Made by a program: the position numbers and the translations under genes. The notes beneath the pieces were generated by a model that saw nothing but the letters and a program-made list of their open reading frames with translations, was not told the origin of the DNA and searched no databases. A stretch of DNA of 64,000 bases from Wenyingzhuangia gilva (GTDB lineage: Bacteria > Bacteroidota > Bacteroidia > Flavobacteriales > Flavobacteriaceae): positions 806,001 through 870,000 of the forward strand of contig NZ_JAUMIT010000001.1 of assembly GCF_030519655.1 (NCBI RefSeq), in the 5' to 3' direction. Shown here one piece after another: positions 1-64,000 of this stretch; positions within the stretch are counted from its first letter, which is position 1; the number at the start of each line of letters is the position of its first letter.

Positions 1-891
1 ATAAAACCCCGACAAGACCATGTGTTGCACCGTAAATAATTTGCCGAAAAATTGGGTTAAACTAGGCGAAAAATAACCAATCTTTTTTTTGAGTTCCCAA
101 ACTGTTTCACCACTTCCTTTTTTACGACCAAACAGCATAATATCTTCACCAAAAGCCTTGGCATTATCTCCAGTAATCATGGTTAACAAGCTGGTTTTAC
201 CTGCTCCATTTGGTCCTTTTAAATGCCAAAATTCTCCTTTGTTTATGGTCCAATTAATATTGTTTACAATCTGTCTTGTTTCTTCATAAAAAATATTGAC
301 ATCGGTAAATTTCACCAACGGATTCTCTACTTCTATTTTTTGAAAAGCTTCTGGTAAATCCCCTTTAAACTCATAAGGTTTTAACTGCTGATAAAATGTC
401 TTATCGTACTCTTTTGGAGATCCATAAAATTCAATTTTATCATTTTCAATCAAATAGATTTTTTTGATAAAAGGCAAGACTTCATCTCTTATTTTAAAGA
501 CCTGAACCAGAATGGTATGTTTTGCTATTTCGATTAAATCTTTAGCCAAAGATTCCTGAATCGCAATATCCAAACAATCATAGGGCTTGTCTAAAATCAA
601 AAAATCAAACTTTTGTTTTTCTAAAAACTGTAACAACAACTTTTTTTGTTGACCGCTAGAATAAGAGGTTAAACTTCTGATATTTCCATTGCCATCAACA
701 CAATGTTTTGTTAAAGTAAAAACATCATGATTTAATTCTTCTGTAATGAATTTTTCTAACACCGAAGTACTGAACAAAGCTCCTTTTTTATCATTAAATT
801 CAGGAAATAAATTTTGTTCATTTCCTACCAATAAATGATTGATAAAATTAGTTTGTGCTGTTGATTTATTAAAAATGGCAATATGGTTCAT
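1..891 (-). CDS. Double ABC ATPase, ModF-like (3' end outside window)
   Basis: This soluble protein has two ABC ATPase domains in one chain and no visible membrane segments, as in ModF-type ATPases. The 297 residues seen run off the left edge. The ATG at 891 opens directly into the first domain. That domain has a signature-like SSGQQKK near residue 78 and a Walker B-like strand LILDKP near residue 98, but no GxxGxGK(S/T) Walker A, and a Lys stands where the catalytic Glu of LDEP is expected, so it looks degenerate. The second domain starts near residue 195 and has an intact Walker A, GPNGAGKTS, near residue 226. The substrate cannot be read from the sequence. The domain architecture is clear; the ModF label rests on layout only. 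Confidence 0.8.
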   Translation of the reverse strand, partial: MNHIAIFNKSTAQTNFINHLLVGNEQNLFPEFNDKKGALFSTSVLEKFITEELNHDVFTLTKHCVDGNGNIRSLTSYSSGQQKKLLLQFLEKQKFDFLILDKPYDCLDIAIQESLAKDLIEIAKHTILVQVFKIRDEVLPFIKKIYLIENDKIEFYGSPKEYDKTFYQQLKPYEFKGDLPEAFQKIEVENPLVKFTDVNIFYEETRQIVNNINWTINKGEFWHLKGPNGAGKTSLLTMITGDNAKAFGEDIMLFGRKKGSGETVWELKKKIGYFSPSLTQFFGKLFTVQHMVLSGFY

Positions 892-1017
892 AAATTAAAA
901 TCTTAATTTTATGTACACTTAAAAATACATTTTTTTGTATACGTTATTAACAATGTACACAAATATGTTAACAAACTTGTGCATGAAAATTATTTACACA
1001 CACAAAAACCGATTTTA

Positions 1018-1806
1018 TTATGTATGTTTTTTCACAAATGCTAAAATAGCTTGTTCTGCTCCTTCTTTGTCTTCAATCAAACTCATGTGACCATTTTCAA
1101 GCTCTACTACCTCAGTATTGGCATCTTTGGTTTGTTCTATTAAATCTTCATATTTTAGAACAGGATCTTTTTTACCTAAAATCATTAAAGATGGATACGG
1201 TCCAAAATGCAACAATACTTCTCTATCCAATCTAATTTTCATTCCCTCTAAAGCCGCAATAATTCCCTGTCTTGGGGTTTTTAAAGCTTCCTTTTTAACC
1301 TTGGCAATATCATCAGCGTAAATTTTTCTACACTTAGAACGAAACAACATAGGAATAGAAGTTCTGATAAACGATTTATGATTTTCTTTTACCACAGCAA
1401 TGGCTCTATCTCTTCCTGTTTTTTTCTCTTCAGAATCTGGTCTGGCCGTAGAATTTAACAACACCAATCCTTTTACATTGTCAGGATACAAATCTGCAAA
1501 TGCCAAGGCTACATAACCTCCCATGGAATGTCCTACAAAAAAAGACCTACGGATATTTAAGACATCTAAAACTGATTTTACCGCTTCGGCCATTTCTGTC
1601 ATGGTATGTACATAGCCCAAACTTTCCGTTTGTCCGTGTCCTAATAAATCTATGCAAACTACCCTAAATTTAGGGTTTAATACTTTTTCTAAACCTTGCC
1701 ACATCGTAGTGTTTTCTAAAAAACCATGTAACAAAACAATGGCAGTTCCTTTACCAGATTCGGTATAATGGATAGGTATATTTTTATAAGTAACAAATGC
1801 GCTCAT
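1018..1806 (-). CDS. Alpha/beta-fold hydrolase
   Basis: A 262-residue single-domain alpha/beta hydrolase, probably a cytoplasmic esterase-like enzyme because there is no signal peptide. The oxyanion-hole stretch LLHGFLE lies near residue 25 and the nucleophile elbow GHSMGG near residue 92, with Ser as nucleophile. The late ENGHMS supplies the likely catalytic His near residue 239, and ILGKKDPV carries the likely acid. The length is typical of the family. It stands alone between the ABC ATPase gene, which is on the same strand with a 126-bp gap, and mfd, which is divergent. The substrate cannot be assigned. Confidence 0.88.
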   Translation of the reverse strand: MSAFVTYKNIPIHYTESGKGTAIVLLHGFLENTTMWQGLEKVLNPKFRVVCIDLLGHGQTESLGYVHTMTEMAEAVKSVLDVLNIRRSFFVGHSMGGYVALAFADLYPDNVKGLVLLNSTARPDSEEKKTGRDRAIAVVKENHKSFIRTSIPMLFRSKCRKIYADDIAKVKKEALKTPRQGIIAALEGMKIRLDREVLLHFGPYPSLMILGKKDPVLKYEDLIEQTKDANTEVVELENGHMSLIEDKEGAEQAILAFVKKHT

Positions 1807-1912
1807 ACTGCAAAAATAAGGAGTTGATGCCTAGAGAACAATAAAGTTGATCGCTATTTACAATAAAAAGAAATGCTTAAAACTTTCAGTTTTATAAAAC
1901 AATGGATAGTCC

Positions 1913-1920
1913 TACATTTG
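1913..1920 (+). promoter_or_regulatory. Bacteroidetes -7 box upstream of mfd
   Basis: TACATTTG is an exact match to the TAnnTTTG consensus used by the Bacteroidetes primary sigma factor. It lies 18 bases before the proposed TTG start of mfd, which implies a very short leader. No clear -33 TTG is seen at the standard distance. Confidence 0.55.
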
Positions 1921-1938
1921 TAAGAAAATATTTCGGTC

Positions 1939-4900
1939 TTGAAAATTCAATCTCTACTAGAAAAGTACCAACATGCAAGTGCTACAAAACAATTGGTAAC
2001 ACAAATTTCTCAAGAAAAAACGCATGCGGTATTAAGTAAATTTAACGGTGCTGCCTTGTCCATTATTATTGCAGAAACCTTTAAACAAACTGACAAAACT
2101 TTTTTATTAATTTTAAATGATAAGGAACAAGCAGCTTATTATTTAAATGATTTAGAAAGAATTTTAAATGATAAAGACGTATTGTTTTATCCAGGTTCTT
2201 ACCGAAGACCTTATGAAATTGAAGATGTAGACAATGCCAATGTTTTAATGCGTGCTGAGGTTTTAAACCGATTAAATTCCAGAAAAAAACCAGCTATTAT
2301 TGTTACTTATCCAAACGCATTGTTTGAAAAAGTTGTGACCAAAAAAGACCTGAATAGCAATACGTTAAAAATTACGACAGGTGATGAATTTAGCCTAGAT
2401 TTTATTAACGAAGTATTATTTGAATATAAATTTAACCGAGTAGATTTTGTAACAGAACCCGGAGAATTTGCCGTGCGTGGTGGAATTGTAGATGTGTTTT
2501 CTTTTGCCAACGATGAACCGTATAGACTAGAGTTTTTTGGTGATGAAGTAGACAGCATCCGTACGTTTGATGTAGAAACGCAACTCTCTACAGGAAAACC
2601 AAATAAAGTTCAGATCATGCCTAATGTGGAAAACAAGCAGTTTTCCGAAAAAAGAGAATCGTTTTTAAAGTTTATCCCTAACAACAGCGTTATTTTTACG
2701 TTGAGTATAGATATTCTTCAAAACGATTTAAATACTTTATTTGAAAAAGCAACTACTCGCTTTGAAACTTTATCAGAAACTTTAAATCACACTTTACCTA
2801 GTGAATTGTTTTTAGATGGAATTCAAATCAAAGAACAATTAAAAGGGTATAGTAGAGTTTCTGTTAACAATAGTACTTCTACAGATAGCATCAACGGAAA
2901 TACAGAACCTCAACCCTCTTTTAACAAACATTTTGATTTGTTGATAGAAAACTTACAGCAAAACACAGCAAAAGGATATCAAAATTATTTATTCTGTTCT
3001 AGCGAAAAACAAGCCAAACGTTTTCATGATATATTTGATGAAAGCGAAGAGGAAATAGTATACGAAACCGTGGTTTTTCAAATTCACGAAGGGTTTGTAG
3101 ATCACGAACACAAAATAGTTTGTTATACCGATCATCAAATTTTTGAACGTTATAATAAATTTCAACTTAAAAATGGCTTTGCCAAAAAACAAGCCGTTAC
3201 CCTACAGGAAATTAACAATTTAGAAATTGGAGATTTTGTAACCCATATAGATCATGGAATTGGAAAGTTTGGTGGTTTACAAAAAATTGATGTCAACGGT
3301 AAAAAACAAGAGGCGATTAAATTAATTTATGGCGATGCCGATGTCCTTTACATTAGCATTCACTCTTTACATAAAATATCCAAATTCAATGGAAAAGATG
3401 GTAAAATTCCTAAGGTTCATAAATTAGGATCTCCTGCTTGGAAAAAAGCCAAACAAACTGCCAAAGCCAAAGTAAAACAAATTGCTTTTGATTTAATTCA
3501 GCTCTACGCAAAACGAAAAAATCAAAAAGGATTTGCTTTTGACCCAGACAGTTATTTACAACATGAACTAGAAGCTAGTTTTATGTATGAAGATACTCCA
3601 GATCAATTTACAGCCACTCAAGATGTAAAAGCCGATATGGAAAGTGACAAACCTATGGATAGACTGGTTTGTGGTGATGTTGGTTTTGGAAAAACAGAAG
3701 TAGCTATCCGTGCCGCTTTTAAAGCTGTTGATAATGGAAAACAAGTAGCAGTGCTTGTTCCTACCACTATTTTGGCTTTTCAACATTTTAAGTCTTTCAA
3801 AAAAAGATTAGAAGATTTTCCGGTAAACATCAACTATTTAAACCGTTTTAAAACGGCTAAGCAAAAGAAAATTGTGATAGAAGATTTGGCAGAAGGAAGG
3901 TTAGATATTGTCATCGGAACCCATCAATTGGTCTCAGATAAAATCAAATACAAAGACTTAGGATTGCTAATTATTGACGAGGAACAAAAATTTGGAGTAG
4001 CTGCCAAAGACAAGTTAAAAACCATTAAAGAAAATGTAGATACTTTAACCTTAACTGCTACACCGATCCCTAGAACTTTACAGTTTAGTTTAATGGCAGC
4101 AAGAGATTTATCGGTCATTGCTACACCTCCACCCAACCGTCATCCTATAGAAAGTAATGTGATTGGTTTTAGCGAAGAAACCATTAGAGATGCTGTGATG
4201 TATGAAATTTCAAGAGGAGGACAAATATTCTTTATTCACAACAGAGTGGACAATATTAAAGAAGTGGCCGGAATGTTACAACGTTTGGTTCCCGATGCTA
4301 GAATAGGAATTGGTCACGGTCAACTAGAAGGACGAAAACTAGAAGAAGTGATGGTAAATTTTATGGAAGGAAGCTACGATATTTTAGTGGCCACCACCAT
4401 TATAGAATCTGGTTTAGATGTGCCTAACGCCAATACTATTTTTATTAACCATGCTAACAACTTTGGATTGTCAGATTTGCATCAAATGCGTGGACGTGTT
4501 GGACGTTCTAACAAAAAAGCTTTCTGTTATTTTATTTGTCCACCTTACCATATGATGACCGAAGAAGCTCGTAAACGTATTCAAGCTTTAGAAATGTTTA
4601 GCGAATTGGGTAGCGGAATTAACATTGCCATGAAAGATTTAGAAATTCGTGGAGCTGGAGATTTATTAGGAGGAGAACAAAGCGGATTTATTACCGATAT
4701 TGGTTTTGATACCTATCAAAAAATATTAGAAGAAGCCGTTAAAGAATTGAAAGAAAAAGAATTTAAGGATTTATATGATGAGGAAGATTTAGAAAACAAA
4801 GATTACGTATCAGATATACAAATAGATACCGATTTTGAAATTTTATTCCCCGATGATTATATCAACGTCATTGCAGAAAGATTAAACCTGTATAAAAAAT

Positions 4901-5265
4901 TAGGAGAGCTAACAGACGAAAAAGAGTTAGAACAATTTGAGCAACAATTAATTGACAGATTTGGAGAACTTCCAACCCAAGTGATTGATTTGTTAGATTC
5001 CGTAAGAATTAAATGGTTGGCTAAAAAATTAGGACTAGAGAAAATTATCCTAAAACAAAAAAGAATGATTGGTTATTTTGTTTCCGACCAACAAAGTGGT
5101 TTTTACAACACGCAGTCGTTTACAAATATTTTAAAATACGTGCAAAACAACCCTAAAATGTGTGTAATGAAAGAAAAAGAAACCAAAAATGGTTTACGAT
5201 TACTCATTACGTTTATTAGGATTGATAGTGTACAAAAAGCCTTAGAAACATTGAAAAATATATAA
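1939..5265 (+). CDS. mfd: Transcription-repair coupling factor Mfd
   Basis: Mfd removes RNA polymerase stalled at DNA lesions and recruits UvrA for nucleotide excision repair. The 1108 residues match the usual family length. In order there is a UvrB-like module (about 1-300), the RNAP-interacting domain around GDFVTHIDHGIG (about residue 430), a DEAD/RecG-like motor with Walker A GDVGFGKTE (about 580) and Walker B LLIIDEEQ, the second RecA lobe with the HQMRGRVGRS motif (about 850), and a C-terminal TRCF domain. The start is TTG at 1939, because no in-frame ATG gives the expected N-terminus and a -7 box lies just upstream. A strong hairpin follows the stop codon, so the gene appears monocistronic. 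Confidence 0.97.
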   Translation: MKIQSLLEKYQHASATKQLVTQISQEKTHAVLSKFNGAALSIIIAETFKQTDKTFLLILNDKEQAAYYLNDLERILNDKDVLFYPGSYRRPYEIEDVDNANVLMRAEVLNRLNSRKKPAIIVTYPNALFEKVVTKKDLNSNTLKITTGDEFSLDFINEVLFEYKFNRVDFVTEPGEFAVRGGIVDVFSFANDEPYRLEFFGDEVDSIRTFDVETQLSTGKPNKVQIMPNVENKQFSEKRESFLKFIPNNSVIFTLSIDILQNDLNTLFEKATTRFETLSETLNHTLPSELFLDGIQIKEQLKGYSRVSVNNSTSTDSINGNTEPQPSFNKHFDLLIENLQQNTAKGYQNYLFCSSEKQAKRFHDIFDESEEEIVYETVVFQIHEGFVDHEHKIVCYTDHQIFERYNKFQLKNGFAKKQAVTLQEINNLEIGDFVTHIDHGIGKFGGLQKIDVNGKKQEAIKLIYGDADVLYISIHSLHKISKFNGKDGKIPKVHKLGSPAWKKAKQTAKAKVKQIAFDLIQLYAKRKNQKGFAFDPDSYLQHELEASFMYEDTPDQFTATQDVKADMESDKPMDRLVCGDVGFGKTEVAIRAAFKAVDNGKQVAVLVPTTILAFQHFKSFKKRLEDFPVNINYLNRFKTAKQKKIVIEDLAEGRLDIVIGTHQLVSDKIKYKDLGLLIIDEEQKFGVAAKDKLKTIKENVDTLTLTATPIPRTLQFSLMAARDLSVIATPPPNRHPIESNVIGFSEETIRDAVMYEISRGGQIFFIHNRVDNIKEVAGMLQRLVPDARIGIGHGQLEGRKLEEVMVNFMEGSYDILVATTIIESGLDVPNANTIFINHANNFGLSDLHQMRGRVGRSNKKAFCYFICPPYHMMTEEARKRIQALEMFSELGSGINIAMKDLEIRGAGDLLGGEQSGFITDIGFDTYQKILEEAVKELKEKEFKDLYDEEDLENKDYVSDIQIDTDFEILFPDDYINVIAERLNLYKKLGELTDEKELEQFEQQLIDRFGELPTQVIDLLDSVRIKWLAKKLGLEKIILKQKRMIGYFVSDQQSGFYNTQSFTNILKYVQNNPKMCVMKEKETKNGLRLLITFIRIDSVQKALETLKNI

Positions 5266-5296
5266 AAAAAGAGTTAGCTGTTTGCTAACTCTTTTT
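5266..5296. terminator. Bidirectional terminator after mfd
   Basis: Stem AAAAAGAGTTAGC / GCTAACTCTTTTT with a 5-nt loop lies between the convergent mfd and lipoprotein genes. The T-tract on each strand lets it serve both. Confidence 0.85.
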
Positions 5297-5318
5297 AAAT
5301 TAAGATATAATTAAAATT

Positions 5319-5729
5319 TTATTCTTTAATTAACTTAACAGTATCAGCTGTGGTAACTTGATGACCACTTATCCACTGATTGAAACCTTCTTGCCCCATT
5401 TGTGCAATCATTTTTTGTGAGTTTACAGCTGTTCCTTCAACCTTAATTTGTAAAACAAAAGGATAACTAGCATATCTCACAACCCCATCAATTAACATAT
5501 CGTAATCTGGACCAGCTTCTTCTAAAGCTATATCTAGAGCATCTTTAATATTCCATCCAAAACCTAAGAAATAAGATTTAGAAGCATTTACTTTTACTCC
5601 TTCAGACTTTTTAATTCCCGCTAAATTCACATTTTTACTGCTAATAACCGTAAAATCTACCAACCTAACTGAACAACTTGTAAATGTTAATCCCCCTAGA
5701 ATTAACTACAACATCAATATTTTTTTCAT
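5319..5729 (-). pseudogene. Small lipoprotein gene with in-frame amber codon in the signal peptide
   Basis: The main open frame (5319-5663) encodes about 114 residues rich in beta-strand-like sequence, resembling small flavobacterial lipoproteins of the DUF6567 type; that family call is tentative. Reading further upstream in the same frame gives ATG at 5729, residues MKKILML, a TAG codon (5706-5708), and then LILGGLTFTSC, which is the rest of a lipoprotein signal peptide with its acylation Cys. So a complete signal peptide is present but interrupted at codon 8. Without readthrough, only a TTG at 5663 could start the mature part, and that product would lack export. It is either a recent nonsense mutation, a sequencing error or a suppressed codon. 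The rest of the frame is undamaged, so the lesion is young. Confidence 0.7.
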
Positions 5730-5867
5730 AAAATAATTTTTTTAATGCCTACTCTTTAAAGGATTTTCAGCTAAACTCCCTAAACGCAATTTTAGTTTTT
5801 TAATATTCAATAAACAAGAAAAAGATACAGACATTTAAATAATTATGTACAGACATTTTATAACTTT

Positions 5868-7166
5868 ATGGTCATGAAATACAACCCAATCAACCCACAA
5901 TTATTTATAGAGAATAGAAAACGCTTTACTAACCAAATGGAAGCCCATTCCATTGCGTTTTTTAATTCTAACGACATTTATTTAACTGGAGCAGATAGTA
6001 CTTTGCCTTTTCATCAACACCGAGATATTTTTTACTTAAGTGGTGTAGATCAAGAAGAATCGGTATTGGTATTGTTTCCTGATGCTAAAAATCCCAATCA
6101 TAAAGAAATTCTATTCACCAAAGAAACCAGTGAATTGATTGCTATTTGGGAAGGAGAAAAATTAAATAAAAAAACAGCTACCGAAACTTCTGGAATCCAA
6201 ACTATTTATTGGTTGTCTGAAATGGAAACTGTTTTAAAAGATTTAATTCCAGAAGCAAAAAACATTTATATCAATCAAAACCCACACAAAAGAGCAGTTC
6301 TAGAAATGGAAACTCGCGAGGATCGTTTTGTAAAAAAGCTAAAAGAAGAATATCCCAACCACAATTATTTAAAAGCTTCAGATATTCTATTTCAACTAAG
6401 AGGGATCAAGTCTCAAATTGAAATTGATTTGATTCAACAGGCTTGTAACATCACCAAAAAAGGATTTGATAGAGTTTTAAATTTTGTAAAACCAGATGTT
6501 TGGGAATACGAAATTGAAGCTGAAATGATGCATGAGTTTCTACGAAACAAATCGAAGGGATTTGCCTACACACCTATTATAGCTTCAGGTTATTCTGCTT
6601 GTGTGTTACACTATATAGAAAACAACAAACAGTGTAAATCTGGCGATTTAATTTTAATGGATACTGCAGCTGAATATGCTAATTATTCTAGTGACTTAAC
6701 CAGAACTATTCCTGTAAATGGAAAATATACCGATAGGCAAAAAGCTGTTTATCAATCTGTGTTAAACGTAAAAAAAGAAGCTACCAAAATGCTTAAAGAA
6801 GGTACGCTTTGGACAGCGTATAACGAAGAAGTTGGAAAATTAATGACCTCTGAATTATTATCTTTAAAACTACTAGATAAAGCAGACATTCAGAACCAAA
6901 CCAAAGAAAAGCCTGCCTATAAAAAATATTTTATGCACGGAACGTCTCATCATTTAGGCTTAGACACTCACGATTATGGTGATTTTGAGAATGAAATGAA
7001 AGCCAATATGGTCTTAACCGTAGAACCTGGGATTTATATTCCAAAAGAAAATTTAGGAATTAGATTAGAAGATGATTTGGTACTTCAAAAAAATGCAGAG
7101 CCAATCAATTTAATGCGAGACATTCCTATTGAAATAGAAGAAATTGAAAGTATTATGAATGCTTAA
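5868..7166 (+). CDS. pepP: Xaa-Pro aminopeptidase (aminopeptidase P, M24B)
   Basis: This enzyme releases N-terminal residues that precede proline. The 432-residue protein has the creatinase-like N-terminal domain (about 1-170) and the pita-bread metallopeptidase domain. The five metal ligands are visible: Asp in LMDTAAE, Asp in SSDLTRT, His in MHGTSHHLG, Glu in TVEPGIY and Glu in RLEDD. There is no signal peptide, so it is cytoplasmic. The start is ATG 5868; a second ATG at 5874 is equally possible. It is a single gene with its own terminator, convergent with metE. Confidence 0.95.
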   Translation: MVMKYNPINPQLFIENRKRFTNQMEAHSIAFFNSNDIYLTGADSTLPFHQHRDIFYLSGVDQEESVLVLFPDAKNPNHKEILFTKETSELIAIWEGEKLNKKTATETSGIQTIYWLSEMETVLKDLIPEAKNIYINQNPHKRAVLEMETREDRFVKKLKEEYPNHNYLKASDILFQLRGIKSQIEIDLIQQACNITKKGFDRVLNFVKPDVWEYEIEAEMMHEFLRNKSKGFAYTPIIASGYSACVLHYIENNKQCKSGDLILMDTAAEYANYSSDLTRTIPVNGKYTDRQKAVYQSVLNVKKEATKMLKEGTLWTAYNEEVGKLMTSELLSLKLLDKADIQNQTKEKPAYKKYFMHGTSHHLGLDTHDYGDFENEMKANMVLTVEPGIYIPKENLGIRLEDDLVLQKNAEPINLMRDIPIEIEEIESIMNA

Positions 7167-7205
7167 AATATGGAGTTCTCAACTTAGATAGAACATCAAA
7201 ATGAT

Positions 7206-7225
7206 CATCGAGCAAAGTCGAGATG
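7206..7225. repeat. REP-like short imperfect palindrome
   Basis: The stretch CATCGAG...TCGAGATG (20 bases) is an imperfect inverted repeat of the CGAG/CTCG kind that is commonly scattered between genes in Flavobacteriaceae. It lies between the pepP stop and the shared terminator. Only one copy is seen in this window. Confidence 0.4.
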
Positions 7226-7233
7226 TTTTTATA

Positions 7234-7270
7234 AAAAATCCCAGATTCCATTTTAGAATCTGGGATTTTT
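7234..7270. terminator. Bidirectional terminator between pepP and metE
   Basis: Perfect 15-bp stem AAAAATCCCAGATTC / GAATCTGGGATTTTT with a 7-nt loop, located four bases from the metE stop codon and flanked by T-tracts on both strands. Confidence 0.9.
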
Positions 7271-7274
7271 AAAC

Positions 7275-9590
7275 TTAACAACTAACTTCAACTTTTTCTC
7301 TTATTTGTTGCGTGGCATTTACCATCACTTCTAAGGCCTTTTTTGTTTCTGGCCATTTTCTTGTTTTTAAACCACAATCTGGATTGATCCAAATATTTTC
7401 TTTAGGAATATATTTTTCTGCTTTCTCAATCAAATCCACCACTTCTTGGGTTGATGGCACTCTTGGAGAATGAATATCGTATACTCCTGGTCCAATTTCA
7501 TTAGGATAATCAAACTCAGCAAAAACATCTAACAATTCCATTTGAGAACGAGAACACTCAATAGTAATGACATCAGCATCCATATCTGCAATAGATTTAA
7601 TGATGTCATTAAATTCTGAATAGCACATGTGAGTATGGATTTGTGTTTCATCTTTTACGCCACTTGCAGACAGTTTAAAAGCATTTACGGCCCAAGTTAA
7701 ATAATCATTCCATTGCGCTTTTTTTAACGGCAACCCTTCTCTAATAGCAGGCTCATCAATTTGAATAATTTTGATTCCAGCATTTTCTAAATCTATCACC
7801 TCATCTCTAATAGCCAAAGCAATTTGATTACAAGTGGTTTTTCTTGGCTGATCGTCTCTTACAAAAGACCATTGTAAAATAGTTACAGGTCCGGTTAACA
7901 TTCCTTTTACATATTTATTTGTTAAAGATTGTGCAAAAACTGTCCACTCTAAAGTCATCGGGTTCAAACGTTCTATATCACCAAAAATAATTGGAGGTTT
8001 TACACAACGAGTTCCGTAACTCTGCACCCAACCAAATTGAGTAAACGCAAAACCTTCAAGCTGTTCTCCAAAATACTCAACCATGTCATTTCTTTCAAAC
8101 TCTCCATGCACCAAAACATCTAAGCCTACTTGTTCTTGAAACTCAATAGACTCTTTGGTTTCTTTTTCTAATAAAGTATTGTATTCTTGATCGCTTATCA
8201 AGCCTTTTTTATACTTGGCTCTCCAACTTCTTACCTCTGGGGTTTGAGGAAAAGACCCAATGGTAGTAGTTGGATATAGTGGTAATTGTAACACTGCATT
8301 CTGAATGGTTTTTCTAGTTACAAAGGCACTATTTCTATGCAAGTCTTTGTCTTCTATAAAACTTTCGCGGTTTTTTACTTGAAATTTATGAATTCTACTA
8401 GACTCTCTTCTTTCAAGAATATTCTTTTTATTCGCTTCAAAAGCCAATAAATCAGCATGAGTAGGGTGCGTACTTAATTTATGTAACAACACTACTTCTT
8501 CTAATTTTTGAGCAGCAAAACTTAACCACGACTTTAACTCGTCATCTAATTTTTCTTCACTTTCCAAATCAACAGGTACATGTAATAAAGAACTGGAAGT
8601 AGCTACCCAAACCCTATCAGTTCCTAAAACTTCTTTGGCTTTATTTATTTTTACAATAGATTTGGTAATATCATTCTTCCAAATATTACGTCCATCTACC
8701 AATCCTAAAGACAAAATTTTAGATTGATTTTTAAAGTTAGATTGTAGTATTTTTTCTAATTGTGTTTCATCTCCTCTTGTTAAATCTATGTGTAATACCG
8801 CTCCTGGCAATTGATTGATTAACGACAAGTTATCTAAAACATCATCAAAATAAGTAGCTGTGATAAATTTTACATTTGGAAATTCTTTATTTAAAAATTG
8901 ATGTGTTTTCTGAATGGTAAATTGTTCTTTATCAGATAAATTTGACGCTAAAAACGGTTCATCAATTTGAATATAGGTTGCACCTAAATCTTGTAACTCG
9001 GCAATAATTTCTTTATAAACCGCCAACAAATCATTTAACAAATCTAACTTATCAAAACCTGCTTCTTTTTCTTTACCTAACAATAAATACGATGCAGGAC
9101 TCATCAAAACTGGTTTTGCATTTAAGCCTAGAGCAACTGCTTCTTTGTATTCATTAATTACTTTTTTTGATAAAATTTTAAAAGTTTGATTCTTTACAAA
9201 CTCGGGAACTATATAATGATAATTGGTATCAAACCATTTGGTCATCTCCATAGCAGTTATATCGTGGTTTTCTGTTTGTAATCCTCTTGCCATGGCAAAA
9301 TAAACATCCAACTCTGATAAATTTTGATTGTTTAACAACTCTTGATAACGCTTTGGCACAGCACCAACCAACAAAGTAGTATCTAACACCTGGTCGTAAA
9401 AAGAAAAATCGTTTACTGGAATTAAATCTATTCCTGCTTCTTGTTGTTTTTTCCAGTTTTGTTTTCTAATTTCATACGCAACAAGCTCTAAGACCTCTTG
9501 CTTACTGTTTTTAGCCCAGTAACTTTCTATTGCTTTTTTTAATTCTCTTTTTGCTCCTACTCTAGGATATCCTAAGACATGGTTCTTCAT
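7275..9590 (-). CDS. metE: Cobalamin-independent methionine synthase
   Basis: MetE transfers a methyl group from 5-methyltetrahydrofolate (polyglutamate) to homocysteine, the last step of methionine synthesis, without B12. The 771 residues cover both TIM barrels of the family. The N-terminus has the expected YPRVGAKRELK. The C-terminal barrel shows the zinc ligands in HTHMCYSEF, in the region of ITIECSRS and in NPDCGLKTR. A divergent Lrp-type regulator lies 155 bp away and is the obvious candidate controller. No riboswitch-like structure is evident in the 125-155 bp leader region. A near-ideal -7 box lies 26 bases upstream. Confidence 0.98.
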   Translation of the reverse strand: MKNHVLGYPRVGAKRELKKAIESYWAKNSKQEVLELVAYEIRKQNWKKQQEAGIDLIPVNDFSFYDQVLDTTLLVGAVPKRYQELLNNQNLSELDVYFAMARGLQTENHDITAMEMTKWFDTNYHYIVPEFVKNQTFKILSKKVINEYKEAVALGLNAKPVLMSPASYLLLGKEKEAGFDKLDLLNDLLAVYKEIIAELQDLGATYIQIDEPFLASNLSDKEQFTIQKTHQFLNKEFPNVKFITATYFDDVLDNLSLINQLPGAVLHIDLTRGDETQLEKILQSNFKNQSKILSLGLVDGRNIWKNDITKSIVKINKAKEVLGTDRVWVATSSSLLHVPVDLESEEKLDDELKSWLSFAAQKLEEVVLLHKLSTHPTHADLLAFEANKKNILERRESSRIHKFQVKNRESFIEDKDLHRNSAFVTRKTIQNAVLQLPLYPTTTIGSFPQTPEVRSWRAKYKKGLISDQEYNTLLEKETKESIEFQEQVGLDVLVHGEFERNDMVEYFGEQLEGFAFTQFGWVQSYGTRCVKPPIIFGDIERLNPMTLEWTVFAQSLTNKYVKGMLTGPVTILQWSFVRDDQPRKTTCNQIALAIRDEVIDLENAGIKIIQIDEPAIREGLPLKKAQWNDYLTWAVNAFKLSASGVKDETQIHTHMCYSEFNDIIKSIADMDADVITIECSRSQMELLDVFAEFDYPNEIGPGVYDIHSPRVPSTQEVVDLIEKAEKYIPKENIWINPDCGLKTRKWPETKKALEVMVNATQQIREKVEVSC

Positions 9591-9615
9591 AGTATTTTAG
9601 ATTAAAATTCTACTA

Positions 9616-9623
9616 CAAAACTA
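9616..9623 (-). promoter_or_regulatory. -7 box of metE
   Basis: TAGTTTTG on the minus strand matches the Bacteroidetes TAnnTTTG consensus and sits about 25 bases upstream of the metE ATG. A -33 TTG at the standard spacing is not seen, which is compatible with activator dependence. Confidence 0.5.
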
Positions 9624-9745
9624 CAACACAACAATATAGGCCTAAAAAAACAGTTTAAATACAGATAAAAAACCTTTTAAAAAGAATTATATAGGAAAAA
9701 ACGCTATCTTAGTATTTGAAAAAGCTAAAAAAAGAAAAAATTACT

Positions 9746-10207
9746 ATGTATACACCAGATCAAACAGACTTGATACTGTTAAAACAGCTACAAAAAAACG
9801 CTAGAATTACCATAAAAGAACTAGCCAACATTACCAACTTATCAAACACACCGGTTCATGAAAGAATAAAAAAGCTAGAAAAATATGGCTTTATCAAAAA
9901 ACAAGTTGTGCTGTTAGACAGAAATCTTTTAGGTAAAAAATTAATAGTGTTTTGTAACATTAAACTGAAAGAGCATACCATGGATATTGGAAATCAGTTT
10001 GTGAAAGACATTACCGCTTTAAAACAAGTAACTGAATGTTATAACATTTCTGGAGATTATGACTTTTTATTAAAAGTGATGGTAAATGATATGGAAGGTT
10101 ATCAAGACTTTGTTTTAAATCATTTAGGAAATGTAAAAAATATTGGAAGTACGCAAAGCACTTTTGTTATGGGCGAAATTAAAAACTGCACCGAAATTCC
10201 CATTTAA
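9746..10207 (+). CDS. Lrp/AsnC family transcriptional regulator
   Basis: A 153-residue Lrp/AsnC regulator with an N-terminal winged helix-turn-helix (about residues 5-60, including the ITIKELANITNLS helix pair and PVHERIKKLEKYG recognition helix) and a C-terminal RAM effector-binding domain (about 70-145). I place the start at ATG 9746. A longer frame could begin at TTG 9716, but that TTG overlaps a near-consensus -7 element (TAGTATTTG) and the extra residues are a lysine-rich tail not expected for the family. It is divergent from metE, so regulation of methionine synthesis is likely by analogy with Lrp/AsnC regulators placed next to their target. Confidence 0.93.
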   Translation: MYTPDQTDLILLKQLQKNARITIKELANITNLSNTPVHERIKKLEKYGFIKKQVVLLDRNLLGKKLIVFCNIKLKEHTMDIGNQFVKDITALKQVTECYNISGDYDFLLKVMVNDMEGYQDFVLNHLGNVKNIGSTQSTFVMGEIKNCTEIPI

Positions 10208-10285
10208 CAAAATTAATAACAATGAAGCTATTGTTTTGATGAAAAATAAATACTATATTAGGTAATCAACTAAAAAATACTCAAT

Positions 10286-10738
10286 ATGGCTATCAAAAAC
10301 TTTAGATCACCCGATACACGAGCAGGAACTATAGCAGACAAAATATTAGTTTCGGACTATATGGTTCCTAGAAATAGGCTGATAACTTTTTCTCCTAAAT
10401 TAAGTATTGGGGAAGCAATGCAAATACTGGTTACCAACAATATTGCTGGTGCTTGTGTTTTAGATGAAAACGACATGATTTTAGGAATGATTTCCGAAGG
10501 AGATTGTATGAAAAAAATTGCTCATAGTAGATATTACAATATTCCTTTACACGACCAAACGGTTGAAGAATACATGGAAATTATTGTTGAATCTATTAAA
10601 GGCGACACCAATATTTTTGATGCAGCTCATATGTTCTGTACTTCAAGAAGAAACCGTTTTCCTGTAACCGAAGGAGATAAAATTATTGGTCAAATTAGTA
10701 GAAAAGATGTCTTAAAAGCTGCTTTGGAAATGAGATAA
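10286..10738 (+). CDS. CBS-domain-pair protein
   Basis: A 150-residue protein made of two CBS motifs, one around residues 20-75 (VSDYMVPRNRLITFSP onward) and the other around 85-148 (ending GQISRKDVLKAAL). Free-standing CBS pairs bind adenosyl nucleotides and act as energy or redox sensors on partner proteins; the partner here is unknown. The gene starts 78 bases after the Lrp gene on the same strand and ends at a strong hairpin, so the two could be co-transcribed. Confidence 0.9.
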   Translation: MAIKNFRSPDTRAGTIADKILVSDYMVPRNRLITFSPKLSIGEAMQILVTNNIAGACVLDENDMILGMISEGDCMKKIAHSRYYNIPLHDQTVEEYMEIIVESIKGDTNIFDAAHMFCTSRRNRFPVTEGDKIIGQISRKDVLKAALEMR

Positions 10739-10762
10739 AAAACTAAAACTAGCTAAACTACG

Positions 10763-10799
10763 AAGAGCGTTATTATATAAATATGATAACGCTCTTTAT
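10763..10799. terminator. Terminator between CBS gene and tamL
   Basis: Stem AAGAGCGTTAT / ATAACGCTCTT with a 12-nt AT loop, placed between convergent genes. The T-tract is modest on both strands. Confidence 0.7.
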
Positions 10800-10801
10800 A
10801 T

Positions 10802-13048
10802 TTAAAAAGGATATCCTATAGCAAAATTTAAAATGGTATTACTTAACTTAATGGTACTTAAAGAAGTTGAAGTAGGCTGCTTAACTGGCGTTGCCAAATC
10901 AAACCTAATAACAAAACTTTGAATATCTACTCTTACTCCTGCCCCAGTACTTACTGCCATTTCATTCATAAAGTTTGATGAAAATTGTCCTTCCCTATCA
11001 CCATACAACCAAACATTTCCTGCATCGGCAAAAAATGCACCTTTTATAAAAGAATAAATTGGAAATCTATATTCTACATTGGCTTCTAAACGAATGTCTC
11101 CAGAGCTATCAAAAAAAGTACTATTGCTTGTACCATTATTATAAGTCCCTGGTCCAATAGATCTTGAAGCAAAACCTCTAATACTATAAGGTCCACCGGC
11201 AAAAAATTGTTTTGTGAACGGTAAAATAGAAGAGTTCCCATAAGGAATTCCTAAACCACCATAGAATCTTGAAATCAATGTTTTTTCTTTTCCTAGTCCT
11301 AAATAATATCTAAAATCTAAATCAATCTTGGCATATTGGGCATATTCTAAACCTAAAAAAGTCTTCTTTCCGCCAGATGTGCTTTGACTCAATAAACTTA
11401 AGGCTCCGCCAGCAATATCAAGATTTGAAGAGAAGAATACTTGATTTTTTTTAGTACTTCTTCCTAATTCGCTATAAGTTAAATTATAGGTAAATCCTGC
11501 TATAAATTGCTGATCAAAACTACTTTGTAAAAAAGGGTTTTGTGCTAGAATATCTTTGAAATCTGAAGTTGTATTAAACAATCTTACATAATTAACATTG
11601 ACAGGATTGATTTGGTGACTTAAATATTTATTAGCATCCCATTGATAACCAAAACTACTGGTGAAAGAAGCCAATCCGTATAGATTAGACCTGCTTAAAT
11701 ATTCTGAATCAAAAGAAATTTTAGTCTTAGGGACTCCGTATTTAAAACGCCCTGTTAAATCCCAAGGAGAAATTAAACGTGGAAAAGTTAAACTTGCTCC
11801 CAAGCCTACTTTTAAACCATTTAAATTTTGAGTATTGTTCCCAATTTGAGTTTCATAAGCAACCGTTCCAGTAAGCCTCAACAATTCTCCTCCACTAAAT
11901 AAATTTCTGTTTCGGTAATTAAGAGACAATCCCGGACCTGCAAAATTGTTGGATTTTGTAACTGCCTGCAATTCCAATCCTAAAGATCTTTTGTTTAATG
12001 GAGACAAATAAATATTAGCCTCTAAACTACCCAGACTGTCATTTTTTGTGTAGTTTTTTTCATCAAACTGAATGTTTACATATTTATAAGTTCCAATTGA
12101 GGACAATCTTTTACTGGTAATTTTTGAATTTTGTGGATTGTAAAAATCATCCTTATTTAACAACAAATAATTATGAAGTCTTTTTGGCTTAAAAAAAACA
12201 GTGTCTTGTAAAAAGTAAACCTCTTTGTATTCTGTGCTATCTATAGCTTTATTTTTTTGATCTAAATTATGATTTGGATAAACAGTGATTTTATTTATTT
12301 GATAAGGAATCAATGCTTTTTTAGGCGTTTCTTTTTTTACTCTTAAATACAAATCAAATTTTTTATTCTTGTATTGATTTGTATCTGCTTCAAAAATGAT
12401 AAAATCTTGATTGAAATTATAATACCCCCTGGCTTTTAAACCTTCATCAATTTTAATTCTTTCTTGCTTAAAAGATTCCAAACTATATCTAGTTCCTTTT
12501 TTTAGTAAAGTAGTTTTTAACTCCTCTTTAATTTCTTTGTAAAAAGGCAAGGTATCATTCTCTAGTTGATATGTTTCTAACACATAAGGTTCGGTTAAAT
12601 CTATAGTATACACAATACTTTTAGTGTACTTTTTTTCTTTAACTGAAGCCGTAACTTTACTATTAAAAAAACCTCTATTATCTAACCTGTTTTTTATTAA
12701 ATTAATGACTTTGTTTTGAGAGACATTTGAATAATACATAGGTTTTTCTCCAAATTTTTTATTCATGTATTTGGTTAAAAGCCCTTTTTTTCCTTGTTCA
12801 GTTTTATAGTGATAATACAAGCCAACTCTAGCTCCTAAAAATTTACTATTAGGTTCAGGTCTTAACAATTCTTGCAACTCCTCTTCTAAGCTAGAAAGTC
12901 CTTTAATTTTATTTGTATTAATTATTTTAACAGTAGCTCCTCCATATAATTTTTCATCTTCGGGGATAAAACGTTTTACACTACAAGAACTTAACACGGC
13001 AAAAACCATGAATAATAAACAAACCTTAAAAAAAATTATCTGTTTCAT
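10802..13048 (-). CDS. tamL: TamL: lipoprotein-type Omp85 (TamA-like) outer-membrane protein
   Basis: An Omp85-family beta-barrel protein that, with TamB, is thought to help insert proteins or lipids into the outer membrane. I set the start at ATG 13048, giving 748 residues, because this begins a lipoprotein signal peptide with lipobox VLSSC (Cys at about 22) and forms an ATGA overlap with the tamB stop. A longer reading from 13084 would bury the signal. POTRA-like segments fill about residues 25-370. The rest is barrel, with the Omp85 hallmark FAGGPYSIRGF (VRGF-like motif, near 630) and a C-terminal aromatic strand ending in GYPF. The lipidated TamA variant is the form called TamL in Bacteroidetes. 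Confidence 0.92.
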   Translation of the reverse strand: MKQIIFFKVCLLFMVFAVLSSCSVKRFIPEDEKLYGGATVKIINTNKIKGLSSLEEELQELLRPEPNSKFLGARVGLYYHYKTEQGKKGLLTKYMNKKFGEKPMYYSNVSQNKVINLIKNRLDNRGFFNSKVTASVKEKKYTKSIVYTIDLTEPYVLETYQLENDTLPFYKEIKEELKTTLLKKGTRYSLESFKQERIKIDEGLKARGYYNFNQDFIIFEADTNQYKNKKFDLYLRVKKETPKKALIPYQINKITVYPNHNLDQKNKAIDSTEYKEVYFLQDTVFFKPKRLHNYLLLNKDDFYNPQNSKITSKRLSSIGTYKYVNIQFDEKNYTKNDSLGSLEANIYLSPLNKRSLGLELQAVTKSNNFAGPGLSLNYRNRNLFSGGELLRLTGTVAYETQIGNNTQNLNGLKVGLGASLTFPRLISPWDLTGRFKYGVPKTKISFDSEYLSRSNLYGLASFTSSFGYQWDANKYLSHQINPVNVNYVRLFNTTSDFKDILAQNPFLQSSFDQQFIAGFTYNLTYSELGRSTKKNQVFFSSNLDIAGGALSLLSQSTSGGKKTFLGLEYAQYAKIDLDFRYYLGLGKEKTLISRFYGGLGIPYGNSSILPFTKQFFAGGPYSIRGFASRSIGPGTYNNGTSNSTFFDSSGDIRLEANVEYRFPIYSFIKGAFFADAGNVWLYGDREGQFSSNFMNEMAVSTGAGVRVDIQSFVIRFDLATPVKQPTSTSLSTIKLSNTILNFAIGYPF

Positions 13049-16000
13049 TCCTCCGTTGTTTTTTGTGTGTTTTCCTTCTGCCAAAGCTCTCTAAACTTAT
13101 TAAACTCTCTATTGAATAAAAAGGCAATTCCTGTTACAATTACCTGACCATCAATCACACTTTGATATTCATTTTTACGGAAACCTTTTAATCTATATCT
13201 TCTATTTTCTGTTAAGGCGTATTCAATATTTACATTTCCAATAATAGGGGTTTTATCATTTTGATCTTTAGAGGTGTTTTCAATTTCAAAACCACTACCA
13301 ACTTGCACGGTTAATCTATCATTAAACAAACGTTTTTGAGCACTTACATTTAACTGTGTGTTGTTTTGTTCTCCTTTGTCCGTATAATCAGTATAACTAT
13401 CTAACTCAAACCCCAATTCCACTCCAGTTTTCCCTACCAATTTATTTGAGTAATTATTTAATTGATTAGACAGGGCTTTGTTTACATTGTCTCTAGCAAT
13501 AGAAAGTGATCCTCCGTTACTTCCATCACTAATATTTGATGGAAAAAATTGACCTAATACCAACAAAGAAAATACCTGTTTGTTTAAATCTTCTTCTCTA
13601 TTGTTTAATTGTTGTACTTGCGTATAAACTTGTCCACCCAACTCTCCTCTAGATTCTTCTGGAACATCCAGATTAAAACTAATTTCAGGTTTTAACAATT
13701 CCCCGTTTAAATTTAAATACACCCAAAACGGCATTTTTTTTCTGTATTTATTAAGTGTTTCAGCATCCATTCCTGAAGTTACAGAAGACATCAATCCACT
13801 TGCTGATGCTTTTACTTTGTATATAGCACTAATATCCATTTTAGCTTCTAAAGGATCTCCTTGCCAAAGAATACTACTTCCTTTAGCAATTTCAAACTTA
13901 CGAGTCACCAAATTATACAAACTCGCCTCGTAATGTCCGCTACTCACTTCGTATTTACCAGACAAAGTGGTTCTGCCGTTAGGAGTCATACCAAAATTTA
14001 AATCGGCAGCACCAGAAATTTGCAAATTATCTCCTGTTTTTTTATCGATGATGACATTTAAAATAGCCGATTTATCAACCTTTAAAACAGTTTTAATATC
14101 TAATCCTGTAACAATTCCAGTGGAAGTTTCGGAATTTCCATCAGCTGTTAAAATGTCGTTGGTCTGTTTTTTATTTACAAAAATAACCACACCCTCTCTT
14201 TCAACCGCTTCTATTTCCGATTCTGGAATAACATAGGTAAAATCTGTATTTTCATTAATTTTAATGGCTCCTGTTACTTTAGGAATATTTAAATCTCCTC
14301 CTATTTTTACATCTGCATCTAAAAATAATTGACCGTAATACAAATCGTTATCTTCTATGGTAGAATTTAAAACTTGCAAATTTTCTGAATTTAAGGACAA
14401 ATTAAATTTAGGATTAGAAAAATCGCTTGTGATTATTTCTCCATCTAACACAAAAGAATTTTGATCTTTATCTAAAATGGTAAACTTATTTAACAAAATG
14501 CTTGAGTTATCAATTTTAATAGATTCTTCAGGAAAAGTAAAAGAAGTATTAAAACTATTTACCTCTAATTTGGCATTGTTAAAATTTAAATCACCATTAT
14601 AAATGGGAGCCTCCATTTTACCATCCATATTAAAATTGGCAGATATACTTCCCGATGCATTGGAAATATATTCTTTACCAAAAGCTTCTATTTTACTTAA
14701 ACTTAGTTTGTTTAAATTCACTTTTAAGTTTAATGGAGAGGCACTTTCTAAAGTATTGTAACTACCTTCAACTACTAAATCAATGTTATCTTTTTCCTGT
14801 AAAGAAAGATTTACATCGTAATTTTTATTATTGATAGTTTTAGCATTTAATTGTAAAGTTCCTAATAAGTTTTCAAACACATTTAGTTCCTCAATTTTTA
14901 AATCTGAAACTAGATTTTGTTCTTTGTTAAAATGATTAATTTCCACATTTCCTCCAACAATTCCACTCGCAATATTTTCTTCAGGATTTAAAAAAGCCAT
15001 TAAATTTAGCAAATCAAAATGTTGAAAATTGATGGCTAAACTGTTATTATTTTCTTCTTTTACCTGTGCATTAAAACTTAAAATTTGATTGTTTCTAGAC
15101 AATTCAAAATCCGTAGAAGTAATATTTCCGTTAAACAGAATAGCATTGCTTTCGGGTATTTCCCAATTTTTTCTGTTTAAAATTAAATTCTCTGGATTGA
15201 TATGAAACCTGACCAAAGAATCATTTGCGGCAATTTCAGTTTTAATATTGATAATTTTTTCATTTTCATCAGAAGTTGAAAAATCTAAAAGCACTATTTC
15301 ATCAACTACTTTTCCTTGTAAATTAATATTTTGAATGTTAACAGGATCATATTTTACATTGTCTACTTTTAAATCTAAATCAAACTTTTCTGCAACACTG
15401 TTTAAATAAAATTGTCCTTTTTTAATACTGCTTCCTTGGTATTCTATAAACGGAATGTTAAATGATGAAACTAATTTTTTTTCTGATTCCTTAAACGACA
15501 AGTCGAATTTTATAGGTTCAAATTCATTCAATCCTTTTAAAAACACTTGATCTAAAATAGGATCTTGGCTAATGGTTAATTCAGCTTTTAAATTTGTATT
15601 TCCTACAACTGTATCTAATTTATTTTTAGTAAAATAAGTACTGATGTGTTTGTTAATGGCTGTTGTAATTTTTTCAGGATTGGCATTTGCATTCATCTTT
15701 AAATTTAACAATCCGCTTTCAACACTTACACTTGTAGAATCCTTAGCAATATTGGTGTTGATTAAAAAGTTACTAATTGGAAAAGACTCCTCATTATACA
15801 CCAACAAACCATTGTCGGTTTGTGCTTTTACTTTAAAACCATCTGCATTGGTTTTGTAATCAACATTAATATTTAGTCTGGCTTTTAAATTTTCTTTGGT
15901 TAATTTTAATGCTTGCAAATTCACTCCGTTAATAGTAATAACCGATGAAATGCTAGACGTTAAAGAATCTAACTTTACGTTTGTTTTGGTGTCAAAATCC

Positions 16001-18033
16001 AAAGACTCATCTTTATAAACCGTATTTATTTGTCCCGCTCCTTGTTTGATCTTGGCACTTATTTCTAACGGATTGTAATTGTAACCATCAAATTGTAAAC
16101 TATTAAATTTTGTTTTTAACTCAGCATTTAAAGCGTGAATATCTGTCCAACCTGCGCTTAATGAAGTTTCAAAATCTATCAAACCCATTTGATCATTATT
16201 AATGATGTTTCCAACGTTTAATTGAGTCACTTTTAAAGTTCCTTTTACCTGAGTACTATCAACATTTTTAAACGTTCCATTGATAGCTATTTTTCCTTTT
16301 GGTAATTTTAAAACCGTATTGGTTTTAATGTTTGTTAAAGTCCCACTTGTGCTAGAGTTTAAGGTTATTGAATTAGGAATAATAATGCCAAATTCCTTTT
16401 CATCAATCAAACTTAACATGGATTTTCTATCCGTTTTAAAACGGAAATTTGGTAAGTCAAAACTCAAGTTATTCTCCGATAAAACATTTTTAATTTTTGC
16501 TGTTAAATCAACCGATGTTTTTGCTCCCCATTTTAGATGTAAACTAGCAATATCAAGGTTTTTTAAATCTCCCTTGACCTTCATTTTTCCTGTTATTGAA
16601 TGTTTGGAAAACTTATTTACATATTCGTTTTCTTTTAATTCCTGATTGAAATAATAAGCATCTTTTATATTTAAATTCAAATCGCTAATATCAACATCAA
16701 ACTTGGTGTTTTTAGGTTGATTGATAAAATCATCCAAAGAACGATACTCAATCTTTCCATAGGTTTGTATCTCGCTATGATTGGTGGCTATTTTTAATGT
16801 TGAAATACCTATTTGCTGATTGTTAATCGCTCCTTTTAAAGCCAGTTCTTTTAGATGAAAACCGCTTTTTTCTATCAATGATATTTCTTTTAAATCTAAA
16901 GCCAAATCATTTTTTGCCAAACTAAAATCATTCAACAAAATATTGGTTTTACTGATTTTAAAATTCTCAGGGTTAAATACGTTTTTTGGGGTGATGGTAT
17001 TCCCTGTTTTTAAAGCGATGCTATTGTTTTTAAAAGACAACTCCTTAACATTTACTTGCCAATTTGGCCACTCGAATTTTGTGCTTACAGTGGTTTTAGT
17101 GGTGTCTTGAACCATTGATTTTTCATTACTGAAAAAAGATAAATCTGCAAGTGTATTGTTTAAACCAATCTTCTTAATTTTTATGTTTTGAGCTGCTAAA
17201 TCAACCAAAGCATCTTTAATAGTGAACAACCCAAGATTTATATCCGCTAGCTGATTGTCTACTTTATTTTGATAAAAAGCCTTTATATTTTCTAGACTTA
17301 ATTTCTCAATTTCTATAATGGGAGAAGGAGATTCCTCTTGACTTTCTTCGGTTTCGGGAAAAGGTTTACTTTGAGTATAATTGACCTTAACATTTGCCAA
17401 ATCCAATTTTTCAATTGGAAAACGATAAGTATTGATGTTAAATTTATTTCCAAACTTTAATCCTAGACTTCCTAGTTTTAAACTTGTATTTACACCTAAA
17501 ACCTCATCATTAAAAAGCAAATCAAAATCAGCAAAATTAACAGTACCTACTTTTATATCTAGTGGAGATGAATTACTCTCTTGTACAGATTTTTCTGAGG
17601 TATTTGGATTTACAAAAGCATTGATGATATAATCAAAATTGTATTCATTAGTGGTTTCTGGTTTATAGACTTTCGCTTTTAAACCTGTCCAATCAACCGA
17701 TTTTACATTGATTTTATTTTGAGTAAAAATGGGTAAAATAGCCACGGAAACTTCAAGCTCTTTACTGTATAGCAAAGTATCTTTTTCCTGATCTTCTAAA
17801 TAAAGTTCTTCAATAATTAAATTTCCCGAAAAACTGAGATATAACTTTTCTATGCTAAACTTGGTCTCAATTTTTTCTGCAACAAATTCAGTGACTTTAT
17901 TTTTAATGATGTTTTGTCCCCAAGAACTACGGATAAAAAGCACCAAGGCAATAAATAAAACCAACAGCCCTAAAAACATCCATTTAAAAAAATGAATGGC
18001 TTTTTTTAAGAATTGTTGAATGGTTTTAAACAT
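13045..18033 (-). CDS. tamB: TamB-like translocation/assembly module protein (AsmA-like)
   Basis: A 1662-residue periplasm-spanning protein. It has one N-terminal membrane anchor (about residues 15-33), then more than a thousand residues of repetitive beta-strand sequence of the AsmA/TamB bridge type, and a C-terminal TamB (DUF490) domain (about 1200-1610) with the LSGKYEVSSGHYEASL and KPEISFNLDVP features. Such proteins form a hydrophobic groove between the inner and outer membranes and work with TamA/TamL. The stop codon overlaps the tamL start by four bases, so the two are translationally coupled. Confidence 0.93.
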   Translation of the reverse strand: MFKTIQQFLKKAIHFFKWMFLGLLVLFIALVLFIRSSWGQNIIKNKVTEFVAEKIETKFSIEKLYLSFSGNLIIEELYLEDQEKDTLLYSKELEVSVAILPIFTQNKINVKSVDWTGLKAKVYKPETTNEYNFDYIINAFVNPNTSEKSVQESNSSPLDIKVGTVNFADFDLLFNDEVLGVNTSLKLGSLGLKFGNKFNINTYRFPIEKLDLANVKVNYTQSKPFPETEESQEESPSPIIEIEKLSLENIKAFYQNKVDNQLADINLGLFTIKDALVDLAAQNIKIKKIGLNNTLADLSFFSNEKSMVQDTTKTTVSTKFEWPNWQVNVKELSFKNNSIALKTGNTITPKNVFNPENFKISKTNILLNDFSLAKNDLALDLKEISLIEKSGFHLKELALKGAINNQQIGISTLKIATNHSEIQTYGKIEYRSLDDFINQPKNTKFDVDISDLNLNIKDAYYFNQELKENEYVNKFSKHSITGKMKVKGDLKNLDIASLHLKWGAKTSVDLTAKIKNVLSENNLSFDLPNFRFKTDRKSMLSLIDEKEFGIIIPNSITLNSSTSGTLTNIKTNTVLKLPKGKIAINGTFKNVDSTQVKGTLKVTQLNVGNIINNDQMGLIDFETSLSAGWTDIHALNAELKTKFNSLQFDGYNYNPLEISAKIKQGAGQINTVYKDESLDFDTKTNVKLDSLTSSISSVITINGVNLQALKLTKENLKARLNINVDYKTNADGFKVKAQTDNGLLVYNEESFPISNFLINTNIAKDSTSVSVESGLLNLKMNANANPEKITTAINKHISTYFTKNKLDTVVGNTNLKAELTISQDPILDQVFLKGLNEFEPIKFDLSFKESEKKLVSSFNIPFIEYQGSSIKKGQFYLNSVAEKFDLDLKVDNVKYDPVNIQNINLQGKVVDEIVLLDFSTSDENEKIINIKTEIAANDSLVRFHINPENLILNRKNWEIPESNAILFNGNITSTDFELSRNNQILSFNAQVKEENNNSLAINFQHFDLLNLMAFLNPEENIASGIVGGNVEINHFNKEQNLVSDLKIEELNVFENLLGTLQLNAKTINNKNYDVNLSLQEKDNIDLVVEGSYNTLESASPLNLKVNLNKLSLSKIEAFGKEYISNASGSISANFNMDGKMEAPIYNGDLNFNNAKLEVNSFNTSFTFPEESIKIDNSSILLNKFTILDKDQNSFVLDGEIITSDFSNPKFNLSLNSENLQVLNSTIEDNDLYYGQLFLDADVKIGGDLNIPKVTGAIKINENTDFTYVIPESEIEAVEREGVVIFVNKKQTNDILTADGNSETSTGIVTGLDIKTVLKVDKSAILNVIIDKKTGDNLQISGAADLNFGMTPNGRTTLSGKYEVSSGHYEASLYNLVTRKFEIAKGSSILWQGDPLEAKMDISAIYKVKASASGLMSSVTSGMDAETLNKYRKKMPFWVYLNLNGELLKPEISFNLDVPEESRGELGGQVYTQVQQLNNREEDLNKQVFSLLVLGQFFPSNISDGSNGGSLSIARDNVNKALSNQLNNYSNKLVGKTGVELGFELDSYTDYTDKGEQNNTQLNVSAQKRLFNDRLTVQVGSGFEIENTSKDQNDKTPIIGNVNIEYALTENRRYRLKGFRKNEYQSVIDGQVIVTGIAFLFNREFNKFRELWQKENTQKTTEE

Positions 18034-18173
18034 TGTTTTTCAAAGCTTTATTGGTTATTGTTTAACCGGTATTTAGTAACAAATATAATGCCTATGGATG
18101 ATTAAAATCAATAATCCTGATTTTTTAAATCATTGATTTCAATAAAAAAAAGTTACTCTTTTTATTTATTTTA

Positions 18174-18202
18174 TTGTTTTTTCAAAATTATTACTATATT
18201 CG
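18174..18202 (+). promoter_or_regulatory. Strong-looking promoter in the tamB-metG gap
   Basis: A -33 TTG (18174-18176) and a -7 box TATATTCG (18195-18202) are separated by 18 bases, the standard Bacteroidetes spacing. The -7 box differs from TAnnTTTG at one position. The promoter points right, towards no protein-coding gene; only the hairpin at 18252 follows. Confidence 0.6.
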
Positions 18203-18206
18203 CAAT

Positions 18207-18285
18207 CAAATCTTTAATTTATTAGGGATTAACTAACTAAACTATGTAACAAAAAAGGTCTGTATTTTATACAGACCTTTTTATT
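18207..18285 (+). ncRNA. Candidate small RNA (about 75-80 nt)
   Basis: A spaced promoter is followed, 45 bases after the predicted start, by an intrinsic terminator, so transcription should yield a short RNA. The interval contains no usable reading frame: the only ATG (18244) is followed at once by TAA. The 5' part is unstructured and AT-rich with AACTAACTAAAC, and the 3' part is the terminator stem. The tamB and metG genes flanking it both read left, so this transcript is independent. It is inferred from signals alone; no known RNA family is recognised. Confidence 0.45.
18252..18285. terminator. Bidirectional terminator, metG / candidate sRNA
   Basis: Perfect 14-bp stem AAAAAGGTCTGTAT / ATACAGACCTTTTT with a minimal loop and T-tracts on both strands. 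It lies just after the metG stop on the minus strand and ends the rightward candidate sRNA. Confidence 0.85.
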
Positions 18286-18307
18286 TGTTATAGAAATTAA
18301 TTTTTTA

Positions 18308-20368
18308 CTAACTCACAAACTCTCCGTTGGAAACATTGTCTTCAGAAGGAGCAATAAAAGAAAGTTTACCGTCTTTGGTATCTGTCATTAAAATCATTCC
18401 ATTGCTCTCCACTCCTCTTAATACTCTTGGAGCTAAGTTTACCAAAACCGATACTTTTTGTCCCACAATATCTTCAGGTTTGTAGCTTTCTGCAATTCCA
18501 GAAACGATGGTTCTTACATCAATACCCGTATCCACTTTTAGAACCAATAACTTTTTAGCTTTTGGCATTTTTGTAGCTTCAACAATGGTTCCTGTTCTGA
18601 TATCTAATTTGGTAAAATCTTCAAAACCGATGGTTTCTTTTTGAGGTTCTACTACTTTGGCATCTGCAGCATTTGCCAATTTAGTTGCCTCAAGTTTATC
18701 TAGTTGTGCCGTAATTTCAGCATCCTCTATTTTAGCAAACAACAATTCTGCTTCTCCAATAATATGACCCGATGGCATTAATTCTTCTTTATTCTCTACG
18801 TCATCCCAAGAATTAATTAATCCTTCTTGTTTTAAAATTCTTTTTAATTTTTCTGAACTAAATGGTAAAAATGGTTCTGATAAAACAGATAGTGAGGCAG
18901 CAATTTGCAAAGCTACGTACATAATTGTTTTGGTACGTTCCTCATCCGTTTTAACCAATTTCCAAGGCTCCTCATCTGCCAAGTATTTGTTTCCTAAACG
19001 AGCCAAATTCATCATTTCCATTAATCCTTCTCTAAAACGGTAACGCTCTAAAGATTTAGAAATAATGTTTGGATATTCTTTTACCTGAGCCAAAGTGTCT
19101 TCATCTAATTCAGACAATACTCCTGGTGTTGGAGCTTCTCCGTTATAGTATTTGTTGGTTAACACTACTACTCTATTGATAAAGTTTCCAAAAATAGCCA
19201 CCAACTCATTGTTGTTTCTGGCCTGAAAATCTTTCCACGTAAAATCATTATCCTTAGTTTCCGGTGCATTAGCCGTTAAAGCATAACGTAATACATCTTG
19301 CTTACCAGGAAATTCTTCTAAATATTCGTGTAACCAAACCGCCCAGTTTTTAGAAGTAGATAATTTATTTCCTTCTAAATTTAAAAATTCATTAGCTGGT
19401 ACATTGTCTGGCATAATATAATCTCCATGTGCTTTTAACATGGCTGGGAAAATAATACAGTGGAATACAATATTATCTTTTCCAATAAAATGTAGCAATT
19501 TGGTCTCCTCATCTTTCCAATAAGGTTCCCAATCTTTTCCGTTTTGTGCTGCCCACTCTTTGGTTGATGAAATGTATCCAATAGGGGCATCAAACCAAAC
19601 GTATAATACTTTTCCATCTGCACCTTCTACAGGAACAGGAATTCCCCAATCTAAATCACGAGTTACGGCTCTAGGACGTAATCCATCATCTATCCAAGAT
19701 TTTACTTGACCGTACACATTAGGTTTCCAATCCTCTTTGTGTCCTTCTAAAATCCATTCTTTTAAAAACGCTTCGTGTTTGTCTAAAGGTAAAAACCAGT
19801 GTTTGGTTTCTTTAACGGTAGGTACGTTTCCGGTAATGGCAGATTTTGGGTTGATTAAATCTGTAGCATTGTGAGACGTTCCACATTTTTCACATTGATC
19901 TCCATAAGAATTTTCATCTCCACATTTAGGACAAGTTCCTACTACAAATCTATCTGCCAAAAATTGATTGGCTTCCTCATCAAATAATTGAGATTCTACT
20001 TTTTCTATAAACGCTCCTTTTTCATACAAGTTTGTAAAAAAATCAGAAGCGGTATCGTGATGTATAGGTGCTGATGTTCTTGAATAATTATCAAAAGAAA
20101 TTCCAAAATCTACAAATGATTTTTTTATAATTCCATGGTACTTATCTACTACATCTTGAGGAGTTACTCCTTCTTTTTTAGCCTTAATGGTAATTGGCAC
20201 CCCATGTTCATCAGAACCTCCAACAAAAGCAACATCTTTACCTTTGTTACGCAAGTAACGTACATAAATATCAGCAGGCACATAAACCCCAGCTAAATGA
20301 CCAATATGTATGGGTCCGTTGGTATATGGCAAAGCCGCTGTAATCGTATATCTTTTAGGATTGTTCAT
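18308..20368 (-). CDS. metG: Methionyl-tRNA synthetase
   Basis: A class I aminoacyl-tRNA synthetase of 686 residues. The HIGH motif is present as IHIGHL near residue 20, the zinc knuckles as TCPKCG and QCEKCG around 145-165, and the KMSKS loop as the variant KLSTSK near 341. A C-terminal EMAP-II-like tRNA-binding domain occupies about residues 575-680 ([14 protein letters not shown]), giving the dimeric long form of MetRS. The N-terminus begins directly with the Rossmann strand, fixing the ATG at 20368. It has its own -7 box and a terminator, so it is monocistronic. Confidence 0.98.
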
Positions 20369-20389
20369 CAGTTACATAATTTTAGACCG

Positions 20390-20397
20390 CAAAAATA
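20390..20397 (-). promoter_or_regulatory. -7 box of metG
   Basis: TATTTTTG on the minus strand is an exact TAnnTTTG match 21 bases upstream of the metG start codon. Confidence 0.5.
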
Positions 20398-20498
20398 CAA
20401 TTCTGAATTTATAGTTTCATCATGATTTCAATCTTTACTGCTAATTCATTTTGAAACCTTATCTTTAATTTTCACAAGACACTTTATATTTATCTATA

Positions 20499-21527
20499 AT
20501 GACTAAAGATTTAACAACTTCTAACCTGCATAGAAAGAATATTCTAAACAACAATCATGCATTAAAAATTTTATATAAGAAACTTTCTTTTTCTGGAATT
20601 ATGTTTGAAAATAAATATCGGTTTACGAAAAAACAAGTAGCCGAATTTTTTGAAATAGATGAAAGAACTGTTGATCGATATCTAGAAAACAACAAGCTAG
20701 AATTTGAAGAGTCAGGATACGAGATAATAAAACATAACAGATTGAAAGAGTTTAAATTATCCTATGTCGACGACATGAATGTCGTCGACATAGACGAGTC
20801 TATACAAAAAGCACCTTCCTTAGGTATATTTACATTTAGAGCTTTCCTTAATGTAGGAATGTTATTAACTGAAAGCGACAAAGCAAAACAGCTAAGATCA
20901 TTAATTTTAGATATCGTAATCGATACCATAAACAAAAAACTTGGTGGAAACACAAAATATATTAATCAAAGAGAAGAAGAATTTTTATCTAGTGCTATAA
21001 AAGAACACAGCTATAGACAGGAATTTACAAATGCACTAGACTATTATATCAAACCTAACAAATTTAAATACGCTCAACTAACTAATAAAGTCTATAAAAG
21101 TATCTTTAAAGAAGATGCTAAAGAATATAAACAAATATTAAACTTAAATAGTAAAGATAGTGTTAGATCAACAATGTATTCTGAAGTATTAGATCTTATT
21201 TCTAGTTACGAAAATGGTTTTGCTGAGTATCTAAAAAATCACTTTCAAACAAAAAAAGAAAAACTTAGATTATCCGAAGCGAATACTTTATTTGATGAGT
21301 TTGAGAAACTAACTAATGCTATTTACGAACCCCTAAAAGAAAAAACTAGGGCATTAATGGCTAGCAGAGATATGGCTTTTAGAGATGCATTACATGAAAA
21401 ACTTAAAAACTATATTACACATTTGACACCTGAAGAATTTGATAAATTTTTAGGAGAAAAAAGTATGGATTTAGAGGAAAGAATTATAAAAAATATAGAT
21501 GTATTTAAAAGGTTAAAAGATAGATAA
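20499..21527 (+). CDS. Predicted DNA-binding partner of a Doc-type toxin
   Basis: A 342-residue protein with no close family that I can name with confidence; it resembles the RhuM-like DNA-binding proteins often found beside Fic/Doc genes. Residues about 40-80 (RFTKKQVAEFFEIDERTVDR) look like a helix-turn-helix followed by a DNA-contacting helix. The middle holds a region like FTFRAFLNVGMLL, and the C-terminal 100 residues are strongly helical and charged, suggesting a coiled coil. Its last base is the first base of the downstream toxin ATG (TAATG), so they form one translationally coupled unit. By position it would be the antitoxin/autorepressor, though it is much larger than Phd. A perfect 15-bp palindrome lies inside the gene. 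Confidence 0.6.
   Translation: MTKDLTTSNLHRKNILNNNHALKILYKKLSFSGIMFENKYRFTKKQVAEFFEIDERTVDRYLENNKLEFEESGYEIIKHNRLKEFKLSYVDDMNVVDIDESIQKAPSLGIFTFRAFLNVGMLLTESDKAKQLRSLILDIVIDTINKKLGGNTKYINQREEEFLSSAIKEHSYRQEFTNALDYYIKPNKFKYAQLTNKVYKSIFKEDAKEYKQILNLNSKDSVRSTMYSEVLDLISSYENGFAEYLKNHFQTKKEKLRLSEANTLFDEFEKLTNAIYEPLKEKTRALMASRDMAFRDALHEKLKNYITHLTPEEFDKFLGEKSMDLEERIIKNIDVFKRLKDR
20762..20793. repeat. Perfect 15-bp inverted repeat inside a coding region
   Basis: CTATGTCGACGACAT and ATGTCGTCGACATAG are exact reverse complements separated by only two bases (GA). The motif is far more GC-rich than its surroundings and encodes the SYVDDMNVVDID stretch at the junction between the HTH part and the middle domain. 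It could fold into a stable mRNA hairpin or be a protein-binding palindrome. Confidence 0.9.
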
Positions 21528-21958
21528 TGAATACATATATTTATTTTGAAATTAAACACGCTATCCAAACACATGATTTTATTATTAAGAATTCCGGAGG
21601 AAATTTTGGTGTTATTGATATTGGAAAAATAGATAGTGTTTTATACCATATTCAAAACGATTTATATTATCCAGAATTTGAAGATAAATTAACCCATCTT
21701 GTCTTTTCTATAAATAAGCTTCATGCATTTACCGATGGCAATAAACGAACCTCTATAGCTCTTGGAGCTTATTTATTAGAGATAAACGGAATAGAGTACT
21801 GTGTAGATAAATTTATTACTGAAATGGAAAACATATCTGTTTACATTGCTGACAATAAAATCAACAAAGCCTTACTAAAAGAAATCATAAACTCCATATT
21901 AACTGAAGATTATTTTAGCGAAACATTGAAACTAAAAATAATTGACTGCCTTAGTTAA
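21527..21958 (+). CDS. Doc/Fic-family toxin (death-on-curing type)
   Basis: A 143-residue Fic-fold protein. The active-site motif HAFTDGNKRT (about residues 65-74) matches Doc, where Lys replaces the Gly of canonical Fic HPFxxGNGR. In P1 Doc this change goes with kinase activity that phosphorylates EF-Tu, instead of AMPylation. The upstream stretch IIKNSGGNFGVIDIGKIDS also matches the Doc N-terminus. The ATG overlaps the stop of the DNA-binding gene by one base. It is probably a toxin-antitoxin module; the target is inferred from the family. Confidence 0.85.
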   Translation: MNTYIYFEIKHAIQTHDFIIKNSGGNFGVIDIGKIDSVLYHIQNDLYYPEFEDKLTHLVFSINKLHAFTDGNKRTSIALGAYLLEINGIEYCVDKFITEMENISVYIADNKINKALLKEIINSILTEDYFSETLKLKIIDCLS

Positions 21959-21982
21959 AACAAAAAACTGATTAAATCATAT

Positions 21983-22960
21983 ATGAGATATTTACACATC
22001 TTTTTTATAATATTATTTATGTCGAATTCTTTCTCACAAAACATCACTTTTACCCAACCCGATTTTTTACAACAGGGAGATACTATTTTAATTGTGGCTC
22101 CTGCAGGAATTGTAAAACAACCTACCGCTATTGAAAAAGCCAAAGAAACTTTTGAAAACTGGGGATATACAGTCATTATTGGAGAAGCAGTTTTTAATGA
22201 GCATCATCATTTTGCAGGAACTGATGCTCAACGTAAAAACGACATGCAATGGGCTTTAGACCATCCAACAGCCAAAGCTATTTGGTGTGCTCGTGGTGGA
22301 TATGGATCAGTAAGAATTATAGATGATTTAGACTTTCGCGAATTTGCCAAGCACCCAAAATGGATTGTTGGTTATTCTGATATAACCGTGTTTCACAACA
22401 AATTACACAACCTAGGTTTTCAAAGTATTCACGCTCCTATGCCAATTAATTTTAAAGAACCTTGGCCTGCCATTGAAGAAAGCATGGAGCAATTAAATAC
22501 TATTTTAAAAGGAAATTTGCCAAGCTATACTATTTCTTCAAATTCATACAATCAAACTGGAAATGTGTCTGGAGTTATTGTTGGAGGAAATTTAACGATT
22601 TTAGAAAATATGATTGGAACAAGCACTTGTTTTTCTACCAAAAATAAAATCCTTTTTATTGAAGAAATTGGGGAATACAAATATCATATAGATAGATTGC
22701 TAAGAGCTCTGGACAGAAAAGATTATTTTAAAGATTGTGCTGGGTTGATTTTAGGGGATTTTACCGACACCAAACAAAACTATCCTGATTTTGGTCAAAG
22801 TATTGAGGAGATTGTATTGAGCATTGTAGAAAAATACAACATTCCGGTACTTTTTGATTTTCCTGCAGGACATGAAGACAAAAACATGGGATTGATTTTT
22901 GGACATGAAATCAACATGACTGTTGGTAACAGCTCATCATCCGTAGAATTTTCTAATTAA
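21983..22960 (+). CDS. LD-carboxypeptidase family protein (S66), exported
   Basis: Members of S66 cleave the terminal D-alanine from murein tetrapeptides during peptidoglycan recycling or remodelling. The 325-residue protein shows the oxyanion/Rossmann start IVAPAG, the nucleophile motif VGYSDIT (Ser about 125), the Glu region around GGNLTILE, and the late AGHEDKN with the catalytic His near 300. An N-terminal hydrophobic stretch ending in SNSFSQ is a signal peptide, so unlike E. coli LdcA this one is periplasmic or outer-membrane associated. It starts 24 bases after the toxin gene and ends at a strong hairpin. Confidence 0.9.
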   Translation: MRYLHIFFIILFMSNSFSQNITFTQPDFLQQGDTILIVAPAGIVKQPTAIEKAKETFENWGYTVIIGEAVFNEHHHFAGTDAQRKNDMQWALDHPTAKAIWCARGGYGSVRIIDDLDFREFAKHPKWIVGYSDITVFHNKLHNLGFQSIHAPMPINFKEPWPAIEESMEQLNTILKGNLPSYTISSNSYNQTGNVSGVIVGGNLTILENMIGTSTCFSTKNKILFIEEIGEYKYHIDRLLRALDRKDYFKDCAGLILGDFTDTKQNYPDFGQSIEEIVLSIVEKYNIPVLFDFPAGHEDKNMGLIFGHEINMTVGNSSSSVEFSN

Positions 22961-22997
22961 AAATTACGACTACCTATAACAAGCAGTCGTAATTTTT
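22959..22997. terminator. Terminator after the S66 peptidase
   Basis: Stem AAAAATTACGACT / AGTCGTAATTTTT with a 13-nt loop. It is symmetrical and can also end leftward transcription of the small gene at 23006. Confidence 0.85.
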
Positions 22998-23005
22998 AGT
23001 ATTGT

Positions 23006-23152
23006 TTATATAAACAGAATAGGCTCATCATCTCCCCCATTTTCTTCTTCCAAAAAATATGGTCTTGGGTAAAGTCTTCTTGCAACTATTTCTGCATTAC
23101 TAATAAATCTGTTTTCTATAATTCCGTTGATTCTATTTATTATTTTATTCAT
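23006..23152 (-). CDS. Possible 48-residue microprotein (A)
   Basis: An ATG-started frame of 48 residues ends exactly at a bidirectional terminator. The N-terminal half is basic (NKIINRINGIIENR) and the C-terminal half acidic and aromatic (YFLEEENGGDDEPILFI). There is no signal peptide or membrane segment. The split into a basic leader and a distinct tail would suit a peptide precursor, but no maturation enzyme lies nearby. It is supported by its placement between two terminators; no homologue is recognised. Confidence 0.35.
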   Translation of the reverse strand: MNKIINRINGIIENRFISNAEIVARRLYPRPYFLEEENGGDDEPILFI

Positions 23153-23177
23153 TTTATTTAAGTTTTGCTCAATAAAA

Positions 23178-23200
23178 AAGACACTTTAAAAAGTGCCTTT
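23178..23200 (-). terminator. Terminator of microprotein B
   Basis: On the minus strand the stem AAGGCACTTT / AAAGTGTCTT is followed by a T-run. It closes fully only as a leftward RNA, where the mismatch becomes a G-U pair, which argues for minus-strand transcription. Confidence 0.6.
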
Positions 23201-23237
23201 ATAAATATTGAATATGTTGATAATTAACTATCTGTCA

Positions 23238-23351
23238 TCATTTTTTATAAAGGACTACGTTTCTCGATTTGACCTGTTGTAAAGCCATCATAAACTTTAC
23301 TGCTAAAGCCTGTTTTGATTTTAAAATGGTAATGTTAGAATGTGTGTTCAT
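23238..23351 (-). CDS. Possible 37-residue microprotein (B)
   Basis: A 37-residue frame starting at ATG 23351, with an amphipathic basic centre (KSKQALAVKFMMALQQ) and a basic end. It is placed between an upstream hairpin (23382-23410) and its own terminator. There is little room for a separate promoter between that hairpin and the ATG, so expression may depend on readthrough from gene C. It shares a loose SK...MM spacing with C. No function can be assigned. Confidence 0.35.
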   Translation of the reverse strand: MNTHSNITILKSKQALAVKFMMALQQVKSRNVVLYKK

Positions 23352-23381
23352 GGTCTTAAAATTTATGATTGGTATTAAACG

Positions 23382-23410
23382 AAAAAAGCATCCCGATGGG
23401 ATGCTTTTTA
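23382..23410. terminator. Hairpin between microproteins C and B
   Basis: Stem GCATCCC / GGGATGC (7 bp) with a 3-nt loop, flanked by an A-run and a T-run on either strand. It would act as a terminator, or as an attenuator of gene B if leftward transcription continues. Confidence 0.75.
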
Positions 23411-23437
23411 TATATTTTGAAATTAATTTTTCTGTTC

Positions 23438-23554
23438 TTAAAAATTACAAATACACAATAACATCCCCGCATTATGGTTCTTGACCATCATGGCTTGAAA
23501 TAACGACTTCTTAGAAGTGATTAATTGGCAAGTATGTAAATTGTTTTGTTTCAT
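23438..23554 (-). CDS. Possible 38-residue microprotein (C)
   Basis: A 38-residue frame from ATG 23554 with three Cys (HTCQLI... LLCICNF). A promoter-like TACAATTTTG lies about ten bases upstream on the minus strand, so the message would be nearly leaderless. Downstream, before gene B, comes a strong hairpin. The organisation (short peptide then hairpin) resembles a leader peptide or a small independent transcript. No homologue is recognised. Confidence 0.35.
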   Translation of the reverse strand: MKQNNLHTCQLITSKKSLFQAMMVKNHNAGMLLCICNF

Positions 23555-23630
23555 TTGTAATGCAAAATTGTATTTTTTTTAGTTCATAACCAAATATTTA
23601 TCTAAATAAAAACTATTTTAGAAAATAAAA

Positions 23631-23993
23631 ATGGCTCAACACAATGATTTAGGAAATTTAGGAGAAACTTTAGCTAACGAATATTTGATAAAACAAGGCT
23701 ATACCATTCTTGATAAAAACTGGCGATACTTAAAAGCTGAAATTGATATTATTGCCCTTAAAGAAAATACGCTTGCTATTGTAGAAGTAAAAACTAGGAG
23801 TACAGACTTTTTTGGAAGTCCTGAAGAATTTATTACCAAATCTAAAATAAAAATGTTGATTACGGCAGCAGATGCTTATGTACAAAAAAGAAACTTAAAT
23901 GTTGATGTCCGCTTTGATGTAATTGCCATTGTTAAAAATAAAAAAGAAACCACCATAGAACATATTAAAGAAGCTTTTTTAGCTTTTGAATAA
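23631..23993 (+). CDS. yraN: YraN family (UPF0102) putative nuclease-like protein
   Basis: A 120-residue protein matching the UPF0102/YraN family in length and layout. Visible are the N-terminal GETLANEYLIKQGY helix and the restriction-endonuclease-like core, with Glu-Asp in KAEIDIIA and the E-x-K of VEVKTRS. The fold is related to Holliday-junction resolvases, but a biochemical role has not been settled for the family. It is convergent with the LytTR regulator, whose stop is 3 bp away, leaving no room for a terminator. Confidence 0.92.
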   Translation: MAQHNDLGNLGETLANEYLIKQGYTILDKNWRYLKAEIDIIALKENTLAIVEVKTRSTDFFGSPEEFITKSKIKMLITAADAYVQKRNLNVDVRFDVIAIVKNKKETTIEHIKEAFLAFE

Positions 23994-23996
23994 AAT

Positions 23997-24755
23997 TTAT
24001 GATTCTAGCCAAATTTTAAAATCTTTTACTCGTTCTCTAGCCACAATTATTTCTCCCAAGTGATAAGTATTAAGAGTAATCATCAAACGTGAATTAGAAT
24101 AACTCAATATCTCTTTTATGGCATTGATATTCACAAAAAACTTACGATTCACTCTAAAAAAAGTTTGTGGTTCTAATTCCATTTCTAACTGATCTAAAGT
24201 GCTGTCTAACAAATAACTTCTTCTATCAATCGTATACAGGTAAGTTCCTTTGTTTTCGCTATAAAAACATTCAATTTCATCAACATTAATCAACTTTATG
24301 TGCTGACCTACTTTTACAGAAAAACGTTTTTTATACTCTCTGTCTATAGGATTTATGAGCAATCTTTTAATATCATCAAAATCTATATTAACGGCTTGTT
24401 TTTTTGGAATACGTTCTTTGTATTTTTTAACAGCCATTACCAATTCTTCTTCATCAATGGGTTTTAATAAATAATCAATACTGTTTAGTTTAAATGCCTG
24501 TAATGCATATTCATCATAAGCCGTAGTAAAAATCACTGCACTTTTTATATCAATCGCTTCAAAAATTTCAAAAGACAAACCATCACTTAATTGTATGTCT
24601 AAAAAAATTAAATCGGGATGTGTATTGTTTTCAAACCAAAACATGGCTTCCTCTACAGAATGTAACAACGTTTGAACTTCAATATTTACAGCTAACAACA
24701 TACGCTGAAGATAACGTGCTGATGGTTTTTCGTCTTCAATAATAATCACTTTCAT
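23997..24755 (-). CDS. LytTR-type response regulator
   Basis: A two-component regulator with an N-terminal receiver domain (about 1-120) and a C-terminal LytTR DNA-binding domain (about 150-250). The phospho-acceptor Asp is in LIFLDIQLSD (about 56), the switch Thr in IFTTAYDEYA and the conserved Lys in LLKPID. I use ATG 24755, which gives the standard MKVIIIEDE start; a longer reading from GTG 24770 would overlap the upstream stop. It is the last gene of a three-gene operon and starts five bases after the 2TM gene, so it should serve the LytS-type kinase encoded at 25120-26457. Confidence 0.95.
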   Translation of the reverse strand: MKVIIIEDEKPSARYLQRMLLAVNIEVQTLLHSVEEAMFWFENNTHPDLIFLDIQLSDGLSFEIFEAIDIKSAVIFTTAYDEYALQAFKLNSIDYLLKPIDEEELVMAVKKYKERIPKKQAVNIDFDDIKRLLINPIDREYKKRFSVKVGQHIKLINVDEIECFYSENKGTYLYTIDRRSYLLDSTLDQLEMELEPQTFFRVNRKFFVNINAIKEILSYSNSRLMITLNTYHLGEIIVARERVKDFKIWLES

Positions 24756-24760
24756 AGCAT

Positions 24761-25111
24761 TTAATCCCACTGTTTGTTTTCCTTATTCATAAATTCTTGA
24801 ATTTTACGTGCTTCCCAATCTTTAGAAAAGATAAGATTTTTTCCAAAGACTGATAATGCATGAACCCCCAAACCTATTCCCCAAAAAACGGCTGTTGAAT
24901 AGGTATTAAAATGCGAAAGATTGTAATACTCGGCATCTACAACAATACTGCTGATTAATATAAAAGCATTGATAACCAAGTACCAGAACAAATGCCAGTA
25001 AAAACCTTTCAAAGATTTTAGTCTTTTTTCTGCTAATAAATATGATTTTTCTCTTTCAAATCCATTTTGAAATGAATTCCTATTTTTTTCTGTTTGATTA
25101 TATTTTTCCAT
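24761..25111 (-). CDS. 2TM-domain protein
   Basis: A 116-residue membrane protein with two transmembrane helices in the 2TM family pattern: a charged LKSLKGFYWHL entry, helix 1, a short loop, a GIGLGVHAL helix 2 and a basic SKDWEARKIQEFM exit. The same pattern forms the C-terminus of the upstream kinase, so this is probably a split or duplicated copy of that domain. I choose ATG 25111 because the alternative TTG at 25129 lies inside the kinase gene. It sits between the kinase and regulator genes and so probably modulates the sensor. Confidence 0.85.
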   Translation of the reverse strand: MEKYNQTEKNRNSFQNGFEREKSYLLAEKRLKSLKGFYWHLFWYLVINAFILISSIVVDAEYYNLSHFNTYSTAVFWGIGLGVHALSVFGKNLIFSKDWEARKIQEFMNKENKQWD

Positions 25112-25119
25112 GATTTCTT

Positions 25120-26457
25120 TTATTTCCAATTCTTATCTTCTTCTGTACGCATAAACTCCTCCATTTTTCTTTTTTCCCAATTACTTCCAAAAACACCATT
25201 GCTCACAAAAACTCTGTATGCCTGAAAAGCAAGACCTAAGCCCCAACCAAACATTGGAAACCAAAACCATTGAATTCCCCATAAAATTTTATAATTAATA
25301 AATATTAAAAAAGGAATTACTAACACATACGATACTAGACTATAATAAAATCCTTTAAGTTCTTCTACATGTTTACGTGCTCTTACATAACTGTCGTCAA
25401 TTCTTGATTCTGTTGTTCTCATCACTGATATTTGTTTGGTTAGCATAGGTATTGACACAGCAAAACTGCTTGTCTCTTTATTGATATTAACTTTTTTGTG
25501 GGTTAACAATTTGTAACGTTGTAAAATATTATTTAAACCAATACCACTACTCTTTTTTACCATTTGTTTGGGTTGCAAATTGTTTTCTACCACTAAATAA
25601 TCTTCTTCTTCAAAAATGTTAATATGCAAAGGTTTTGTAGCGGTTACAATATTGTGTTTTACAGCATTTTCTAAAAGTAATTGTAACGATAATGGCACTA
25701 TTTTACTTTCAGAATTGGTTGCTTTTTCTGGAATATTAAAAACAATACTATCTTCAAACCTCATTTTTAAAAGAGACATGTACGTTTTTGCAAAAGCAAG
25801 TTCTTCATCTACAGTAACCAATTCTTTATTTTTTTGCTCTAAAACATAACGATATACTTTTGATAAAGAAGTAGTGAATTTTTGAGCACTTTGAGGATTT
25901 TCTTCTATCAAACTCGTCAACACATTTAAGCTATTAAAAAGAAAATGAGGGTCTAGTTGATTTTTTAAGGCATCAAACTTTGCACTGGCCGTACCTGCAA
26001 TTACTTTTTGTTCTTTAATTCTGTTTTGTTGATACCTATTGTAATAATAGAAAAGATGAAAAATGATGACAATAATTAAAGAAATCCATAAACCAAATTG
26101 ATAGTTACCAAAAGTTTCTCTGCTAATAAAAGATTGGAATGATTCTCCTCTATAAAAAATCGCTAAGAAAGTTCTAATTAAAAATAAACCTACTATAGAA
26201 ATAATTACTGAACCTAGAATACCTATTACAATACGTTTTATAAAGGATTTCCTTTTCCAGTTTTGTTGATTTAAATAATCAAAAAAGGATAGATTAGAAT
26301 ACCCTAAAACAAAAGAATACAATTGATATTGTAAAAAATTGTTCAGTACTTGAGTGATGTTATTAAATGGAAATCCAGTAAACAATACATTCCCAATAAC
26401 AAAAACCGCACATCCTATAACAAACGATATCAATATGTTTTTAACTGATTTTTTCAT
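25120..26457 (-). CDS. LytS/YehU-type sensor histidine kinase with C-terminal 2TM domain
   Basis: A 445-residue membrane kinase. Four hydrophobic helices occupy about residues 8-145. The His-kinase core has the phosphorylated His in LDPHFLFNSLN (about 170), the N-box LLLENAVKHN and the G-box SGIGLNN. After the ATPase domain, residues about 350-445 form a 2TM domain (LKGFYYSLVSYV ... NWEKRKMEEFM), which also occurs as the separate downstream gene. The partner is the LytTR regulator encoded two genes downstream. The signal sensed is not predictable. Confidence 0.94.
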   Translation of the reverse strand: MKKSVKNILISFVIGCAVFVIGNVLFTGFPFNNITQVLNNFLQYQLYSFVLGYSNLSFFDYLNQQNWKRKSFIKRIVIGILGSVIISIVGLFLIRTFLAIFYRGESFQSFISRETFGNYQFGLWISLIIVIIFHLFYYYNRYQQNRIKEQKVIAGTASAKFDALKNQLDPHFLFNSLNVLTSLIEENPQSAQKFTTSLSKVYRYVLEQKNKELVTVDEELAFAKTYMSLLKMRFEDSIVFNIPEKATNSESKIVPLSLQLLLENAVKHNIVTATKPLHINIFEEEDYLVVENNLQPKQMVKKSSGIGLNNILQRYKLLTHKKVNINKETSSFAVSIPMLTKQISVMRTTESRIDDSYVRARKHVEELKGFYYSLVSYVLVIPFLIFINYKILWGIQWFWFPMFGWGLGLAFQAYRVFVSNGVFGSNWEKRKMEEFMRTEEDKNWK

Positions 26458-26639
26458 GATGTTTATTTTGTCCTTGTTAAGGCCTATTAAGATACAACCT
26501 TGGTTTAAAGTAATTAAATCTTATGAGTCTGATTTTTTTTACTATTGATGAAGCAAATATCTAACACAAATACCTGTTTATAAAAAAGTACTTACCCAAC
26601 TGTTGTTTTTTAAGGATGAATTGTAATACAACACTTATA

Positions 26640-26689
26640 AATCAACATAAAGTTCTTCTATGAAGGACTCTATGTTGATTTTTCTTTTT
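26640..26689. repeat. Long inverted repeat upstream of the kinase gene
   Basis: Outer stem AATCAACATA / TATGTTGATT encloses inner stem AGTTCTTC / GAAGGACT with one mismatch, followed on the plus strand by a T-rich run. It looks like a rightward terminator, although no rightward gene precedes it. The remaining 26458-26639 holds no coding sequence that I can support and must contain the leftward kinase promoter. Confidence 0.6.
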
Positions 26690-26726
26690 AAAAAAAAACA
26701 AGGCAACATATTCTATGTTGCCTTGC
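26690..26726 (-). terminator. Terminator after dabA
   Basis: Perfect 12-bp stem CAAGGCAACATA / TATGTTGCCTTG with a 3-nt loop. In the leftward direction it is followed by a run of nine Ts, so it ends the dab operon. Confidence 0.85.
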
Positions 26727-26756
26727 TTATGATCACGTTAACTTTTCGTCTCAATT

Positions 26757-29117
26757 CTATAACCTCTCTACCATTTCTACTTGTAGTTCAACCTTTTTAA
26801 CATCTGATAAAATATCTTTTTTATTCTCTACTAGTTTCCATTCAAACTTCTTTTGATAACATTTAATTTTGTTCTCATCTAGAACATCTATTACCATTAA
26901 ATAAATCCATTCATTGTCTAATAATTGTTTGATGGATTCATTTTTTTCAATAATCTCACTAACACGTTCTAGCGGAGCTTCAATAAACACTGAAAGTCTT
27001 AATGGTTGATGGTATATTTCATCGTCTGATTTATATAACGATTGTAATGGCAATCCCCTTTTTAAATCTCCTCCATTTCCTTGAACAACACCATAATTAC
27101 CAGTTACATTGTGGGTTATTTTAGTACCTCCACCAAAAACTTGACTATCTACAGCAGAAAAGTAATAATGGTTATTAATCCATTGTGTTACCACCATTGC
27201 ACCTTGCATAATTCCTTGTAGTGCTTTTCCTTCTTTATCCAATTTCCAATTGTAAGAATGTAGAAAACAACGTCCATTTAAATTACTTTTTTTAGTTAAT
27301 TCTCTTTGCCCAATTACAAAACCAGCATTATTTGCTAATCCCCATTCAGGTCTAGTTTCACTCCAATTGGTCGCTTTTTTATTGGCTGTGGAAATACTAT
27401 TTTTGGCTGTTCCTAATCGTTCTTGAGTAGCCGTTTGTTGGGCTTTTAACAAATTAGATTTTAGTCCATCTAATAAGTGTTTGTGTTCGCTTGGCACTTC
27501 AGCATCAAATATTAAAATTTCATCTGTTGTGGTATTATGCTCTGCTCCAATAAACACGGTATTCTCAGGAATTTTTATCTCATAATCATTTACAAGAACC
27601 TCTCTTACCTCTTTCATATTAGCAAGTTTTGCCAGCATTCTTGCATTGTGTCTTCCTGGACTTGCAGCACAGGCTCCACAGTCTAAACTTGATCCAAATG
27701 GATTGTTAGTTGTATGACTTCCATGTCCAACAAAAAGAACCAAGGGAGCAAAATTTTCCCATCCCATTAAGTCAAATGCAGATTTTACTATTGCCACTTT
27801 ATCATCCAACGAAAGCGTATTATTAACACTTTTTAAATTTGGTTGACAAATACTTTCATGGTTTTGAAGTTGTGATTTTTTTATACCGTAAGAATAAGAC
27901 GGAAACAATGTTCTTGCCAACAAAGAAATTCCATAAAAAGGTCCTGATCCTTCAACATAACCAAAAGAAGAAGGAAGCATGTTTTTCATTCTTTTAAAGA
28001 AGTAGTTCCCAAATTTAATATTATCGTTTCTCCTTTTATATTTTTTTACTTTATCGGATTTCCCTTCCAGTGAAGTTTCTGAAACCTTGTAAGCTGAAGG
28101 TACAATTGGAGGACAAGATTTTTTAATTATTCCATTGTGCATATCCTCATAGTCCATCGCAATTCCAAAAAAACCAGCATATCCAAAAGTTTCGTAATTA
28201 CCGCATGCTTCTATATGTCTTCTAATCACTTCAGATCTAGTATCAATGCAAAAAACCATTTGAGCTTCGGGAGTTATTCCTTCATTTTTCGAACTTTTTA
28301 TAGAAAAATTCTCAATGAATTTATTTTGCCAACTTTGCTCCCATGCTTTTAACCAAACATACTGAAGTTTAAACACTAACGTGTTCGCTTCAATTTTATC
28401 TTCCTTAGGTAAAATTTCACCATTTAAAGATTTGGCAATCCATAAACGAACAGCTAAATAATCTTCTAATGTTATAGGATATTTTTTATGCCATTTAGAA
28501 TTTTCTTCTGTTCTATATTTTATATAACCCGTCCATCCTGGCAACGCAGCTAAATGATGAGTGAAAATTTTTACATAATCCTCTTGTTTATAATCACTTA
28601 AAACCTCATCAAGTACTTCAATACTGGTTTCAGGTATCTTAGTAGTACTAGTTCCTTTTAATTCAATATCATGAATTGCTAATTTTTTCCAAGCTTTGTA
28701 AAATCCTTTGTTTCTATAAGGCATCTGCCATTCAGAAACTCCTTCATCCATAAATACAGATAACCATTTTGTAGTTATTCTATCTACATCATGATTGTTG
28801 TTAGAAACTGTTTTTAAACGAACTTGTTCCATTTGTAACAAAGTCTCTTCTATACCTTCTGTAATTTGATGTTCTTTCAGTAAAACTGATAAAATTTCCC
28901 TATCAATGTCGCCATTTTCTAGAGCTCTTTTAAAAACTTTAGCTTCAGGCAGCCCTTTAGATCCAAAAAGTTTTTCTGCTTTCTTAATGGCTTCAACAAA
29001 TGGTAATTTTTCGTAACCCACTAATGGATTTGAAGTCACAAAAGAATACAAAGGCCAAGTTTTACCTAAAAATTGAGTTGCTTCGTTAATCCCTTTTACT
29101 ATGTTTTGCTTACTCAT
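26757..29117 (-). CDS. dabA: DabA-type inorganic carbon transporter subunit (DUF2309/UPF0753)
   Basis: The large cytoplasmic subunit of the DAB system, a carbonic-anhydrase-like protein coupled to a proton-conducting membrane subunit for uptake of dissolved inorganic carbon. The 786 residues include the two halves of the expected zinc site: Cys and Asp in VFCIDTRSE (about 289-291), and the later His in FVGHGSHTTN with Cys in LDCGACAASPGRHN (about 465-490). The start overlaps the end of dabB by four bases. The family assignment is strong; transport of bicarbonate or CO2 is inferred from characterised DAB systems. Confidence 0.92.
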   Translation of the reverse strand: MSKQNIVKGINEATQFLGKTWPLYSFVTSNPLVGYEKLPFVEAIKKAEKLFGSKGLPEAKVFKRALENGDIDREILSVLLKEHQITEGIEETLLQMEQVRLKTVSNNNHDVDRITTKWLSVFMDEGVSEWQMPYRNKGFYKAWKKLAIHDIELKGTSTTKIPETSIEVLDEVLSDYKQEDYVKIFTHHLAALPGWTGYIKYRTEENSKWHKKYPITLEDYLAVRLWIAKSLNGEILPKEDKIEANTLVFKLQYVWLKAWEQSWQNKFIENFSIKSSKNEGITPEAQMVFCIDTRSEVIRRHIEACGNYETFGYAGFFGIAMDYEDMHNGIIKKSCPPIVPSAYKVSETSLEGKSDKVKKYKRRNDNIKFGNYFFKRMKNMLPSSFGYVEGSGPFYGISLLARTLFPSYSYGIKKSQLQNHESICQPNLKSVNNTLSLDDKVAIVKSAFDLMGWENFAPLVLFVGHGSHTTNNPFGSSLDCGACAASPGRHNARMLAKLANMKEVREVLVNDYEIKIPENTVFIGAEHNTTTDEILIFDAEVPSEHKHLLDGLKSNLLKAQQTATQERLGTAKNSISTANKKATNWSETRPEWGLANNAGFVIGQRELTKKSNLNGRCFLHSYNWKLDKEGKALQGIMQGAMVVTQWINNHYYFSAVDSQVFGGGTKITHNVTGNYGVVQGNGGDLKRGLPLQSLYKSDDEIYHQPLRLSVFIEAPLERVSEIIEKNESIKQLLDNEWIYLMVIDVLDENKIKCYQKKFEWKLVENKKDILSDVKKVELQVEMVERL

Positions 29118-30583
29118 AATGATGTTGATTTAAACATTAATACAGATTTTTTATACGGTTGAGAATCATTTAAGAGTTTTACATACAACCATGGTATTCT
29201 ACGGTAAATCCCTAGCTTCATGATAAAAAAACCGATTAAAAAAACGACTCCAAATACTATTTGAATGATTGACAATGATAAGTGTTCATTAACCATTGGC
29301 ATATCAGACATTAATAAACTTACAGCATTATATATAATTGCATAAAAACTAATTCCTGAAAGGAACAGCAAAGGAGATATTAGTGTCTTTTGAGCCATGG
29401 ATAAGCTTTTCTCTTTTACAATGTTATAGGTGATTTGACCTACTGTTATAGCAACAACTAATGTTAAAAAAATACTACTGTTTAACTCCGTTCCTTTTCC
29501 TGTTAAAGTTGCAAAAACTACACCTCCAATAATTCCAAAAATCAATACTACAATTGCTTGAGAAAACGTAATTCTTAAAGGGATATGTTTTTCAGGTGTT
29601 GAGTGTTTTATTCCCTCTCCAGCTGACAAAAATAAATATGCTTTATAAAACCCATGAAGTATTAAGTGAACAACCGCTGCATTAAAAAACCCTAACCCAC
29701 ATTGCATAATCATAAATCCCATTTGAGCAATGGTAGAACAAACCAGTTTCTGTTTTATATTTACTTGTAATAACTTTGTAAATTGTGCTACAATTGCAGT
29801 AACTCCACCAATAATCAGCAGTATGTTTAAAGTGTTTGATGCAAAGAACAACGGAGAAAACATAGCAAATAAAATTCCTGAACCATTTACAAAACCTGCA
29901 TGCATTAAAGCCGATGCTGGTGTAGGAGCTGTCATTGCTGAAAGTAACCATCTATGAAAAGGATAAATGGCAGATTGGATAACTCCTGAAATAATGATAC
30001 AAAATGCAGCTAAAAGTAACGTTAAACTATGTAAGTCATTTAATTTAGATAAAATACCGTTTAAAGTAAATGTTTTGGTTTGATAGGCTAATAAAAGTAC
30101 ACCCAAACTCAAAAAGAAAGTACCAATAAGAAAATATTTTTGTGCAAATTTTAAAGCTTTTTTCGCCTCTCCCCAATCTGAATCTACACCTATTAAGTTG
30201 GACATAAAAACCCCCATAAATAACCAGGAAATTAATAAAGGCACCACATGATTAGACATAACAAGAACCATTACAGAACTTGTAAATCCAAAACATAAAA
30301 AAATAAATTTTTGATGATAACGAAACCCTTTTAAATAATTTTTCCCATAACTACTTACTATAGCACTAAAAAAAGCAACCGTACACCATATTAAAAGTGT
30401 AAAACCATTAATTCTAAAAATCCCTTTCCATTCCCATTGAGGCCCATCAGGATAGTAATAAAAAAGAGCTCCTAAGTTGACAATAAACAACAACCAGAAA
30501 AAAAGACTGTTTATTTTAGAAAAAGTAAACAAAGTGTCTTTCTTTTGGGTTATTGAGTGATCTAAATTATTTTCAAGTATCAT
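29114..30583 (-). CDS. dabB: DabB-type proton-conducting membrane subunit (NuoL/MrpA-like)
   Basis: A 489-residue polytopic membrane protein of the proton-translocating NADH dehydrogenase/Mrp antiporter family, with about 13 hydrophobic helices. The conserved core HRWLLSAMTAPTPASALMHA (about residue 210) is characteristic of NuoL/DabB. Coupling with dabA by an ATGA overlap and the absence of other Nuo or Mrp genes identify it as the DAB partner, driving carbon uptake with the proton gradient. It lies 33 bp downstream of a small gene on the same strand. Confidence 0.93.
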   Translation of the reverse strand: MILENNLDHSITQKKDTLFTFSKINSLFFWLLFIVNLGALFYYYPDGPQWEWKGIFRINGFTLLIWCTVAFFSAIVSSYGKNYLKGFRYHQKFIFLCFGFTSSVMVLVMSNHVVPLLISWLFMGVFMSNLIGVDSDWGEAKKALKFAQKYFLIGTFFLSLGVLLLAYQTKTFTLNGILSKLNDLHSLTLLLAAFCIIISGVIQSAIYPFHRWLLSAMTAPTPASALMHAGFVNGSGILFAMFSPLFFASNTLNILLIIGGVTAIVAQFTKLLQVNIKQKLVCSTIAQMGFMIMQCGLGFFNAAVVHLILHGFYKAYLFLSAGEGIKHSTPEKHIPLRITFSQAIVVLIFGIIGGVVFATLTGKGTELNSSIFLTLVVAITVGQITYNIVKEKSLSMAQKTLISPLLFLSGISFYAIIYNAVSLLMSDMPMVNEHLSLSIIQIVFGVVFLIGFFIMKLGIYRRIPWLYVKLLNDSQPYKKSVLMFKSTSL

Positions 30584-30616
30584 TTTATAGTTTTTTAATA
30601 ATGTTAAAGAATTAGC

Positions 30617-30919
30617 TTATGAATTTGAAGCAATAATTTCTATAACTCCATTAATTTGTATTTTTTGATTAGGATTACTATATGATGTGATGAAATTTTT
30701 AGCAATTTCTTTTTGTCTTTCCAATTCAGCAATTCTCATGTCTAATTCTCTACTATCAAATTGATGATTTGCCTCCCATAATTGTAATTTTTGTGTTTTA
30801 TGAAATTTTATTTTTTCATCAAATTGAGAACTAATAACATCTAAAGCCTCTGATGGCAAAAATTCACCTTTCACCAATTGAACTTGCTCAGAAATTCTTT
30901 TTAAGTCTTTTGAATACAT
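30617..30919 (-). CDS. Small helical protein, first gene of the dab operon
   Basis: A 100-residue soluble protein that I do not recognise. It is predicted almost wholly helical from about residue 1 to 78 with heptad-like charge (RELDMRIAELERQKEIAK), followed by a short strand-like tail (IQINGVIEII). There is no signal peptide or membrane segment. It is co-oriented with dabB (33 bp gap) and the promoter-like TATAACCTTTG lies upstream of it (about 30950), so it is likely part of the same transcript. A regulatory or assembly role for DAB is possible but only guessed from position. Confidence 0.65.
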   Translation of the reverse strand: MYSKDLKRISEQVQLVKGEFLPSEALDVISSQFDEKIKFHKTQKLQLWEANHQFDSRELDMRIAELERQKEIAKNFITSYSNPNQKIQINGVIEIIASNS

Positions 30920-31037
30920 AAAATTGTTTTTTTATTAATATTTTATGCAAAGGTTATATTTTATTTTCATAAATTTTTATTTATAATATTTATATAAAAC
31001 ATAAACATTGTAAATGAATAAAAATTATGAATATAAA

Positions 31038-31072
31038 AAAGCTCTTATTTTTTCAAATAAGAGCTTCTTTCA
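31038..31072 (-). terminator. Terminator after the TlpA-like gene
   Basis: Stem AAGCTCTTATTT / AAATAAGAGCTT with a 4-nt loop, followed leftward by TTTTTT, 19 bases after the stop codon. Confidence 0.85.
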
Positions 31073-31090
31073 CAAGGTTTTATATGTTGG

Positions 31091-32416
31091 CTATTCTAAA
31101 ATTTCTTTTAAAACTTTAAAACCATTAGGCTTGGCAATAATACGTTTATCTTTATTTAGAATAAAGTAAGTAGGCGTTGCATTTACATCATAAGAGACAG
31201 CTTCTTTGCTTTCCCATTTTCCAAGGGCTATAACATTTTTCCAATCTTTCATGTGTTCTTCTACAATAGTACTCCAATTTTCTTTGGTTCCTTCATCTTC
31301 TAAACCGACGGCAACAACAGTAATATCAGGTTTTAAAATAATAATTTCTTTCACTTTTGGCAGCTCTACAGAACAATGCGAACAAGTACTACTCCAAAAA
31401 ACAATTAAATATTTATTTGTTCCCTTTAAAGTGTGTAAAGTTTCTGTTTCCGAAATTCTAATGTCTGGTGCAATGGCTCCAATAATTACTCTTGCTTTTT
31501 TATCAGTTTCTTCGATTAATTTTTTATCCTGAACAGCAACTGGCAATTGTTTATATAAACTAACAATGGCTGTTAATACTTTGTTATTTTCTTTTTTTAT
31601 AAACTCTGGAATAAAAAAACGTAGCACTTCTTCTTTAAAAACATCGTCTGTGGTTTTATCTAATATTTCTTTAACAGCTTCTATATACAATTCATTTTGC
31701 TGTACCACATCATCTGTTTGATGTAAATAAAAAACATAATCCTTTAACCTACTTTTAATAAACATTGAGTTTCTAAGTGTTGGATCTTGAAAATCTATAT
31801 AATCAAAAAAGTGAGTGATAATGTTCTCTAAGTATTCTTCAGGCAAGGTAAATGGTAACGGAGCATTGTACCTTTTTGTTGCTTTAATAAGTCCTAAACA
31901 ATAATCGTTTTTAGCCAAATCTTCATAATAATCCTGAGCTCCATCAATTTTATATTTGATTTCTTGATACTTTGCCACATTGGTTGTTGGCTTGCTAAAA
32001 TATGCCAATTGTGTTGAATCTAATTTGTATTGTAATTGACTAATATTATAATTATAGGCCAATAACAATTGATTTTCTCTAGATTCTAAATAAGAGACTG
32101 AAGGTTGTCCTTTTTTACTATCAACGCTAAATTTTACATTTTCGTTGTTGTAAATAAAATCAACATAACCTGTTTTTATGTTTTGATACAAAGCTCTGTA
32201 ATTCCCTGCTGGCAAACTATCCATAGAAAACACAAATTGTTTGTTTTCTACATCTGCATATTTTACATAATCTGCTTCACCTTTAATAATTCTATACAGA
32301 GCAACATCTTCTATATCGGTAACATTATCAGTAAAAACGCCTGTTACTGTATGCTGAGCATTTACGAACTGAGAGGCTATAACTATTATAAATGTGATCA
32401 AATTTTTCATATGCAT
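31091..32416 (-). CDS. TlpA-like thioredoxin-fold thiol:disulfide protein, exported
   Basis: A 441-residue protein with an N-terminal signal peptide (ending FVNAQ), a beta-rich N-terminal domain of the type found before TlpA domains in Bacteroidetes, a helical middle and a C-terminal thioredoxin fold (about 310-440). The active-site WSSTCSHC (CxxC) lies near residue 345, and the cis-Pro is in NATPTYFIL. It probably acts as a periplasmic disulfide reductase, for instance in cytochrome c maturation. The start could also be the ATG two codons downstream (32410); both give the same signal peptide. Confidence 0.88.
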   Translation of the reverse strand: MHMKNLITFIIVIASQFVNAQHTVTGVFTDNVTDIEDVALYRIIKGEADYVKYADVENKQFVFSMDSLPAGNYRALYQNIKTGYVDFIYNNENVKFSVDSKKGQPSVSYLESRENQLLLAYNYNISQLQYKLDSTQLAYFSKPTTNVAKYQEIKYKIDGAQDYYEDLAKNDYCLGLIKATKRYNAPLPFTLPEEYLENIITHFFDYIDFQDPTLRNSMFIKSRLKDYVFYLHQTDDVVQQNELYIEAVKEILDKTTDDVFKEEVLRFFIPEFIKKENNKVLTAIVSLYKQLPVAVQDKKLIEETDKKARVIIGAIAPDIRISETETLHTLKGTNKYLIVFWSSTCSHCSVELPKVKEIIILKPDITVVAVGLEDEGTKENWSTIVEEHMKDWKNVIALGKWESKEAVSYDVNATPTYFILNKDKRIIAKPNGFKVLKEILE

Positions 32417-32442
32417 TCTTTATTACAAAAAATATTCCAAAG

Positions 32443-32784
32443 CTATTCGTCAAAATAACGCACAATAGCTTCTTTCATTAACAATGTTTGTTCCCCTGGT
32501 TTTAAATTGGGTAAACTTTCTAAGGCAATATAATGTGGCCATCCATCTTCATCAAAATACTCAAACTCATAATAACCATAAGGCTCTAACAACCTACAAA
32601 TGGCAATATGCATTAAATTTAATTTTTCGTCTTTTTTAAAAACTTTATATCCCTGTCCTAATTCTTGAACGCCAATTAAATATAAAATAGCATCAACATC
32701 TAAAGTATCTCCATCAGCAAACTTATCAGATAAATTTTTTACCACTTCATGCCAACGCAATTTTAATTGCTCATCATTTACCAT
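32443..32784 (-). CDS. Conserved small protein of unknown function
   Basis: A 113-residue acidic protein without signal peptide or membrane segment. It has a helical N-terminus (EQLKLRWHEVVKNLSDKF), a repeated ILYLIGVQELG / HIAICRLL helical middle and a Gly/Tyr/Asp-rich turn (YYEFEYFDEDGWPHY). I recognise it only as the kind of short conserved protein found in flavobacteria. ATG 32784 is preferred over TTG 32802, because that TTG is part of an exact -7 box. It is followed at 26 bp by the TlpA-like gene. Confidence 0.7.
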   Translation of the reverse strand: MVNDEQLKLRWHEVVKNLSDKFADGDTLDVDAILYLIGVQELGQGYKVFKKDEKLNLMHIAICRLLEPYGYYEFEYFDEDGWPHYIALESLPNLKPGEQTLLMKEAIVRYFDE

Positions 32785-32799
32785 CTTTACTTTTTTTAA

Positions 32800-32807
32800 C
32801 AAATATA
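32800..32807 (-). promoter_or_regulatory. -7 box of the small conserved gene
   Basis: TATATTTG on the minus strand, an exact TAnnTTTG match 16 bases before the ATG at 32784. It probably drives the two-gene unit with the TlpA-like gene. Confidence 0.55.
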
Positions 32808-32838
32808 AGAAGTCCCAAAGGCTAAAACGAGAAAACTG

Positions 32839-32846
32839 TATCTTTG
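32839..32846 (+). promoter_or_regulatory. -7 box of cvpA
   Basis: TATCTTTG on the plus strand, an exact TAnnTTTG match 16 bases before the cvpA ATG. It is back-to-back with the divergent -7 box at 32800-32807. Confidence 0.55.
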
Positions 32847-32861
32847 ATTCAAAATTAATTC

Positions 32862-33398
32862 ATGGAAGTTATTGATATTGTTATTGCAGTGATTTTATTG
32901 TTTGGTTTTGTAAAAGGTTTGATGAAAGGACTTTTTGTAGAAATTGCCTCATTGGTTGCTTTAATTGCTGGTATTTATGGAGCCATTCACTTTTCTTTTT
33001 ACGTCAAAGATATTCTTATTCAATATGTTGATTGGGAACCAAAATACATTTCTTTAACTGCCTTTGCCATTACCTTTGTAATAATTGTTGTCTCTATTTC
33101 TTTAGCAGGAAAACTATTGACAAAAATTGCCTCGTTGGCAGCTTTAGGATTGATGAACAAAATTTTAGGAGGCATTTTTGGTTGCTTAAAATTAGCCTTA
33201 ATTATGAGTGTTTTATTAGGTTGGTTTGAAAGAATTAATGTGATGATTCCTTTTATTGGAGAAAAAGAAATTGAAAATTCTATTCTCTATACGCCTACTA
33301 AAAATTTAGCTCCAGCTATATTTCCAGTATTGTTAAATAAACTTGATGATTTTAAAGAAAAAGAAAATGACAAAGACAAAGACAAAAAAATCTATTAG
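32862..33398 (+). CDS. cvpA: CvpA family membrane protein
   Basis: A 178-residue inner-membrane protein with four hydrophobic helices and the family hallmark GFVKGLMKGLFVEIASL at residues 19-35. CvpA (colicin V production protein) homologues are widespread and are linked to envelope stress; the molecular role is not settled. The C-terminus is a highly charged repeat of Lys/Asp (KENDKDKDKK), which is also where the next gene begins within this coding sequence, overlapping by 32 bases. Confidence 0.9.
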   Translation: MEVIDIVIAVILLFGFVKGLMKGLFVEIASLVALIAGIYGAIHFSFYVKDILIQYVDWEPKYISLTAFAITFVIIVVSISLAGKLLTKIASLAALGLMNKILGGIFGCLKLALIMSVLLGWFERINVMIPFIGEKEIENSILYTPTKNLAPAIFPVLLNKLDDFKEKENDKDKDKKIY

Positions 33399-34191
33399 CA
33401 TTTTAGGTTGTGGATGGTTGGGCTTGCCCTTGGCAGAAGCCTTAGTAAATGATGGATTTACCGTAAAAGGAAGCACCACCACTACTGATAAATGTGAAAC
33501 TTTATTGACTAAGAATATTCAACCCTATGTGTTGAGTATTGATGATGAAATTGATGGAAATCTAGATCATTTTTTACAATCAGAAATACTTTTTATTAAC
33601 GTTCCTTTTAGAAAACAAAAGCCGTTTTTAAACGCTTATAAAACCTTGGTAAAAGTCCTAGAAAAATCCACTATCAAACACGTTATTTTTATCAGTTCAA
33701 CCTCTGTATATAGTGAGATTAACGGAGAAGTTACCGAAGACATGGACATTCCTTTAAACCCGGCAAAAAAAGACTTAATTGTGTTTGAAAATTTGTTTAA
33801 AAACAACCCACATTTTAATACTACTATTATTCGTTTTGCAGGATTAATTGGAGGCACTAGAAATCCTGGAAACTTTTTTAAAGAAGACAAAATCGTTCAA
33901 AATGCTTTAACACCAGTGAATTTAATTCATTTAGAAGATTGTATCGGAATTGTAAAAGCCATTATTAAGCAACAAAAATGGAATACAACCTACAATGCTG
34001 CAGCAAGTACACATCCAACAAAAGCAAATTATTACAAACTTGCCACAGAACAAATGGATAAAAAACCTGCTAAATTTATTGAGGAATTAAGCAGCTTTAA
34101 GATTGTTTCTAATCAAAAATTAATAGATGAATTAAATTATCAATTCATCTATCCTGATTTAATAGAAGGTTTAAAAGCTTTTAAAAACTAA
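33367..34191 (+). CDS. NAD(P)-binding SDR/epimerase-like protein (YeeZ-like)
   Basis: A 274-residue Rossmann-fold protein. The nucleotide-binding glycine motif GCGWLGLPLAE is near residue 14. The motif HVIFISSTSVYSE (about 102) and a later Arg/Asn-rich region resemble the atypical SDR group that includes YeeZ. I choose ATG 33367; a longer reading from 33343 would add only translated cvpA tail. It is read from within the end of cvpA, suggesting coupling, and converges with the next gene (4 bp overlap). Confidence 0.82.
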   Translation: MTKTKTKKSISILGCGWLGLPLAEALVNDGFTVKGSTTTTDKCETLLTKNIQPYVLSIDDEIDGNLDHFLQSEILFINVPFRKQKPFLNAYKTLVKVLEKSTIKHVIFISSTSVYSEINGEVTEDMDIPLNPAKKDLIVFENLFKNNPHFNTTIIRFAGLIGGTRNPGNFFKEDKIVQNALTPVNLIHLEDCIGIVKAIIKQQKWNTTYNAAASTHPTKANYYKLATEQMDKKPAKFIEELSSFKIVSNQKLIDELNYQFIYPDLIEGLKAFKN

Positions 34192-35090
34192 AGTGCCTCC
34201 TTCAAAACACTTTCCAAACTAGCATATTTAAACTCAAAACCTGTTGCTTTTATTTTGGTATTGTCTACAGCGCTACCTTCTAAAATAATACTGGCCATTT
34301 CTCCAAAAAATAATCTCAGCATAAAGGCAGGGACTTTTGGCATAAAAAGAGGTTTGTTTAAAATTTTTGCAACCTTCTTGGTTACTTCCTCATTGGTTTT
34401 ATTCACAGCAACCGCATTATAAGCCCCTTGCAATTCAACATTATTAATGGCATGTAAATACATATTACACAAATCATAAATGTGAATTAAAGACATCACT
34501 TGTTTTCCCAAACCTAAAGGAGAACCAAAACATAATTTTATTGGTAAAATCATTTTTTGCAAAGCAGAATCTTTACTAGCACAAACAACGCCAGTTCTTA
34601 AACAAACTGTTCTTATTCCTAAATGATTAAATTGGTTTGCTGCGTTTTCCCAAGCATCACAAACTTTTGCTAAAAAATCGGTACCAAAATTGTCTGACTC
34701 CTTGTATATATTATTCGTAGTTTTTATGCCGTAACAATCGGCTCCAGAAGCAGAAACAAATGTTTTTACTTGATGTTTATTTTCCTTTAAGGTTTTATAA
34801 ATCAAATCCGCCGTTTTTACCCTACTATCAATAATTAGATTTTTTTGTTTGTCTGTCCAACGTTTGTCACCAATATTCGCTCCTGCCAAATGGATTATAT
34901 GATCTACACCACAAATAGCCGCAACATCTATAGTTTCTTGTGCAACATCCCAAACAGCATAGCTCAATCCTTTTACTTTTGATTCTTTTACCGAACGAGA
35001 TAGCACAATTACTTCCATATTATTAGACAATAATAACTCTGTTAAAAAGCTACCAACCAAACCTGTTCCTCCCGTAATTAAGATTTTCAT
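34188..35090 (-). CDS. TIGR01777-type epimerase (YfcH/SulA-like SDR)
   Basis: A 300-residue atypical SDR with N-terminal ITGGTGLVGSFL (NAD(P)-binding glycine motif), IIHLAGANIGDKRW (about 64), the family-typical SASGADCYG (about 114) and a C-terminal domain like DUF1731 (VPAFMLRLFFGEMA...). The TIGR01777 group is common in bacteria, but substrates are not established. It converges with the other SDR gene, sharing four bases. A promoter is not evident in the 135 bp to mscS. Confidence 0.9.
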   Translation of the reverse strand: MKILITGGTGLVGSFLTELLLSNNMEVIVLSRSVKESKVKGLSYAVWDVAQETIDVAAICGVDHIIHLAGANIGDKRWTDKQKNLIIDSRVKTADLIYKTLKENKHQVKTFVSASGADCYGIKTTNNIYKESDNFGTDFLAKVCDAWENAANQFNHLGIRTVCLRTGVVCASKDSALQKMILPIKLCFGSPLGLGKQVMSLIHIYDLCNMYLHAINNVELQGAYNAVAVNKTNEEVTKKVAKILNKPLFMPKVPAFMLRLFFGEMASIILEGSAVDNTKIKATGFEFKYASLESVLKEAL

Positions 35091-35186
35091 ATTAAAATTC
35101 TATTTAGTGAATAACTATTTGTTAAAAATACTAAATAGAAAATCAGATTTTGTACAAAATCAAAAAGTACATCTATTTAAAATAAT

Positions 35187-35194
35187 TATATTTG
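35187..35194 (+). promoter_or_regulatory. -7 box of mscS
   Basis: TATATTTG, an exact TAnnTTTG match 31 bases before the mscS ATG. Confidence 0.5.
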
Positions 35195-35225
35195 AAACTA
35201 TTAAACATTAAAAAAACTAACGACT

Positions 35226-36053
35226 ATGGATGTGAACAACATTTGGGAAACAGTTACAACTACAGGTTCAGAATATGTAACTGCTTATGGATTTAAATTG
35301 GTATCAGCAATTCTTGTTTGGATTATTGGATCATACATTATTAAAACAATGAACAACGCTTTTGGTAAAGCATTAGAAAAAAGCAAAACGGATGATTCTT
35401 TAAGACCTTTCTTAAAAAGTTTAATTGGAGCTTTGTTAAAAGTTGTTTTAGTCATTACCGTATTATCAACTTTAGGAATTGAAATGACTTCTTTCATTGC
35501 TATTTTAGGAGCTGCTGGTTTGGCTATTGGTATGGCTATGTCTGGAACTTTACAAAACTTTGCAGGTGGAGTGATGATTTTAATTTTTAAACCTTACAAA
35601 GTTGGAGATTATATTGATGCACAAGGACACGCTGGAACCGTTAAAGAAATTCAGATTTTTAATACCATTTTAAAAACGCCAGACAACAAAACCATTATTA
35701 TTCCTAACGGTGGATTATCTAACTCTTCTATGGTAAACTATTCTACAGAACCAACAAGACGTGTAGATTTTACATTCGGTATTGGATATGGCGATAGTAT
35801 TGAGCAAGCAAAAGAAGTGTTGTTAAACATCTTAAAAAATGATGATAGAATTATTAACGAACCTGCTGAGCCTTTTGTACAAGTATCTGCTTTGGCTGAT
35901 AGTTCTGTAAATTTTGCAGTAAGAGTTTGGGTTAATTCAGGTGATTATTGGGGGGTGTTTTTTGACACCAATGCTAAAGTATATAATGAGTTTAATAAAG
36001 CAGGTATAAACATTCCTTTTCCACAAATGGATGTTCATGTACACAAAGATTAA
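35226..36053 (+). CDS. mscS: Small-conductance mechanosensitive channel MscS
   Basis: A 275-residue MscS-family channel that opens under membrane tension to release solutes on hypo-osmotic shock. Three transmembrane helices lie about residues 20-115. The third carries the Gly/Ala-rich pore-lining pattern AILGAAGLAIGMAMSG, followed by the beta domain (VGDYIDAQGHAGTVKEI) and the C-terminal cytoplasmic domain. The length matches the minimal E. coli MscS. It is a single gene with a strong bidirectional terminator. Confidence 0.95.
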   Translation: MDVNNIWETVTTTGSEYVTAYGFKLVSAILVWIIGSYIIKTMNNAFGKALEKSKTDDSLRPFLKSLIGALLKVVLVITVLSTLGIEMTSFIAILGAAGLAIGMAMSGTLQNFAGGVMILIFKPYKVGDYIDAQGHAGTVKEIQIFNTILKTPDNKTIIIPNGGLSNSSMVNYSTEPTRRVDFTFGIGYGDSIEQAKEVLLNILKNDDRIINEPAEPFVQVSALADSSVNFAVRVWVNSGDYWGVFFDTNAKVYNEFNKAGINIPFPQMDVHVHKD

Positions 36054-36070
36054 TTTTATCAATACACATA

Positions 36071-36098
36071 AAAAAACCGGCTAATTAGCCGGTTTTTT
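36071..36098. terminator. Bidirectional terminator mscS / HNH gene
   Basis: A perfect 28-bp palindrome, AAAAAACCGGCTAA next to its reverse complement, with T-tracts on both strands. It lies between the convergent mscS and NUMOD4/HNH genes. Confidence 0.9.
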
Positions 36099-36653
36099 TT
36101 ATTCATCTATTTTTACAGAACCCCAGTTTTCACCTGTTTTAATTCGGTGAATTTGCATGTCTGAAACCCCAAATTGCTTGGCAATCATTCTTAGTCTTGT
36201 TTTATTATTAGGATCTGCCAATTTTCTTTTGATAATTCTTACCCTACCCTCCGTTAACTTTGCATAAGTACGTTTAGGTTTAGATTTTAAGTACTCTTCG
36301 TTTGCATATTGATGCAATTCCTTTTCTCTTTTAGTAGCCCAACGCAAATTATCTACATGATTATTCTTTTTATCATAATCTAAATGGATTACATAAATAT
36401 CGTCTTCTTTCTTTTCTAAAAAATGCTGTGCAACAAGTTTATGTACATAGCGACTTGTTTTTTTTCTGTTTACTTCTTGTATTAAAGGAATGGTAGTATA
36501 ACCATTAATATCATAATGTTTTAAAATTTCTTCCTTACCATCTACACATTTTAAAACACGTCCGTAGTTAGATATTTTATACTTTTCAAAAGATGCTATG
36601 ACACTGTCAAACTCAATGTCTTTCCAAATCTCATTTCTAAAACCATTTATCAT
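36099..36653 (-). CDS. NUMOD4/HNH endonuclease-like protein
   Basis: A 184-residue protein with a NUMOD4 motif at the start (NEIWKDIEF ... YKISNYGRVLK), an HNH-type nuclease core (VHKLVAQHFL then IHLDYDKKNN...NLRWAT, about 75-120) and a C-terminal helix-turn-helix (MIAKQFGVSDMQIHRIKTG). These are homing-endonuclease parts, but no intron or intein is nearby. The first HNH His seems kept as IHLD. I place the start at ATG 36653; the frame extends to 36680 without adding a recognisable domain. It could be a free-standing endonuclease or a domesticated DNA-binding protein. Confidence 0.8.
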   Translation of the reverse strand: MINGFRNEIWKDIEFDSVIASFEKYKISNYGRVLKCVDGKEEILKHYDINGYTTIPLIQEVNRKKTSRYVHKLVAQHFLEKKEDDIYVIHLDYDKKNNHVDNLRWATKREKELHQYANEEYLKSKPKRTYAKLTEGRVRIIKRKLADPNNKTRLRMIAKQFGVSDMQIHRIKTGENWGSVKIDE

Positions 36654-36787
36654 TTTTGTTAGATTTAAATCATTATACAATAACTAAATGTCAATAAAGA
36701 CAAATAGCCACTTTTAATAATTCTTAATCATAGCGGTGATTATTTAAAGGAGTATTTATAAAGTCAAAGATACTAATTAAAAATTAC

Positions 36788-37540
36788 TTATAACTTTTTA
36801 ATTGTTTCCTTAAGGAGCCAACCTACCTGACCATCTGCAATTTTAATTTTATTCCAATTACCAACGGTGTCCATAACTTGCACCTTTGTTCCTTCGTGGA
36901 GCATAAAAGTTTCTGAGGCACTTTCTCTTGGAGCATTTTTAACTTCAACTTGCGTAGCAAATACAATGGCAAAGTGAATATTTTGTGCTCTCTCATATTG
37001 ATGTGCAGTAATAACCAATGTGGTTAAACACACTGAAGTTAAAATAATTCCTAAAGTAAAGTACAATTTTTTAACACTTGGCACCGTACTAAAAAAGAAA
37101 AACATCCAAATAAGTCCTGCCAATAAAGAACATGCTACTGCAATAATTGCCCATGTATTGTATGGAAAAATTGCTAAAACGGCATTGTTAAACTTTTCAA
37201 AAGTAGATTTGGGAACCGATTTGATATTATCAATAATACTTCTGTTCGCATATTCTAAATTTACTTTTACATCATTATTGGTAGGATCTAACTCTAAGGC
37301 TTTTTCATAATGATAAATGGCTTCTGCCATATTGTTGGTTTTATAATAAGAGTTTCCCATATTATAATACAAATCAGAAGATTCGAAACCTTGATTAATG
37401 ACTTTTTGATAAGTCTTGATAGCTGCTTTATATTCTTCAGACTGATACTGTTTGTTCCCTTGATCAAACAGCTCTTGTGTTGTTTGTGCATTTACATAAC
37501 CAATGGTTAGTAATAAGATTCCCAATACAAAATTTTTCAT
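36788..37540 (-). CDS. batE: BatE: TPR/SH3 membrane protein
   Basis: The last gene of the Bat operon. The 250-residue protein has a signal peptide (ending NAQ), two to three TPR units (about 22-95, YYNMGNSYYKTNNMAEAIYH), two membrane helices (about 120-180) and a C-terminal bacterial SH3 domain (VMDTVGNWNKIKIADGQVGW). Bat proteins are associated with aerotolerance and envelope stress in Bacteroides and with virulence in Leptospira; their exact roles are unclear. It is separated from batD by 11 bp. Confidence 0.9.
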   Translation of the reverse strand: MKNFVLGILLLTIGYVNAQTTQELFDQGNKQYQSEEYKAAIKTYQKVINQGFESSDLYYNMGNSYYKTNNMAEAIYHYEKALELDPTNNDVKVNLEYANRSIIDNIKSVPKSTFEKFNNAVLAIFPYNTWAIIAVACSLLAGLIWMFFFFSTVPSVKKLYFTLGIILTSVCLTTLVITAHQYERAQNIHFAIVFATQVEVKNAPRESASETFMLHEGTKVQVMDTVGNWNKIKIADGQVGWLLKETIKKL

Positions 37541-37551
37541 GTTATCGGTTT

Positions 37552-39447
37552 TTATAAATTCTTATCTAATTCTGTGATGGCCTGTTTTGCTTTGTCAAAA
37601 TCTTCTTTCATCTTTTCATCAGATGAAGCGGCATATCTTGCAAATTCACAAGCACTAAACACCTCAATAAATTGAGTAATAGCCTCTTTAGAAACTTCTT
37701 TTTTAGTTAACATTTCTGCAATGCTATCTTTACTAATATCAGTAGTTTCTACCTGTAATTTGGCTTTTAAATAATTATGTAATGCTTTTTCTAAAGAACT
37801 ATAAAAGGTGGTTTTGTTCCCTAATTCTTTTTTAGCACTTGCTAAATATTTTTTAGTCAATTTATCTGCTTTTCTTAACTTATTTCGACTGATGTCTCTA
37901 CTTAACTCTCTTTGTTTTTTTGATGTAAAAACGCCTAATGGCAATATAACCAATGGTAATAATAACAATATATAAAACAACTTGGTTTTGTAAAACTCCG
38001 ATTTTTCAATAGGCTCTAAAACGGTAGAAGTATGTACATATCTAAAATCGTTTCCAGTAGCTTTAACGGTTTGTTTTAACGCTCCGTTGCTGTAATCTGC
38101 TCCTAAACTAGTTGCCAAATCTTTTCCTTCGGTAACATCTAATAAAATTTCATCTGAAGTAATTGTATGATATTTTTTATCGGTAGGATTAAAGTAACTG
38201 AATGAAGTTGCTGGAACTTTAAATTTACCTTTAAATTGAGGAACCACAGTGTAATCATTTTGTATGCTACCTGTTAAACCAGTAGTAGTTACCGTAACTT
38301 GCTCTTTACGTTCTGGATCATAAACTTCTAACTCCTTTGGTGTAACAATGTTTGGTAATTCAAATAATTTTAAGTTTCCTTTACCTGAAACTTTTACTTT
38401 TATTTGCGCAGATTCATTAGCTTTAAAGACAGATCTACTTGTGTTAACTTCATAAGAATAATCTCCCACAGCTCCCGTAAAATCAAGAGGTTTTCCTTCT
38501 AGTGGTAAAGACTTTACTTTGATGATTTTTTTATCAGAAACCAGTCTTTGACTCACATTTCTGGTAATCATGTTTCCGAAAAAATCTCCTCTTCCTGTAG
38601 GAACTCCAACCACTAAATCGGCAGACATTGGGTTTACCGTTAATTCTCCATTTCTTTGCGGAATTAAAACTACTTTGTGTAAAACAGCATATTTCCACAT
38701 TTCACCTTTGTATTTTCCATCTTGAAACTGAGGATTTTTATTGTCTAAAACTTGACTCCAAAATCCTTCATAATTTGGCGGTGTATCTACATCAAAACTA
38801 TTGATGGCTAATTGATTTACATACAAACGATATTCTGCATAAATAGGCTCTCCTACATAAGGATTTTCATCAGAAATAGTAACGACCATTTTTATGTTTT
38901 GACTTGCAATATAATTAGGATCGTTAGGATCTTTTGGTAAATCTACCGCATCAACTACATGAACTGTAATGGTATTAGATTCTATTTTTTTTCCTTGATA
39001 TTCAATACTTGCTGGCTCCAAAGTAAACGTTCCTTTGCCTATAGGTTCTAAAATATAAGAATAGGTTTTAGAAAATGTACTTTGTGCTTTTCCATTGATG
39101 ATAGAATAGGAATTACTAACCGATTGACTTGGGCCTTGAACTACTTTAAAATTTTTAAAATTGGGTAGTTTAAAGTTGTCTGCCTCTTGGTTGTTAATGT
39201 TGTACTCTAACCTAAATCTTTGATTTTCTCCAAGTGTTTTTTTACTTGTTCTTGCTGTTAATTCAACTTGACTAAAACCAAATGTTGTTACAAAAAAAGT
39301 AAAAAGTAAAAAGTAAAAAGGGTTGAGACAATTAGATGTTAAACCTTGTAATTGGTATTGTATACTTTTTACAATTAACTCTTTTAATCCCATACTTTGT
39401 ACTTGGTACTTTGTACTTGATACTCTCAAACTACCAATCCTTTTCAT
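37552..39447 (-). CDS. batD: BatD: large periplasmic Bat protein
   Basis: A 631-residue exported protein with several immunoglobulin-like beta domains (from about residue 45 in this numbering, VELTARTSKKTLGENQ onward), a transmembrane helix near 485 and a charged cytoplasmic tail. The signal peptide TTFGFSQ is preceded by an unusually long N-terminus. Reading from ATG 39447, which lies inside the end of batC, the first 30-40 residues are encoded by the AAGTACAAAGTA-type repeat. ATG 39393 is an alternative start that still includes part of the repeat. The start is therefore uncertain, but the rest is typical BatD. Confidence 0.88.
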   Translation of the reverse strand: MKRIGSLRVSSTKYQVQSMGLKELIVKSIQYQLQGLTSNCLNPFYFLLFTFFVTTFGFSQVELTARTSKKTLGENQRFRLEYNINNQEADNFKLPNFKNFKVVQGPSQSVSNSYSIINGKAQSTFSKTYSYILEPIGKGTFTLEPASIEYQGKKIESNTITVHVVDAVDLPKDPNDPNYIASQNIKMVVTISDENPYVGEPIYAEYRLYVNQLAINSFDVDTPPNYEGFWSQVLDNKNPQFQDGKYKGEMWKYAVLHKVVLIPQRNGELTVNPMSADLVVGVPTGRGDFFGNMITRNVSQRLVSDKKIIKVKSLPLEGKPLDFTGAVGDYSYEVNTSRSVFKANESAQIKVKVSGKGNLKLFELPNIVTPKELEVYDPERKEQVTVTTTGLTGSIQNDYTVVPQFKGKFKVPATSFSYFNPTDKKYHTITSDEILLDVTEGKDLATSLGADYSNGALKQTVKATGNDFRYVHTSTVLEPIEKSEFYKTKLFYILLLLPLVILPLGVFTSKKQRELSRDISRNKLRKADKLTKKYLASAKKELGNKTTFYSSLEKALHNYLKAKLQVETTDISKDSIAEMLTKKEVSKEAITQFIEVFSACEFARYAASSDEKMKEDFDKAKQAITELDKNL

Positions 39448-40252
39448 TATTATTCTCTTTTGCATTGACCTTTTGAGCATTTACTTTTTTCTGAGTTTTT
39501 TGCTCTTCATTATTCATAGACTCTAACAATTGCTGAATTTGTTCAGGGGATAATTTAGACTCTTTTGGTTGAGCAGGCTGTTGTTGTTTTTCATCCTTGC
39601 TCTTGTCTCCTTGGTCTTTTTTATCTTCAGGATTTTCTCCATCTTTTTTATTATCGTTGTTTTTATCCTTGTCGCCTTTATCGTCCTTTTTATTTTGGTC
39701 TTTATTTTTATCCTTATTGTCTCCTTTGTCTTTTTTATCGTCTTTGTTGTCCTTGTCTTTGTTTTTATCTTTATTGTCTTTATTTTGCTGATCTTGTTTT
39801 TGTTTTGCTTTCATAGCCGCCACAAATTTTTGACGTAAAATATCATCCTCAGGATTTTTTAACAAGGCTTGTTTATAAGCTTCTAATGCTTTTTCTAACT
39901 CGTTTTGTTTTTTAAAAGTATCGCCTATCAACTCACTAGTTTTAGCTTTATCTTGTTTGGTTTTGGCCAATTTATTTGCCAATTGATATTGCTCAGCAGC
40001 TTCTTTGTATTTTTTTTGCTGAAAATAAGCATTCCCTAAGTTGTAAGCACCTTTATAATAAGTTCCATCTTCGGCTAAACTTTTTTGATAAGCAATGGCT
40101 GCATCATCAAGTTTGTTTTTTTTATACAATTCATTACCCTCTCTTAATTGTTTTCTTGCTTCGTATAACTTCTCTTTAGGAAGTCCTGCATCTTCTTGCG
40201 CAAAAGATGAAAACGTTGTGATGGCAAAAAACAACATCCATAACTTTTTCAT
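39431..40252 (-). CDS. batC: BatC: TPR protein with Lys/Asp-rich tail
   Basis: A 273-residue exported protein with a signal peptide (ending SFAQ) and about three TPR units (residues 25-135, YNLGNAYFQQKKYKEAAEQY). A roughly 80-residue low-complexity tract follows, made almost only of Lys, Asp, Asn, Gln and Glu (about 150-230), then a short C-terminus rich in Gln. BatC-type proteins are the small TPR partners in the Bat complex. The antisense strand of the tract has no stop codons for 80-90 codons, a composition effect and not a gene. The end overlaps batD's start by 17 bases. Confidence 0.9.
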   Translation of the reverse strand: MKKLWMLFFAITTFSSFAQEDAGLPKEKLYEARKQLREGNELYKKNKLDDAAIAYQKSLAEDGTYYKGAYNLGNAYFQQKKYKEAAEQYQLANKLAKTKQDKAKTSELIGDTFKKQNELEKALEAYKQALLKNPEDDILRQKFVAAMKAKQKQDQQNKDNKDKNKDKDNKDDKKDKGDNKDKNKDQNKKDDKGDKDKNNDNKKDGENPEDKKDQGDKSKDEKQQQPAQPKESKLSPEQIQQLLESMNNEEQKTQKKVNAQKVNAKENNNEKDW

Positions 40253-40253
40253 T

Positions 40254-41294
40254 TTATTCCTCTTTTTCGTTAAACAAGTTTATACTCTTTACCCATTTGG
40301 TTTTCTTTTCAAACACAAACATATCTAGCACCAACCAAAAAATTCCTATGCCAATAAACCATTGGAACTGACTTTTATATTCTGAAAATTGCTTAGACTC
40401 AAATTCAGTTTTTTTGGCTTTAGACAATACCTCCATAATTTTATTTACAGAGTTTGATGTTTTGTTTCCATCTACATAAAAACCGTTGGCCGTTTGTGCA
40501 ATTTCTTGCAACACTTTTACATGTCTTTGGGTGATGACCACTTCACCGTTTTTATCTTTTTTTAATCCTTTTTGATATCCATTAATCATATCTGGAATGA
40601 CTCCTCCTTTTTCGGTTCCAATACCAATGGTGATGACTTTAATTCCTTCTTCATCTAGCTCTTTAGCTTTATCAATTGTATTTTCTTCGTGATCTTCTCC
40701 ATCAGATAAAATGACTAAATATTTATTGGTTTGTTCATCATTATCATAATAAGTTTTGGCCAAATTTAAGGCATCATTAATAGCCGTTCCTTGACTAGAA
40801 ACCATATCTGGAGAGGCATTTTTTAAGAACAATCTAGCAGCAGATTGGTCGGTAGTAATAGGTAATAGAGGATAAGCATTTCCTGCATAGATAATTACTC
40901 CAACTCTATCACTTCCTAGTTGATCTATGGTTTTAGATATAATTTGCTTCGCTTTTTCTAACCTATTTGGGGCAATGTCTTCTGCCAACATACTTTTAGA
41001 AACGTCTAATGCAAAAACAATATCAACACCTTCTCTTTTTACCGTTTCTAACTTGGTTCCTATTTTAGGATTAACCAAAGCAACAACTAAAAAAGTAATG
41101 CTTAAAGCCAAAAACAACCACTTAATAGTGGCTTTAAAAGTTGAATAATCAGGAGCTAATTTTTGAATTAAATAAACGTTTGCAAACGCCTTTTGAGTTC
41201 TTTTTTGCCACCAAAATTTAAACAACAAAACAAGTAACAATAAAGGAATTATTGCCAATGCATAAAAATATATAGGTTCTTCTAATCTCTGCAT
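40254..41294 (-). CDS. batB: BatB: membrane VWA protein
   Basis: A 346-residue protein with two N-terminal membrane helices, a von Willebrand A domain (about 90-290) and a C-terminal helix. The MIDAS metal site is intact: DVSKSML (D-x-S-x-S), a Thr in SQGTAIN and Asp in LSDGEDH. BatA/BatB VWA proteins are thought to be assembled by the MoxR chaperone ATPase of the same operon. It abuts batC with a 1-bp gap. Confidence 0.94.
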   Translation of the reverse strand: MQRLEEPIYFYALAIIPLLLLVLLFKFWWQKRTQKAFANVYLIQKLAPDYSTFKATIKWLFLALSITFLVVALVNPKIGTKLETVKREGVDIVFALDVSKSMLAEDIAPNRLEKAKQIISKTIDQLGSDRVGVIIYAGNAYPLLPITTDQSAARLFLKNASPDMVSSQGTAINDALNLAKTYYDNDEQTNKYLVILSDGEDHEENTIDKAKELDEEGIKVITIGIGTEKGGVIPDMINGYQKGLKKDKNGEVVITQRHVKVLQEIAQTANGFYVDGNKTSNSVNKIMEVLSKAKKTEFESKQFSEYKSQFQWFIGIGIFWLVLDMFVFEKKTKWVKSINLFNEKEE

Positions 41295-41421
41295 AATTTA
41301 TGTTTATAAAGTTCGAAAGACCAAAGTTTATAAAGTTGTTGATGTTATCATAAACGTATTAAACAATCTAGTCTTTCTCTCTATCTTTTAAAACTTTCTG
41401 TCTTTATAACTTGATACTTTT
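41295..41421. repeat. Repetitive spacer between batA and batB
   Basis: 127 bases without a gene. GTTTATAAAGTT occurs twice (about 41302 and 41327), and the rest consists of related AAAGTTT/AAAACTTT and AGTCTTTC words. It appears to be another degenerate short-repeat block like those at 39300-39425 and 44228-44291. Confidence 0.5.
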
Positions 41422-42426
41422 TTATATAAAGCTTTTAAACAATGTGTTTTTTAATAAATACTCTATGACTAACAAGAGTAAAGCAGCAATAACTAAATTT
41501 CTATACAACTCATCGTAATTATAGTATTTAATATCTTCAATCACTGTTTTTTCCAATTTATCAATCTCTTCATAAATGGTTTTTAACTTATTATTTGAAG
41601 TTGCTCTAAAATATCTCCCGCCTGTTTCTTCAGCAATATAAGTCAGTAACTTTTCATCAATTTCTACTTTCATTGGCTTATATATGAAATTACCATTGTA
41701 ATCTTGAGCATAAGGCATTTCTGCCATTCCGTTGGTTCCAATACCAATGGTGTATACTTTAATTCCTAAACCTTTTGCCAATTCTGTTGCTAGTTTAGGA
41801 TCTACAGAACCCGCAGTATTTACTCCATCAGTAAGTAAAATAATCACCTTACTTTTTGCTGTACTTTCTTTTAATCTATTCACAGCAGAGCCCAATCCCA
41901 TTCCAATAGCTGTACCATCTTGAATACCTCCATATTCTATAGATTCAATAGTTCTTTTTACAATAGATTTATCTGTAGTAATAGGTGTTTTGGTGTAACT
42001 TTCTCCTGCATAAACCACAATTCCAATTCTATCATTAGGTCGTTTGTCTACAAAATCTTCAGCAACTTCTTTTAAAGCTTCTAATCTGTTTGGTTTTAAA
42101 TCTCTTGCCAACATAGATCCAGAAACATCGGTTGCCATTACAATATCAATTCCTCTGTTTTTTTTGCTTTTGGTGGTAACCCCTACATTTCTTGGTCTTG
42201 CTAAGGCAACAATTAACAAGGCTAATGCTAACAGCCTAAAAACCCATAAAGCTCTGTAGAGATAATTATAAATTCCAGGTGATTGCATCGCTTTTGTTGA
42301 TGCCATGGAAAGTTTAGCTTGATTTCTATTTCTACTGATATACAACCAAAACGCTAAAATAGGAATGATGATTAATAACCATAAAAAAGCGGGTTGTGTA
42401 AATTCAAAATTACTGCTGTTCATCAT
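41422..42426 (-). CDS. batA: BatA: membrane VWA protein
   Basis: A 334-residue paralogue of batB. It has N-terminal helices (about 8-28 and 58-78), a VWA domain with intact MIDAS DVSGSML, the Thr in QDGTAIG and Asp in LTDGVNT, and a C-terminal helix (about 308-330). The first 17 bases of the gene overlap the end of the upstream gene, consistent with coupled translation. It belongs to the same envelope complex as BatB. Confidence 0.94.
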   Translation of the reverse strand: MMNSSNFEFTQPAFLWLLIIIPILAFWLYISRNRNQAKLSMASTKAMQSPGIYNYLYRALWVFRLLALALLIVALARPRNVGVTTKSKKNRGIDIVMATDVSGSMLARDLKPNRLEALKEVAEDFVDKRPNDRIGIVVYAGESYTKTPITTDKSIVKRTIESIEYGGIQDGTAIGMGLGSAVNRLKESTAKSKVIILLTDGVNTAGSVDPKLATELAKGLGIKVYTIGIGTNGMAEMPYAQDYNGNFIYKPMKVEIDEKLLTYIAEETGGRYFRATSNNKLKTIYEEIDKLEKTVIEDIKYYNYDELYRNLVIAALLLLVIEYLLKNTLFKSFI

Positions 42427-43351
42427 CTTTTACTTCTTGCTTTTTAGATTCTACTAATTTGTGTATGGTTTCTATAATTCTAGACGCATTGGATTGATGT
42501 GCTTTAATTTCCATTTCAATAGGTTTTTGTTTTGCAAACTTTACAAAATCTGCTTGAGACAATAAGTCTCTTAAATTTTCCAAAGTATCCTTATCTAAGC
42601 CTAATTTTTGTTGTTTGTTTTCGTTGATTAACAAGCTCATTAACTCCTCAGTAGTAGTTTCTAAAGCTTGAACAAGCAACTCATTACCAATATATTTTCT
42701 AACAATATCTGTTAATTCAGAATAATATTCTTTAACCTTGTTGTTTTGCCATAATTGCTTTTGTTCTAGGTTTTTTAACTCTTTGGTTGCTTCTATGTAT
42801 GGAGGAATGACAACTTTTTTAACTTTAACAGGTTCTTTTTTATTACGGAACAAAAAGTACAATCCAACCATAAAAGCAATAACCGCCAACCCAACATATA
42901 CATAATTTTTAATGCGATACCACCACTCAGCCAAAGTGTAATCTTCTTTTTCTAAACCTTTAACGGCATAATACTTAGCTAATTTTACGGTGTCTACAGG
43001 AATGGTTGCAACGTTTATCAATAAAGAATCAGTAAAATAAGCTTTTGAATCAATAAAAACTTGTTGCTTTTTAATATAAAAAGCACCACTATCAAAACCC
43101 GTAATTAAATACTTTTTATACAATCTATCCTGAATAGTATCTACCGTAAATTCTTCTGCAACCACTAAACTATCGAGGTTTTCTAGTTTTGGGAAGATGA
43201 CTTTTTTATGGTTTGGAGTTGAAATTGTATAAGCAACCTGTTCTCCTATTTTAATATTTGTAGTATCTATTTTTACACTTACTGATGGATTATTTTGTGC
43301 CATCACAGCAAAACCGATACATAAAAAAAGACTTGTAATGATATATTTCAT
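42410..43351 (-). CDS. Bat-operon membrane protein (BatD-like/DUF4381-like)
   Basis: A 313-residue exported protein between the DUF58 and batA genes. It has a signal peptide (ending VMAQ), a beta-sandwich like the BatD repeat (about 20-150), one transmembrane helix (about 158-178) and a cytoplasmic helical domain with a DUF4381-like pattern (about 180-300, YIGNELLVQALETTTEEL). This gene lies in the same position in many flavobacterial Bat operons. It probably helps present or fold the VWA proteins. Confidence 0.8.
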   Translation of the reverse strand: MKYIITSLFLCIGFAVMAQNNPSVSVKIDTTNIKIGEQVAYTISTPNHKKVIFPKLENLDSLVVAEEFTVDTIQDRLYKKYLITGFDSGAFYIKKQQVFIDSKAYFTDSLLINVATIPVDTVKLAKYYAVKGLEKEDYTLAEWWYRIKNYVYVGLAVIAFMVGLYFLFRNKKEPVKVKKVVIPPYIEATKELKNLEQKQLWQNNKVKEYYSELTDIVRKYIGNELLVQALETTTEELMSLLINENKQQKLGLDKDTLENLRDLLSQADFVKFAKQKPIEMEIKAHQSNASRIIETIHKLVESKKQEVKDDEQQ

Positions 43352-43352
43352 T

Positions 43353-44219
43353 TTACCCTCGTTGTTTAAAATACGTCAATAATTTCTTTACGTAATTTTC
43401 TTCTACACGACTGCTTAATACGCCTGCACCACTCTTTTTAAAAGCGTTTTCAAAATTATGTTTCCAATGTAAAAATTGTTGCTGGTATTGATTTCTTACT
43501 CTTTTAGAAGAGGTATTTACTAAGGTTGTTTGTCCAGATTCTGCATCTACCATAGGAACCAATCCAATTTTTGGTAAAGCTTCATCAAACTGATCGTAAA
43601 TTCTAATTCCAGTAACATCGTGTTTGTTGGCTACAATTTTTAGCGTTTGTTCATAACCGTCATCCATAAAATCAGACAGTATAAAAACAATCGCTTTTTT
43701 CTTTAATACATTGGACATGTATTTTAATGCCGTGTTGATATTTGTTTTTTGGCTTTTAGGCTCAAACTCTATCATTTCTCTAATGATACGCAACACGTGA
43801 CTTTTTCCTTTTTTTGGTGGAATATATAGTTCAACCTCATCAGAAAAAAGTAACAAACCTACTTTGTCATTATTTTGAATGGCTGAAAAAGCCATGGTAG
43901 CAGCAATTTCTGTAAGTGTTTCTCTTTTAAATTGCTCTTTTGTTCCAAAGTTTCCAGAACCACTAATATCTACCATTAACATCATGGTTAGTTCACGTTC
44001 TTCTTCAAAAACTTTTACATAAGGCTCGTTATAACGCGCTGTTACGTTCCAATCTATGCTACGGATATCATCACCAAACTGATATTGTTTTACCTCACTA
44101 AAAGTCATACCACGTCCTTTAAAAGAACTGTGATATTCTCCTGAAAAAATATGATCGGACAAACGACGTGTCTTGATCTCAATTTTTCTTACTTTTTTTA
44201 AGATTTCTTTGGTATCCAT
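43353..44219 (-). CDS. DUF58 domain protein of the MoxR/Bat operon
   Basis: A 288-residue cytoplasmic protein with the DUF58 core, GEYHSSFKGRGMTFSEVKQY then DDIRSIDWNVTAR (about 27-62), followed by a VWA-like fold in which the MIDAS-type motif DISGSG is present (about 88). DUF58 proteins are regular partners of MoxR ATPases. One base separates it from the downstream gene, and a 79-bp repeat-filled gap separates it from moxR. Confidence 0.93.
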   Translation of the reverse strand: MDTKEILKKVRKIEIKTRRLSDHIFSGEYHSSFKGRGMTFSEVKQYQFGDDIRSIDWNVTARYNEPYVKVFEEERELTMMLMVDISGSGNFGTKEQFKRETLTEIAATMAFSAIQNNDKVGLLLFSDEVELYIPPKKGKSHVLRIIREMIEFEPKSQKTNINTALKYMSNVLKKKAIVFILSDFMDDGYEQTLKIVANKHDVTGIRIYDQFDEALPKIGLVPMVDAESGQTTLVNTSSKRVRNQYQQQFLHWKHNFENAFKKSGAGVLSSRVEENYVKKLLTYFKQRG

Positions 44220-44227
44220 ATATTTTT

Positions 44228-44291
44228 AGTACTGAGTACTGAGTACTGAGTATTGAGTACCTTACTTTGTACTTAATACTTTATACTCTGT
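44228..44291. repeat. AGTACTG heptamer array and degenerate TACTTTGTACTT repeats
   Basis: In the moxR-DUF58 gap, the heptamer AGTACTG is repeated three times, then AGTATTG and AGTAC (44228-44260). Related degenerate words CTTTGTACTTAATACT and TTATACTCTGTACTAG follow. The same words occur at the start of batD (39395-39425). Confidence 0.85.
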
Positions 44292-44298
44292 ACTAGAT

Positions 44299-45288
44299 TT
44301 AAGGTACTTCTACTACGTTTACTATTTGATTTACGATGTCTTCGGCAGTTACATTTTCTGCTTCAGCTTCATAAGTAATTCCGATACGGTGACGTAAAAT
44401 ATCTAACACAACCGCTCTCACATCTTCGGGAATTACATATCCTCTACGTTTGATAAAAGCATGACATTTAGCGGCTTTGGCTAATGAAATACTACCACGA
44501 GGAGAAGCTCCAAAAGAAATCAATCCTTTTAAATTTTCTAATCCATATTTTTCTGGGTAACGAGTAGCAAATACCAAATCAAGGATATATTTCTCAATTT
44601 TCTCATCCATGTAAACTTCTTGCACTACTTCACGAGCTTTTCTAATTTGCTCTAAAGAAACTACAGGATTTACTTTTTCATAAGCTCCTGTTAAATTTGC
44701 TCTCATAATGATTTGCTCCTCTTCTAACTTAGGATAATCAATTACAACCTTAAGCATAAAACGGTCTACCTGTGCCTCTGGTAGAGTATAAGTTCCTTCT
44801 TGATCTACTGGGTTTTGAGTTGCCATTACCAAGAAAGGTTCATCTAACTTAAATGTTTCATCACCAATGGTAATTTGACGCTCTTGCATGGCTTCTAACA
44901 ATGCTGATTGTACCTTTGCAGGAGCACGGTTGATCTCATCTGCCAATACAAAATTTGCGAAAATAGGACCTTTCTTAATTATGAAGTCATTCTGCTTCAT
45001 GTTATAAATCATGGTTCCTACTACATCGGCTGGTAATAAATCTGGGGTAAACTGAATTCTACTAAACGCACCATCAACGGCTTTTGCTAGCGTATTAATG
45101 GCCAATGTTTTTGCCAAACCAGGAACTCCTTCTAATAAAATATGTCCGTTCCCTAGCAAACCAATCAACAACCGGTCAATCATGTGTTTTTGACCCACAA
45201 TAACTTTGTTCATTTCCATGGACAATAAATCCACAAATGCACTTTCTCTTTCGATTTTTTCGCTGATAGCTCTTACGTCTACTTCCAT
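44299..45288 (-). CDS. moxR: MoxR-type AAA+ ATPase
   Basis: A 329-residue AAA+ ATPase of the MoxR family, thought to act as a chaperone that matures VWA proteins such as BatA/BatB. Walker A GVPGLAKTL is near residue 54 and Walker B VLADEINRAP near 117. Sensor-type residues are in MATQNPVDQEGTYTLPEAQ (about 155-170), and the C-terminal lid includes FGASPRGSISLAKAA. It is the first gene of the operon; a terminator at 45394-45424 isolates it from the upstream lpxH transcript. Confidence 0.96.
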   Translation of the reverse strand: MEVDVRAISEKIERESAFVDLLSMEMNKVIVGQKHMIDRLLIGLLGNGHILLEGVPGLAKTLAINTLAKAVDGAFSRIQFTPDLLPADVVGTMIYNMKQNDFIIKKGPIFANFVLADEINRAPAKVQSALLEAMQERQITIGDETFKLDEPFLVMATQNPVDQEGTYTLPEAQVDRFMLKVVIDYPKLEEEQIIMRANLTGAYEKVNPVVSLEQIRKAREVVQEVYMDEKIEKYILDLVFATRYPEKYGLENLKGLISFGASPRGSISLAKAAKCHAFIKRRGYVIPEDVRAVVLDILRHRIGITYEAEAENVTAEDIVNQIVNVVEVP

Positions 45289-45393
45289 TATTTATAAGGT
45301 TTTATTCTTAATACAGTTGTTTGCAATCAATTTGTGTACCAAAATACAACATTGAACTCAATTAAGTAAATTTGACAGATTTTAAAAAAAAAC

Positions 45394-45424
45394 AAAAAAG
45401 TCAAGAAATAATCTTGACTTTTTT
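45394..45424 (-). terminator. Terminator of the lpxH transcript
   Basis: Stem AAAAAAGTCAAGA / TCTTGACTTTTTT with a 5-nt loop, followed leftward by a T-rich stretch. It separates lpxH from the moxR-bat operon. Confidence 0.85.
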
Positions 45425-45450
45425 AATAGTGTTGTTACAATAATAAGAAA

Positions 45451-46203
45451 TTATTTTAAGAACTTTTTAATTTCAAAGGTTCCATTTATTAATTCTCCAT
45501 ATGTAAAATAGGTGATCCAATCTCCAGTGTTTACATATTTTGAATTTTGTGGCAAATCATAAATCATGGGTAAGTGGCGGTGACCAAAGATAAAATAATC
45601 GTAGTGCTTTTGTTGTAAAATTTCTTTACAGAATAGGATTAAATATTCTTTGTCTTCTCCTAAAAAATGAACATCTTCTGCTCCTGAAACTGCTTTGTTT
45701 TCTCTAGATAAATACATGGCAAATGACATTCCAACATCGGGATGCAGCCATCTAAACAACCAATTACAAATTGGATTTGTAAATATTTTTTTAATGAATT
45801 TATAACCTTTATCTCCAGGGCCTAAACCATCTCCATGGCCAATTAAAAATGTTTTTCCTTGTAATGTAAATTCTTTAGGCTCATGATATACAGGAATGTT
45901 TAATTCTTTTTCAAAATAATCTTTCATCCATAAATCATGATTACCTACAAAGAAATGAATGTCAACTCCTGCATCTTTTAGTTCTGCTAATTTTCCTAAA
46001 ACCCTTACAAAACCTTTAGGAACTACATATTTGTATTCAAACCAAAAATCAAACAAATCTCCTAATAAAAACAGGGTTTCTGCATCATTCTTAATGGAAT
46101 CTAACCAAGAAACAAATATTTTTTCTCTTGGTAAACTTTTTTCGGAACTTTCTGCTCCAAAGTGTTGATCGGAAGCAAAGTAGATTTTCTTATTACTCAA
46201 CAT
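45451..46203 (-). CDS. lpxH: UDP-2,3-diacylglucosamine diphosphatase, LpxH-like
   Basis: A 250-residue calcineurin-like metallophosphoesterase that should cleave UDP-2,3-diacylglucosamine to lipid X in lipid A synthesis. All five metal-site blocks of the fold are visible: SDQHFG (about 10), GDLFDFW (about 47), GNHDLW (about 86), GHGDGLG (about 121) and FGHRHLP (about 206). The ATG shares one base with the stop of the upstream peptidase (TAATG). LpxH is the expected lipid A hydrolase in this phylum; related YbbF-like enzymes are the alternative. Confidence 0.88.
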   Translation of the reverse strand: MLSNKKIYFASDQHFGAESSEKSLPREKIFVSWLDSIKNDAETLFLLGDLFDFWFEYKYVVPKGFVRVLGKLAELKDAGVDIHFFVGNHDLWMKDYFEKELNIPVYHEPKEFTLQGKTFLIGHGDGLGPGDKGYKFIKKIFTNPICNWLFRWLHPDVGMSFAMYLSRENKAVSGAEDVHFLGEDKEYLILFCKEILQQKHYDYFIFGHRHLPMIYDLPQNSKYVNTGDWITYFTYGELINGTFEIKKFLK

Positions 46204-47762
46204 TATTGATTTTGTTCTAAAGCTATGACTTTTGAAATATAAGGATCTCTTTTCTGAGTCAACATATAGTAAACTTTATCATTTATTAAATTACTTGCAA
46301 AATTTTCTTTTAACAAATCATCTACTAATTCTTGATTGCTAAACTTATAAGGAGCTATGTATTTATTAAATTCGTTTTTAATGTTTGGGGTAATTTTAAA
46401 ATCTTTGATGAAATTATTTTCGTTAAACCCTTTTAAATCCTCTCTATGGCCATCTATATAACTATAAACAAAATTATTGATAAGATTTAATTCATAATAA
46501 TTAACCCCATTAAGCGTGTCTAAAGGAATAAAAACATCGGGAGTAATTCCGCCACCACCATAAACTACTTTTCCTTTAGGTGTGGTGTATTTTAAAGAAT
46601 CTATCACCTTGATACTGTCTCTATAAAACAATTCTCCATTTTTGTACCTGCTCATCACTTCATTCTCATAAGTATCAATATCTCCATAAGGTTTTTGAAT
46701 AGAACGCCCAGTAGGAGTGTAGTACCTAGCAATGGTTAATCTCATAGCAGAACCATCGTTAAAATCTAATTCTTGTTGTACCAAACCTTTTCCAAAAGTT
46801 CTACGTCCAATAATAGTTCCTCTGTCATTATCTTGTAAAGCACCTGAAACAATTTCACTTGCAGAAGCTGAATTTTCATCAACCAATACGTAAACATGAC
46901 CTTTTTCAAAAGAACCTTTACTTGTGGCTACATTATTTTTTTGACGACCTTTTTTATTTTTAGTATATACAATTAGTTGTCCATCGGCTAAAAATTCATC
47001 CGAAATTTGATCGGCTATATGCATGTAGCCTCCAGGATTTCCTCTTAAATCAAGAATTAAATCTTTAATTCCTTGTTCTTGTAATTTGTCTAAAGCAGCT
47101 TTAAACTCATCATACGAAGTCTTGGCAAAACGAACCAATTTAATATATCCCAAACTATCAGTTACTTTAAAAGAAACAGGAACACTTTTTATAGCAACGT
47201 TACCTCTGGTGATATTAAAATCAATTACTTTATCATTTCCTGGCCTAAAAACTTTAACCAATACTTGGCTTTTATCTTCTCCTTTTAATTTAGAAACTAC
47301 ATCATCTGTGGTAATGTCTTTTCCGTATAAAGTATCTTTATCGGCCATAATTATTCTATCGCCAGCTCTAAGACCTGCCTTTAAACTTGGTCCATCAGGT
47401 ATAACTTTTACCACCACCACGGTGTCTTTTTCTAACCTAAATTGAACACCAATTCCTACAAAATTTCCATTCATAGTTTCTTGAGTGTAAGCCTGAATTT
47501 CTTTAGGAATATAAGTAGAGTGGGGGTCTAACCTATCTAAAAGATCAGAAATAACTTCATCAGTAATTTTTTCAGCATCAACATCATCTACATATTCGCT
47601 TTCAATAAATTTTAGGACAGTATTTAACTTACTATTTCCTGTATTTGAACCAACAGGATAAAAAGTTCCTGTATTTTTTACATTAAAAAAACTACCTATA
47701 ATAATTCCTAAGGCGATAGAAATTCCAATAAATAGTGGAAGGTTATTACTTTGTTTCATCAA
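46203..47762 (-). CDS. S41 C-terminal processing peptidase
   Basis: A 519-residue exported serine protease with a Ser/Lys dyad. There is an N-terminal membrane anchor (about 8-25), a PDZ domain (about 90-170, FVGIGVQFRL ... GLRAGDRI) and a catalytic domain with the Ser in DENSASASEIV (about 303) and the Lys in RTFGKGLVQ (about 328). Such CTPs trim C-termini of envelope proteins. The start overlaps the end of the dCMP deaminase gene by 17 bases and the end touches lpxH, so three genes form one operon. Confidence 0.95.
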   Translation of the reverse strand: MMKQSNNLPLFIGISIALGIIIGSFFNVKNTGTFYPVGSNTGNSKLNTVLKFIESEYVDDVDAEKITDEVISDLLDRLDPHSTYIPKEIQAYTQETMNGNFVGIGVQFRLEKDTVVVVKVIPDGPSLKAGLRAGDRIIMADKDTLYGKDITTDDVVSKLKGEDKSQVLVKVFRPGNDKVIDFNITRGNVAIKSVPVSFKVTDSLGYIKLVRFAKTSYDEFKAALDKLQEQGIKDLILDLRGNPGGYMHIADQISDEFLADGQLIVYTKNKKGRQKNNVATSKGSFEKGHVYVLVDENSASASEIVSGALQDNDRGTIIGRRTFGKGLVQQELDFNDGSAMRLTIARYYTPTGRSIQKPYGDIDTYENEVMSRYKNGELFYRDSIKVIDSLKYTTPKGKVVYGGGGITPDVFIPLDTLNGVNYYELNLINNFVYSYIDGHREDLKGFNENNFIKDFKITPNIKNEFNKYIAPYKFSNQELVDDLLKENFASNLINDKVYYMLTQKRDPYISKVIALEQNQ

Positions 47763-48189
47763 TATCTAATTTCAATAATTCAACACCTGCTTTTCTTAAA
47801 AAATCAATCCCAGTTGTGTCTTTGTATTCTTTTGCGTAAACTACTCTATTAATTCCAGATTGATGGATTAATTTACTACAATCCTTACAAGGAGATAAGG
47901 TAATGTATAAAGTAGCGTCTTTGGTAGATTGGGTAGAGGAAGCTACTTTTAAAATTGCGTTAGCTTCAGCATGTAATACTGTCCATTTGGTATCATAATT
48001 ATCATCTTCACAACAATTTTCAAAACCTGTAGGAGTCCCATTATATCCATCAGAAATAATCATTCTATCTTTTACAATAATAGCCCCCACTTGTTTTCTT
48101 TTACAATGAGATAATTTTGCCCATTCAAAAGCCATTCTTAAATATGCAGTATCATATTTTAATTGTTTTTCATCCAACATAGAAATCAT
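47746..48189 (-). CDS. dCMP deaminase (ComEB-like)
   Basis: A 147-residue zinc-dependent deaminase that converts dCMP to dUMP for thymidylate synthesis. The catalytic His-Ala-Glu is in LHAEANAIL (about 74) and the zinc Cys pair in SPCKDCSKL (about 102). It has the normal ComEB length. It is the first gene of the operon with the S41 peptidase and lpxH. The start might also be the ATG three codons in (48180). A -7 box lies about 30 bases upstream. Confidence 0.93.
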   Translation of the reverse strand: MISMLDEKQLKYDTAYLRMAFEWAKLSHCKRKQVGAIIVKDRMIISDGYNGTPTGFENCCEDDNYDTKWTVLHAEANAILKVASSTQSTKDATLYITLSPCKDCSKLIHQSGINRVVYAKEYKDTTGIDFLRKAGVELLKLDIDETK

Positions 48190-48217
48190 ATCAACCTTTT
48201 TTTAAAAGTATTTGGTA

Positions 48218-48225
48218 CAAAAATA
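48218..48225 (-). promoter_or_regulatory. -7 box of the dCMP deaminase operon
   Basis: TATTTTTG on the minus strand is an exact TAnnTTTG match 28 bases upstream of the deaminase start. TTG triplets occur 14 and 22 bases further upstream, neither at the ideal spacing. Confidence 0.45.
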
Positions 48226-48345
48226 GTATCTTATTAATACAACTTAACAAAAAGTTAGATATAAATGGATAATATTGTAATGCTAACAAATCTATAAAAT
48301 AAAAAACACTACAACTGTTTTAAATTTTTAAAAGTAACTACCTTT

Positions 48346-50580
48346 TTGAAACAACTATTTTTATTTACTAACCTGATTATATGCCTAGTTTCTTGTAAAC
48401 CGAAAGAAGAGAACGCTTATAAAAAAATAGATCCTAATGCTATTTTTACCAGTACGGATAGTATTCCTAACAAACACTATGTAGGAAGTCAAAAATGTAA
48501 AGAATGTCATGCAACTCAATTTAAAGATTGGGAAGGTTCACACCATGACAAGTCGATGCAAAAAGCCAATAGACAAACAATTATTGCTCCTTTTAATGGA
48601 GAAGTTTTTAAAAGTCAAGGAGTCACTTCTACTTTTTTTCAAAAAGAAGGAAAATTTTATGTGAATACGGAAGGACGTGATGGTAAAAATCATGATTATG
48701 AAATAATTTACACTTTTGGTTTTACACCTTTACAGCAATATATTGTGTTGTTTCCTGATGGTCAATATCAATGTTTAAGAACTGCTTTTAACACTAAAAA
48801 AAATAAATGGTTTGATTTGTATCCAGATTTTAAAGTAGTTCATAAAGAGTGGCTGCATTGGAGTAGAGGAGGACTGAACTGGAATACCATGTGTGCAGAT
48901 TGCCACAGTACCAACGTAAAGAAAAACTACAACGAAAAAAATCATAGTTATGATACCAATTATGCCATTATCAATGTAAGTTGTGAAGCTTGTCACGGAC
49001 CCGGAAAAAAGCATGTTGAAAATGCTTTAAAAAAAGGAAGTGATTATAAAAATGATGGTACCATGCAAATGGTTGGTTTAGATTCTAAAGAATTAGTTGA
49101 TGCCTGTGCTCGTTGCCATGCTAGAAGAGAAAACATTACTTTATTTCACACACCACAGGGTACTTTTTTAGATCATTATTTTCCTCAATTCATTACCAAA
49201 GATATTTATCATGCCGATGGTCAAATTTTAGATGAAGACTATGTATATGGATCTTTTATACAAAGTAAAATGTATCATAACGGGGTAAGTTGTAAAGATT
49301 GTCACAATCCACACTCTACCAAGCGTAAATTTGATGATAATAGACTTTGTATGCAATGTCATGACGGAGCTACTTTTAATGTAGAAAGTCATCACAAACA
49401 CAAAATGGGAACAAAAGAAGCCATGTGTATTAACTGTCACATGCCTGGAAAATATTATATGGGAAATGATTTTAGACGTGACCATAGTTTTAGAATTCCA
49501 AGACCTGATTTAAGTATCAAATATGGAACACCAAATGCATGTGTTGGATGTCATAAAGACAAAGACGACCAATGGGCTTATGAAAATTTTGTAAAGTTAT
49601 ATGGAGAACCTAAAAAAAATCATTTTTCTGATAAATTAGCTCCAGGAATTACGGGTACAATAGGAGGAAGAGATAGTTTAATGCTGTTGGCTCATGATAC
49701 CATTTACCCTAATATGGCTAGGGCTTCTGCAGTGTCAAACCTAAGAAATTATGCTGGACAAATTAATGTATCGGAAGTCTTAAAATTTTTAAAGGATAAA
49801 TCTCCATTAGTAAAAGGAGCAACCGCAGATTTGTTATTTGATTTAAAATTAGGAGCAGATAATTATAAAGTACTTTTACCTTTATTAAAAGATGATAAAA
49901 CAGCTGTAAGAGTAAAAGCTTTTTTTGCTTTAAGCAGCATTCCCTACTCTAAAATACCTAAGGAATATAGAGATGTTTACGAAAAGGTTAAAATTGAATT
50001 TGCGAATCATTTAAAGGCTACAGGAGAGTTTTCTGGTGGTAGAATGAAACGTGCACAATATTATCTCAATACCGGAAAAATACAGAGTGCTATTAGCACT
50101 TTAGAAGATGCTCTTAAAATAGATATTACCAATAATATTGTAAGAACTACTTTAGCTAATTTATACTATCAAGTTAAAGATTATCAAAAATCTGAAGAAG
50201 CTTATAAAACCATTTTAGAACAAGAACCTGGTTTTGGATTGACTAATTATGATTACGGTTTGTTGTTAAACGAATTAGGGAGACCTAAAGAAGCTATTGT
50301 TCAACTACAAAAAGCTATTGGATATTTGCCAGAAAATGATAGAATTGCTTACAATTTAGCTTTGTTATATTTTCAAAACAAACAAACTAAAAATGCCATT
50401 TCTGTTTTAAACACTCAATTAAAAAGAAGCGCTAACAATACTGATTTAATTTATCTGATGGCATATATTTATAAGGAAAATAATGAGATAGAAAAAGCTA
50501 AAAAATACGCTAAAAAACTTATTGAAATTGCTCCGCTAAATCAACAATATCAAAACTTTTACAATATTTTAAATCAATAA
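48346..50580 (+). CDS. Octaheme cytochrome c (c554-like) lipoprotein with TPR repeats
   Basis: A 744-residue lipoprotein. The TTG start gives a signal peptide with the lipobox CLVSC (Cys about 17), and no in-frame ATG does so. Eight CxxCH heme-binding motifs occur at about residues 51, 183, 213, 254, 316, 335, 361 and 399, several in the CEACHG, CKDCHNPH and CINCHMP forms found in cytochrome c554/NrfB-like proteins. A HEAT-like helical region (about 470-540) and then four TPR units (about 560-740) follow. It is likely an outer- or periplasm-facing electron carrier; the redox partner is unknown. No oxidoreductase gene neighbours it. Confidence 0.9.
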   Translation: MKQLFLFTNLIICLVSCKPKEENAYKKIDPNAIFTSTDSIPNKHYVGSQKCKECHATQFKDWEGSHHDKSMQKANRQTIIAPFNGEVFKSQGVTSTFFQKEGKFYVNTEGRDGKNHDYEIIYTFGFTPLQQYIVLFPDGQYQCLRTAFNTKKNKWFDLYPDFKVVHKEWLHWSRGGLNWNTMCADCHSTNVKKNYNEKNHSYDTNYAIINVSCEACHGPGKKHVENALKKGSDYKNDGTMQMVGLDSKELVDACARCHARRENITLFHTPQGTFLDHYFPQFITKDIYHADGQILDEDYVYGSFIQSKMYHNGVSCKDCHNPHSTKRKFDDNRLCMQCHDGATFNVESHHKHKMGTKEAMCINCHMPGKYYMGNDFRRDHSFRIPRPDLSIKYGTPNACVGCHKDKDDQWAYENFVKLYGEPKKNHFSDKLAPGITGTIGGRDSLMLLAHDTIYPNMARASAVSNLRNYAGQINVSEVLKFLKDKSPLVKGATADLLFDLKLGADNYKVLLPLLKDDKTAVRVKAFFALSSIPYSKIPKEYRDVYEKVKIEFANHLKATGEFSGGRMKRAQYYLNTGKIQSAISTLEDALKIDITNNIVRTTLANLYYQVKDYQKSEEAYKTILEQEPGFGLTNYDYGLLLNELGRPKEAIVQLQKAIGYLPENDRIAYNLALLYFQNKQTKNAISVLNTQLKRSANNTDLIYLMAYIYKENNEIEKAKKYAKKLIEIAPLNQQYQNFYNILNQ

Positions 50581-50582
50581 GA

Positions 50583-50744
50583 ATGCTACTTGAATTATTG
50601 TTTACTTTTTTAGTTTTAGGAATTATTTTTTGTTCTACTAAAGCCTTTGTTTGGTTTGCAAGAAAAAGAATGAATGCTATTAATTATATGAATAAAAACC
50701 AACACAATCCATGGTTTAGGATTTTGAAAAAGCATAAGTTTTAA
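50583..50744 (+). CDS. 53-residue membrane protein after the cytochrome gene
   Basis: An ATG-started frame two bases after the cytochrome stop. Residues 3-22 (LELLFTFLVLGIIFCSTKAF) form one transmembrane helix, followed by a basic tail (ARKRMNAINYMNK ... ILKKHKF). It ends directly before a strong terminator. Its last 17 codons and the terminator are duplicated 6.26 kb downstream, which suggests that this sequence is an insertion target. It may help anchor or mature the cytochrome, but this is only positional. Confidence 0.65.
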   Translation: MLLELLFTFLVLGIIFCSTKAFVWFARKRMNAINYMNKNQHNPWFRILKKHKF

Positions 50745-50781
50745 TTATAAAAAAAGCCTCTGAAAATTCAGAGGCTTTTTT
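50691..50781. repeat. 91-bp direct repeat, left copy
   Basis: Left copy of a repeat found again at 56952-57042 with 90 of 91 bases identical (mismatch at 50732/56993). It covers the end of the 53-residue membrane protein gene, its stop codon and the whole terminator. Confidence 0.95.
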
Positions 50782-50782
50782 T
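50751..50782. terminator. Terminator after the cytochrome unit
   Basis: Stem AAAAAGCCTCTGAA / TTCAGAGGCTTTTT with a short loop and T-run. It sits between the convergent small membrane protein gene and the secreted propeller gene. Confidence 0.9.
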
Positions 50783-50798
50783 AATATAGCTAACTTAT

Positions 50799-53700
50799 TT
50801 AGTTTTTAATAAAACGTTTTACAGCAATTGAATTATTGTTTGTGTATATCTTTAAAATATAAACCCCTTTTTCTAAGTTAGAAACATCTATAGGTTGAAT
50901 ATTCTTATTTTCTAAAACTTTTTTACCCATCACAGAATAAATCTCAATTTTTAAAATATTGTAATTGTTTATATTTTGTAGAGTCAGAACATCACTTACA
51001 GGATTTGGATGAATTTTAAAAGCCTCAGAGTCTAAACGATTGACACTAAGATCACCCGTTCTTTCTATTTTTAAGGTATTCCATACCCAGTTTACATCAC
51101 TTCCTCCATTATCCCCAATTTTTAACACTAATTTTTTATTAGTAACAGTTACTTCAAATTCATTGATTATATAATTACCTGTTTCACTAGAAAAATCTGC
51201 CACAGCACTTTCATTATTGGCAGCAATAAACATTTTATCGTGGGCATAATCACTATCACCGTGAGTTGTTGTAATTCTATAAACTCCGTTCTCTAAATAA
51301 ACTTGAAATTCTTTATTCTCAGATGATAATACAAAGTCTAGATTAGGCGTGTTTGAAGAACTTCCTCTATCTCTTGATAAAATTCCATTAGTGGTAATCC
51401 AACCATAAGATTGATTTAATTGACTAGACTCATGAATTCTTATAGCGTTTGGCATTAAGGGAGAAGATTGTGTCCCAAAATCAAATGTGGTATCATTTGC
51501 TAAAGGAATAATAGCATTTACATTTACAATACAAGAACCTATAAGATTACCATTACTTAGACTTGCATAAATAGTAGTAGAACCTGAAGATACTGCTGTA
51601 ACCAATCCATTTGAATCTACAGTCGCTATGTTTTCATCATCACTAGACCAAGTAACATTCTCTGAAGAAATTTCTACTGGAGAAGTTGTAAAATGTAATT
51701 GAACAACATCCAATTCATTTACTAAGACATTTTCTTCTTTAATATTTATATTACTAACTTTTAACTCTTTAGTATCAATTAATAAACTATTTATTACCCA
51801 AGGATTTCCAGAATTTGAATTACTAAACTCCAACTCTAATACCCCATTTGTTACCTCTACATCAAACGTGTGTGTGGTCCATTCTCCAATATTAGAACTA
51901 CCATTAGATAAAACTTCTACACCATTAGCTCTTATCATTTGACCGCTCAGAGCTGTTGTATTGGTTCCTTGTACAACTGTTATACTATAGGTACCATTAA
52001 ATAATTTTTGTTTAAATATGGCTGTATTTGTACCACTAACATAATCTGTTTCTGCTTTATTTGTTTGTGAATCATCTACAGCTGTTAAACCTGTTATATT
52101 TATAAATCCATAATCATTAGCATAAACATTAGAATTTGTTACTCTTAAAGCATCTGTATCTAACGCAGAATTTTCTGTTCCAAAATCATAGTATTTTAAT
52201 TCATCTTTAGGACTATAATACATGATAGAGGTAAGGTAGTTTTGATAAGTAATATATTTTCCTCGCATCCACATAACATCAAAAGATCCAGGTTTATGAT
52301 TTCTAGGAACTACAGGTCTTACATTAATCACATCGGCTGGTGTGTTTTCTGTAATAGCTGTTGTTTTCCATGTTGCTCCATCATCAGGGGTTTGATATTT
52401 ATAAATTTCAAAAACATCATTTACTTGTTTAGATAAATAAACCGTAGAAATATCATTAGGATCTAAACTCATACCTCCTGAATAATTGGGTTCAGGTTCT
52501 GTTCCTCCTGAGGGTGTTTGTGGAAACCATTTTCCACTATTAACAATATGATGATTGTTCCACTGTGAACCATCAAATTTTGCATAATAATAATGATGAT
52601 TATAATCATCCGGGAAAGCTGCATATAAAATAACAGGTTTCTCATTTTTATCAAGAGCAATATCCCAAGTCCAACCTTTTCCTTGTGATGCATTATAAAC
52701 TACTTCTGGTTCTCCTGCATCAATATCTAAAGCACTAGAGGTACCAGTATAATTCTTTATAAAAGTTCCATCCGCTTTATAAAACTTATTGTCTTTAAAA
52801 TAAACGTAATAAATTTTATTTGATGGTTCTTGTCTAGGATGACCAGTAGTAAAAGTAATGTGAACTCCTTCTTGACTGTCTTGTATATATCTTACATAAG
52901 GTCTTTTTTGAGCAGCATTTCTCTTGATTAATGTTTGAGGACTTCCCCAGGTTAATCCACCATCATTTGAAATAGCAATGCTAGGATGCCAACTACTTCC
53001 ATCTCTATAAAACATGTAAATATCATTTCCTATTTGATATGGATTTGCATAAGTAACCTCTGTTCCAAAAGTAGCTTCTGGTCCAAAAGAAGTAATATCT
53101 TCTGGATTTTCTGAAACAAGAACACGCATAGGCCCAAAAAAATGTCCCGAATAACTAACCATAATACGTCCATCTTTTCTTACCAAAAAAGTAGGGTTGT
53201 TATGGTCATCTACTTGAAAACCTTCTCTAATAGTTGTTTGAATAATTTCACCAGTTTCATGATTGTAACTTGCAACTTGTATTTTTCCGTCGTGAGTAAT
53301 CCAACCCGAATAAGTTTGTTCTTTTTCACCTTTATAATACAATGCTCTTGGATCTTGAAACCAACACCAAGTACCATCATTTGTAAAAGTTTTTGTTCCT
53401 CTTGCTAAATATGGTGTTGGAGGAATTATAATTTCTGTTTCTTGTAAATTTAATTCTGCCAAGCCAATAAGTCCTCCTTGAGTACCACTAAGTCCATTTA
53501 TTTGTTTTAATTGAATGTAATACTCGCCATTTGTAGGTGGTTCAAAATAAATGTCAATTGGATAATAAACTCCTCTAGTACTTATAGAGTAACTTTTTGT
53601 TGTAATAATATTCCCTCCTTCAGGAGCATCTGATATTGAAAACTCATAAGTTGGGTTATTAGCATTGTTAATCCACTCATAGTAACCTGTAAAACGATAT

Positions 53701-54065
53701 GCTTTACCTGCTTCTAAAGTAATGCCCGATTGACCAGTGTCTACCCCTGGATTGGTTGGTAAACCTAAAGACATAGTAGAACCTACATAACTTCCTTCCC
53801 ATCGATACAAAAACTCTCTTCCTGTAAAAGCACCTCCACCATCTATAGTAATATTAGTCACATCTTTATATCTAACTCCTAATGCATTTGCAAGTTGCCA
53901 ATCTGTACCACCTGTAGAAGCTGCAAATCCCCATTTATTTCCTTCACTTCCAGGCCCTGTTAATCCATTTGCATTCCAATTTGGAATTAAATTTTGTGCA
54001 CAAACACTATTTATTCCTAATGTAAAAATAAAGGTTGATAATAATAATTTTAATTTTAGTTTCAT
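50799..54065 (-). CDS. T9SS-secreted BNR-repeat beta-propeller protein, candidate polysaccharide-active enzyme
   Basis: A 1088-residue exported protein with a signal peptide (ending VCAQ). Domains in order: a carbohydrate-binding-like beta domain (about 25-210) shared with the two neighbouring genes; a BNR-4-type propeller (about 220-630, starting WCWFQDPRALYY) with conserved His in YNHETG (about 263) and DDHNNP (about 286); a galactose-binding-like FDFGTE domain (about 640-770); a BIG2 Ig domain (about 775-865); a second FDFGTQ domain (about 872-1005); and a T9SS sorting domain (from IHPNPV, about 1012). The propeller with paired His resembles PL24/PL25 ulvan lyases and BNR-4 proteins, but the catalytic role is inferred. 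Confidence 0.8.
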   Translation of the reverse strand: MKLKLKLLLSTFIFTLGINSVCAQNLIPNWNANGLTGPGSEGNKWGFAASTGGTDWQLANALGVRYKDVTNITIDGGGAFTGREFLYRWEGSYVGSTMSLGLPTNPGVDTGQSGITLEAGKAYRFTGYYEWINNANNPTYEFSISDAPEGGNIITTKSYSISTRGVYYPIDIYFEPPTNGEYYIQLKQINGLSGTQGGLIGLAELNLQETEIIIPPTPYLARGTKTFTNDGTWCWFQDPRALYYKGEKEQTYSGWITHDGKIQVASYNHETGEIIQTTIREGFQVDDHNNPTFLVRKDGRIMVSYSGHFFGPMRVLVSENPEDITSFGPEATFGTEVTYANPYQIGNDIYMFYRDGSSWHPSIAISNDGGLTWGSPQTLIKRNAAQKRPYVRYIQDSQEGVHITFTTGHPRQEPSNKIYYVYFKDNKFYKADGTFIKNYTGTSSALDIDAGEPEVVYNASQGKGWTWDIALDKNEKPVILYAAFPDDYNHHYYYAKFDGSQWNNHHIVNSGKWFPQTPSGGTEPEPNYSGGMSLDPNDISTVYLSKQVNDVFEIYKYQTPDDGATWKTTAITENTPADVINVRPVVPRNHKPGSFDVMWMRGKYITYQNYLTSIMYYSPKDELKYYDFGTENSALDTDALRVTNSNVYANDYGFINITGLTAVDDSQTNKAETDYVSGTNTAIFKQKLFNGTYSITVVQGTNTTALSGQMIRANGVEVLSNGSSNIGEWTTHTFDVEVTNGVLELEFSNSNSGNPWVINSLLIDTKELKVSNINIKEENVLVNELDVVQLHFTTSPVEISSENVTWSSDDENIATVDSNGLVTAVSSGSTTIYASLSNGNLIGSCIVNVNAIIPLANDTTFDFGTQSSPLMPNAIRIHESSQLNQSYGWITTNGILSRDRGSSSNTPNLDFVLSSENKEFQVYLENGVYRITTTHGDSDYAHDKMFIAANNESAVADFSSETGNYIINEFEVTVTNKKLVLKIGDNGGSDVNWVWNTLKIERTGDLSVNRLDSEAFKIHPNPVSDVLTLQNINNYNILKIEIYSVMGKKVLENKNIQPIDVSNLEKGVYILKIYTNNNSIAVKRFIKN

Positions 54066-54104
54066 AATCTAATTAATTGAACTATTAAGTATATTTATAC
54101 AATA

Positions 54105-54141
54105 AAATAGATCGACACATATGTATAGTATCGATCTATTT
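54105..54141 (-). terminator. Terminator after the middle secreted paralogue
   Basis: Stem AAATAGATCGA / TCGATCTATTT with a 15-nt AT loop, 22 bases after the stop. A similar hairpin, ATTAGACTGA / TCAATCTAAT, follows the other paralogue at 55384-55425. Confidence 0.6.
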
Positions 54142-54162
54142 ATATTGAAAATAATTTAAAAA

Positions 54163-55047
54163 TTATTTAGCAAACTTTACTACTTGAACTTCACCAGAAA
54201 TGGTTGTAACACGTAAAATATAAGTTCCACTTTGTAAGCTAGAAATACTAATTGTACTAGAATCGTTATTAGATAATACTGATCTACCTAATATATCGAA
54301 TACAGTAATATTACTTACTCCTGAATTTGTTTTTACTGATAATACATCTTTATTAAATGCTATTTGAGGTTTTATATTTGAAATATTATTAGAACTTAAA
54401 GTTCCTTTATCTTCTAAACTCAAATTTGCCAATTGAATAATAGTACCAGCTGCACTACCATCACCTGATGTTTGTCTAATTTGAAAAAAATAATCACCAC
54501 TAGTATCAGGAGTAAAATTATATGTAAAACTATAATAACCTCCTTTAGTAGTATTATTTTCATGTCTATCTTTTTCCTCTAAACTAAAATCTTGAGGATT
54601 CAGCGCATCACCATCCGGAGTAGTAGAGTATGAAAATTGATATGTTGGAGCTTCACCATTATTAAACCACATATAATATCCTGTAAGAGTATATGTATTT
54701 CCTGCAGTCATTGTAATTCCTGATTGACCAGTACTTCCAGTAACTCCTAAAGACATAACTGATCCCCACCAAGATCCATCCCATCTATATAAAAACAACC
54801 TACCATTATACGTTTGTGTAGTACCATCAATAGTATAAGATTGATTATCTCGATACCTTACATCACCACCATTAGCTGTTCCCCAAGGCGCATCAACTCT
54901 AGATGTACCAAACCCCCATTTATTTGCCTCAGAACCCGCTCCGGTTGCTCCATTAGCATCCCAATCTGGAATTAAGTTTTGTGCAGATGTAGCACTAACT
55001 GCAAATAATAGCATTGCTGCTGAAATTAATTGTGTAATTTTTTTCAT
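54163..55047 (-). CDS. T9SS-secreted carbohydrate-binding-like protein, intact paralogue
   Basis: A 294-residue exported protein: signal peptide MKKITQLISAAMLLFAV... ending TSAQ, then the same beta domain as the N-terminus of the 1088-residue protein (about 24-215: NLIPDWDANGATG, RLFLYRWDGS, TGYYMWFNN), then a short T9SS sorting domain (about 220-294, ISSLQSGTYILRV, ending VVKFAK). It lacks any catalytic module, so it is probably a surface lectin-like or adhesive protein. Together with 55438-56262 and the propeller protein it makes a family of three. Confidence 0.82.
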   Translation of the reverse strand: MKKITQLISAAMLLFAVSATSAQNLIPDWDANGATGAGSEANKWGFGTSRVDAPWGTANGGDVRYRDNQSYTIDGTTQTYNGRLFLYRWDGSWWGSVMSLGVTGSTGQSGITMTAGNTYTLTGYYMWFNNGEAPTYQFSYSTTPDGDALNPQDFSLEEKDRHENNTTKGGYYSFTYNFTPDTSGDYFFQIRQTSGDGSAAGTIIQLANLSLEDKGTLSSNNISNIKPQIAFNKDVLSVKTNSGVSNITVFDILGRSVLSNNDSSTISISSLQSGTYILRVTTISGEVQVVKFAK

Positions 55048-55146
55048 AATATAAATATGTTTTAATTAAGTACACTAAAACTAGTGTAATAAAAAGAGAT
55101 TAAAGGTTGTTAAATTAATAAAAAAAAGGGGGGTAATTGATTGTAT

Positions 55147-55379
55147 TTAACAAACTTTGTTTATTGAACTTCACACGAAAAGATTTTAATAACTAAAATA
55201 TAAGTTCCGCTTTGTAAACTAGAAATACTAATTGTACTATAATTATTATTAGGCAATACTAACCTACCTAATACATCAAATAAAGTAATAATACTACTTA
55301 TTCCTAAATTTATTGTTGCCAATAACACATCATTATTAAATGATATTTCAGGTTTTATATTTGAAATATTAATTATCAA
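55147..55379 (-). pseudogene. Orphan T9SS sorting-domain fragment
   Basis: About 72 residues of open frame repeat the C-terminal tail of the neighbouring paralogues (NISNIKPEISFNNDVL ... SSLQSGTYIL), but the N-terminal domain is missing. A stop after SCEVQ cuts off the usual VVKFAK end, although its remnant is readable beyond the stop. It is a decayed third copy, left between the two intact genes. Confidence 0.8.
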
Positions 55380-55437
55380 AAAAATTAGACTGACACCTTA
55401 CAGAATAGTAAAGTATCAATCTAATACTTATATAAAT

Positions 55438-56262
55438 TTATTTAGCAAACTTTACTACTTGAACTTCACCAGAAGTTGTTGTAACTCGTAAAATATAAGT
55501 TCCACTCTGTAAACTAGAAATACTAATTGTACTAGAATTGTTATTAGACAATACTGATCTACCTAATATATCAAATAAAGTAATACTACTTATTGCTGAA
55601 TTTGTTGTTACTGATAACACATCATTATTAAAAGATATTTCAGGTTTTATATTTGAAATATTTTTAGAACTTAAAGTTCCTGTATTTTCTAAATTTAAAT
55701 TTGCTAATTGGATAATACCTCCTGTAGAACTAGTTAAACCATTTGTTTGTGTTAATTGTAAATAATAATCACCTGTAGTTGGAGGCGTAAATGAATAAGT
55801 AAACTCTTTATAAATTTCTGTTTCAGTTTGTGAAAATTCTTGAGGAGACAAAGCAGTCCCTGTAGGGGTATCAGAAAAAGAAAATTGATAAGTAGGGGCA
55901 ATACCATTATTTAACCATAAATAATATCCTGTTAACTCATAAACTTTTCCTGCTTCCAATGAAATTGCTCCTTGACCAGTACTAGAGGTAACACCTAAAG
56001 ACATAATACTACCTTCATATCCACCGTCCCATCTATATAAGAAATGTCTTCCTGTATAACTCTCTGAAGAACCTTCTATAGGAAAAGTTGTGTTGTCACG
56101 ATATCTAACACCACCTCCATTAGCCTCTCCCCATGTAGGATTTATAGCATTACTTGCAAACCCCCACATATTTCCTTCACTTCCTGCTCCAGTTGCTCCA
56201 TTTGCATCCCAGTTTGGAATCAAGTTTTGTGCAGATACATTCATAACTGCAAATAACAGCAT
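55438..56262 (-). CDS. T9SS-secreted carbohydrate-binding-like protein, paralogue with a shifted signal peptide
   Basis: A paralogue of the gene at 54163-55047 with the same beta domain (NLIPNWDANGATG, HFLYRWDGG, TGYYLWLNN) and an intact T9SS tail. The ATG matching the paralogue's start lies at 56294-56296 but is followed by eight As instead of seven, putting the first 11 codons out of frame. The open frame therefore begins at an internal ATG (56262), giving only MLLFAVMNVSA as a remnant signal. With one A fewer, the sequence would restore a full signal peptide. It may be frameshifted, phase-variable through the A-run, or affected by a base-calling error. Confidence 0.7.
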   Translation of the reverse strand: MLLFAVMNVSAQNLIPNWDANGATGAGSEGNMWGFASNAINPTWGEANGGGVRYRDNTTFPIEGSSESYTGRHFLYRWDGGYEGSIMSLGVTSSTGQGAISLEAGKVYELTGYYLWLNNGIAPTYQFSFSDTPTGTALSPQEFSQTETEIYKEFTYSFTPPTTGDYYLQLTQTNGLTSSTGGIIQLANLNLENTGTLSSKNISNIKPEISFNNDVLSVTTNSAISSITLFDILGRSVLSNNNSSTISISSLQSGTYILRVTTTSGEVQVVKFAK

Positions 56263-56438
56263 TACTGCTGAAATTAATTGTGTAATTTTTTTTCATAATA
56301 TGATATATTTTAATTATTTATATTAAAATTAACACAATAAAATAAACAAAAGGTTATCAAATTAATAAAAAAAAAGAGTAATTAACTTATTTTAAAATTT
56401 AAACAGTAAATACTCTAAATAAACACATTATTTACTAT

Positions 56439-56949
56439 TTATTTATTCATGTTATAAATTATTATTAGTTTTATTATTAATACATAATTATTAATTCTAT
56501 TATTTAGTTTTAGTATATAAACTCCTGCTAAAAGGTTTTGATCAACTTTACAAGAAGTTTATGCAACTCCAGATTCTATTTTTTTCCATCAAAACCATAA
56601 ATATCATAAGTAAAATCTCCATCCATTTCAACTAAAAAGTTACATTATTAGAGGAGCTATAAGAACCTTCTTCTCGAATATAATACTTATAGCTTGGATA
56701 TAAATTTAATATAGTTGTAAACTCTTGCTCTACAGATAAATCTCTTGTATCTATTCTCAACTCATTATTAATATAAACTTGTACATTTACATTTGATCTT
56801 AAATGAAGTGTACATTCTTCTAGTTGCTAAATTTCTAGTTGTACTGCACACTTAACATTTATATCATCTCCATATGCTGAGTAATCTATATTCTGAAGGT
56901 TTATAGCATCCAATTCTTCAATTACAGAGTTTTGAATCCACATCTGAAA
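56439..56949 (-). pseudogene. Decayed 3' part of another T9SS-secreted protein
   Basis: Conceptual translation on the minus strand in shifting frames gives a beta-rich segment (WIQNSVIEELDAINLQN; VQVYINNELRIDTRD; YKYYIREEGSYSSSNNVTF), then GDFTYDIYGFDGK and NLLAGVYILKLNNR, a typical T9SS sorting tail. At least three in-frame stops or shifts interrupt it. It abuts the right copy of the 91-bp repeat and the upstream region of the shifted paralogue. The interval 56297-56438 is AT-rich and contains only that paralogue's promoter area. Confidence 0.65.
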
Positions 56950-56951
56950 CC

Positions 56952-57042
56952 AATAAAAACCAACACAATCCATGGTTTAGGATTTTGAAAAAACATAAGT
57001 TTTAATTATAAAAAAAGCCTCTGAAAATTCAGAGGCTTTTTT
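56952..57042. repeat. 91-bp direct repeat, right copy
   Basis: Right copy of the repeat at 50691-50781. It contains a 17-codon remnant of the 53-residue membrane protein gene (KNQHNPWFRILKKHKF) and a working-looking terminator, now facing rpiB. Confidence 0.95.
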
Positions 57043-57062
57043 ATTAGTTACCTTAATTATGA

Positions 57063-57497
57063 TTAACAACCACAAGGAATTTTATCAATTCTGGTTTGGT
57101 GACGACCTCCTTCAAATTCAGTATTTAAAAAAGTTTCAACCATTTCTAAAGCCTGGGGAATGGCTGTGAAACGAGCAGGAATACATAAAATATTTGCATT
57201 ATTATGTTGTCTTACCAATAATACAATTTCCTTAGACCAGCACAAACCAGCTCTTACATTTTTATATTTATTAGCTGTCATAGCGACTCCATTTGCAGAT
57301 CCGCAAATTAAAATTCCAAAATCTACTGCTTTGGTATCTACATCACTTGCCACTTTATGAGCATGATCAGGATAATCTACACTGTCTAAAGTATCGGTTC
57401 CATAATTTACAACTTCAATACCTTTTTGTTCTAACAATTTAACAATAGCTAATTTGTAATCTGGACCAGCGTGATCGTTTCCTATGGCTATTTTCAT
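57063..57497 (-). CDS. rpiB: Ribose-5-phosphate isomerase B
   Basis: A 144-residue RpiB/LacAB-family isomerase interconverting ribose 5-phosphate and ribulose 5-phosphate. The N-terminal KIAIGNDHAGPDYK and the active-site Cys in ILICGSANGVAMTANK (about 65-80) fit the family. I use ATG 57497, which gives the standard start; the frame continues upstream to 57581, but that part overlaps the end of the dehydrogenase gene and is not conserved sequence. It is probably co-transcribed with the upstream dehydrogenase. Confidence 0.95.
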   Translation of the reverse strand: MKIAIGNDHAGPDYKLAIVKLLEQKGIEVVNYGTDTLDSVDYPDHAHKVASDVDTKAVDFGILICGSANGVAMTANKYKNVRAGLCWSKEIVLLVRQHNNANILCIPARFTAIPQALEMVETFLNTEFEGGRHQTRIDKIPCGC

Positions 57498-57540
57498 TTT
57501 ATCTATTTTATATTTTGTGGCAAATTTACGTAAAAAAAGC

Positions 57541-58848
57541 CTATAATTCTGCGTTGGTTCTAATTCTACGTTTGGTAACACTATATCTGCGTACTATTAA
57601 ACGAGATCCTTTATTATAGTTTGTATAATTGTATATCCAACTAATTAATATTACCAATCGGTTTCTAAAACCAACCAAAGACATTAAGTGAACAAACATC
57701 CAAATAAACCAAGCAAAAAATCCACCGAATTGTAATTTTTTAATATCAGCCACGGCTTTGTTTCTACCAATGGTTGCCATAGAACCTTTGTCGTTATATT
57801 TAAAAGGTTTTAAATTTGTATTGCCTTTTAAAATTTTAGGAAAGTTTTTAGCTAGATTTTTAGCTTGTTGAATAGCGGGTTGCGCTACTTGTGGATGTCC
57901 TCTTGGATAATCATCAGAAATCATTAAAGCAACATCACCCAAAGCAAAAACATCTTTAAATCCTTTAATTTGATTAAATTCATTTACATAATATCTTCTG
58001 GTTCTTGGTTCAGAACATTCTTCAGCAAAACCATCAATTCTGTTCGCAATTACACCAGCAGACCAAATTAAAGTACGTGTGGCAAATTCTTTTCCATCTT
58101 TAGTAGTTGCCAACTTACCATCATAAGAAGTTACAATGGTATTGGTATGAATTTGAACCCCTAATTCTTTTAAAAATTTAGTTGATTTTTTTGAAGCATG
58201 TTCACTCATAGGAGGTAAGACTCTATCGGCACCTTCTAATAAATTAATTTGCATCAATTCAGGATCTAAATCAGGAAAATCTAAAGGAAGTACACTCTTT
58301 TTAAATTCTGCAATAGCTCCAGCCAATTCAACCCCTGTAGGTCCTGCACCAACAATTACAAAATTTAATAAGAATTTTTGAACTTCTATATCTGCTTCTA
58401 CAGTAGCACGTTCAAAATTTTGTAATATTAAACTTCTTAAGTTCAATGCCTGAGGAATAGTTTTCATTGGCATTGCATGCTTTTTTATTTCTTTATTTCC
58501 AAAATAATTGGTTTTAGTACCTGTATTGATGATTAAAAAATCATAAGATAAATCACCAATATCAGATTTAATTATTTTGTTATCAGGATCTATTTCTTTG
58601 ACATCAGCCAATCTAAAATAAAAATTTTGTTGTTTTTTAATAAACATTCTTAAAGGATAAGCAATAGAATCAGATTCTATACCACTTGTAGAAATTTGAT
58701 ACAACAGGGGTTGAAAAGCATGATAATTATGCTTATTAATCATGACCAATTGAATAGGTAGTTTTCTTAATTTTTTAACCAAATTAAGACCGGCAAATCC
58801 TCCTCCAATAACTACAACTCTTGGTAAATTTGATTTAGGTACATTCAT
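57541..58848 (-). CDS. NAD(P)/FAD-dependent oxidoreductase, NDH-2-like
   Basis: A 435-residue type II NADH dehydrogenase-like flavoprotein that feeds electrons to quinone without pumping protons. Two Rossmann motifs are visible, VVIGGGFAGLN (about 11) for FAD and VIVGAGPTGVELAGA (about 163) for NADH, and the late FAD motif KDVFALGDVAL (about 299). Hydrophobic segments near 360-400 would attach it to the membrane. It starts at the left edge of the presumed origin region and reads away from it. Confidence 0.93.
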   Translation of the reverse strand: MNVPKSNLPRVVVIGGGFAGLNLVKKLRKLPIQLVMINKHNYHAFQPLLYQISTSGIESDSIAYPLRMFIKKQQNFYFRLADVKEIDPDNKIIKSDIGDLSYDFLIINTGTKTNYFGNKEIKKHAMPMKTIPQALNLRSLILQNFERATVEADIEVQKFLLNFVIVGAGPTGVELAGAIAEFKKSVLPLDFPDLDPELMQINLLEGADRVLPPMSEHASKKSTKFLKELGVQIHTNTIVTSYDGKLATTKDGKEFATRTLIWSAGVIANRIDGFAEECSEPRTRRYYVNEFNQIKGFKDVFALGDVALMISDDYPRGHPQVAQPAIQQAKNLAKNFPKILKGNTNLKPFKYNDKGSMATIGRNKAVADIKKLQFGGFFAWFIWMFVHLMSLVGFRNRLVILISWIYNYTNYNKGSRLIVRRYSVTKRRIRTNAEL

Positions 58849-59553
58849 ATAAGGGTATTTTTTATAAAAGCGCTAAATTACAAAATGGTCTTGCTTATTA
58901 GTCTAACTATTTAGTAATTTTAACATAAACAACTCATATACAGTAAAGTATATATTATCATATATTCAATAAATATTAGTTTTGTTTATAAAATCAACAT
59001 TATTAACACTTATTAACAACATATATGATAACTTATATAAAAAACCTTATAAATCAAGCAATTACAAAAACCATTAAAATGTTAATAACATGTGGTTAAA
59101 AAAAGTAAACTAAATTTTGATTTTAAGCTTTAAAAAACAATACAAGCAAGAGGTGATACAAAGCAAATTTATTTACTAAAAACTTATAAACGGTTATTAA
59201 CAATTTATACACGGTTTATTAATAATTAAGAATCTACTTTTTATCATTAAACAAAACTACATAACCGATATTAACAACTGTGAATAACTACTCTTAAAAT
59301 CTTATTTTTTAAGAGATTATATATCTAACAACTTGTTAATAAAGTTAATTTAATGTAAAATCAAAATTAAATTAAGTTAAGTTATTGTATAAATGAACAG
59401 CTTATAATAACACATCATTTGTTTTATAAATTTTAAAAAAGAAGAAATTAAATATTATATAAGTGTTGATAAGGTTTATAGAAAATTTATTTACTAAGAA
59501 CATTCTGTATTTTTAATTGCTGTACCTTTATCGTAGAAATAAAGAAAAGATAT
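58849..59553. other. Candidate replication origin (oriC) region
   Basis: 705 bases with no coding sequence and extreme AT content. DnaA-box-like 9-mers are clustered: TTATTAACA at 59000-59008, 59010-59018 and 59193-59201; the same on the minus strand at 59079-59087 and 59333-59341; TTATACACG at 59204-59212; and TTATTCACA, a perfect match to the E. coli TTATNCACA consensus, on the minus strand at 59278-59286. Two boxes are spaced one helical turn apart. The flanking genes run away from the region on both sides. The rnr promoter (TACCTTTATCG, about 59521) must lie at its right end. Confidence 0.6.
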
Positions 59554-61764
59554 ATGCCAAGAAATAAAAAGAAAGGTGTTTTTAAGAAAAAAGGAGGAGT
59601 AATTAAAGATCTTACACGTAAGGTTTTTAAAGTGTTGAATGAAAACAGTGGCAATCCTTTAAATTATAAACAAATTGCAGCTAAACTTGGTTTAGATGAT
59701 CATGCTGCTAAACAGCAATTATTGTTAAAACTAGAAGAGTTAAAAGCTCAGAAAAAAATTAAAGAAGAAGATAGAGGTAAATATATTTTAGATGCTTCAA
59801 AAAACTATCATATTGGTACTTTAGATGTGACCAGTTCTGGGAATGCCTATTTTATTTGTGATGATTTCGAAACTGATACCTTCATCAATAAAAGCAGTGT
59901 AAACGGTGGTTTAAACGGTGATACTGTAAAAGCTTATGTTTACAAACGCAAACAGCGTAACAAATTAGAAGGAGAAGTTGTAGAAGTACTAGAACGAAAA
60001 AAGTCTGATTTTGTGGGAACATTACAATTAAGCGCTCGTTTTGGTTTTGTGGTAGCTGATGATAGATCTATGAATAATGATATTTTTATTCCAAAAGATA
60101 AGTTGTTGGATGCTGTTGATGGAGATAAAGTAGTGGCTAGAATTACCGATTGGTCTGGTGACGCTAAAAATCCTTTTGGAGAAATTACCAGAGTTTTAGG
60201 TAAAGCAGGAGAACATAATACAGAAATTCACGCCATTTTAGCTGAGTATGATTTGCCATATGAATTTCCACTTGAAGTAGAAGCTGCAGCAGAAGCATTA
60301 GACGTAACTATTACTGAAGAAGAAATTAGCAAACGTAGAGATATGCGAGATGTGTTAACATTTACCATAGACCCTAAAGATGCTAAAGATTTTGATGATG
60401 CTTTGTCTTTTCAAAAATTAGAAAATGGGAATTATGAAATTGGAATTCACATTGCTGATGTTTCTCATTATGTAGCTGAAAATTCAATTTTAGATGAAGA
60501 AGCTTATAATAGAGCTACTTCTGTTTATTTGGTAGATAGGGTAGTACCTATGTTGCCAGAAAAATTATCAAACGGAGTTTGTTCTTTAAGACCTAACGAA
60601 GAAAAGTTAACATTTTCTGCTGTGTTTGAATTGAACGAAAAAGCAGAAATAAAAAAAGAATGGTACGGAAGAACAGTTACTTATTCTGACAAACGTTTTG
60701 CTTATGAAGAAGCACAAGTAATTATTGAACAGCCAGAAGAAAAAAAACATACCATTCCTGCTGAAATTTCTATTACAGATGAAGCATACGAAGTAGATCC
60801 AAAAATATCTGAAGCGATTTTAAAAATGGATGTTTTAGCAAAAATTATGCGTGGTAAACGAATGAAATCTGGAGCTTTGGCTTTTGATAAAATTGAAACC
60901 AAATTTAACTTAGATGAAAATGCCAATCCTATTGGAGTGTTCTTTAAAGAATCTAAAGATGCCAATAAATTAATTGAAGAATTTATGTTATTGGCGAACA
61001 GAAAAGTGGCAGAGTTTGTAGGAAAAACAAAAGCTGGTGCTGCTAAAAAAACATTTATTTATAGAACACATGATGAACCTAATGTTGATAAATTGGAAGC
61101 ATTAGGAAATTTGGTTCAAAAGTTTGGATATGGAATTAATACCAAATCTAGAATGACAACTACTGCTTCTTTAAATAAATTATTGAGTGATGTACATGGT
61201 AAAGCAGAATCTAATATGATTGAAACTTTAACCATTCGTACCATGAGTAAAGCTGAATATACTACAGAAAATATAGGTCACTACGGTTTAGCTTTTGATT
61301 ATTACAGTCATTTTACCTCGCCAATTCGTCGTTATCCTGATGTAATGGCTCACAGATTATTACAACATTATTTAAACAAAGGAAAATCTGTATCTGCAGA
61401 AGATTATGAAGAAAAGTGTAAACATTCTTCTGAAATGGAAATGTTGGCTTCTAAAGCAGAAAGAGATTCTATTAAATACATGCAAATTAAATACATGCAA
61501 AACTTTACGGGAAAAGCTTTTAAAGGAGTGATTTCTGGAGTAACGGAATGGGGAATTTATGTAGAAGTAATAGAAAATAAATGTGAAGGAATGGTAAGAA
61601 CAAGAGATATTACTAGTGATCATTTTGTTTTTGATCAGGAAGAATATGCTTTGGTTGGACGTAAATATGGAGAAATGTATCGCTTAGGGGATGAAGTTTG
61701 GATCAAAGTAAAAAATGCAGATTTAGAACGTAAACATTTAGATTTTTATTTGATAGAGGAATAA
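59554..61764 (+). CDS. rnr: Ribonuclease R
   Basis: A 736-residue 3'-5' exoribonuclease that degrades structured RNA and helps with stalled ribosomes. The N-terminus is very basic (PRNKKKGVFKKKGG), followed by a helix-turn-helix domain (about 20-75), cold-shock domains (about 80-225), the RNB catalytic domain with TIDPKDAKDFDDA (about 270-282), whose Asp residues bind magnesium, and a C-terminal S1 domain (about 645-735). The ATG at 59554 is well placed. It reads away from the presumed origin. Confidence 0.97.
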   Translation: MPRNKKKGVFKKKGGVIKDLTRKVFKVLNENSGNPLNYKQIAAKLGLDDHAAKQQLLLKLEELKAQKKIKEEDRGKYILDASKNYHIGTLDVTSSGNAYFICDDFETDTFINKSSVNGGLNGDTVKAYVYKRKQRNKLEGEVVEVLERKKSDFVGTLQLSARFGFVVADDRSMNNDIFIPKDKLLDAVDGDKVVARITDWSGDAKNPFGEITRVLGKAGEHNTEIHAILAEYDLPYEFPLEVEAAAEALDVTITEEEISKRRDMRDVLTFTIDPKDAKDFDDALSFQKLENGNYEIGIHIADVSHYVAENSILDEEAYNRATSVYLVDRVVPMLPEKLSNGVCSLRPNEEKLTFSAVFELNEKAEIKKEWYGRTVTYSDKRFAYEEAQVIIEQPEEKKHTIPAEISITDEAYEVDPKISEAILKMDVLAKIMRGKRMKSGALAFDKIETKFNLDENANPIGVFFKESKDANKLIEEFMLLANRKVAEFVGKTKAGAAKKTFIYRTHDEPNVDKLEALGNLVQKFGYGINTKSRMTTTASLNKLLSDVHGKAESNMIETLTIRTMSKAEYTTENIGHYGLAFDYYSHFTSPIRRYPDVMAHRLLQHYLNKGKSVSAEDYEEKCKHSSEMEMLASKAERDSIKYMQIKYMQNFTGKAFKGVISGVTEWGIYVEVIENKCEGMVRTRDITSDHFVFDQEEYALVGRKYGEMYRLGDEVWIKVKNADLERKHLDFYLIEE

Positions 61765-61813
61765 TTTTTGTTAAGATACGTTATTCAATCAATCAAAATA
61801 AAATTATAGTGAT

Positions 61814-62476
61814 ATGAAGAAATTATTTTTACTGTTGTTGATATCAAACTTTGTTTTTTCACAAGATTTAAAAAAAGATTTAAAATCATTTAAGTCAATT
61901 CATATTAATAGTGCTATGCAAGTTGAATTGATTTCATCTGATAGTTGTAAAATTGAAGTTACCGGAAAAGATGTAGATAAATTATCTATCGATGAAGAAA
62001 ACAAAGAATTAAAATTATCAACTTCTTTAGATAAAAAATTTAAAAGTGATTTGATGGTAAAAATTTATTATCAATCTGGTTTAAGATATTTAAAATTGGC
62101 AAATCTTGTAGAGATTAGCTCAAATGATACTATCAAGGAGAAATTTTTAGAAATAGATGCTATTAACAACGTTAAAGCAAATTTAAGCTTAGAAACTGAA
62201 GATTTTATAGCCAACCTTAGCTTGGGTAGTAATTTTGTCTTAAATGGTATTACAGAAAGTCAAAAAATTAACGCATCAAGCAAAAGTTTTTATGACGCTT
62301 TTAATTTTAAAAGTAAAAAAGCTTATGTGGAAGCCAAAACTTCTCAAGTAGGAGTAAACGTAACTAATTTTTTAGATGCGAATGCCAAATATAAAGCTGA
62401 GATTGTTTATACTGGAAATCCTTATTCTATAAATGAAAAAACTTTCTTAGGAAAAGTTATAAGTAAAAAGGAATAG
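61814..62476 (+). CDS. GIN-domain (DUF2807) exported protein
   Basis: A 220-residue exported protein with a signal peptide (ending VFSQ) and the head GIN domain pattern typical of DUF2807: a short first strand SIHINSAMQVELISSDSCKIEV followed by a right-handed beta-helix-like repeat. This domain is common in Bacteroidetes and was named as a putative autotransporter adhesin head; its role remains unknown. It lies 49 bp after rnr and may be transcribed with it. Confidence 0.88.
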   Translation: MKKLFLLLLISNFVFSQDLKKDLKSFKSIHINSAMQVELISSDSCKIEVTGKDVDKLSIDEENKELKLSTSLDKKFKSDLMVKIYYQSGLRYLKLANLVEISSNDTIKEKFLEIDAINNVKANLSLETEDFIANLSLGSNFVLNGITESQKINASSKSFYDAFNFKSKKAYVEAKTSQVGVNVTNFLDANAKYKAEIVYTGNPYSINEKTFLGKVISKKE

Positions 62477-62504
62477 GATAAATATGTATGATTATAATTT
62501 GTTG

Positions 62505-62512
62505 TATATTTG
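62505..62512 (+). promoter_or_regulatory. -7 box of tatA
   Basis: TATATTTG, an exact TAnnTTTG match 25 bases before the tatA ATG. Confidence 0.55.
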
Positions 62513-62536
62513 CTAACGATTTAAAATTTAATTAAA

Positions 62537-62725
62537 ATGAATGTTTTAAATATATCCCTAGGAATTATGGGAATGAATGAATGGGTTATCATAGCGGTAA
62601 TCGTTTTGTTATTGTTTGGAGGTAGAAAAATTCCTGAGTTGATGAAAGGTCTTGGAGGTGGAATTAAAGAATTTAAAAAAGCTACCAAAGAAGAAGATAA
62701 TAAAAAGGAAGAAGAGACGAAGTAA
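62537..62725 (+). CDS. tatA: Sec-independent protein translocase TatA/E
   Basis: A 62-residue TatA/E family protein that forms the pore for folded proteins with twin-arginine signals. It has one transmembrane helix (about 15-27) and the [20 protein letters not shown] amphipathic helix with the conserved Phe-Gly hinge, then a charged tail. The start could also be ATG 62567 (MGMNEW...), as the residues before it are not typical. tatC is not in the window. The gene ends at a terminator. Confidence 0.95.
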
Positions 62726-62749
62726 TAATAATTACTTTTTAAAAAATAT

Positions 62750-62776
62750 ACCTATTCGAAAGAGTAGGTTTTTTTA
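62750..62776 (+). terminator. Terminator of tatA
   Basis: Stem CCTATTC / GAGTAGG with a GAAA loop, followed by eight Ts. It lies 10 bases before the next gene, leaving little room for a separate promoter, so partial readthrough is likely. Confidence 0.75.
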
Positions 62777-62785
62777 TTTATATAC

Positions 62786-63358
62786 ATGAGTACAATAGAC
62801 ATTTTAAAAAAATCATTCCAAGATTTAAAAGGATTTTGGAGCATTGCTTTACTTGCTTCTTTACCTTTAAGTTTATTACCTGGGTTTATGGTTTTAGATA
62901 AAACTATTGGTTTGCTTTTAATTTTGGTTTTATCAGGTCCTTTTAGAGTGGGTTTGTCTAAAATAACTTTGAATATTGTTAACAAGCAACCTATTAAAAT
63001 GAGTTATATTTTTGATGGGTTTACATATTTTAAACATGCTTTAGGAGTCTTTTTGCTCTCTATGATATTTATAGGTTTAGGCTTGATCTGTTTTATTATT
63101 CCTGGTATTGTAATATTTATTTGGTTGTCTCAAGCATTTTTTATTTTGGTTGAAAATCCTTCTTCAGAACCTATAGAGGTCTTTAAGATTAGTAAAGAAA
63201 TGATGAAAGGAAACGAGATTAAATATTTAACAATTTTCATGATTTTTATTGTTATATCAGTAATTTTAATACTGTTTAAATTAATATTTATTAGTTTGTT
63301 AATTGTACCAATACAATATATCGTTTTCGCTAATTTTTATAATAGTTTAAAAAAATAG
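62786..63358 (+). CDS. Polytopic membrane protein of unknown function
   Basis: A 190-residue inner-membrane protein with about five hydrophobic helices and few charges. The N-terminus (DILKKSFQDLKGFW) and a stretch like FIIPGIVIFIWLSQAFFILVE (about 110-130) resemble the DUF975/glycerophosphodiester-phosphodiesterase membrane-domain group. No specific function can be named. It follows tatA by 60 bp with a terminator between them. Confidence 0.75.
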   Translation: MSTIDILKKSFQDLKGFWSIALLASLPLSLLPGFMVLDKTIGLLLILVLSGPFRVGLSKITLNIVNKQPIKMSYIFDGFTYFKHALGVFLLSMIFIGLGLICFIIPGIVIFIWLSQAFFILVENPSSEPIEVFKISKEMMKGNEIKYLTIFMIFIVISVILILFKLIFISLLIVPIQYIVFANFYNSLKK

Positions 63359-63388
63359 TTCAGATGTTTTTCATAGTTTTAAGACAAC

Positions 63389-64000
63389 ATGAAAAACAAA
63401 TTTCTTTTTATACTCGTATTACTTTACAGAGTAACATTTAGCCAAAGTTCGATAGGTTTTATAGACAACTATTCTGGTGTTGAGAGTGTTGTTTATAACC
63501 CTGCAAATATCTTAGATACCCGATATAAGTATGATATTAATATTATTTCTTTAAGTGGTAGTATCGGTAATCAATATTTATCCGTAAATCCTTTTCAAAT
63601 TATTAAGGATTTAAATTTTGGTTTAAATGATATTAAGCCCACATATAGTGCCTTTAAATACAATAGAGAATTAACTTCCAGTTTTGGTATTAAACATATA
63701 GATAATTATACAATATCTAGTGAATCTTCTTCAAATAGAAATGCTTATGGTAATTTCACTGCTTTAGGACCTTCTTTTTTATGGACGATTAATAAATACA
63801 ATGCTGTAGCTTTTACAACTGCTATAAAATCATATGGACATGCTTTTAAGTTAAATACTTTACTATATAATAATGTTACCAATAAAGCTTTTGAAAACAC
63901 TTCTTTTAACTCTGAGGATGATTTACAAAATTTTAAAGACAATTTAGAAATTACTCCAAGAAATTATTCACAAGCATTTTTATGGGCAGAAACTGGTTTT
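63389..64000 (+). CDS. DUF5723-type outer-membrane protein (partial)
   Basis: The first 204 residues of a protein that runs off the right edge. A signal peptide (ending VTFSQ) is followed by a pattern like SSIGFIDNYSGVESVVYNPA, which recalls DUF5723, a predicted outer-membrane beta-barrel family of Bacteroidetes often carrying a C-terminal OmpA domain. The start ATG at 63389 lies 30 bases after the membrane protein gene. The C-terminus is not visible, so the OmpA part cannot be confirmed. Confidence 0.65.
   Translation, partial: MKNKFLFILVLLYRVTFSQSSIGFIDNYSGVESVVYNPANILDTRYKYDINIISLSGSIGNQYLSVNPFQIIKDLNFGLNDIKPTYSAFKYNRELTSSFGIKHIDNYTISSESSSNRNAYGNFTALGPSFLWTINKYNAVAFTTAIKSYGHAFKLNTLLYNNVTNKAFENTSFNSEDDLQNFKDNLEITPRNYSQAFLWAETGF

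Follow-up and report, generated by a model that had tools for sequence, protein, structure and literature searches.

Is the group of secreted-protein genes that lies between two copies of a 91-bp sequence beside rpiB of Wenyingzhuangia gilva an integrated element? The first-pass annotation of this DNA had proposed an integration that duplicated its target, a gene end plus terminator, as at tRNA att sites, or else a recombination-driven gain of a gene cluster. I analysed the locus in the window (the whole stretch of 64,000 nucleotides) and in related genomes. The reading that I favour, with a probability of about 0.55, is that the interval between a small gene, here called S, and rpiB is a gene-turnover slot and not a mobile element, and that recombination between the flanking terminators copied the end of S rightwards. 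The features of the locus are as follows.

48346..50580, + strand: cytochrome c554/TPR protein, the conserved left anchor, with an orthologue in 7 of 7 genus genomes
50583..50744, + strand: S, an open frame of 53 aa, a membrane protein by eye
50691..50781, + strand: left 91-bp repeat copy, S 3' end plus terminator
50799..54065, - strand: gene A, 1088 aa, secreted, with the N-domain common to A, B, and C, a BNR_4 propeller, Big_2, an AGA-YXIM-like domain, and a T9SS tail
54163..55047, - strand: gene B, 294 aa, N-domain and T9SS tail
55144..55379, - strand: remnant, the T9SS tail of a third B/C-like copy (repeat search and domain scan)
55438..56262, - strand: gene C, a paralogue of B (70% aa) with a T9SS tail
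56445..56927, - strand: decayed C-terminal part of an X-like gene, with stops and a 154-bp internal deletion, matching L009:12441-13077
56952..57042, + strand: right 91-bp repeat copy, next to rpiB; in W. marina this position has the terminator part alone
57063..57581, - strand: rpiB, the right anchor

The repeat and the genes between its copies

In a repeat search of the window, it was confirmed that 91 bases recur with one mismatch, as the first-pass annotation had stated. The two copies are identical at 90 of 91 positions (99%) with a spacing of 6261, and the sole difference is G at 50732 in the left copy versus A at 56993 in the right copy. The repeat consists of the last 17 codons of S, the stop codon, and a terminator with a T-run and a perfect stem of 12 bp or more, in agreement with the annotated content, the 3' end of a small gene plus its terminator. 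With the 91 bases as query, blastn gave 12 hits in the own genome: exactly two of full length, two on the opposite strand that represent the palindromic stem of both copies, and eight partial ones at terminator-like stems in six further places. The pair exceeds chance. When 737 kb of the same contig were compared with themselves (at least 95% identity, 60-600 bp, spacing below 20 kb), eight repeat pairs were found, six inside one repetitive stretch at 413-427 kb and two that are tandem tRNA genes; the 91-bp pair is missing from this list, presumably since its alignment there runs to 111 bp at 93.7%. The exact 24-mer of the terminator stem occurs in 3 of the 7 genus genomes, with two copies in this genome, two in W. 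marina, and one in G002; among 199 sampled family genomes, 4 have it, the own genome counted. Within the genus, the 24-mer is found nowhere but at this locus, and chance sharing of a common terminator was therefore ruled out.

S was found in the same three of the seven genus genomes (this genome, W. marina, and G002) and, among 249 sampled family genomes, in two, the own genome and W. marina, G002 lying outside that sample. Since the nucleotide differences between species fall mostly in synonymous codons (13 of 19, 15 of 17, and 11 of 16), S is probably a real gene. Each terminator now sits between convergent genes, S and A on the left and the X tail and rpiB on the right.

Between the copies there are, as had been noted, only genes of T9SS-secreted proteins and their debris (A, B, C, the tail fragment, and the decayed X tail). 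Local tandem duplication, presumably through unequal recombination, gave rise to B, C, and the tail fragment. The fragment of 72 aa has a Pfam score of 26.8, just below the cut-off of 27, and in gene C, a one-base difference from B within a homopolymer puts the upstream ATG out of frame. At 1e-10, gene C has matches in 3 of 248 other family genomes, two of them covering the tail only and the third covering residues 4-180 at 32%. The structure predicted for gene B was of low quality (mean pLDDT 62.5) and was left aside. The base composition of the island is uninformative about a foreign origin, the GC content per kb being 0.26-0.35 in the island and 0.24-0.33 around it. Pfam scans covering the 12 open frames of at least 50 aa inside the island found no recombinase, integrase, or transposase domain; the earlier statement that no integrase is present holds for these 12 frames. 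A 41-mer of the repeat and gene C had no match in viral contigs, and the whole island DNA had none in plasmid or phage collections.

The slot in related genomes

The first-pass annotation had suggested comparing the interval between the cytochrome gene and rpiB in close relatives. An empty site was found in G002 of the same genus, in the order S, a single 91-base copy, and rpiB, with no cargo; this is the order (small gene, terminator, rpiB) that had been presumed to be ancestral. The empty site of G002 could in principle be a secondary pop-out. In the sister species W. marina, another secreted gene, X, occupies the slot between two terminator copies of about 40 bases. X is similar to rhamnose-glucuronate lyases: its sequence matches solved L-rhamnose-alpha-1,4-D-glucuronate lyases over the propeller (7esk_A, E 3.4e-63, residues 410-794). 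X is a putative PL42-like lyase. In a third species, L013, the slot holds yet another secreted gene, an LRR gene, which has no matching repeat and is flanked by two unrelated terminators. Together with A-B-C in the window, these cases define a fixed backbone site whose cargo differs or is absent.

In the flanks, this genome is 88.9% (left) and 89.0% (right) identical to W. marina, and 85.7 and 85.1% identical to G002; judged by flank identity, this genome has its nearest relative in W. marina. The cytochrome gene taken by itself puts the three genomes at about equal distances (85.4-86.1%), and single stretches vary between this genome and W. marina (85.6% in the cytochrome gene, 90.6% in the right 4 kb). 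Because the similarity to W. marina is about equal left and right, an import of the right flank along with the island is unsupported.

The decayed piece at 56445-56927, adjoining the right repeat, is a homologue of the C-terminal end of W. marina X. Since X lies between two terminators in W. marina and its tail has decayed here, I infer that the filling of the slot and the doubling of the terminator predate the split of the two lineages. The X tail also bears on the assembly. This is a draft genome of 33 contigs, and an island from elsewhere could have been joined to the locus via the repeat, but such an artefact is extremely improbable: the X tail, native to this slot in W. marina, sits inside the island, and the two copies were assembled as distinct because one base differs.

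Age and origin of the second copy

Four states are common to both 91-bp copies and absent from W. marina and G002. Three of them are clear substitutions in S codons, while one lies beside an alignment gap. At no site does just one of the copies side with a relative, and the left copy has a single later change, synonymous AAA/AAG. Because the copies share these four states, it is likely that the S end was duplicated after the slot had first been filled, or else that its copies were homogenised. The earlier phrase "recent or kept by gene conversion" was right in substance. In contrast, a single integration that duplicated a 91-bp target finds no support in that form: the W. marina slot is already filled with the terminator alone doubled, the X tail survives beside the right repeat, the S-end copy is later or homogenised, and L013 keeps a different secreted gene there without the repeat. 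The timing rests on four sites, one of them doubtful, and repeated conversion of an older duplication would look identical.

Such an older duplication would be an insertion that produced a repeat of at least 91 bp in the common ancestor with W. marina, with conversion in this genome and loss of the S part in W. marina. It is consistent with the doubled terminator of both lineages and with the weak alignment past 91 bp in this genome (the 111 bp at 93.7%), but I consider it unlikely: full homogenisation is required here, an extra loss of the S piece is required in W. marina, where no remnant is detectable, and the extension past the terminator is not convincingly above shuffles (177 of 2000 as good). 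Left of the right terminator of W. marina, no S-end homology was detected with 2000 shuffles per comparison, of which 319, 158, and 1096 scored as well in alignment against the S ends of this genome, G002, and W. marina itself, respectively. Right of the left terminator of W. marina, no rpiB-side homology was detected (837 and 1421 of 2000 shuffles as good). Residual homology of a larger ancestral duplication was not found by this shuffle test, which is low in power.

Integrative elements that use gene 3' ends, of the tRNA type, form islands bounded by a duplicated gene 3' end. Here, too, a gene end plus terminator is duplicated as a flanking direct repeat, and a relative has a one-copy empty site. 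Nevertheless, it is very unlikely that a site-specific element used the S end and terminator as an att site. The integrase model was rejected on the lack of a recombinase in the 12 island frames and on the empty viral-contig, plasmid, and phage searches. In addition, the related occupants do not have the same att core, as the W. marina occupant doubles only the terminator of about 40 bp and the L013 occupant lies between unrelated terminators. The att-site analogy is weak because both copies carry the lineage's own substitutions, which a foreign element's own att copy is not expected to carry.

The favoured reading, gene turnover in the slot with copying between its terminators, may have proceeded as follows. 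A secreted X gene would first have entered beside the S terminator in the common ancestor of W. marina and this strain, giving a terminator on either side. This lineage would later have lost the 5' part of X, and A-B-C would have come to fill the slot. Once W. marina had split off, the terminator on the right may have paired with the one on the left over roughly 40 bp of homology, and DNA synthesis would have continued beyond the terminator into the S end. If the new end was then joined to the remainder of X without long homology, one step would have produced the 91-bp copy beside rpiB and eliminated the 5' portion of X. Both the one-sided copying and the junction are deduced from the end product, and the 24 bases preceding the right copy identify no junction.

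Repeat-flanked insertions and known systems

Is such a repeat common around insertions in these genomes? A census covered 0.74 Mb of this genome, 0.76 Mb of W. marina, and 0.83 Mb of G002 (0.54-0.57 Mb aligned per pair). It took in inserts of 800 bp or more for which the neighbouring collinear aligned blocks are no more than 60 bp apart on the empty side; in this census alone, an insertion is indistinguishable from a deletion in the other genome. The 79 pairwise rows merged into 59 intervals, ten of which, this locus included, form pairs in which this genome and W. marina both have an insertion at one and the same place of G002. Nine intervals have a flank overlap of at least 39 bp, and in five of the 59 (about one in twelve) flanking direct repeats were confirmed in the insert-bearing genome; among the other four of the nine, two have no repeat, one has a 26-bp match, and one has a 24-bp match. 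None of 368 simulated insertions (390 tried) reached an overlap of 39 bp, the maximum being 37 bp, which gauges alignment overrun only and not repeat-rich cargo. A case with a 55-bp repeat in G002 has more similarity inside the insert ends and is perhaps a different type of repetitive element.

Two further W. marina insertions are flanked by 273- and 290-bp copies of gene ends, the 5' end of an lrp-like gene (90.5% identity) and the 3' end of an aldo-keto reductase gene (83.8%), both named by eye, and no integrase was recognised by eye among their open frames. These two insertions are in favour of a Campbell-type insertion-duplication, in which a circle or concatemer from the same species, carrying the S end, terminator, and cargo, entered the slot by a single crossover. 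This would predict exactly the observed structure. However, the circle must already link the X tail to the S end and must derive from this lineage, and neither circle nor donor was seen, so that I regard this origin as decidedly unlikely.

No title on this locus was found in the literature searched, subscription journals being mostly outside the coverage. Repeat-flanked variable segments are an already known kind, and the locus resembles them by its fixed site with varying cargo and its end repeats beyond chance. In PMC2884548, cargo is likewise present or absent at a fixed site with direct repeats and an empty relative; within-species comparisons were made, and 66 to 94% of the repeats in the species alignments are below 30 bp. 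In contrast, the repeat here is 91 bp in length, comprises a gene end and terminator, and was apparently re-copied after the first filling. Merodiploid formation by unequal crossing-over in transformation, as outlined in PMC3784515, would be similar in that a repeat mispairs and the exchange then extends into a unique flank. The tandem duplications of Streptococcus pneumoniae described there are about 100 to 900 kb, with a model case between IS861 copies, whereas here there is only a 91-bp copy.

In marine Flavobacteriaceae, terminators at convergent gene ends might be homology seams for swapping non-mobile cassettes that encode secreted, probably glycan-acting proteins, and such swaps would leave behind duplicated gene ends, tens to hundreds of bases long. 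This wider conjecture is tentative and rather unlikely to hold, but if true, it would provide a general integrase-free route for filling fixed chromosomal slots. With two close relatives, a repeat resembling the footprint of a single integration could be dated to later local recombination. At this fixed slot, secreted genes, some of them probably polysaccharide-acting, vary between related species with no mobility gene seen. Since 5 of the 59 insertion intervals are repeat-flanked, the same route may matter for changes in the enzyme sets of such bacteria.

The repeat and the genes between its copies

It was confirmed that, as the first-pass annotation had placed it, a 91-bp sequence at 50691-50781 recurs at 56952-57042, with 90 of 91 bases identical and a spacing of 6261 bp. 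The repeat contains the last 17 codons and the stop codon of the 53-aa small gene S, followed by a perfect stem with a T-run. When the 91 bp were searched against their own genome by blastn, 12 matches were found: the two full-length copies, two reverse-strand matches that are the palindromic stems of these same copies, and eight partial matches spread over six other places. An exact 24-mer of the terminator stem occurs in three of seven genus genomes, at the cytochrome-rpiB locus only (two copies in W. gilva, two in W. marina and one in G002, another genome of the genus), and in 4 of 199 genomes of the family sample, W. gilva counted among them. The terminator is doubled at the S-rpiB locus, not elsewhere. 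Everything between the repeat copies lies on the minus strand.

Genes between the 91-bp copies (X is the secreted-protein gene of W. marina in the same slot)
Gene A, minus strand: BNR_4 propeller, Big_2 and a T9SS tail
Genes B and C, minus strand: N-terminal domain (common to A) and a T9SS tail; mutually 70% identical
Tail fragment, minus strand: remnant of a third B/C-like copy
Decayed gene end, 56445-56927, minus strand: adjoins the right repeat; homologous to the C-terminus of X

The decayed piece shares 85-87% identity with the C-terminal end of X and contains stop codons and a 154-bp internal deletion. At 1e-10, gene C had matches in three of 248 other sampled family genomes; two of these are confined to the tail, and the third spans residues 4-180 at 32%. 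The N-terminal 200 or so residues of A, B and C form a secreted domain (starting NLIPNWDANG) that is not recognised by Pfam; among the 249 sampled family genomes, it was found at 1e-10 only in W. gilva and, as one partial match, in G133. At 56262-56300, the upstream ATG of gene C is out of frame, with one extra homopolymer base relative to gene B, and the start of its signal peptide is thereby shortened; the offset may reflect phase variation, decay or a sequencing error. The upstream region of gene C (56282-56385) resembles that of X (15557-15672 of the W. marina locus L009), with 72% identity over 119 positions, and they perhaps share a promoter or leader.

The slot in related genomes

Wenyingzhuangia is a member of the Flavobacteriaceae, and the window sits on a 1.12-Mb contig. 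The nearest relative is W. marina (about 89% in the flanking blocks), followed by G002 (about 85%); the cytochrome gene, taken by itself, puts all three at about the same distance from one another. The close-relative comparison bore out the proposed ancestral order of small gene, terminator and rpiB: the single-contig genome G002 has S, one 91-bp copy and rpiB, with no cargo. Its alignment with the window runs to 50781 and resumes at 56952, so that the two blocks overlap by exactly 91 bp. In W. marina, the order is S, terminator, X, second terminator and rpiB. The 1038-aa product of X carries LamG, BNR_4 and PA14 domains plus a T9SS tail that scores under the Pfam cut-off (22.9 vs 27); its best solved-structure match is L-rhamnose-alpha-1,4-D-glucuronate lyase (7esk, E 3.4e-63). 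In Wenyingzhuangia sp. 2_MG-2023, a BspA-type LRR gene occupies the space between the cytochrome gene and rpiB; its T9SS tail is narrowly under the cut-off (26.8 vs 27), and the interval has two unrelated terminators. Ochrovirga has the cytochrome-rpiB interval without S and without cargo, and in W. heitensis and W. aestuarii the gene next after the cytochrome gene is ndh-like (named by eye), with rpiB beyond. In total, S is present in three of seven genus genomes.

Flanking repeats among other insertions

A census compared 0.74 Mb of W. gilva, 0.76 Mb of W. marina and 0.83 Mb of G002, with 0.54-0.57 Mb aligned per pair. The 79 pairwise rows gave 59 insertion intervals (W. gilva 21, W. marina 22, G002 16), nine of which have an empty-side flank overlap of at least 39 bp; none of 368 simulated insertions reached this length (maximum 37). 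A direct repeat was confirmed in the insert-bearing genome for five of the nine, and no convincing direct repeat was found for the other four.

Direct repeats confirmed in the census
W. gilva island: alignment 111 bp, 91 near-identical
X, W. marina: alignment 60 bp, 86.7%, terminator at the centre
lrp-like 5′ end, W. marina: alignment 273 bp, 90.5%
Aldo-keto reductase 3′ end, W. marina: alignment 290 bp, 83.8%
G002: 55 bp, flanking a 1.06-kb insert

Thus, flanking repeats are a minority feature (5 of 59 intervals) and are not peculiar to the W. gilva island. The G002 case may be a repetitive element. The lrp-like copies group together (10 sites vs 2 and 0), which indicates that this duplication arose in the W. 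marina line; for the reductase repeat, the corresponding counts of 4, 5 and 2 favour no grouping clearly.

The 273-bp duplicates bound a 9.2-kb insertion in W. marina (G004 C1, about 538449-547658; left copy truncated) encoding two proteins (named by eye), one of 1304 aa and one of 1450 aa that resembles a hybrid two-component regulator. The 290-bp duplicate flanks a 3.4-kb insertion (about 615544-618959 of the same contig) with repeated small lipoprotein-like genes; G002 has a different 8.3-kb insertion at the reductase site, encoding cytochrome P450-, ferredoxin- and glycosidase-like proteins (by eye). Within the window, a 4.4-kb segment (26657-31035) is missing in W. marina and 24007-31092 is missing in G002. 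Outside it, W. gilva C1 413636-426755 has several near-identical direct repeats of 145-439 bp.

Order of events at the S-rpiB locus

Since a remnant of the X tail persists in W. gilva, X or a close relative filled the slot before the split from W. marina. At four sites, both 91-bp copies agree against both W. marina and G002 (three clear substitutions in S codons and one beside an alignment gap), there is no site at which a single copy sides with a relative against its partner, and one change is private to the left copy. Thus, the right copy either acquired its S end from the S of this lineage once the split had occurred, or was overwritten from that S. The dating rests on these four sites, and gene conversion of an older duplication is possible. 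In W. marina, no recognisable S remnant was found left of the right terminator, and nothing recognisable from the rpiB side was found right of the left terminator. Most simply, doubling in the ancestor was confined to the terminator. In the W. gilva lineage, the left terminator would then have served as the template for repair of the right one, with synthesis perhaps continuing past the terminator into S and yielding the 91-bp right copy. This copying step, inferred from its product, would also explain the loss of the 5′ part of X near the start of the S fragment; recognisable X homology stops at 56927 and the right repeat starts at 56952, with 24 bases between that do not reveal a junction.

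In E. coli, S. aureus and S. pyogenes, direct repeats were found to flank 10-18% of variable segments, and 66-94% of those repeats are under 30 bp (PMC2884548); unequal repeat pairing during transformation has been documented in pneumococcus (PMC3784515). The S-rpiB locus fits this known kind, and is distinguished by the length of its repeat, the gene end that the repeat contains and the evidence of re-copying.
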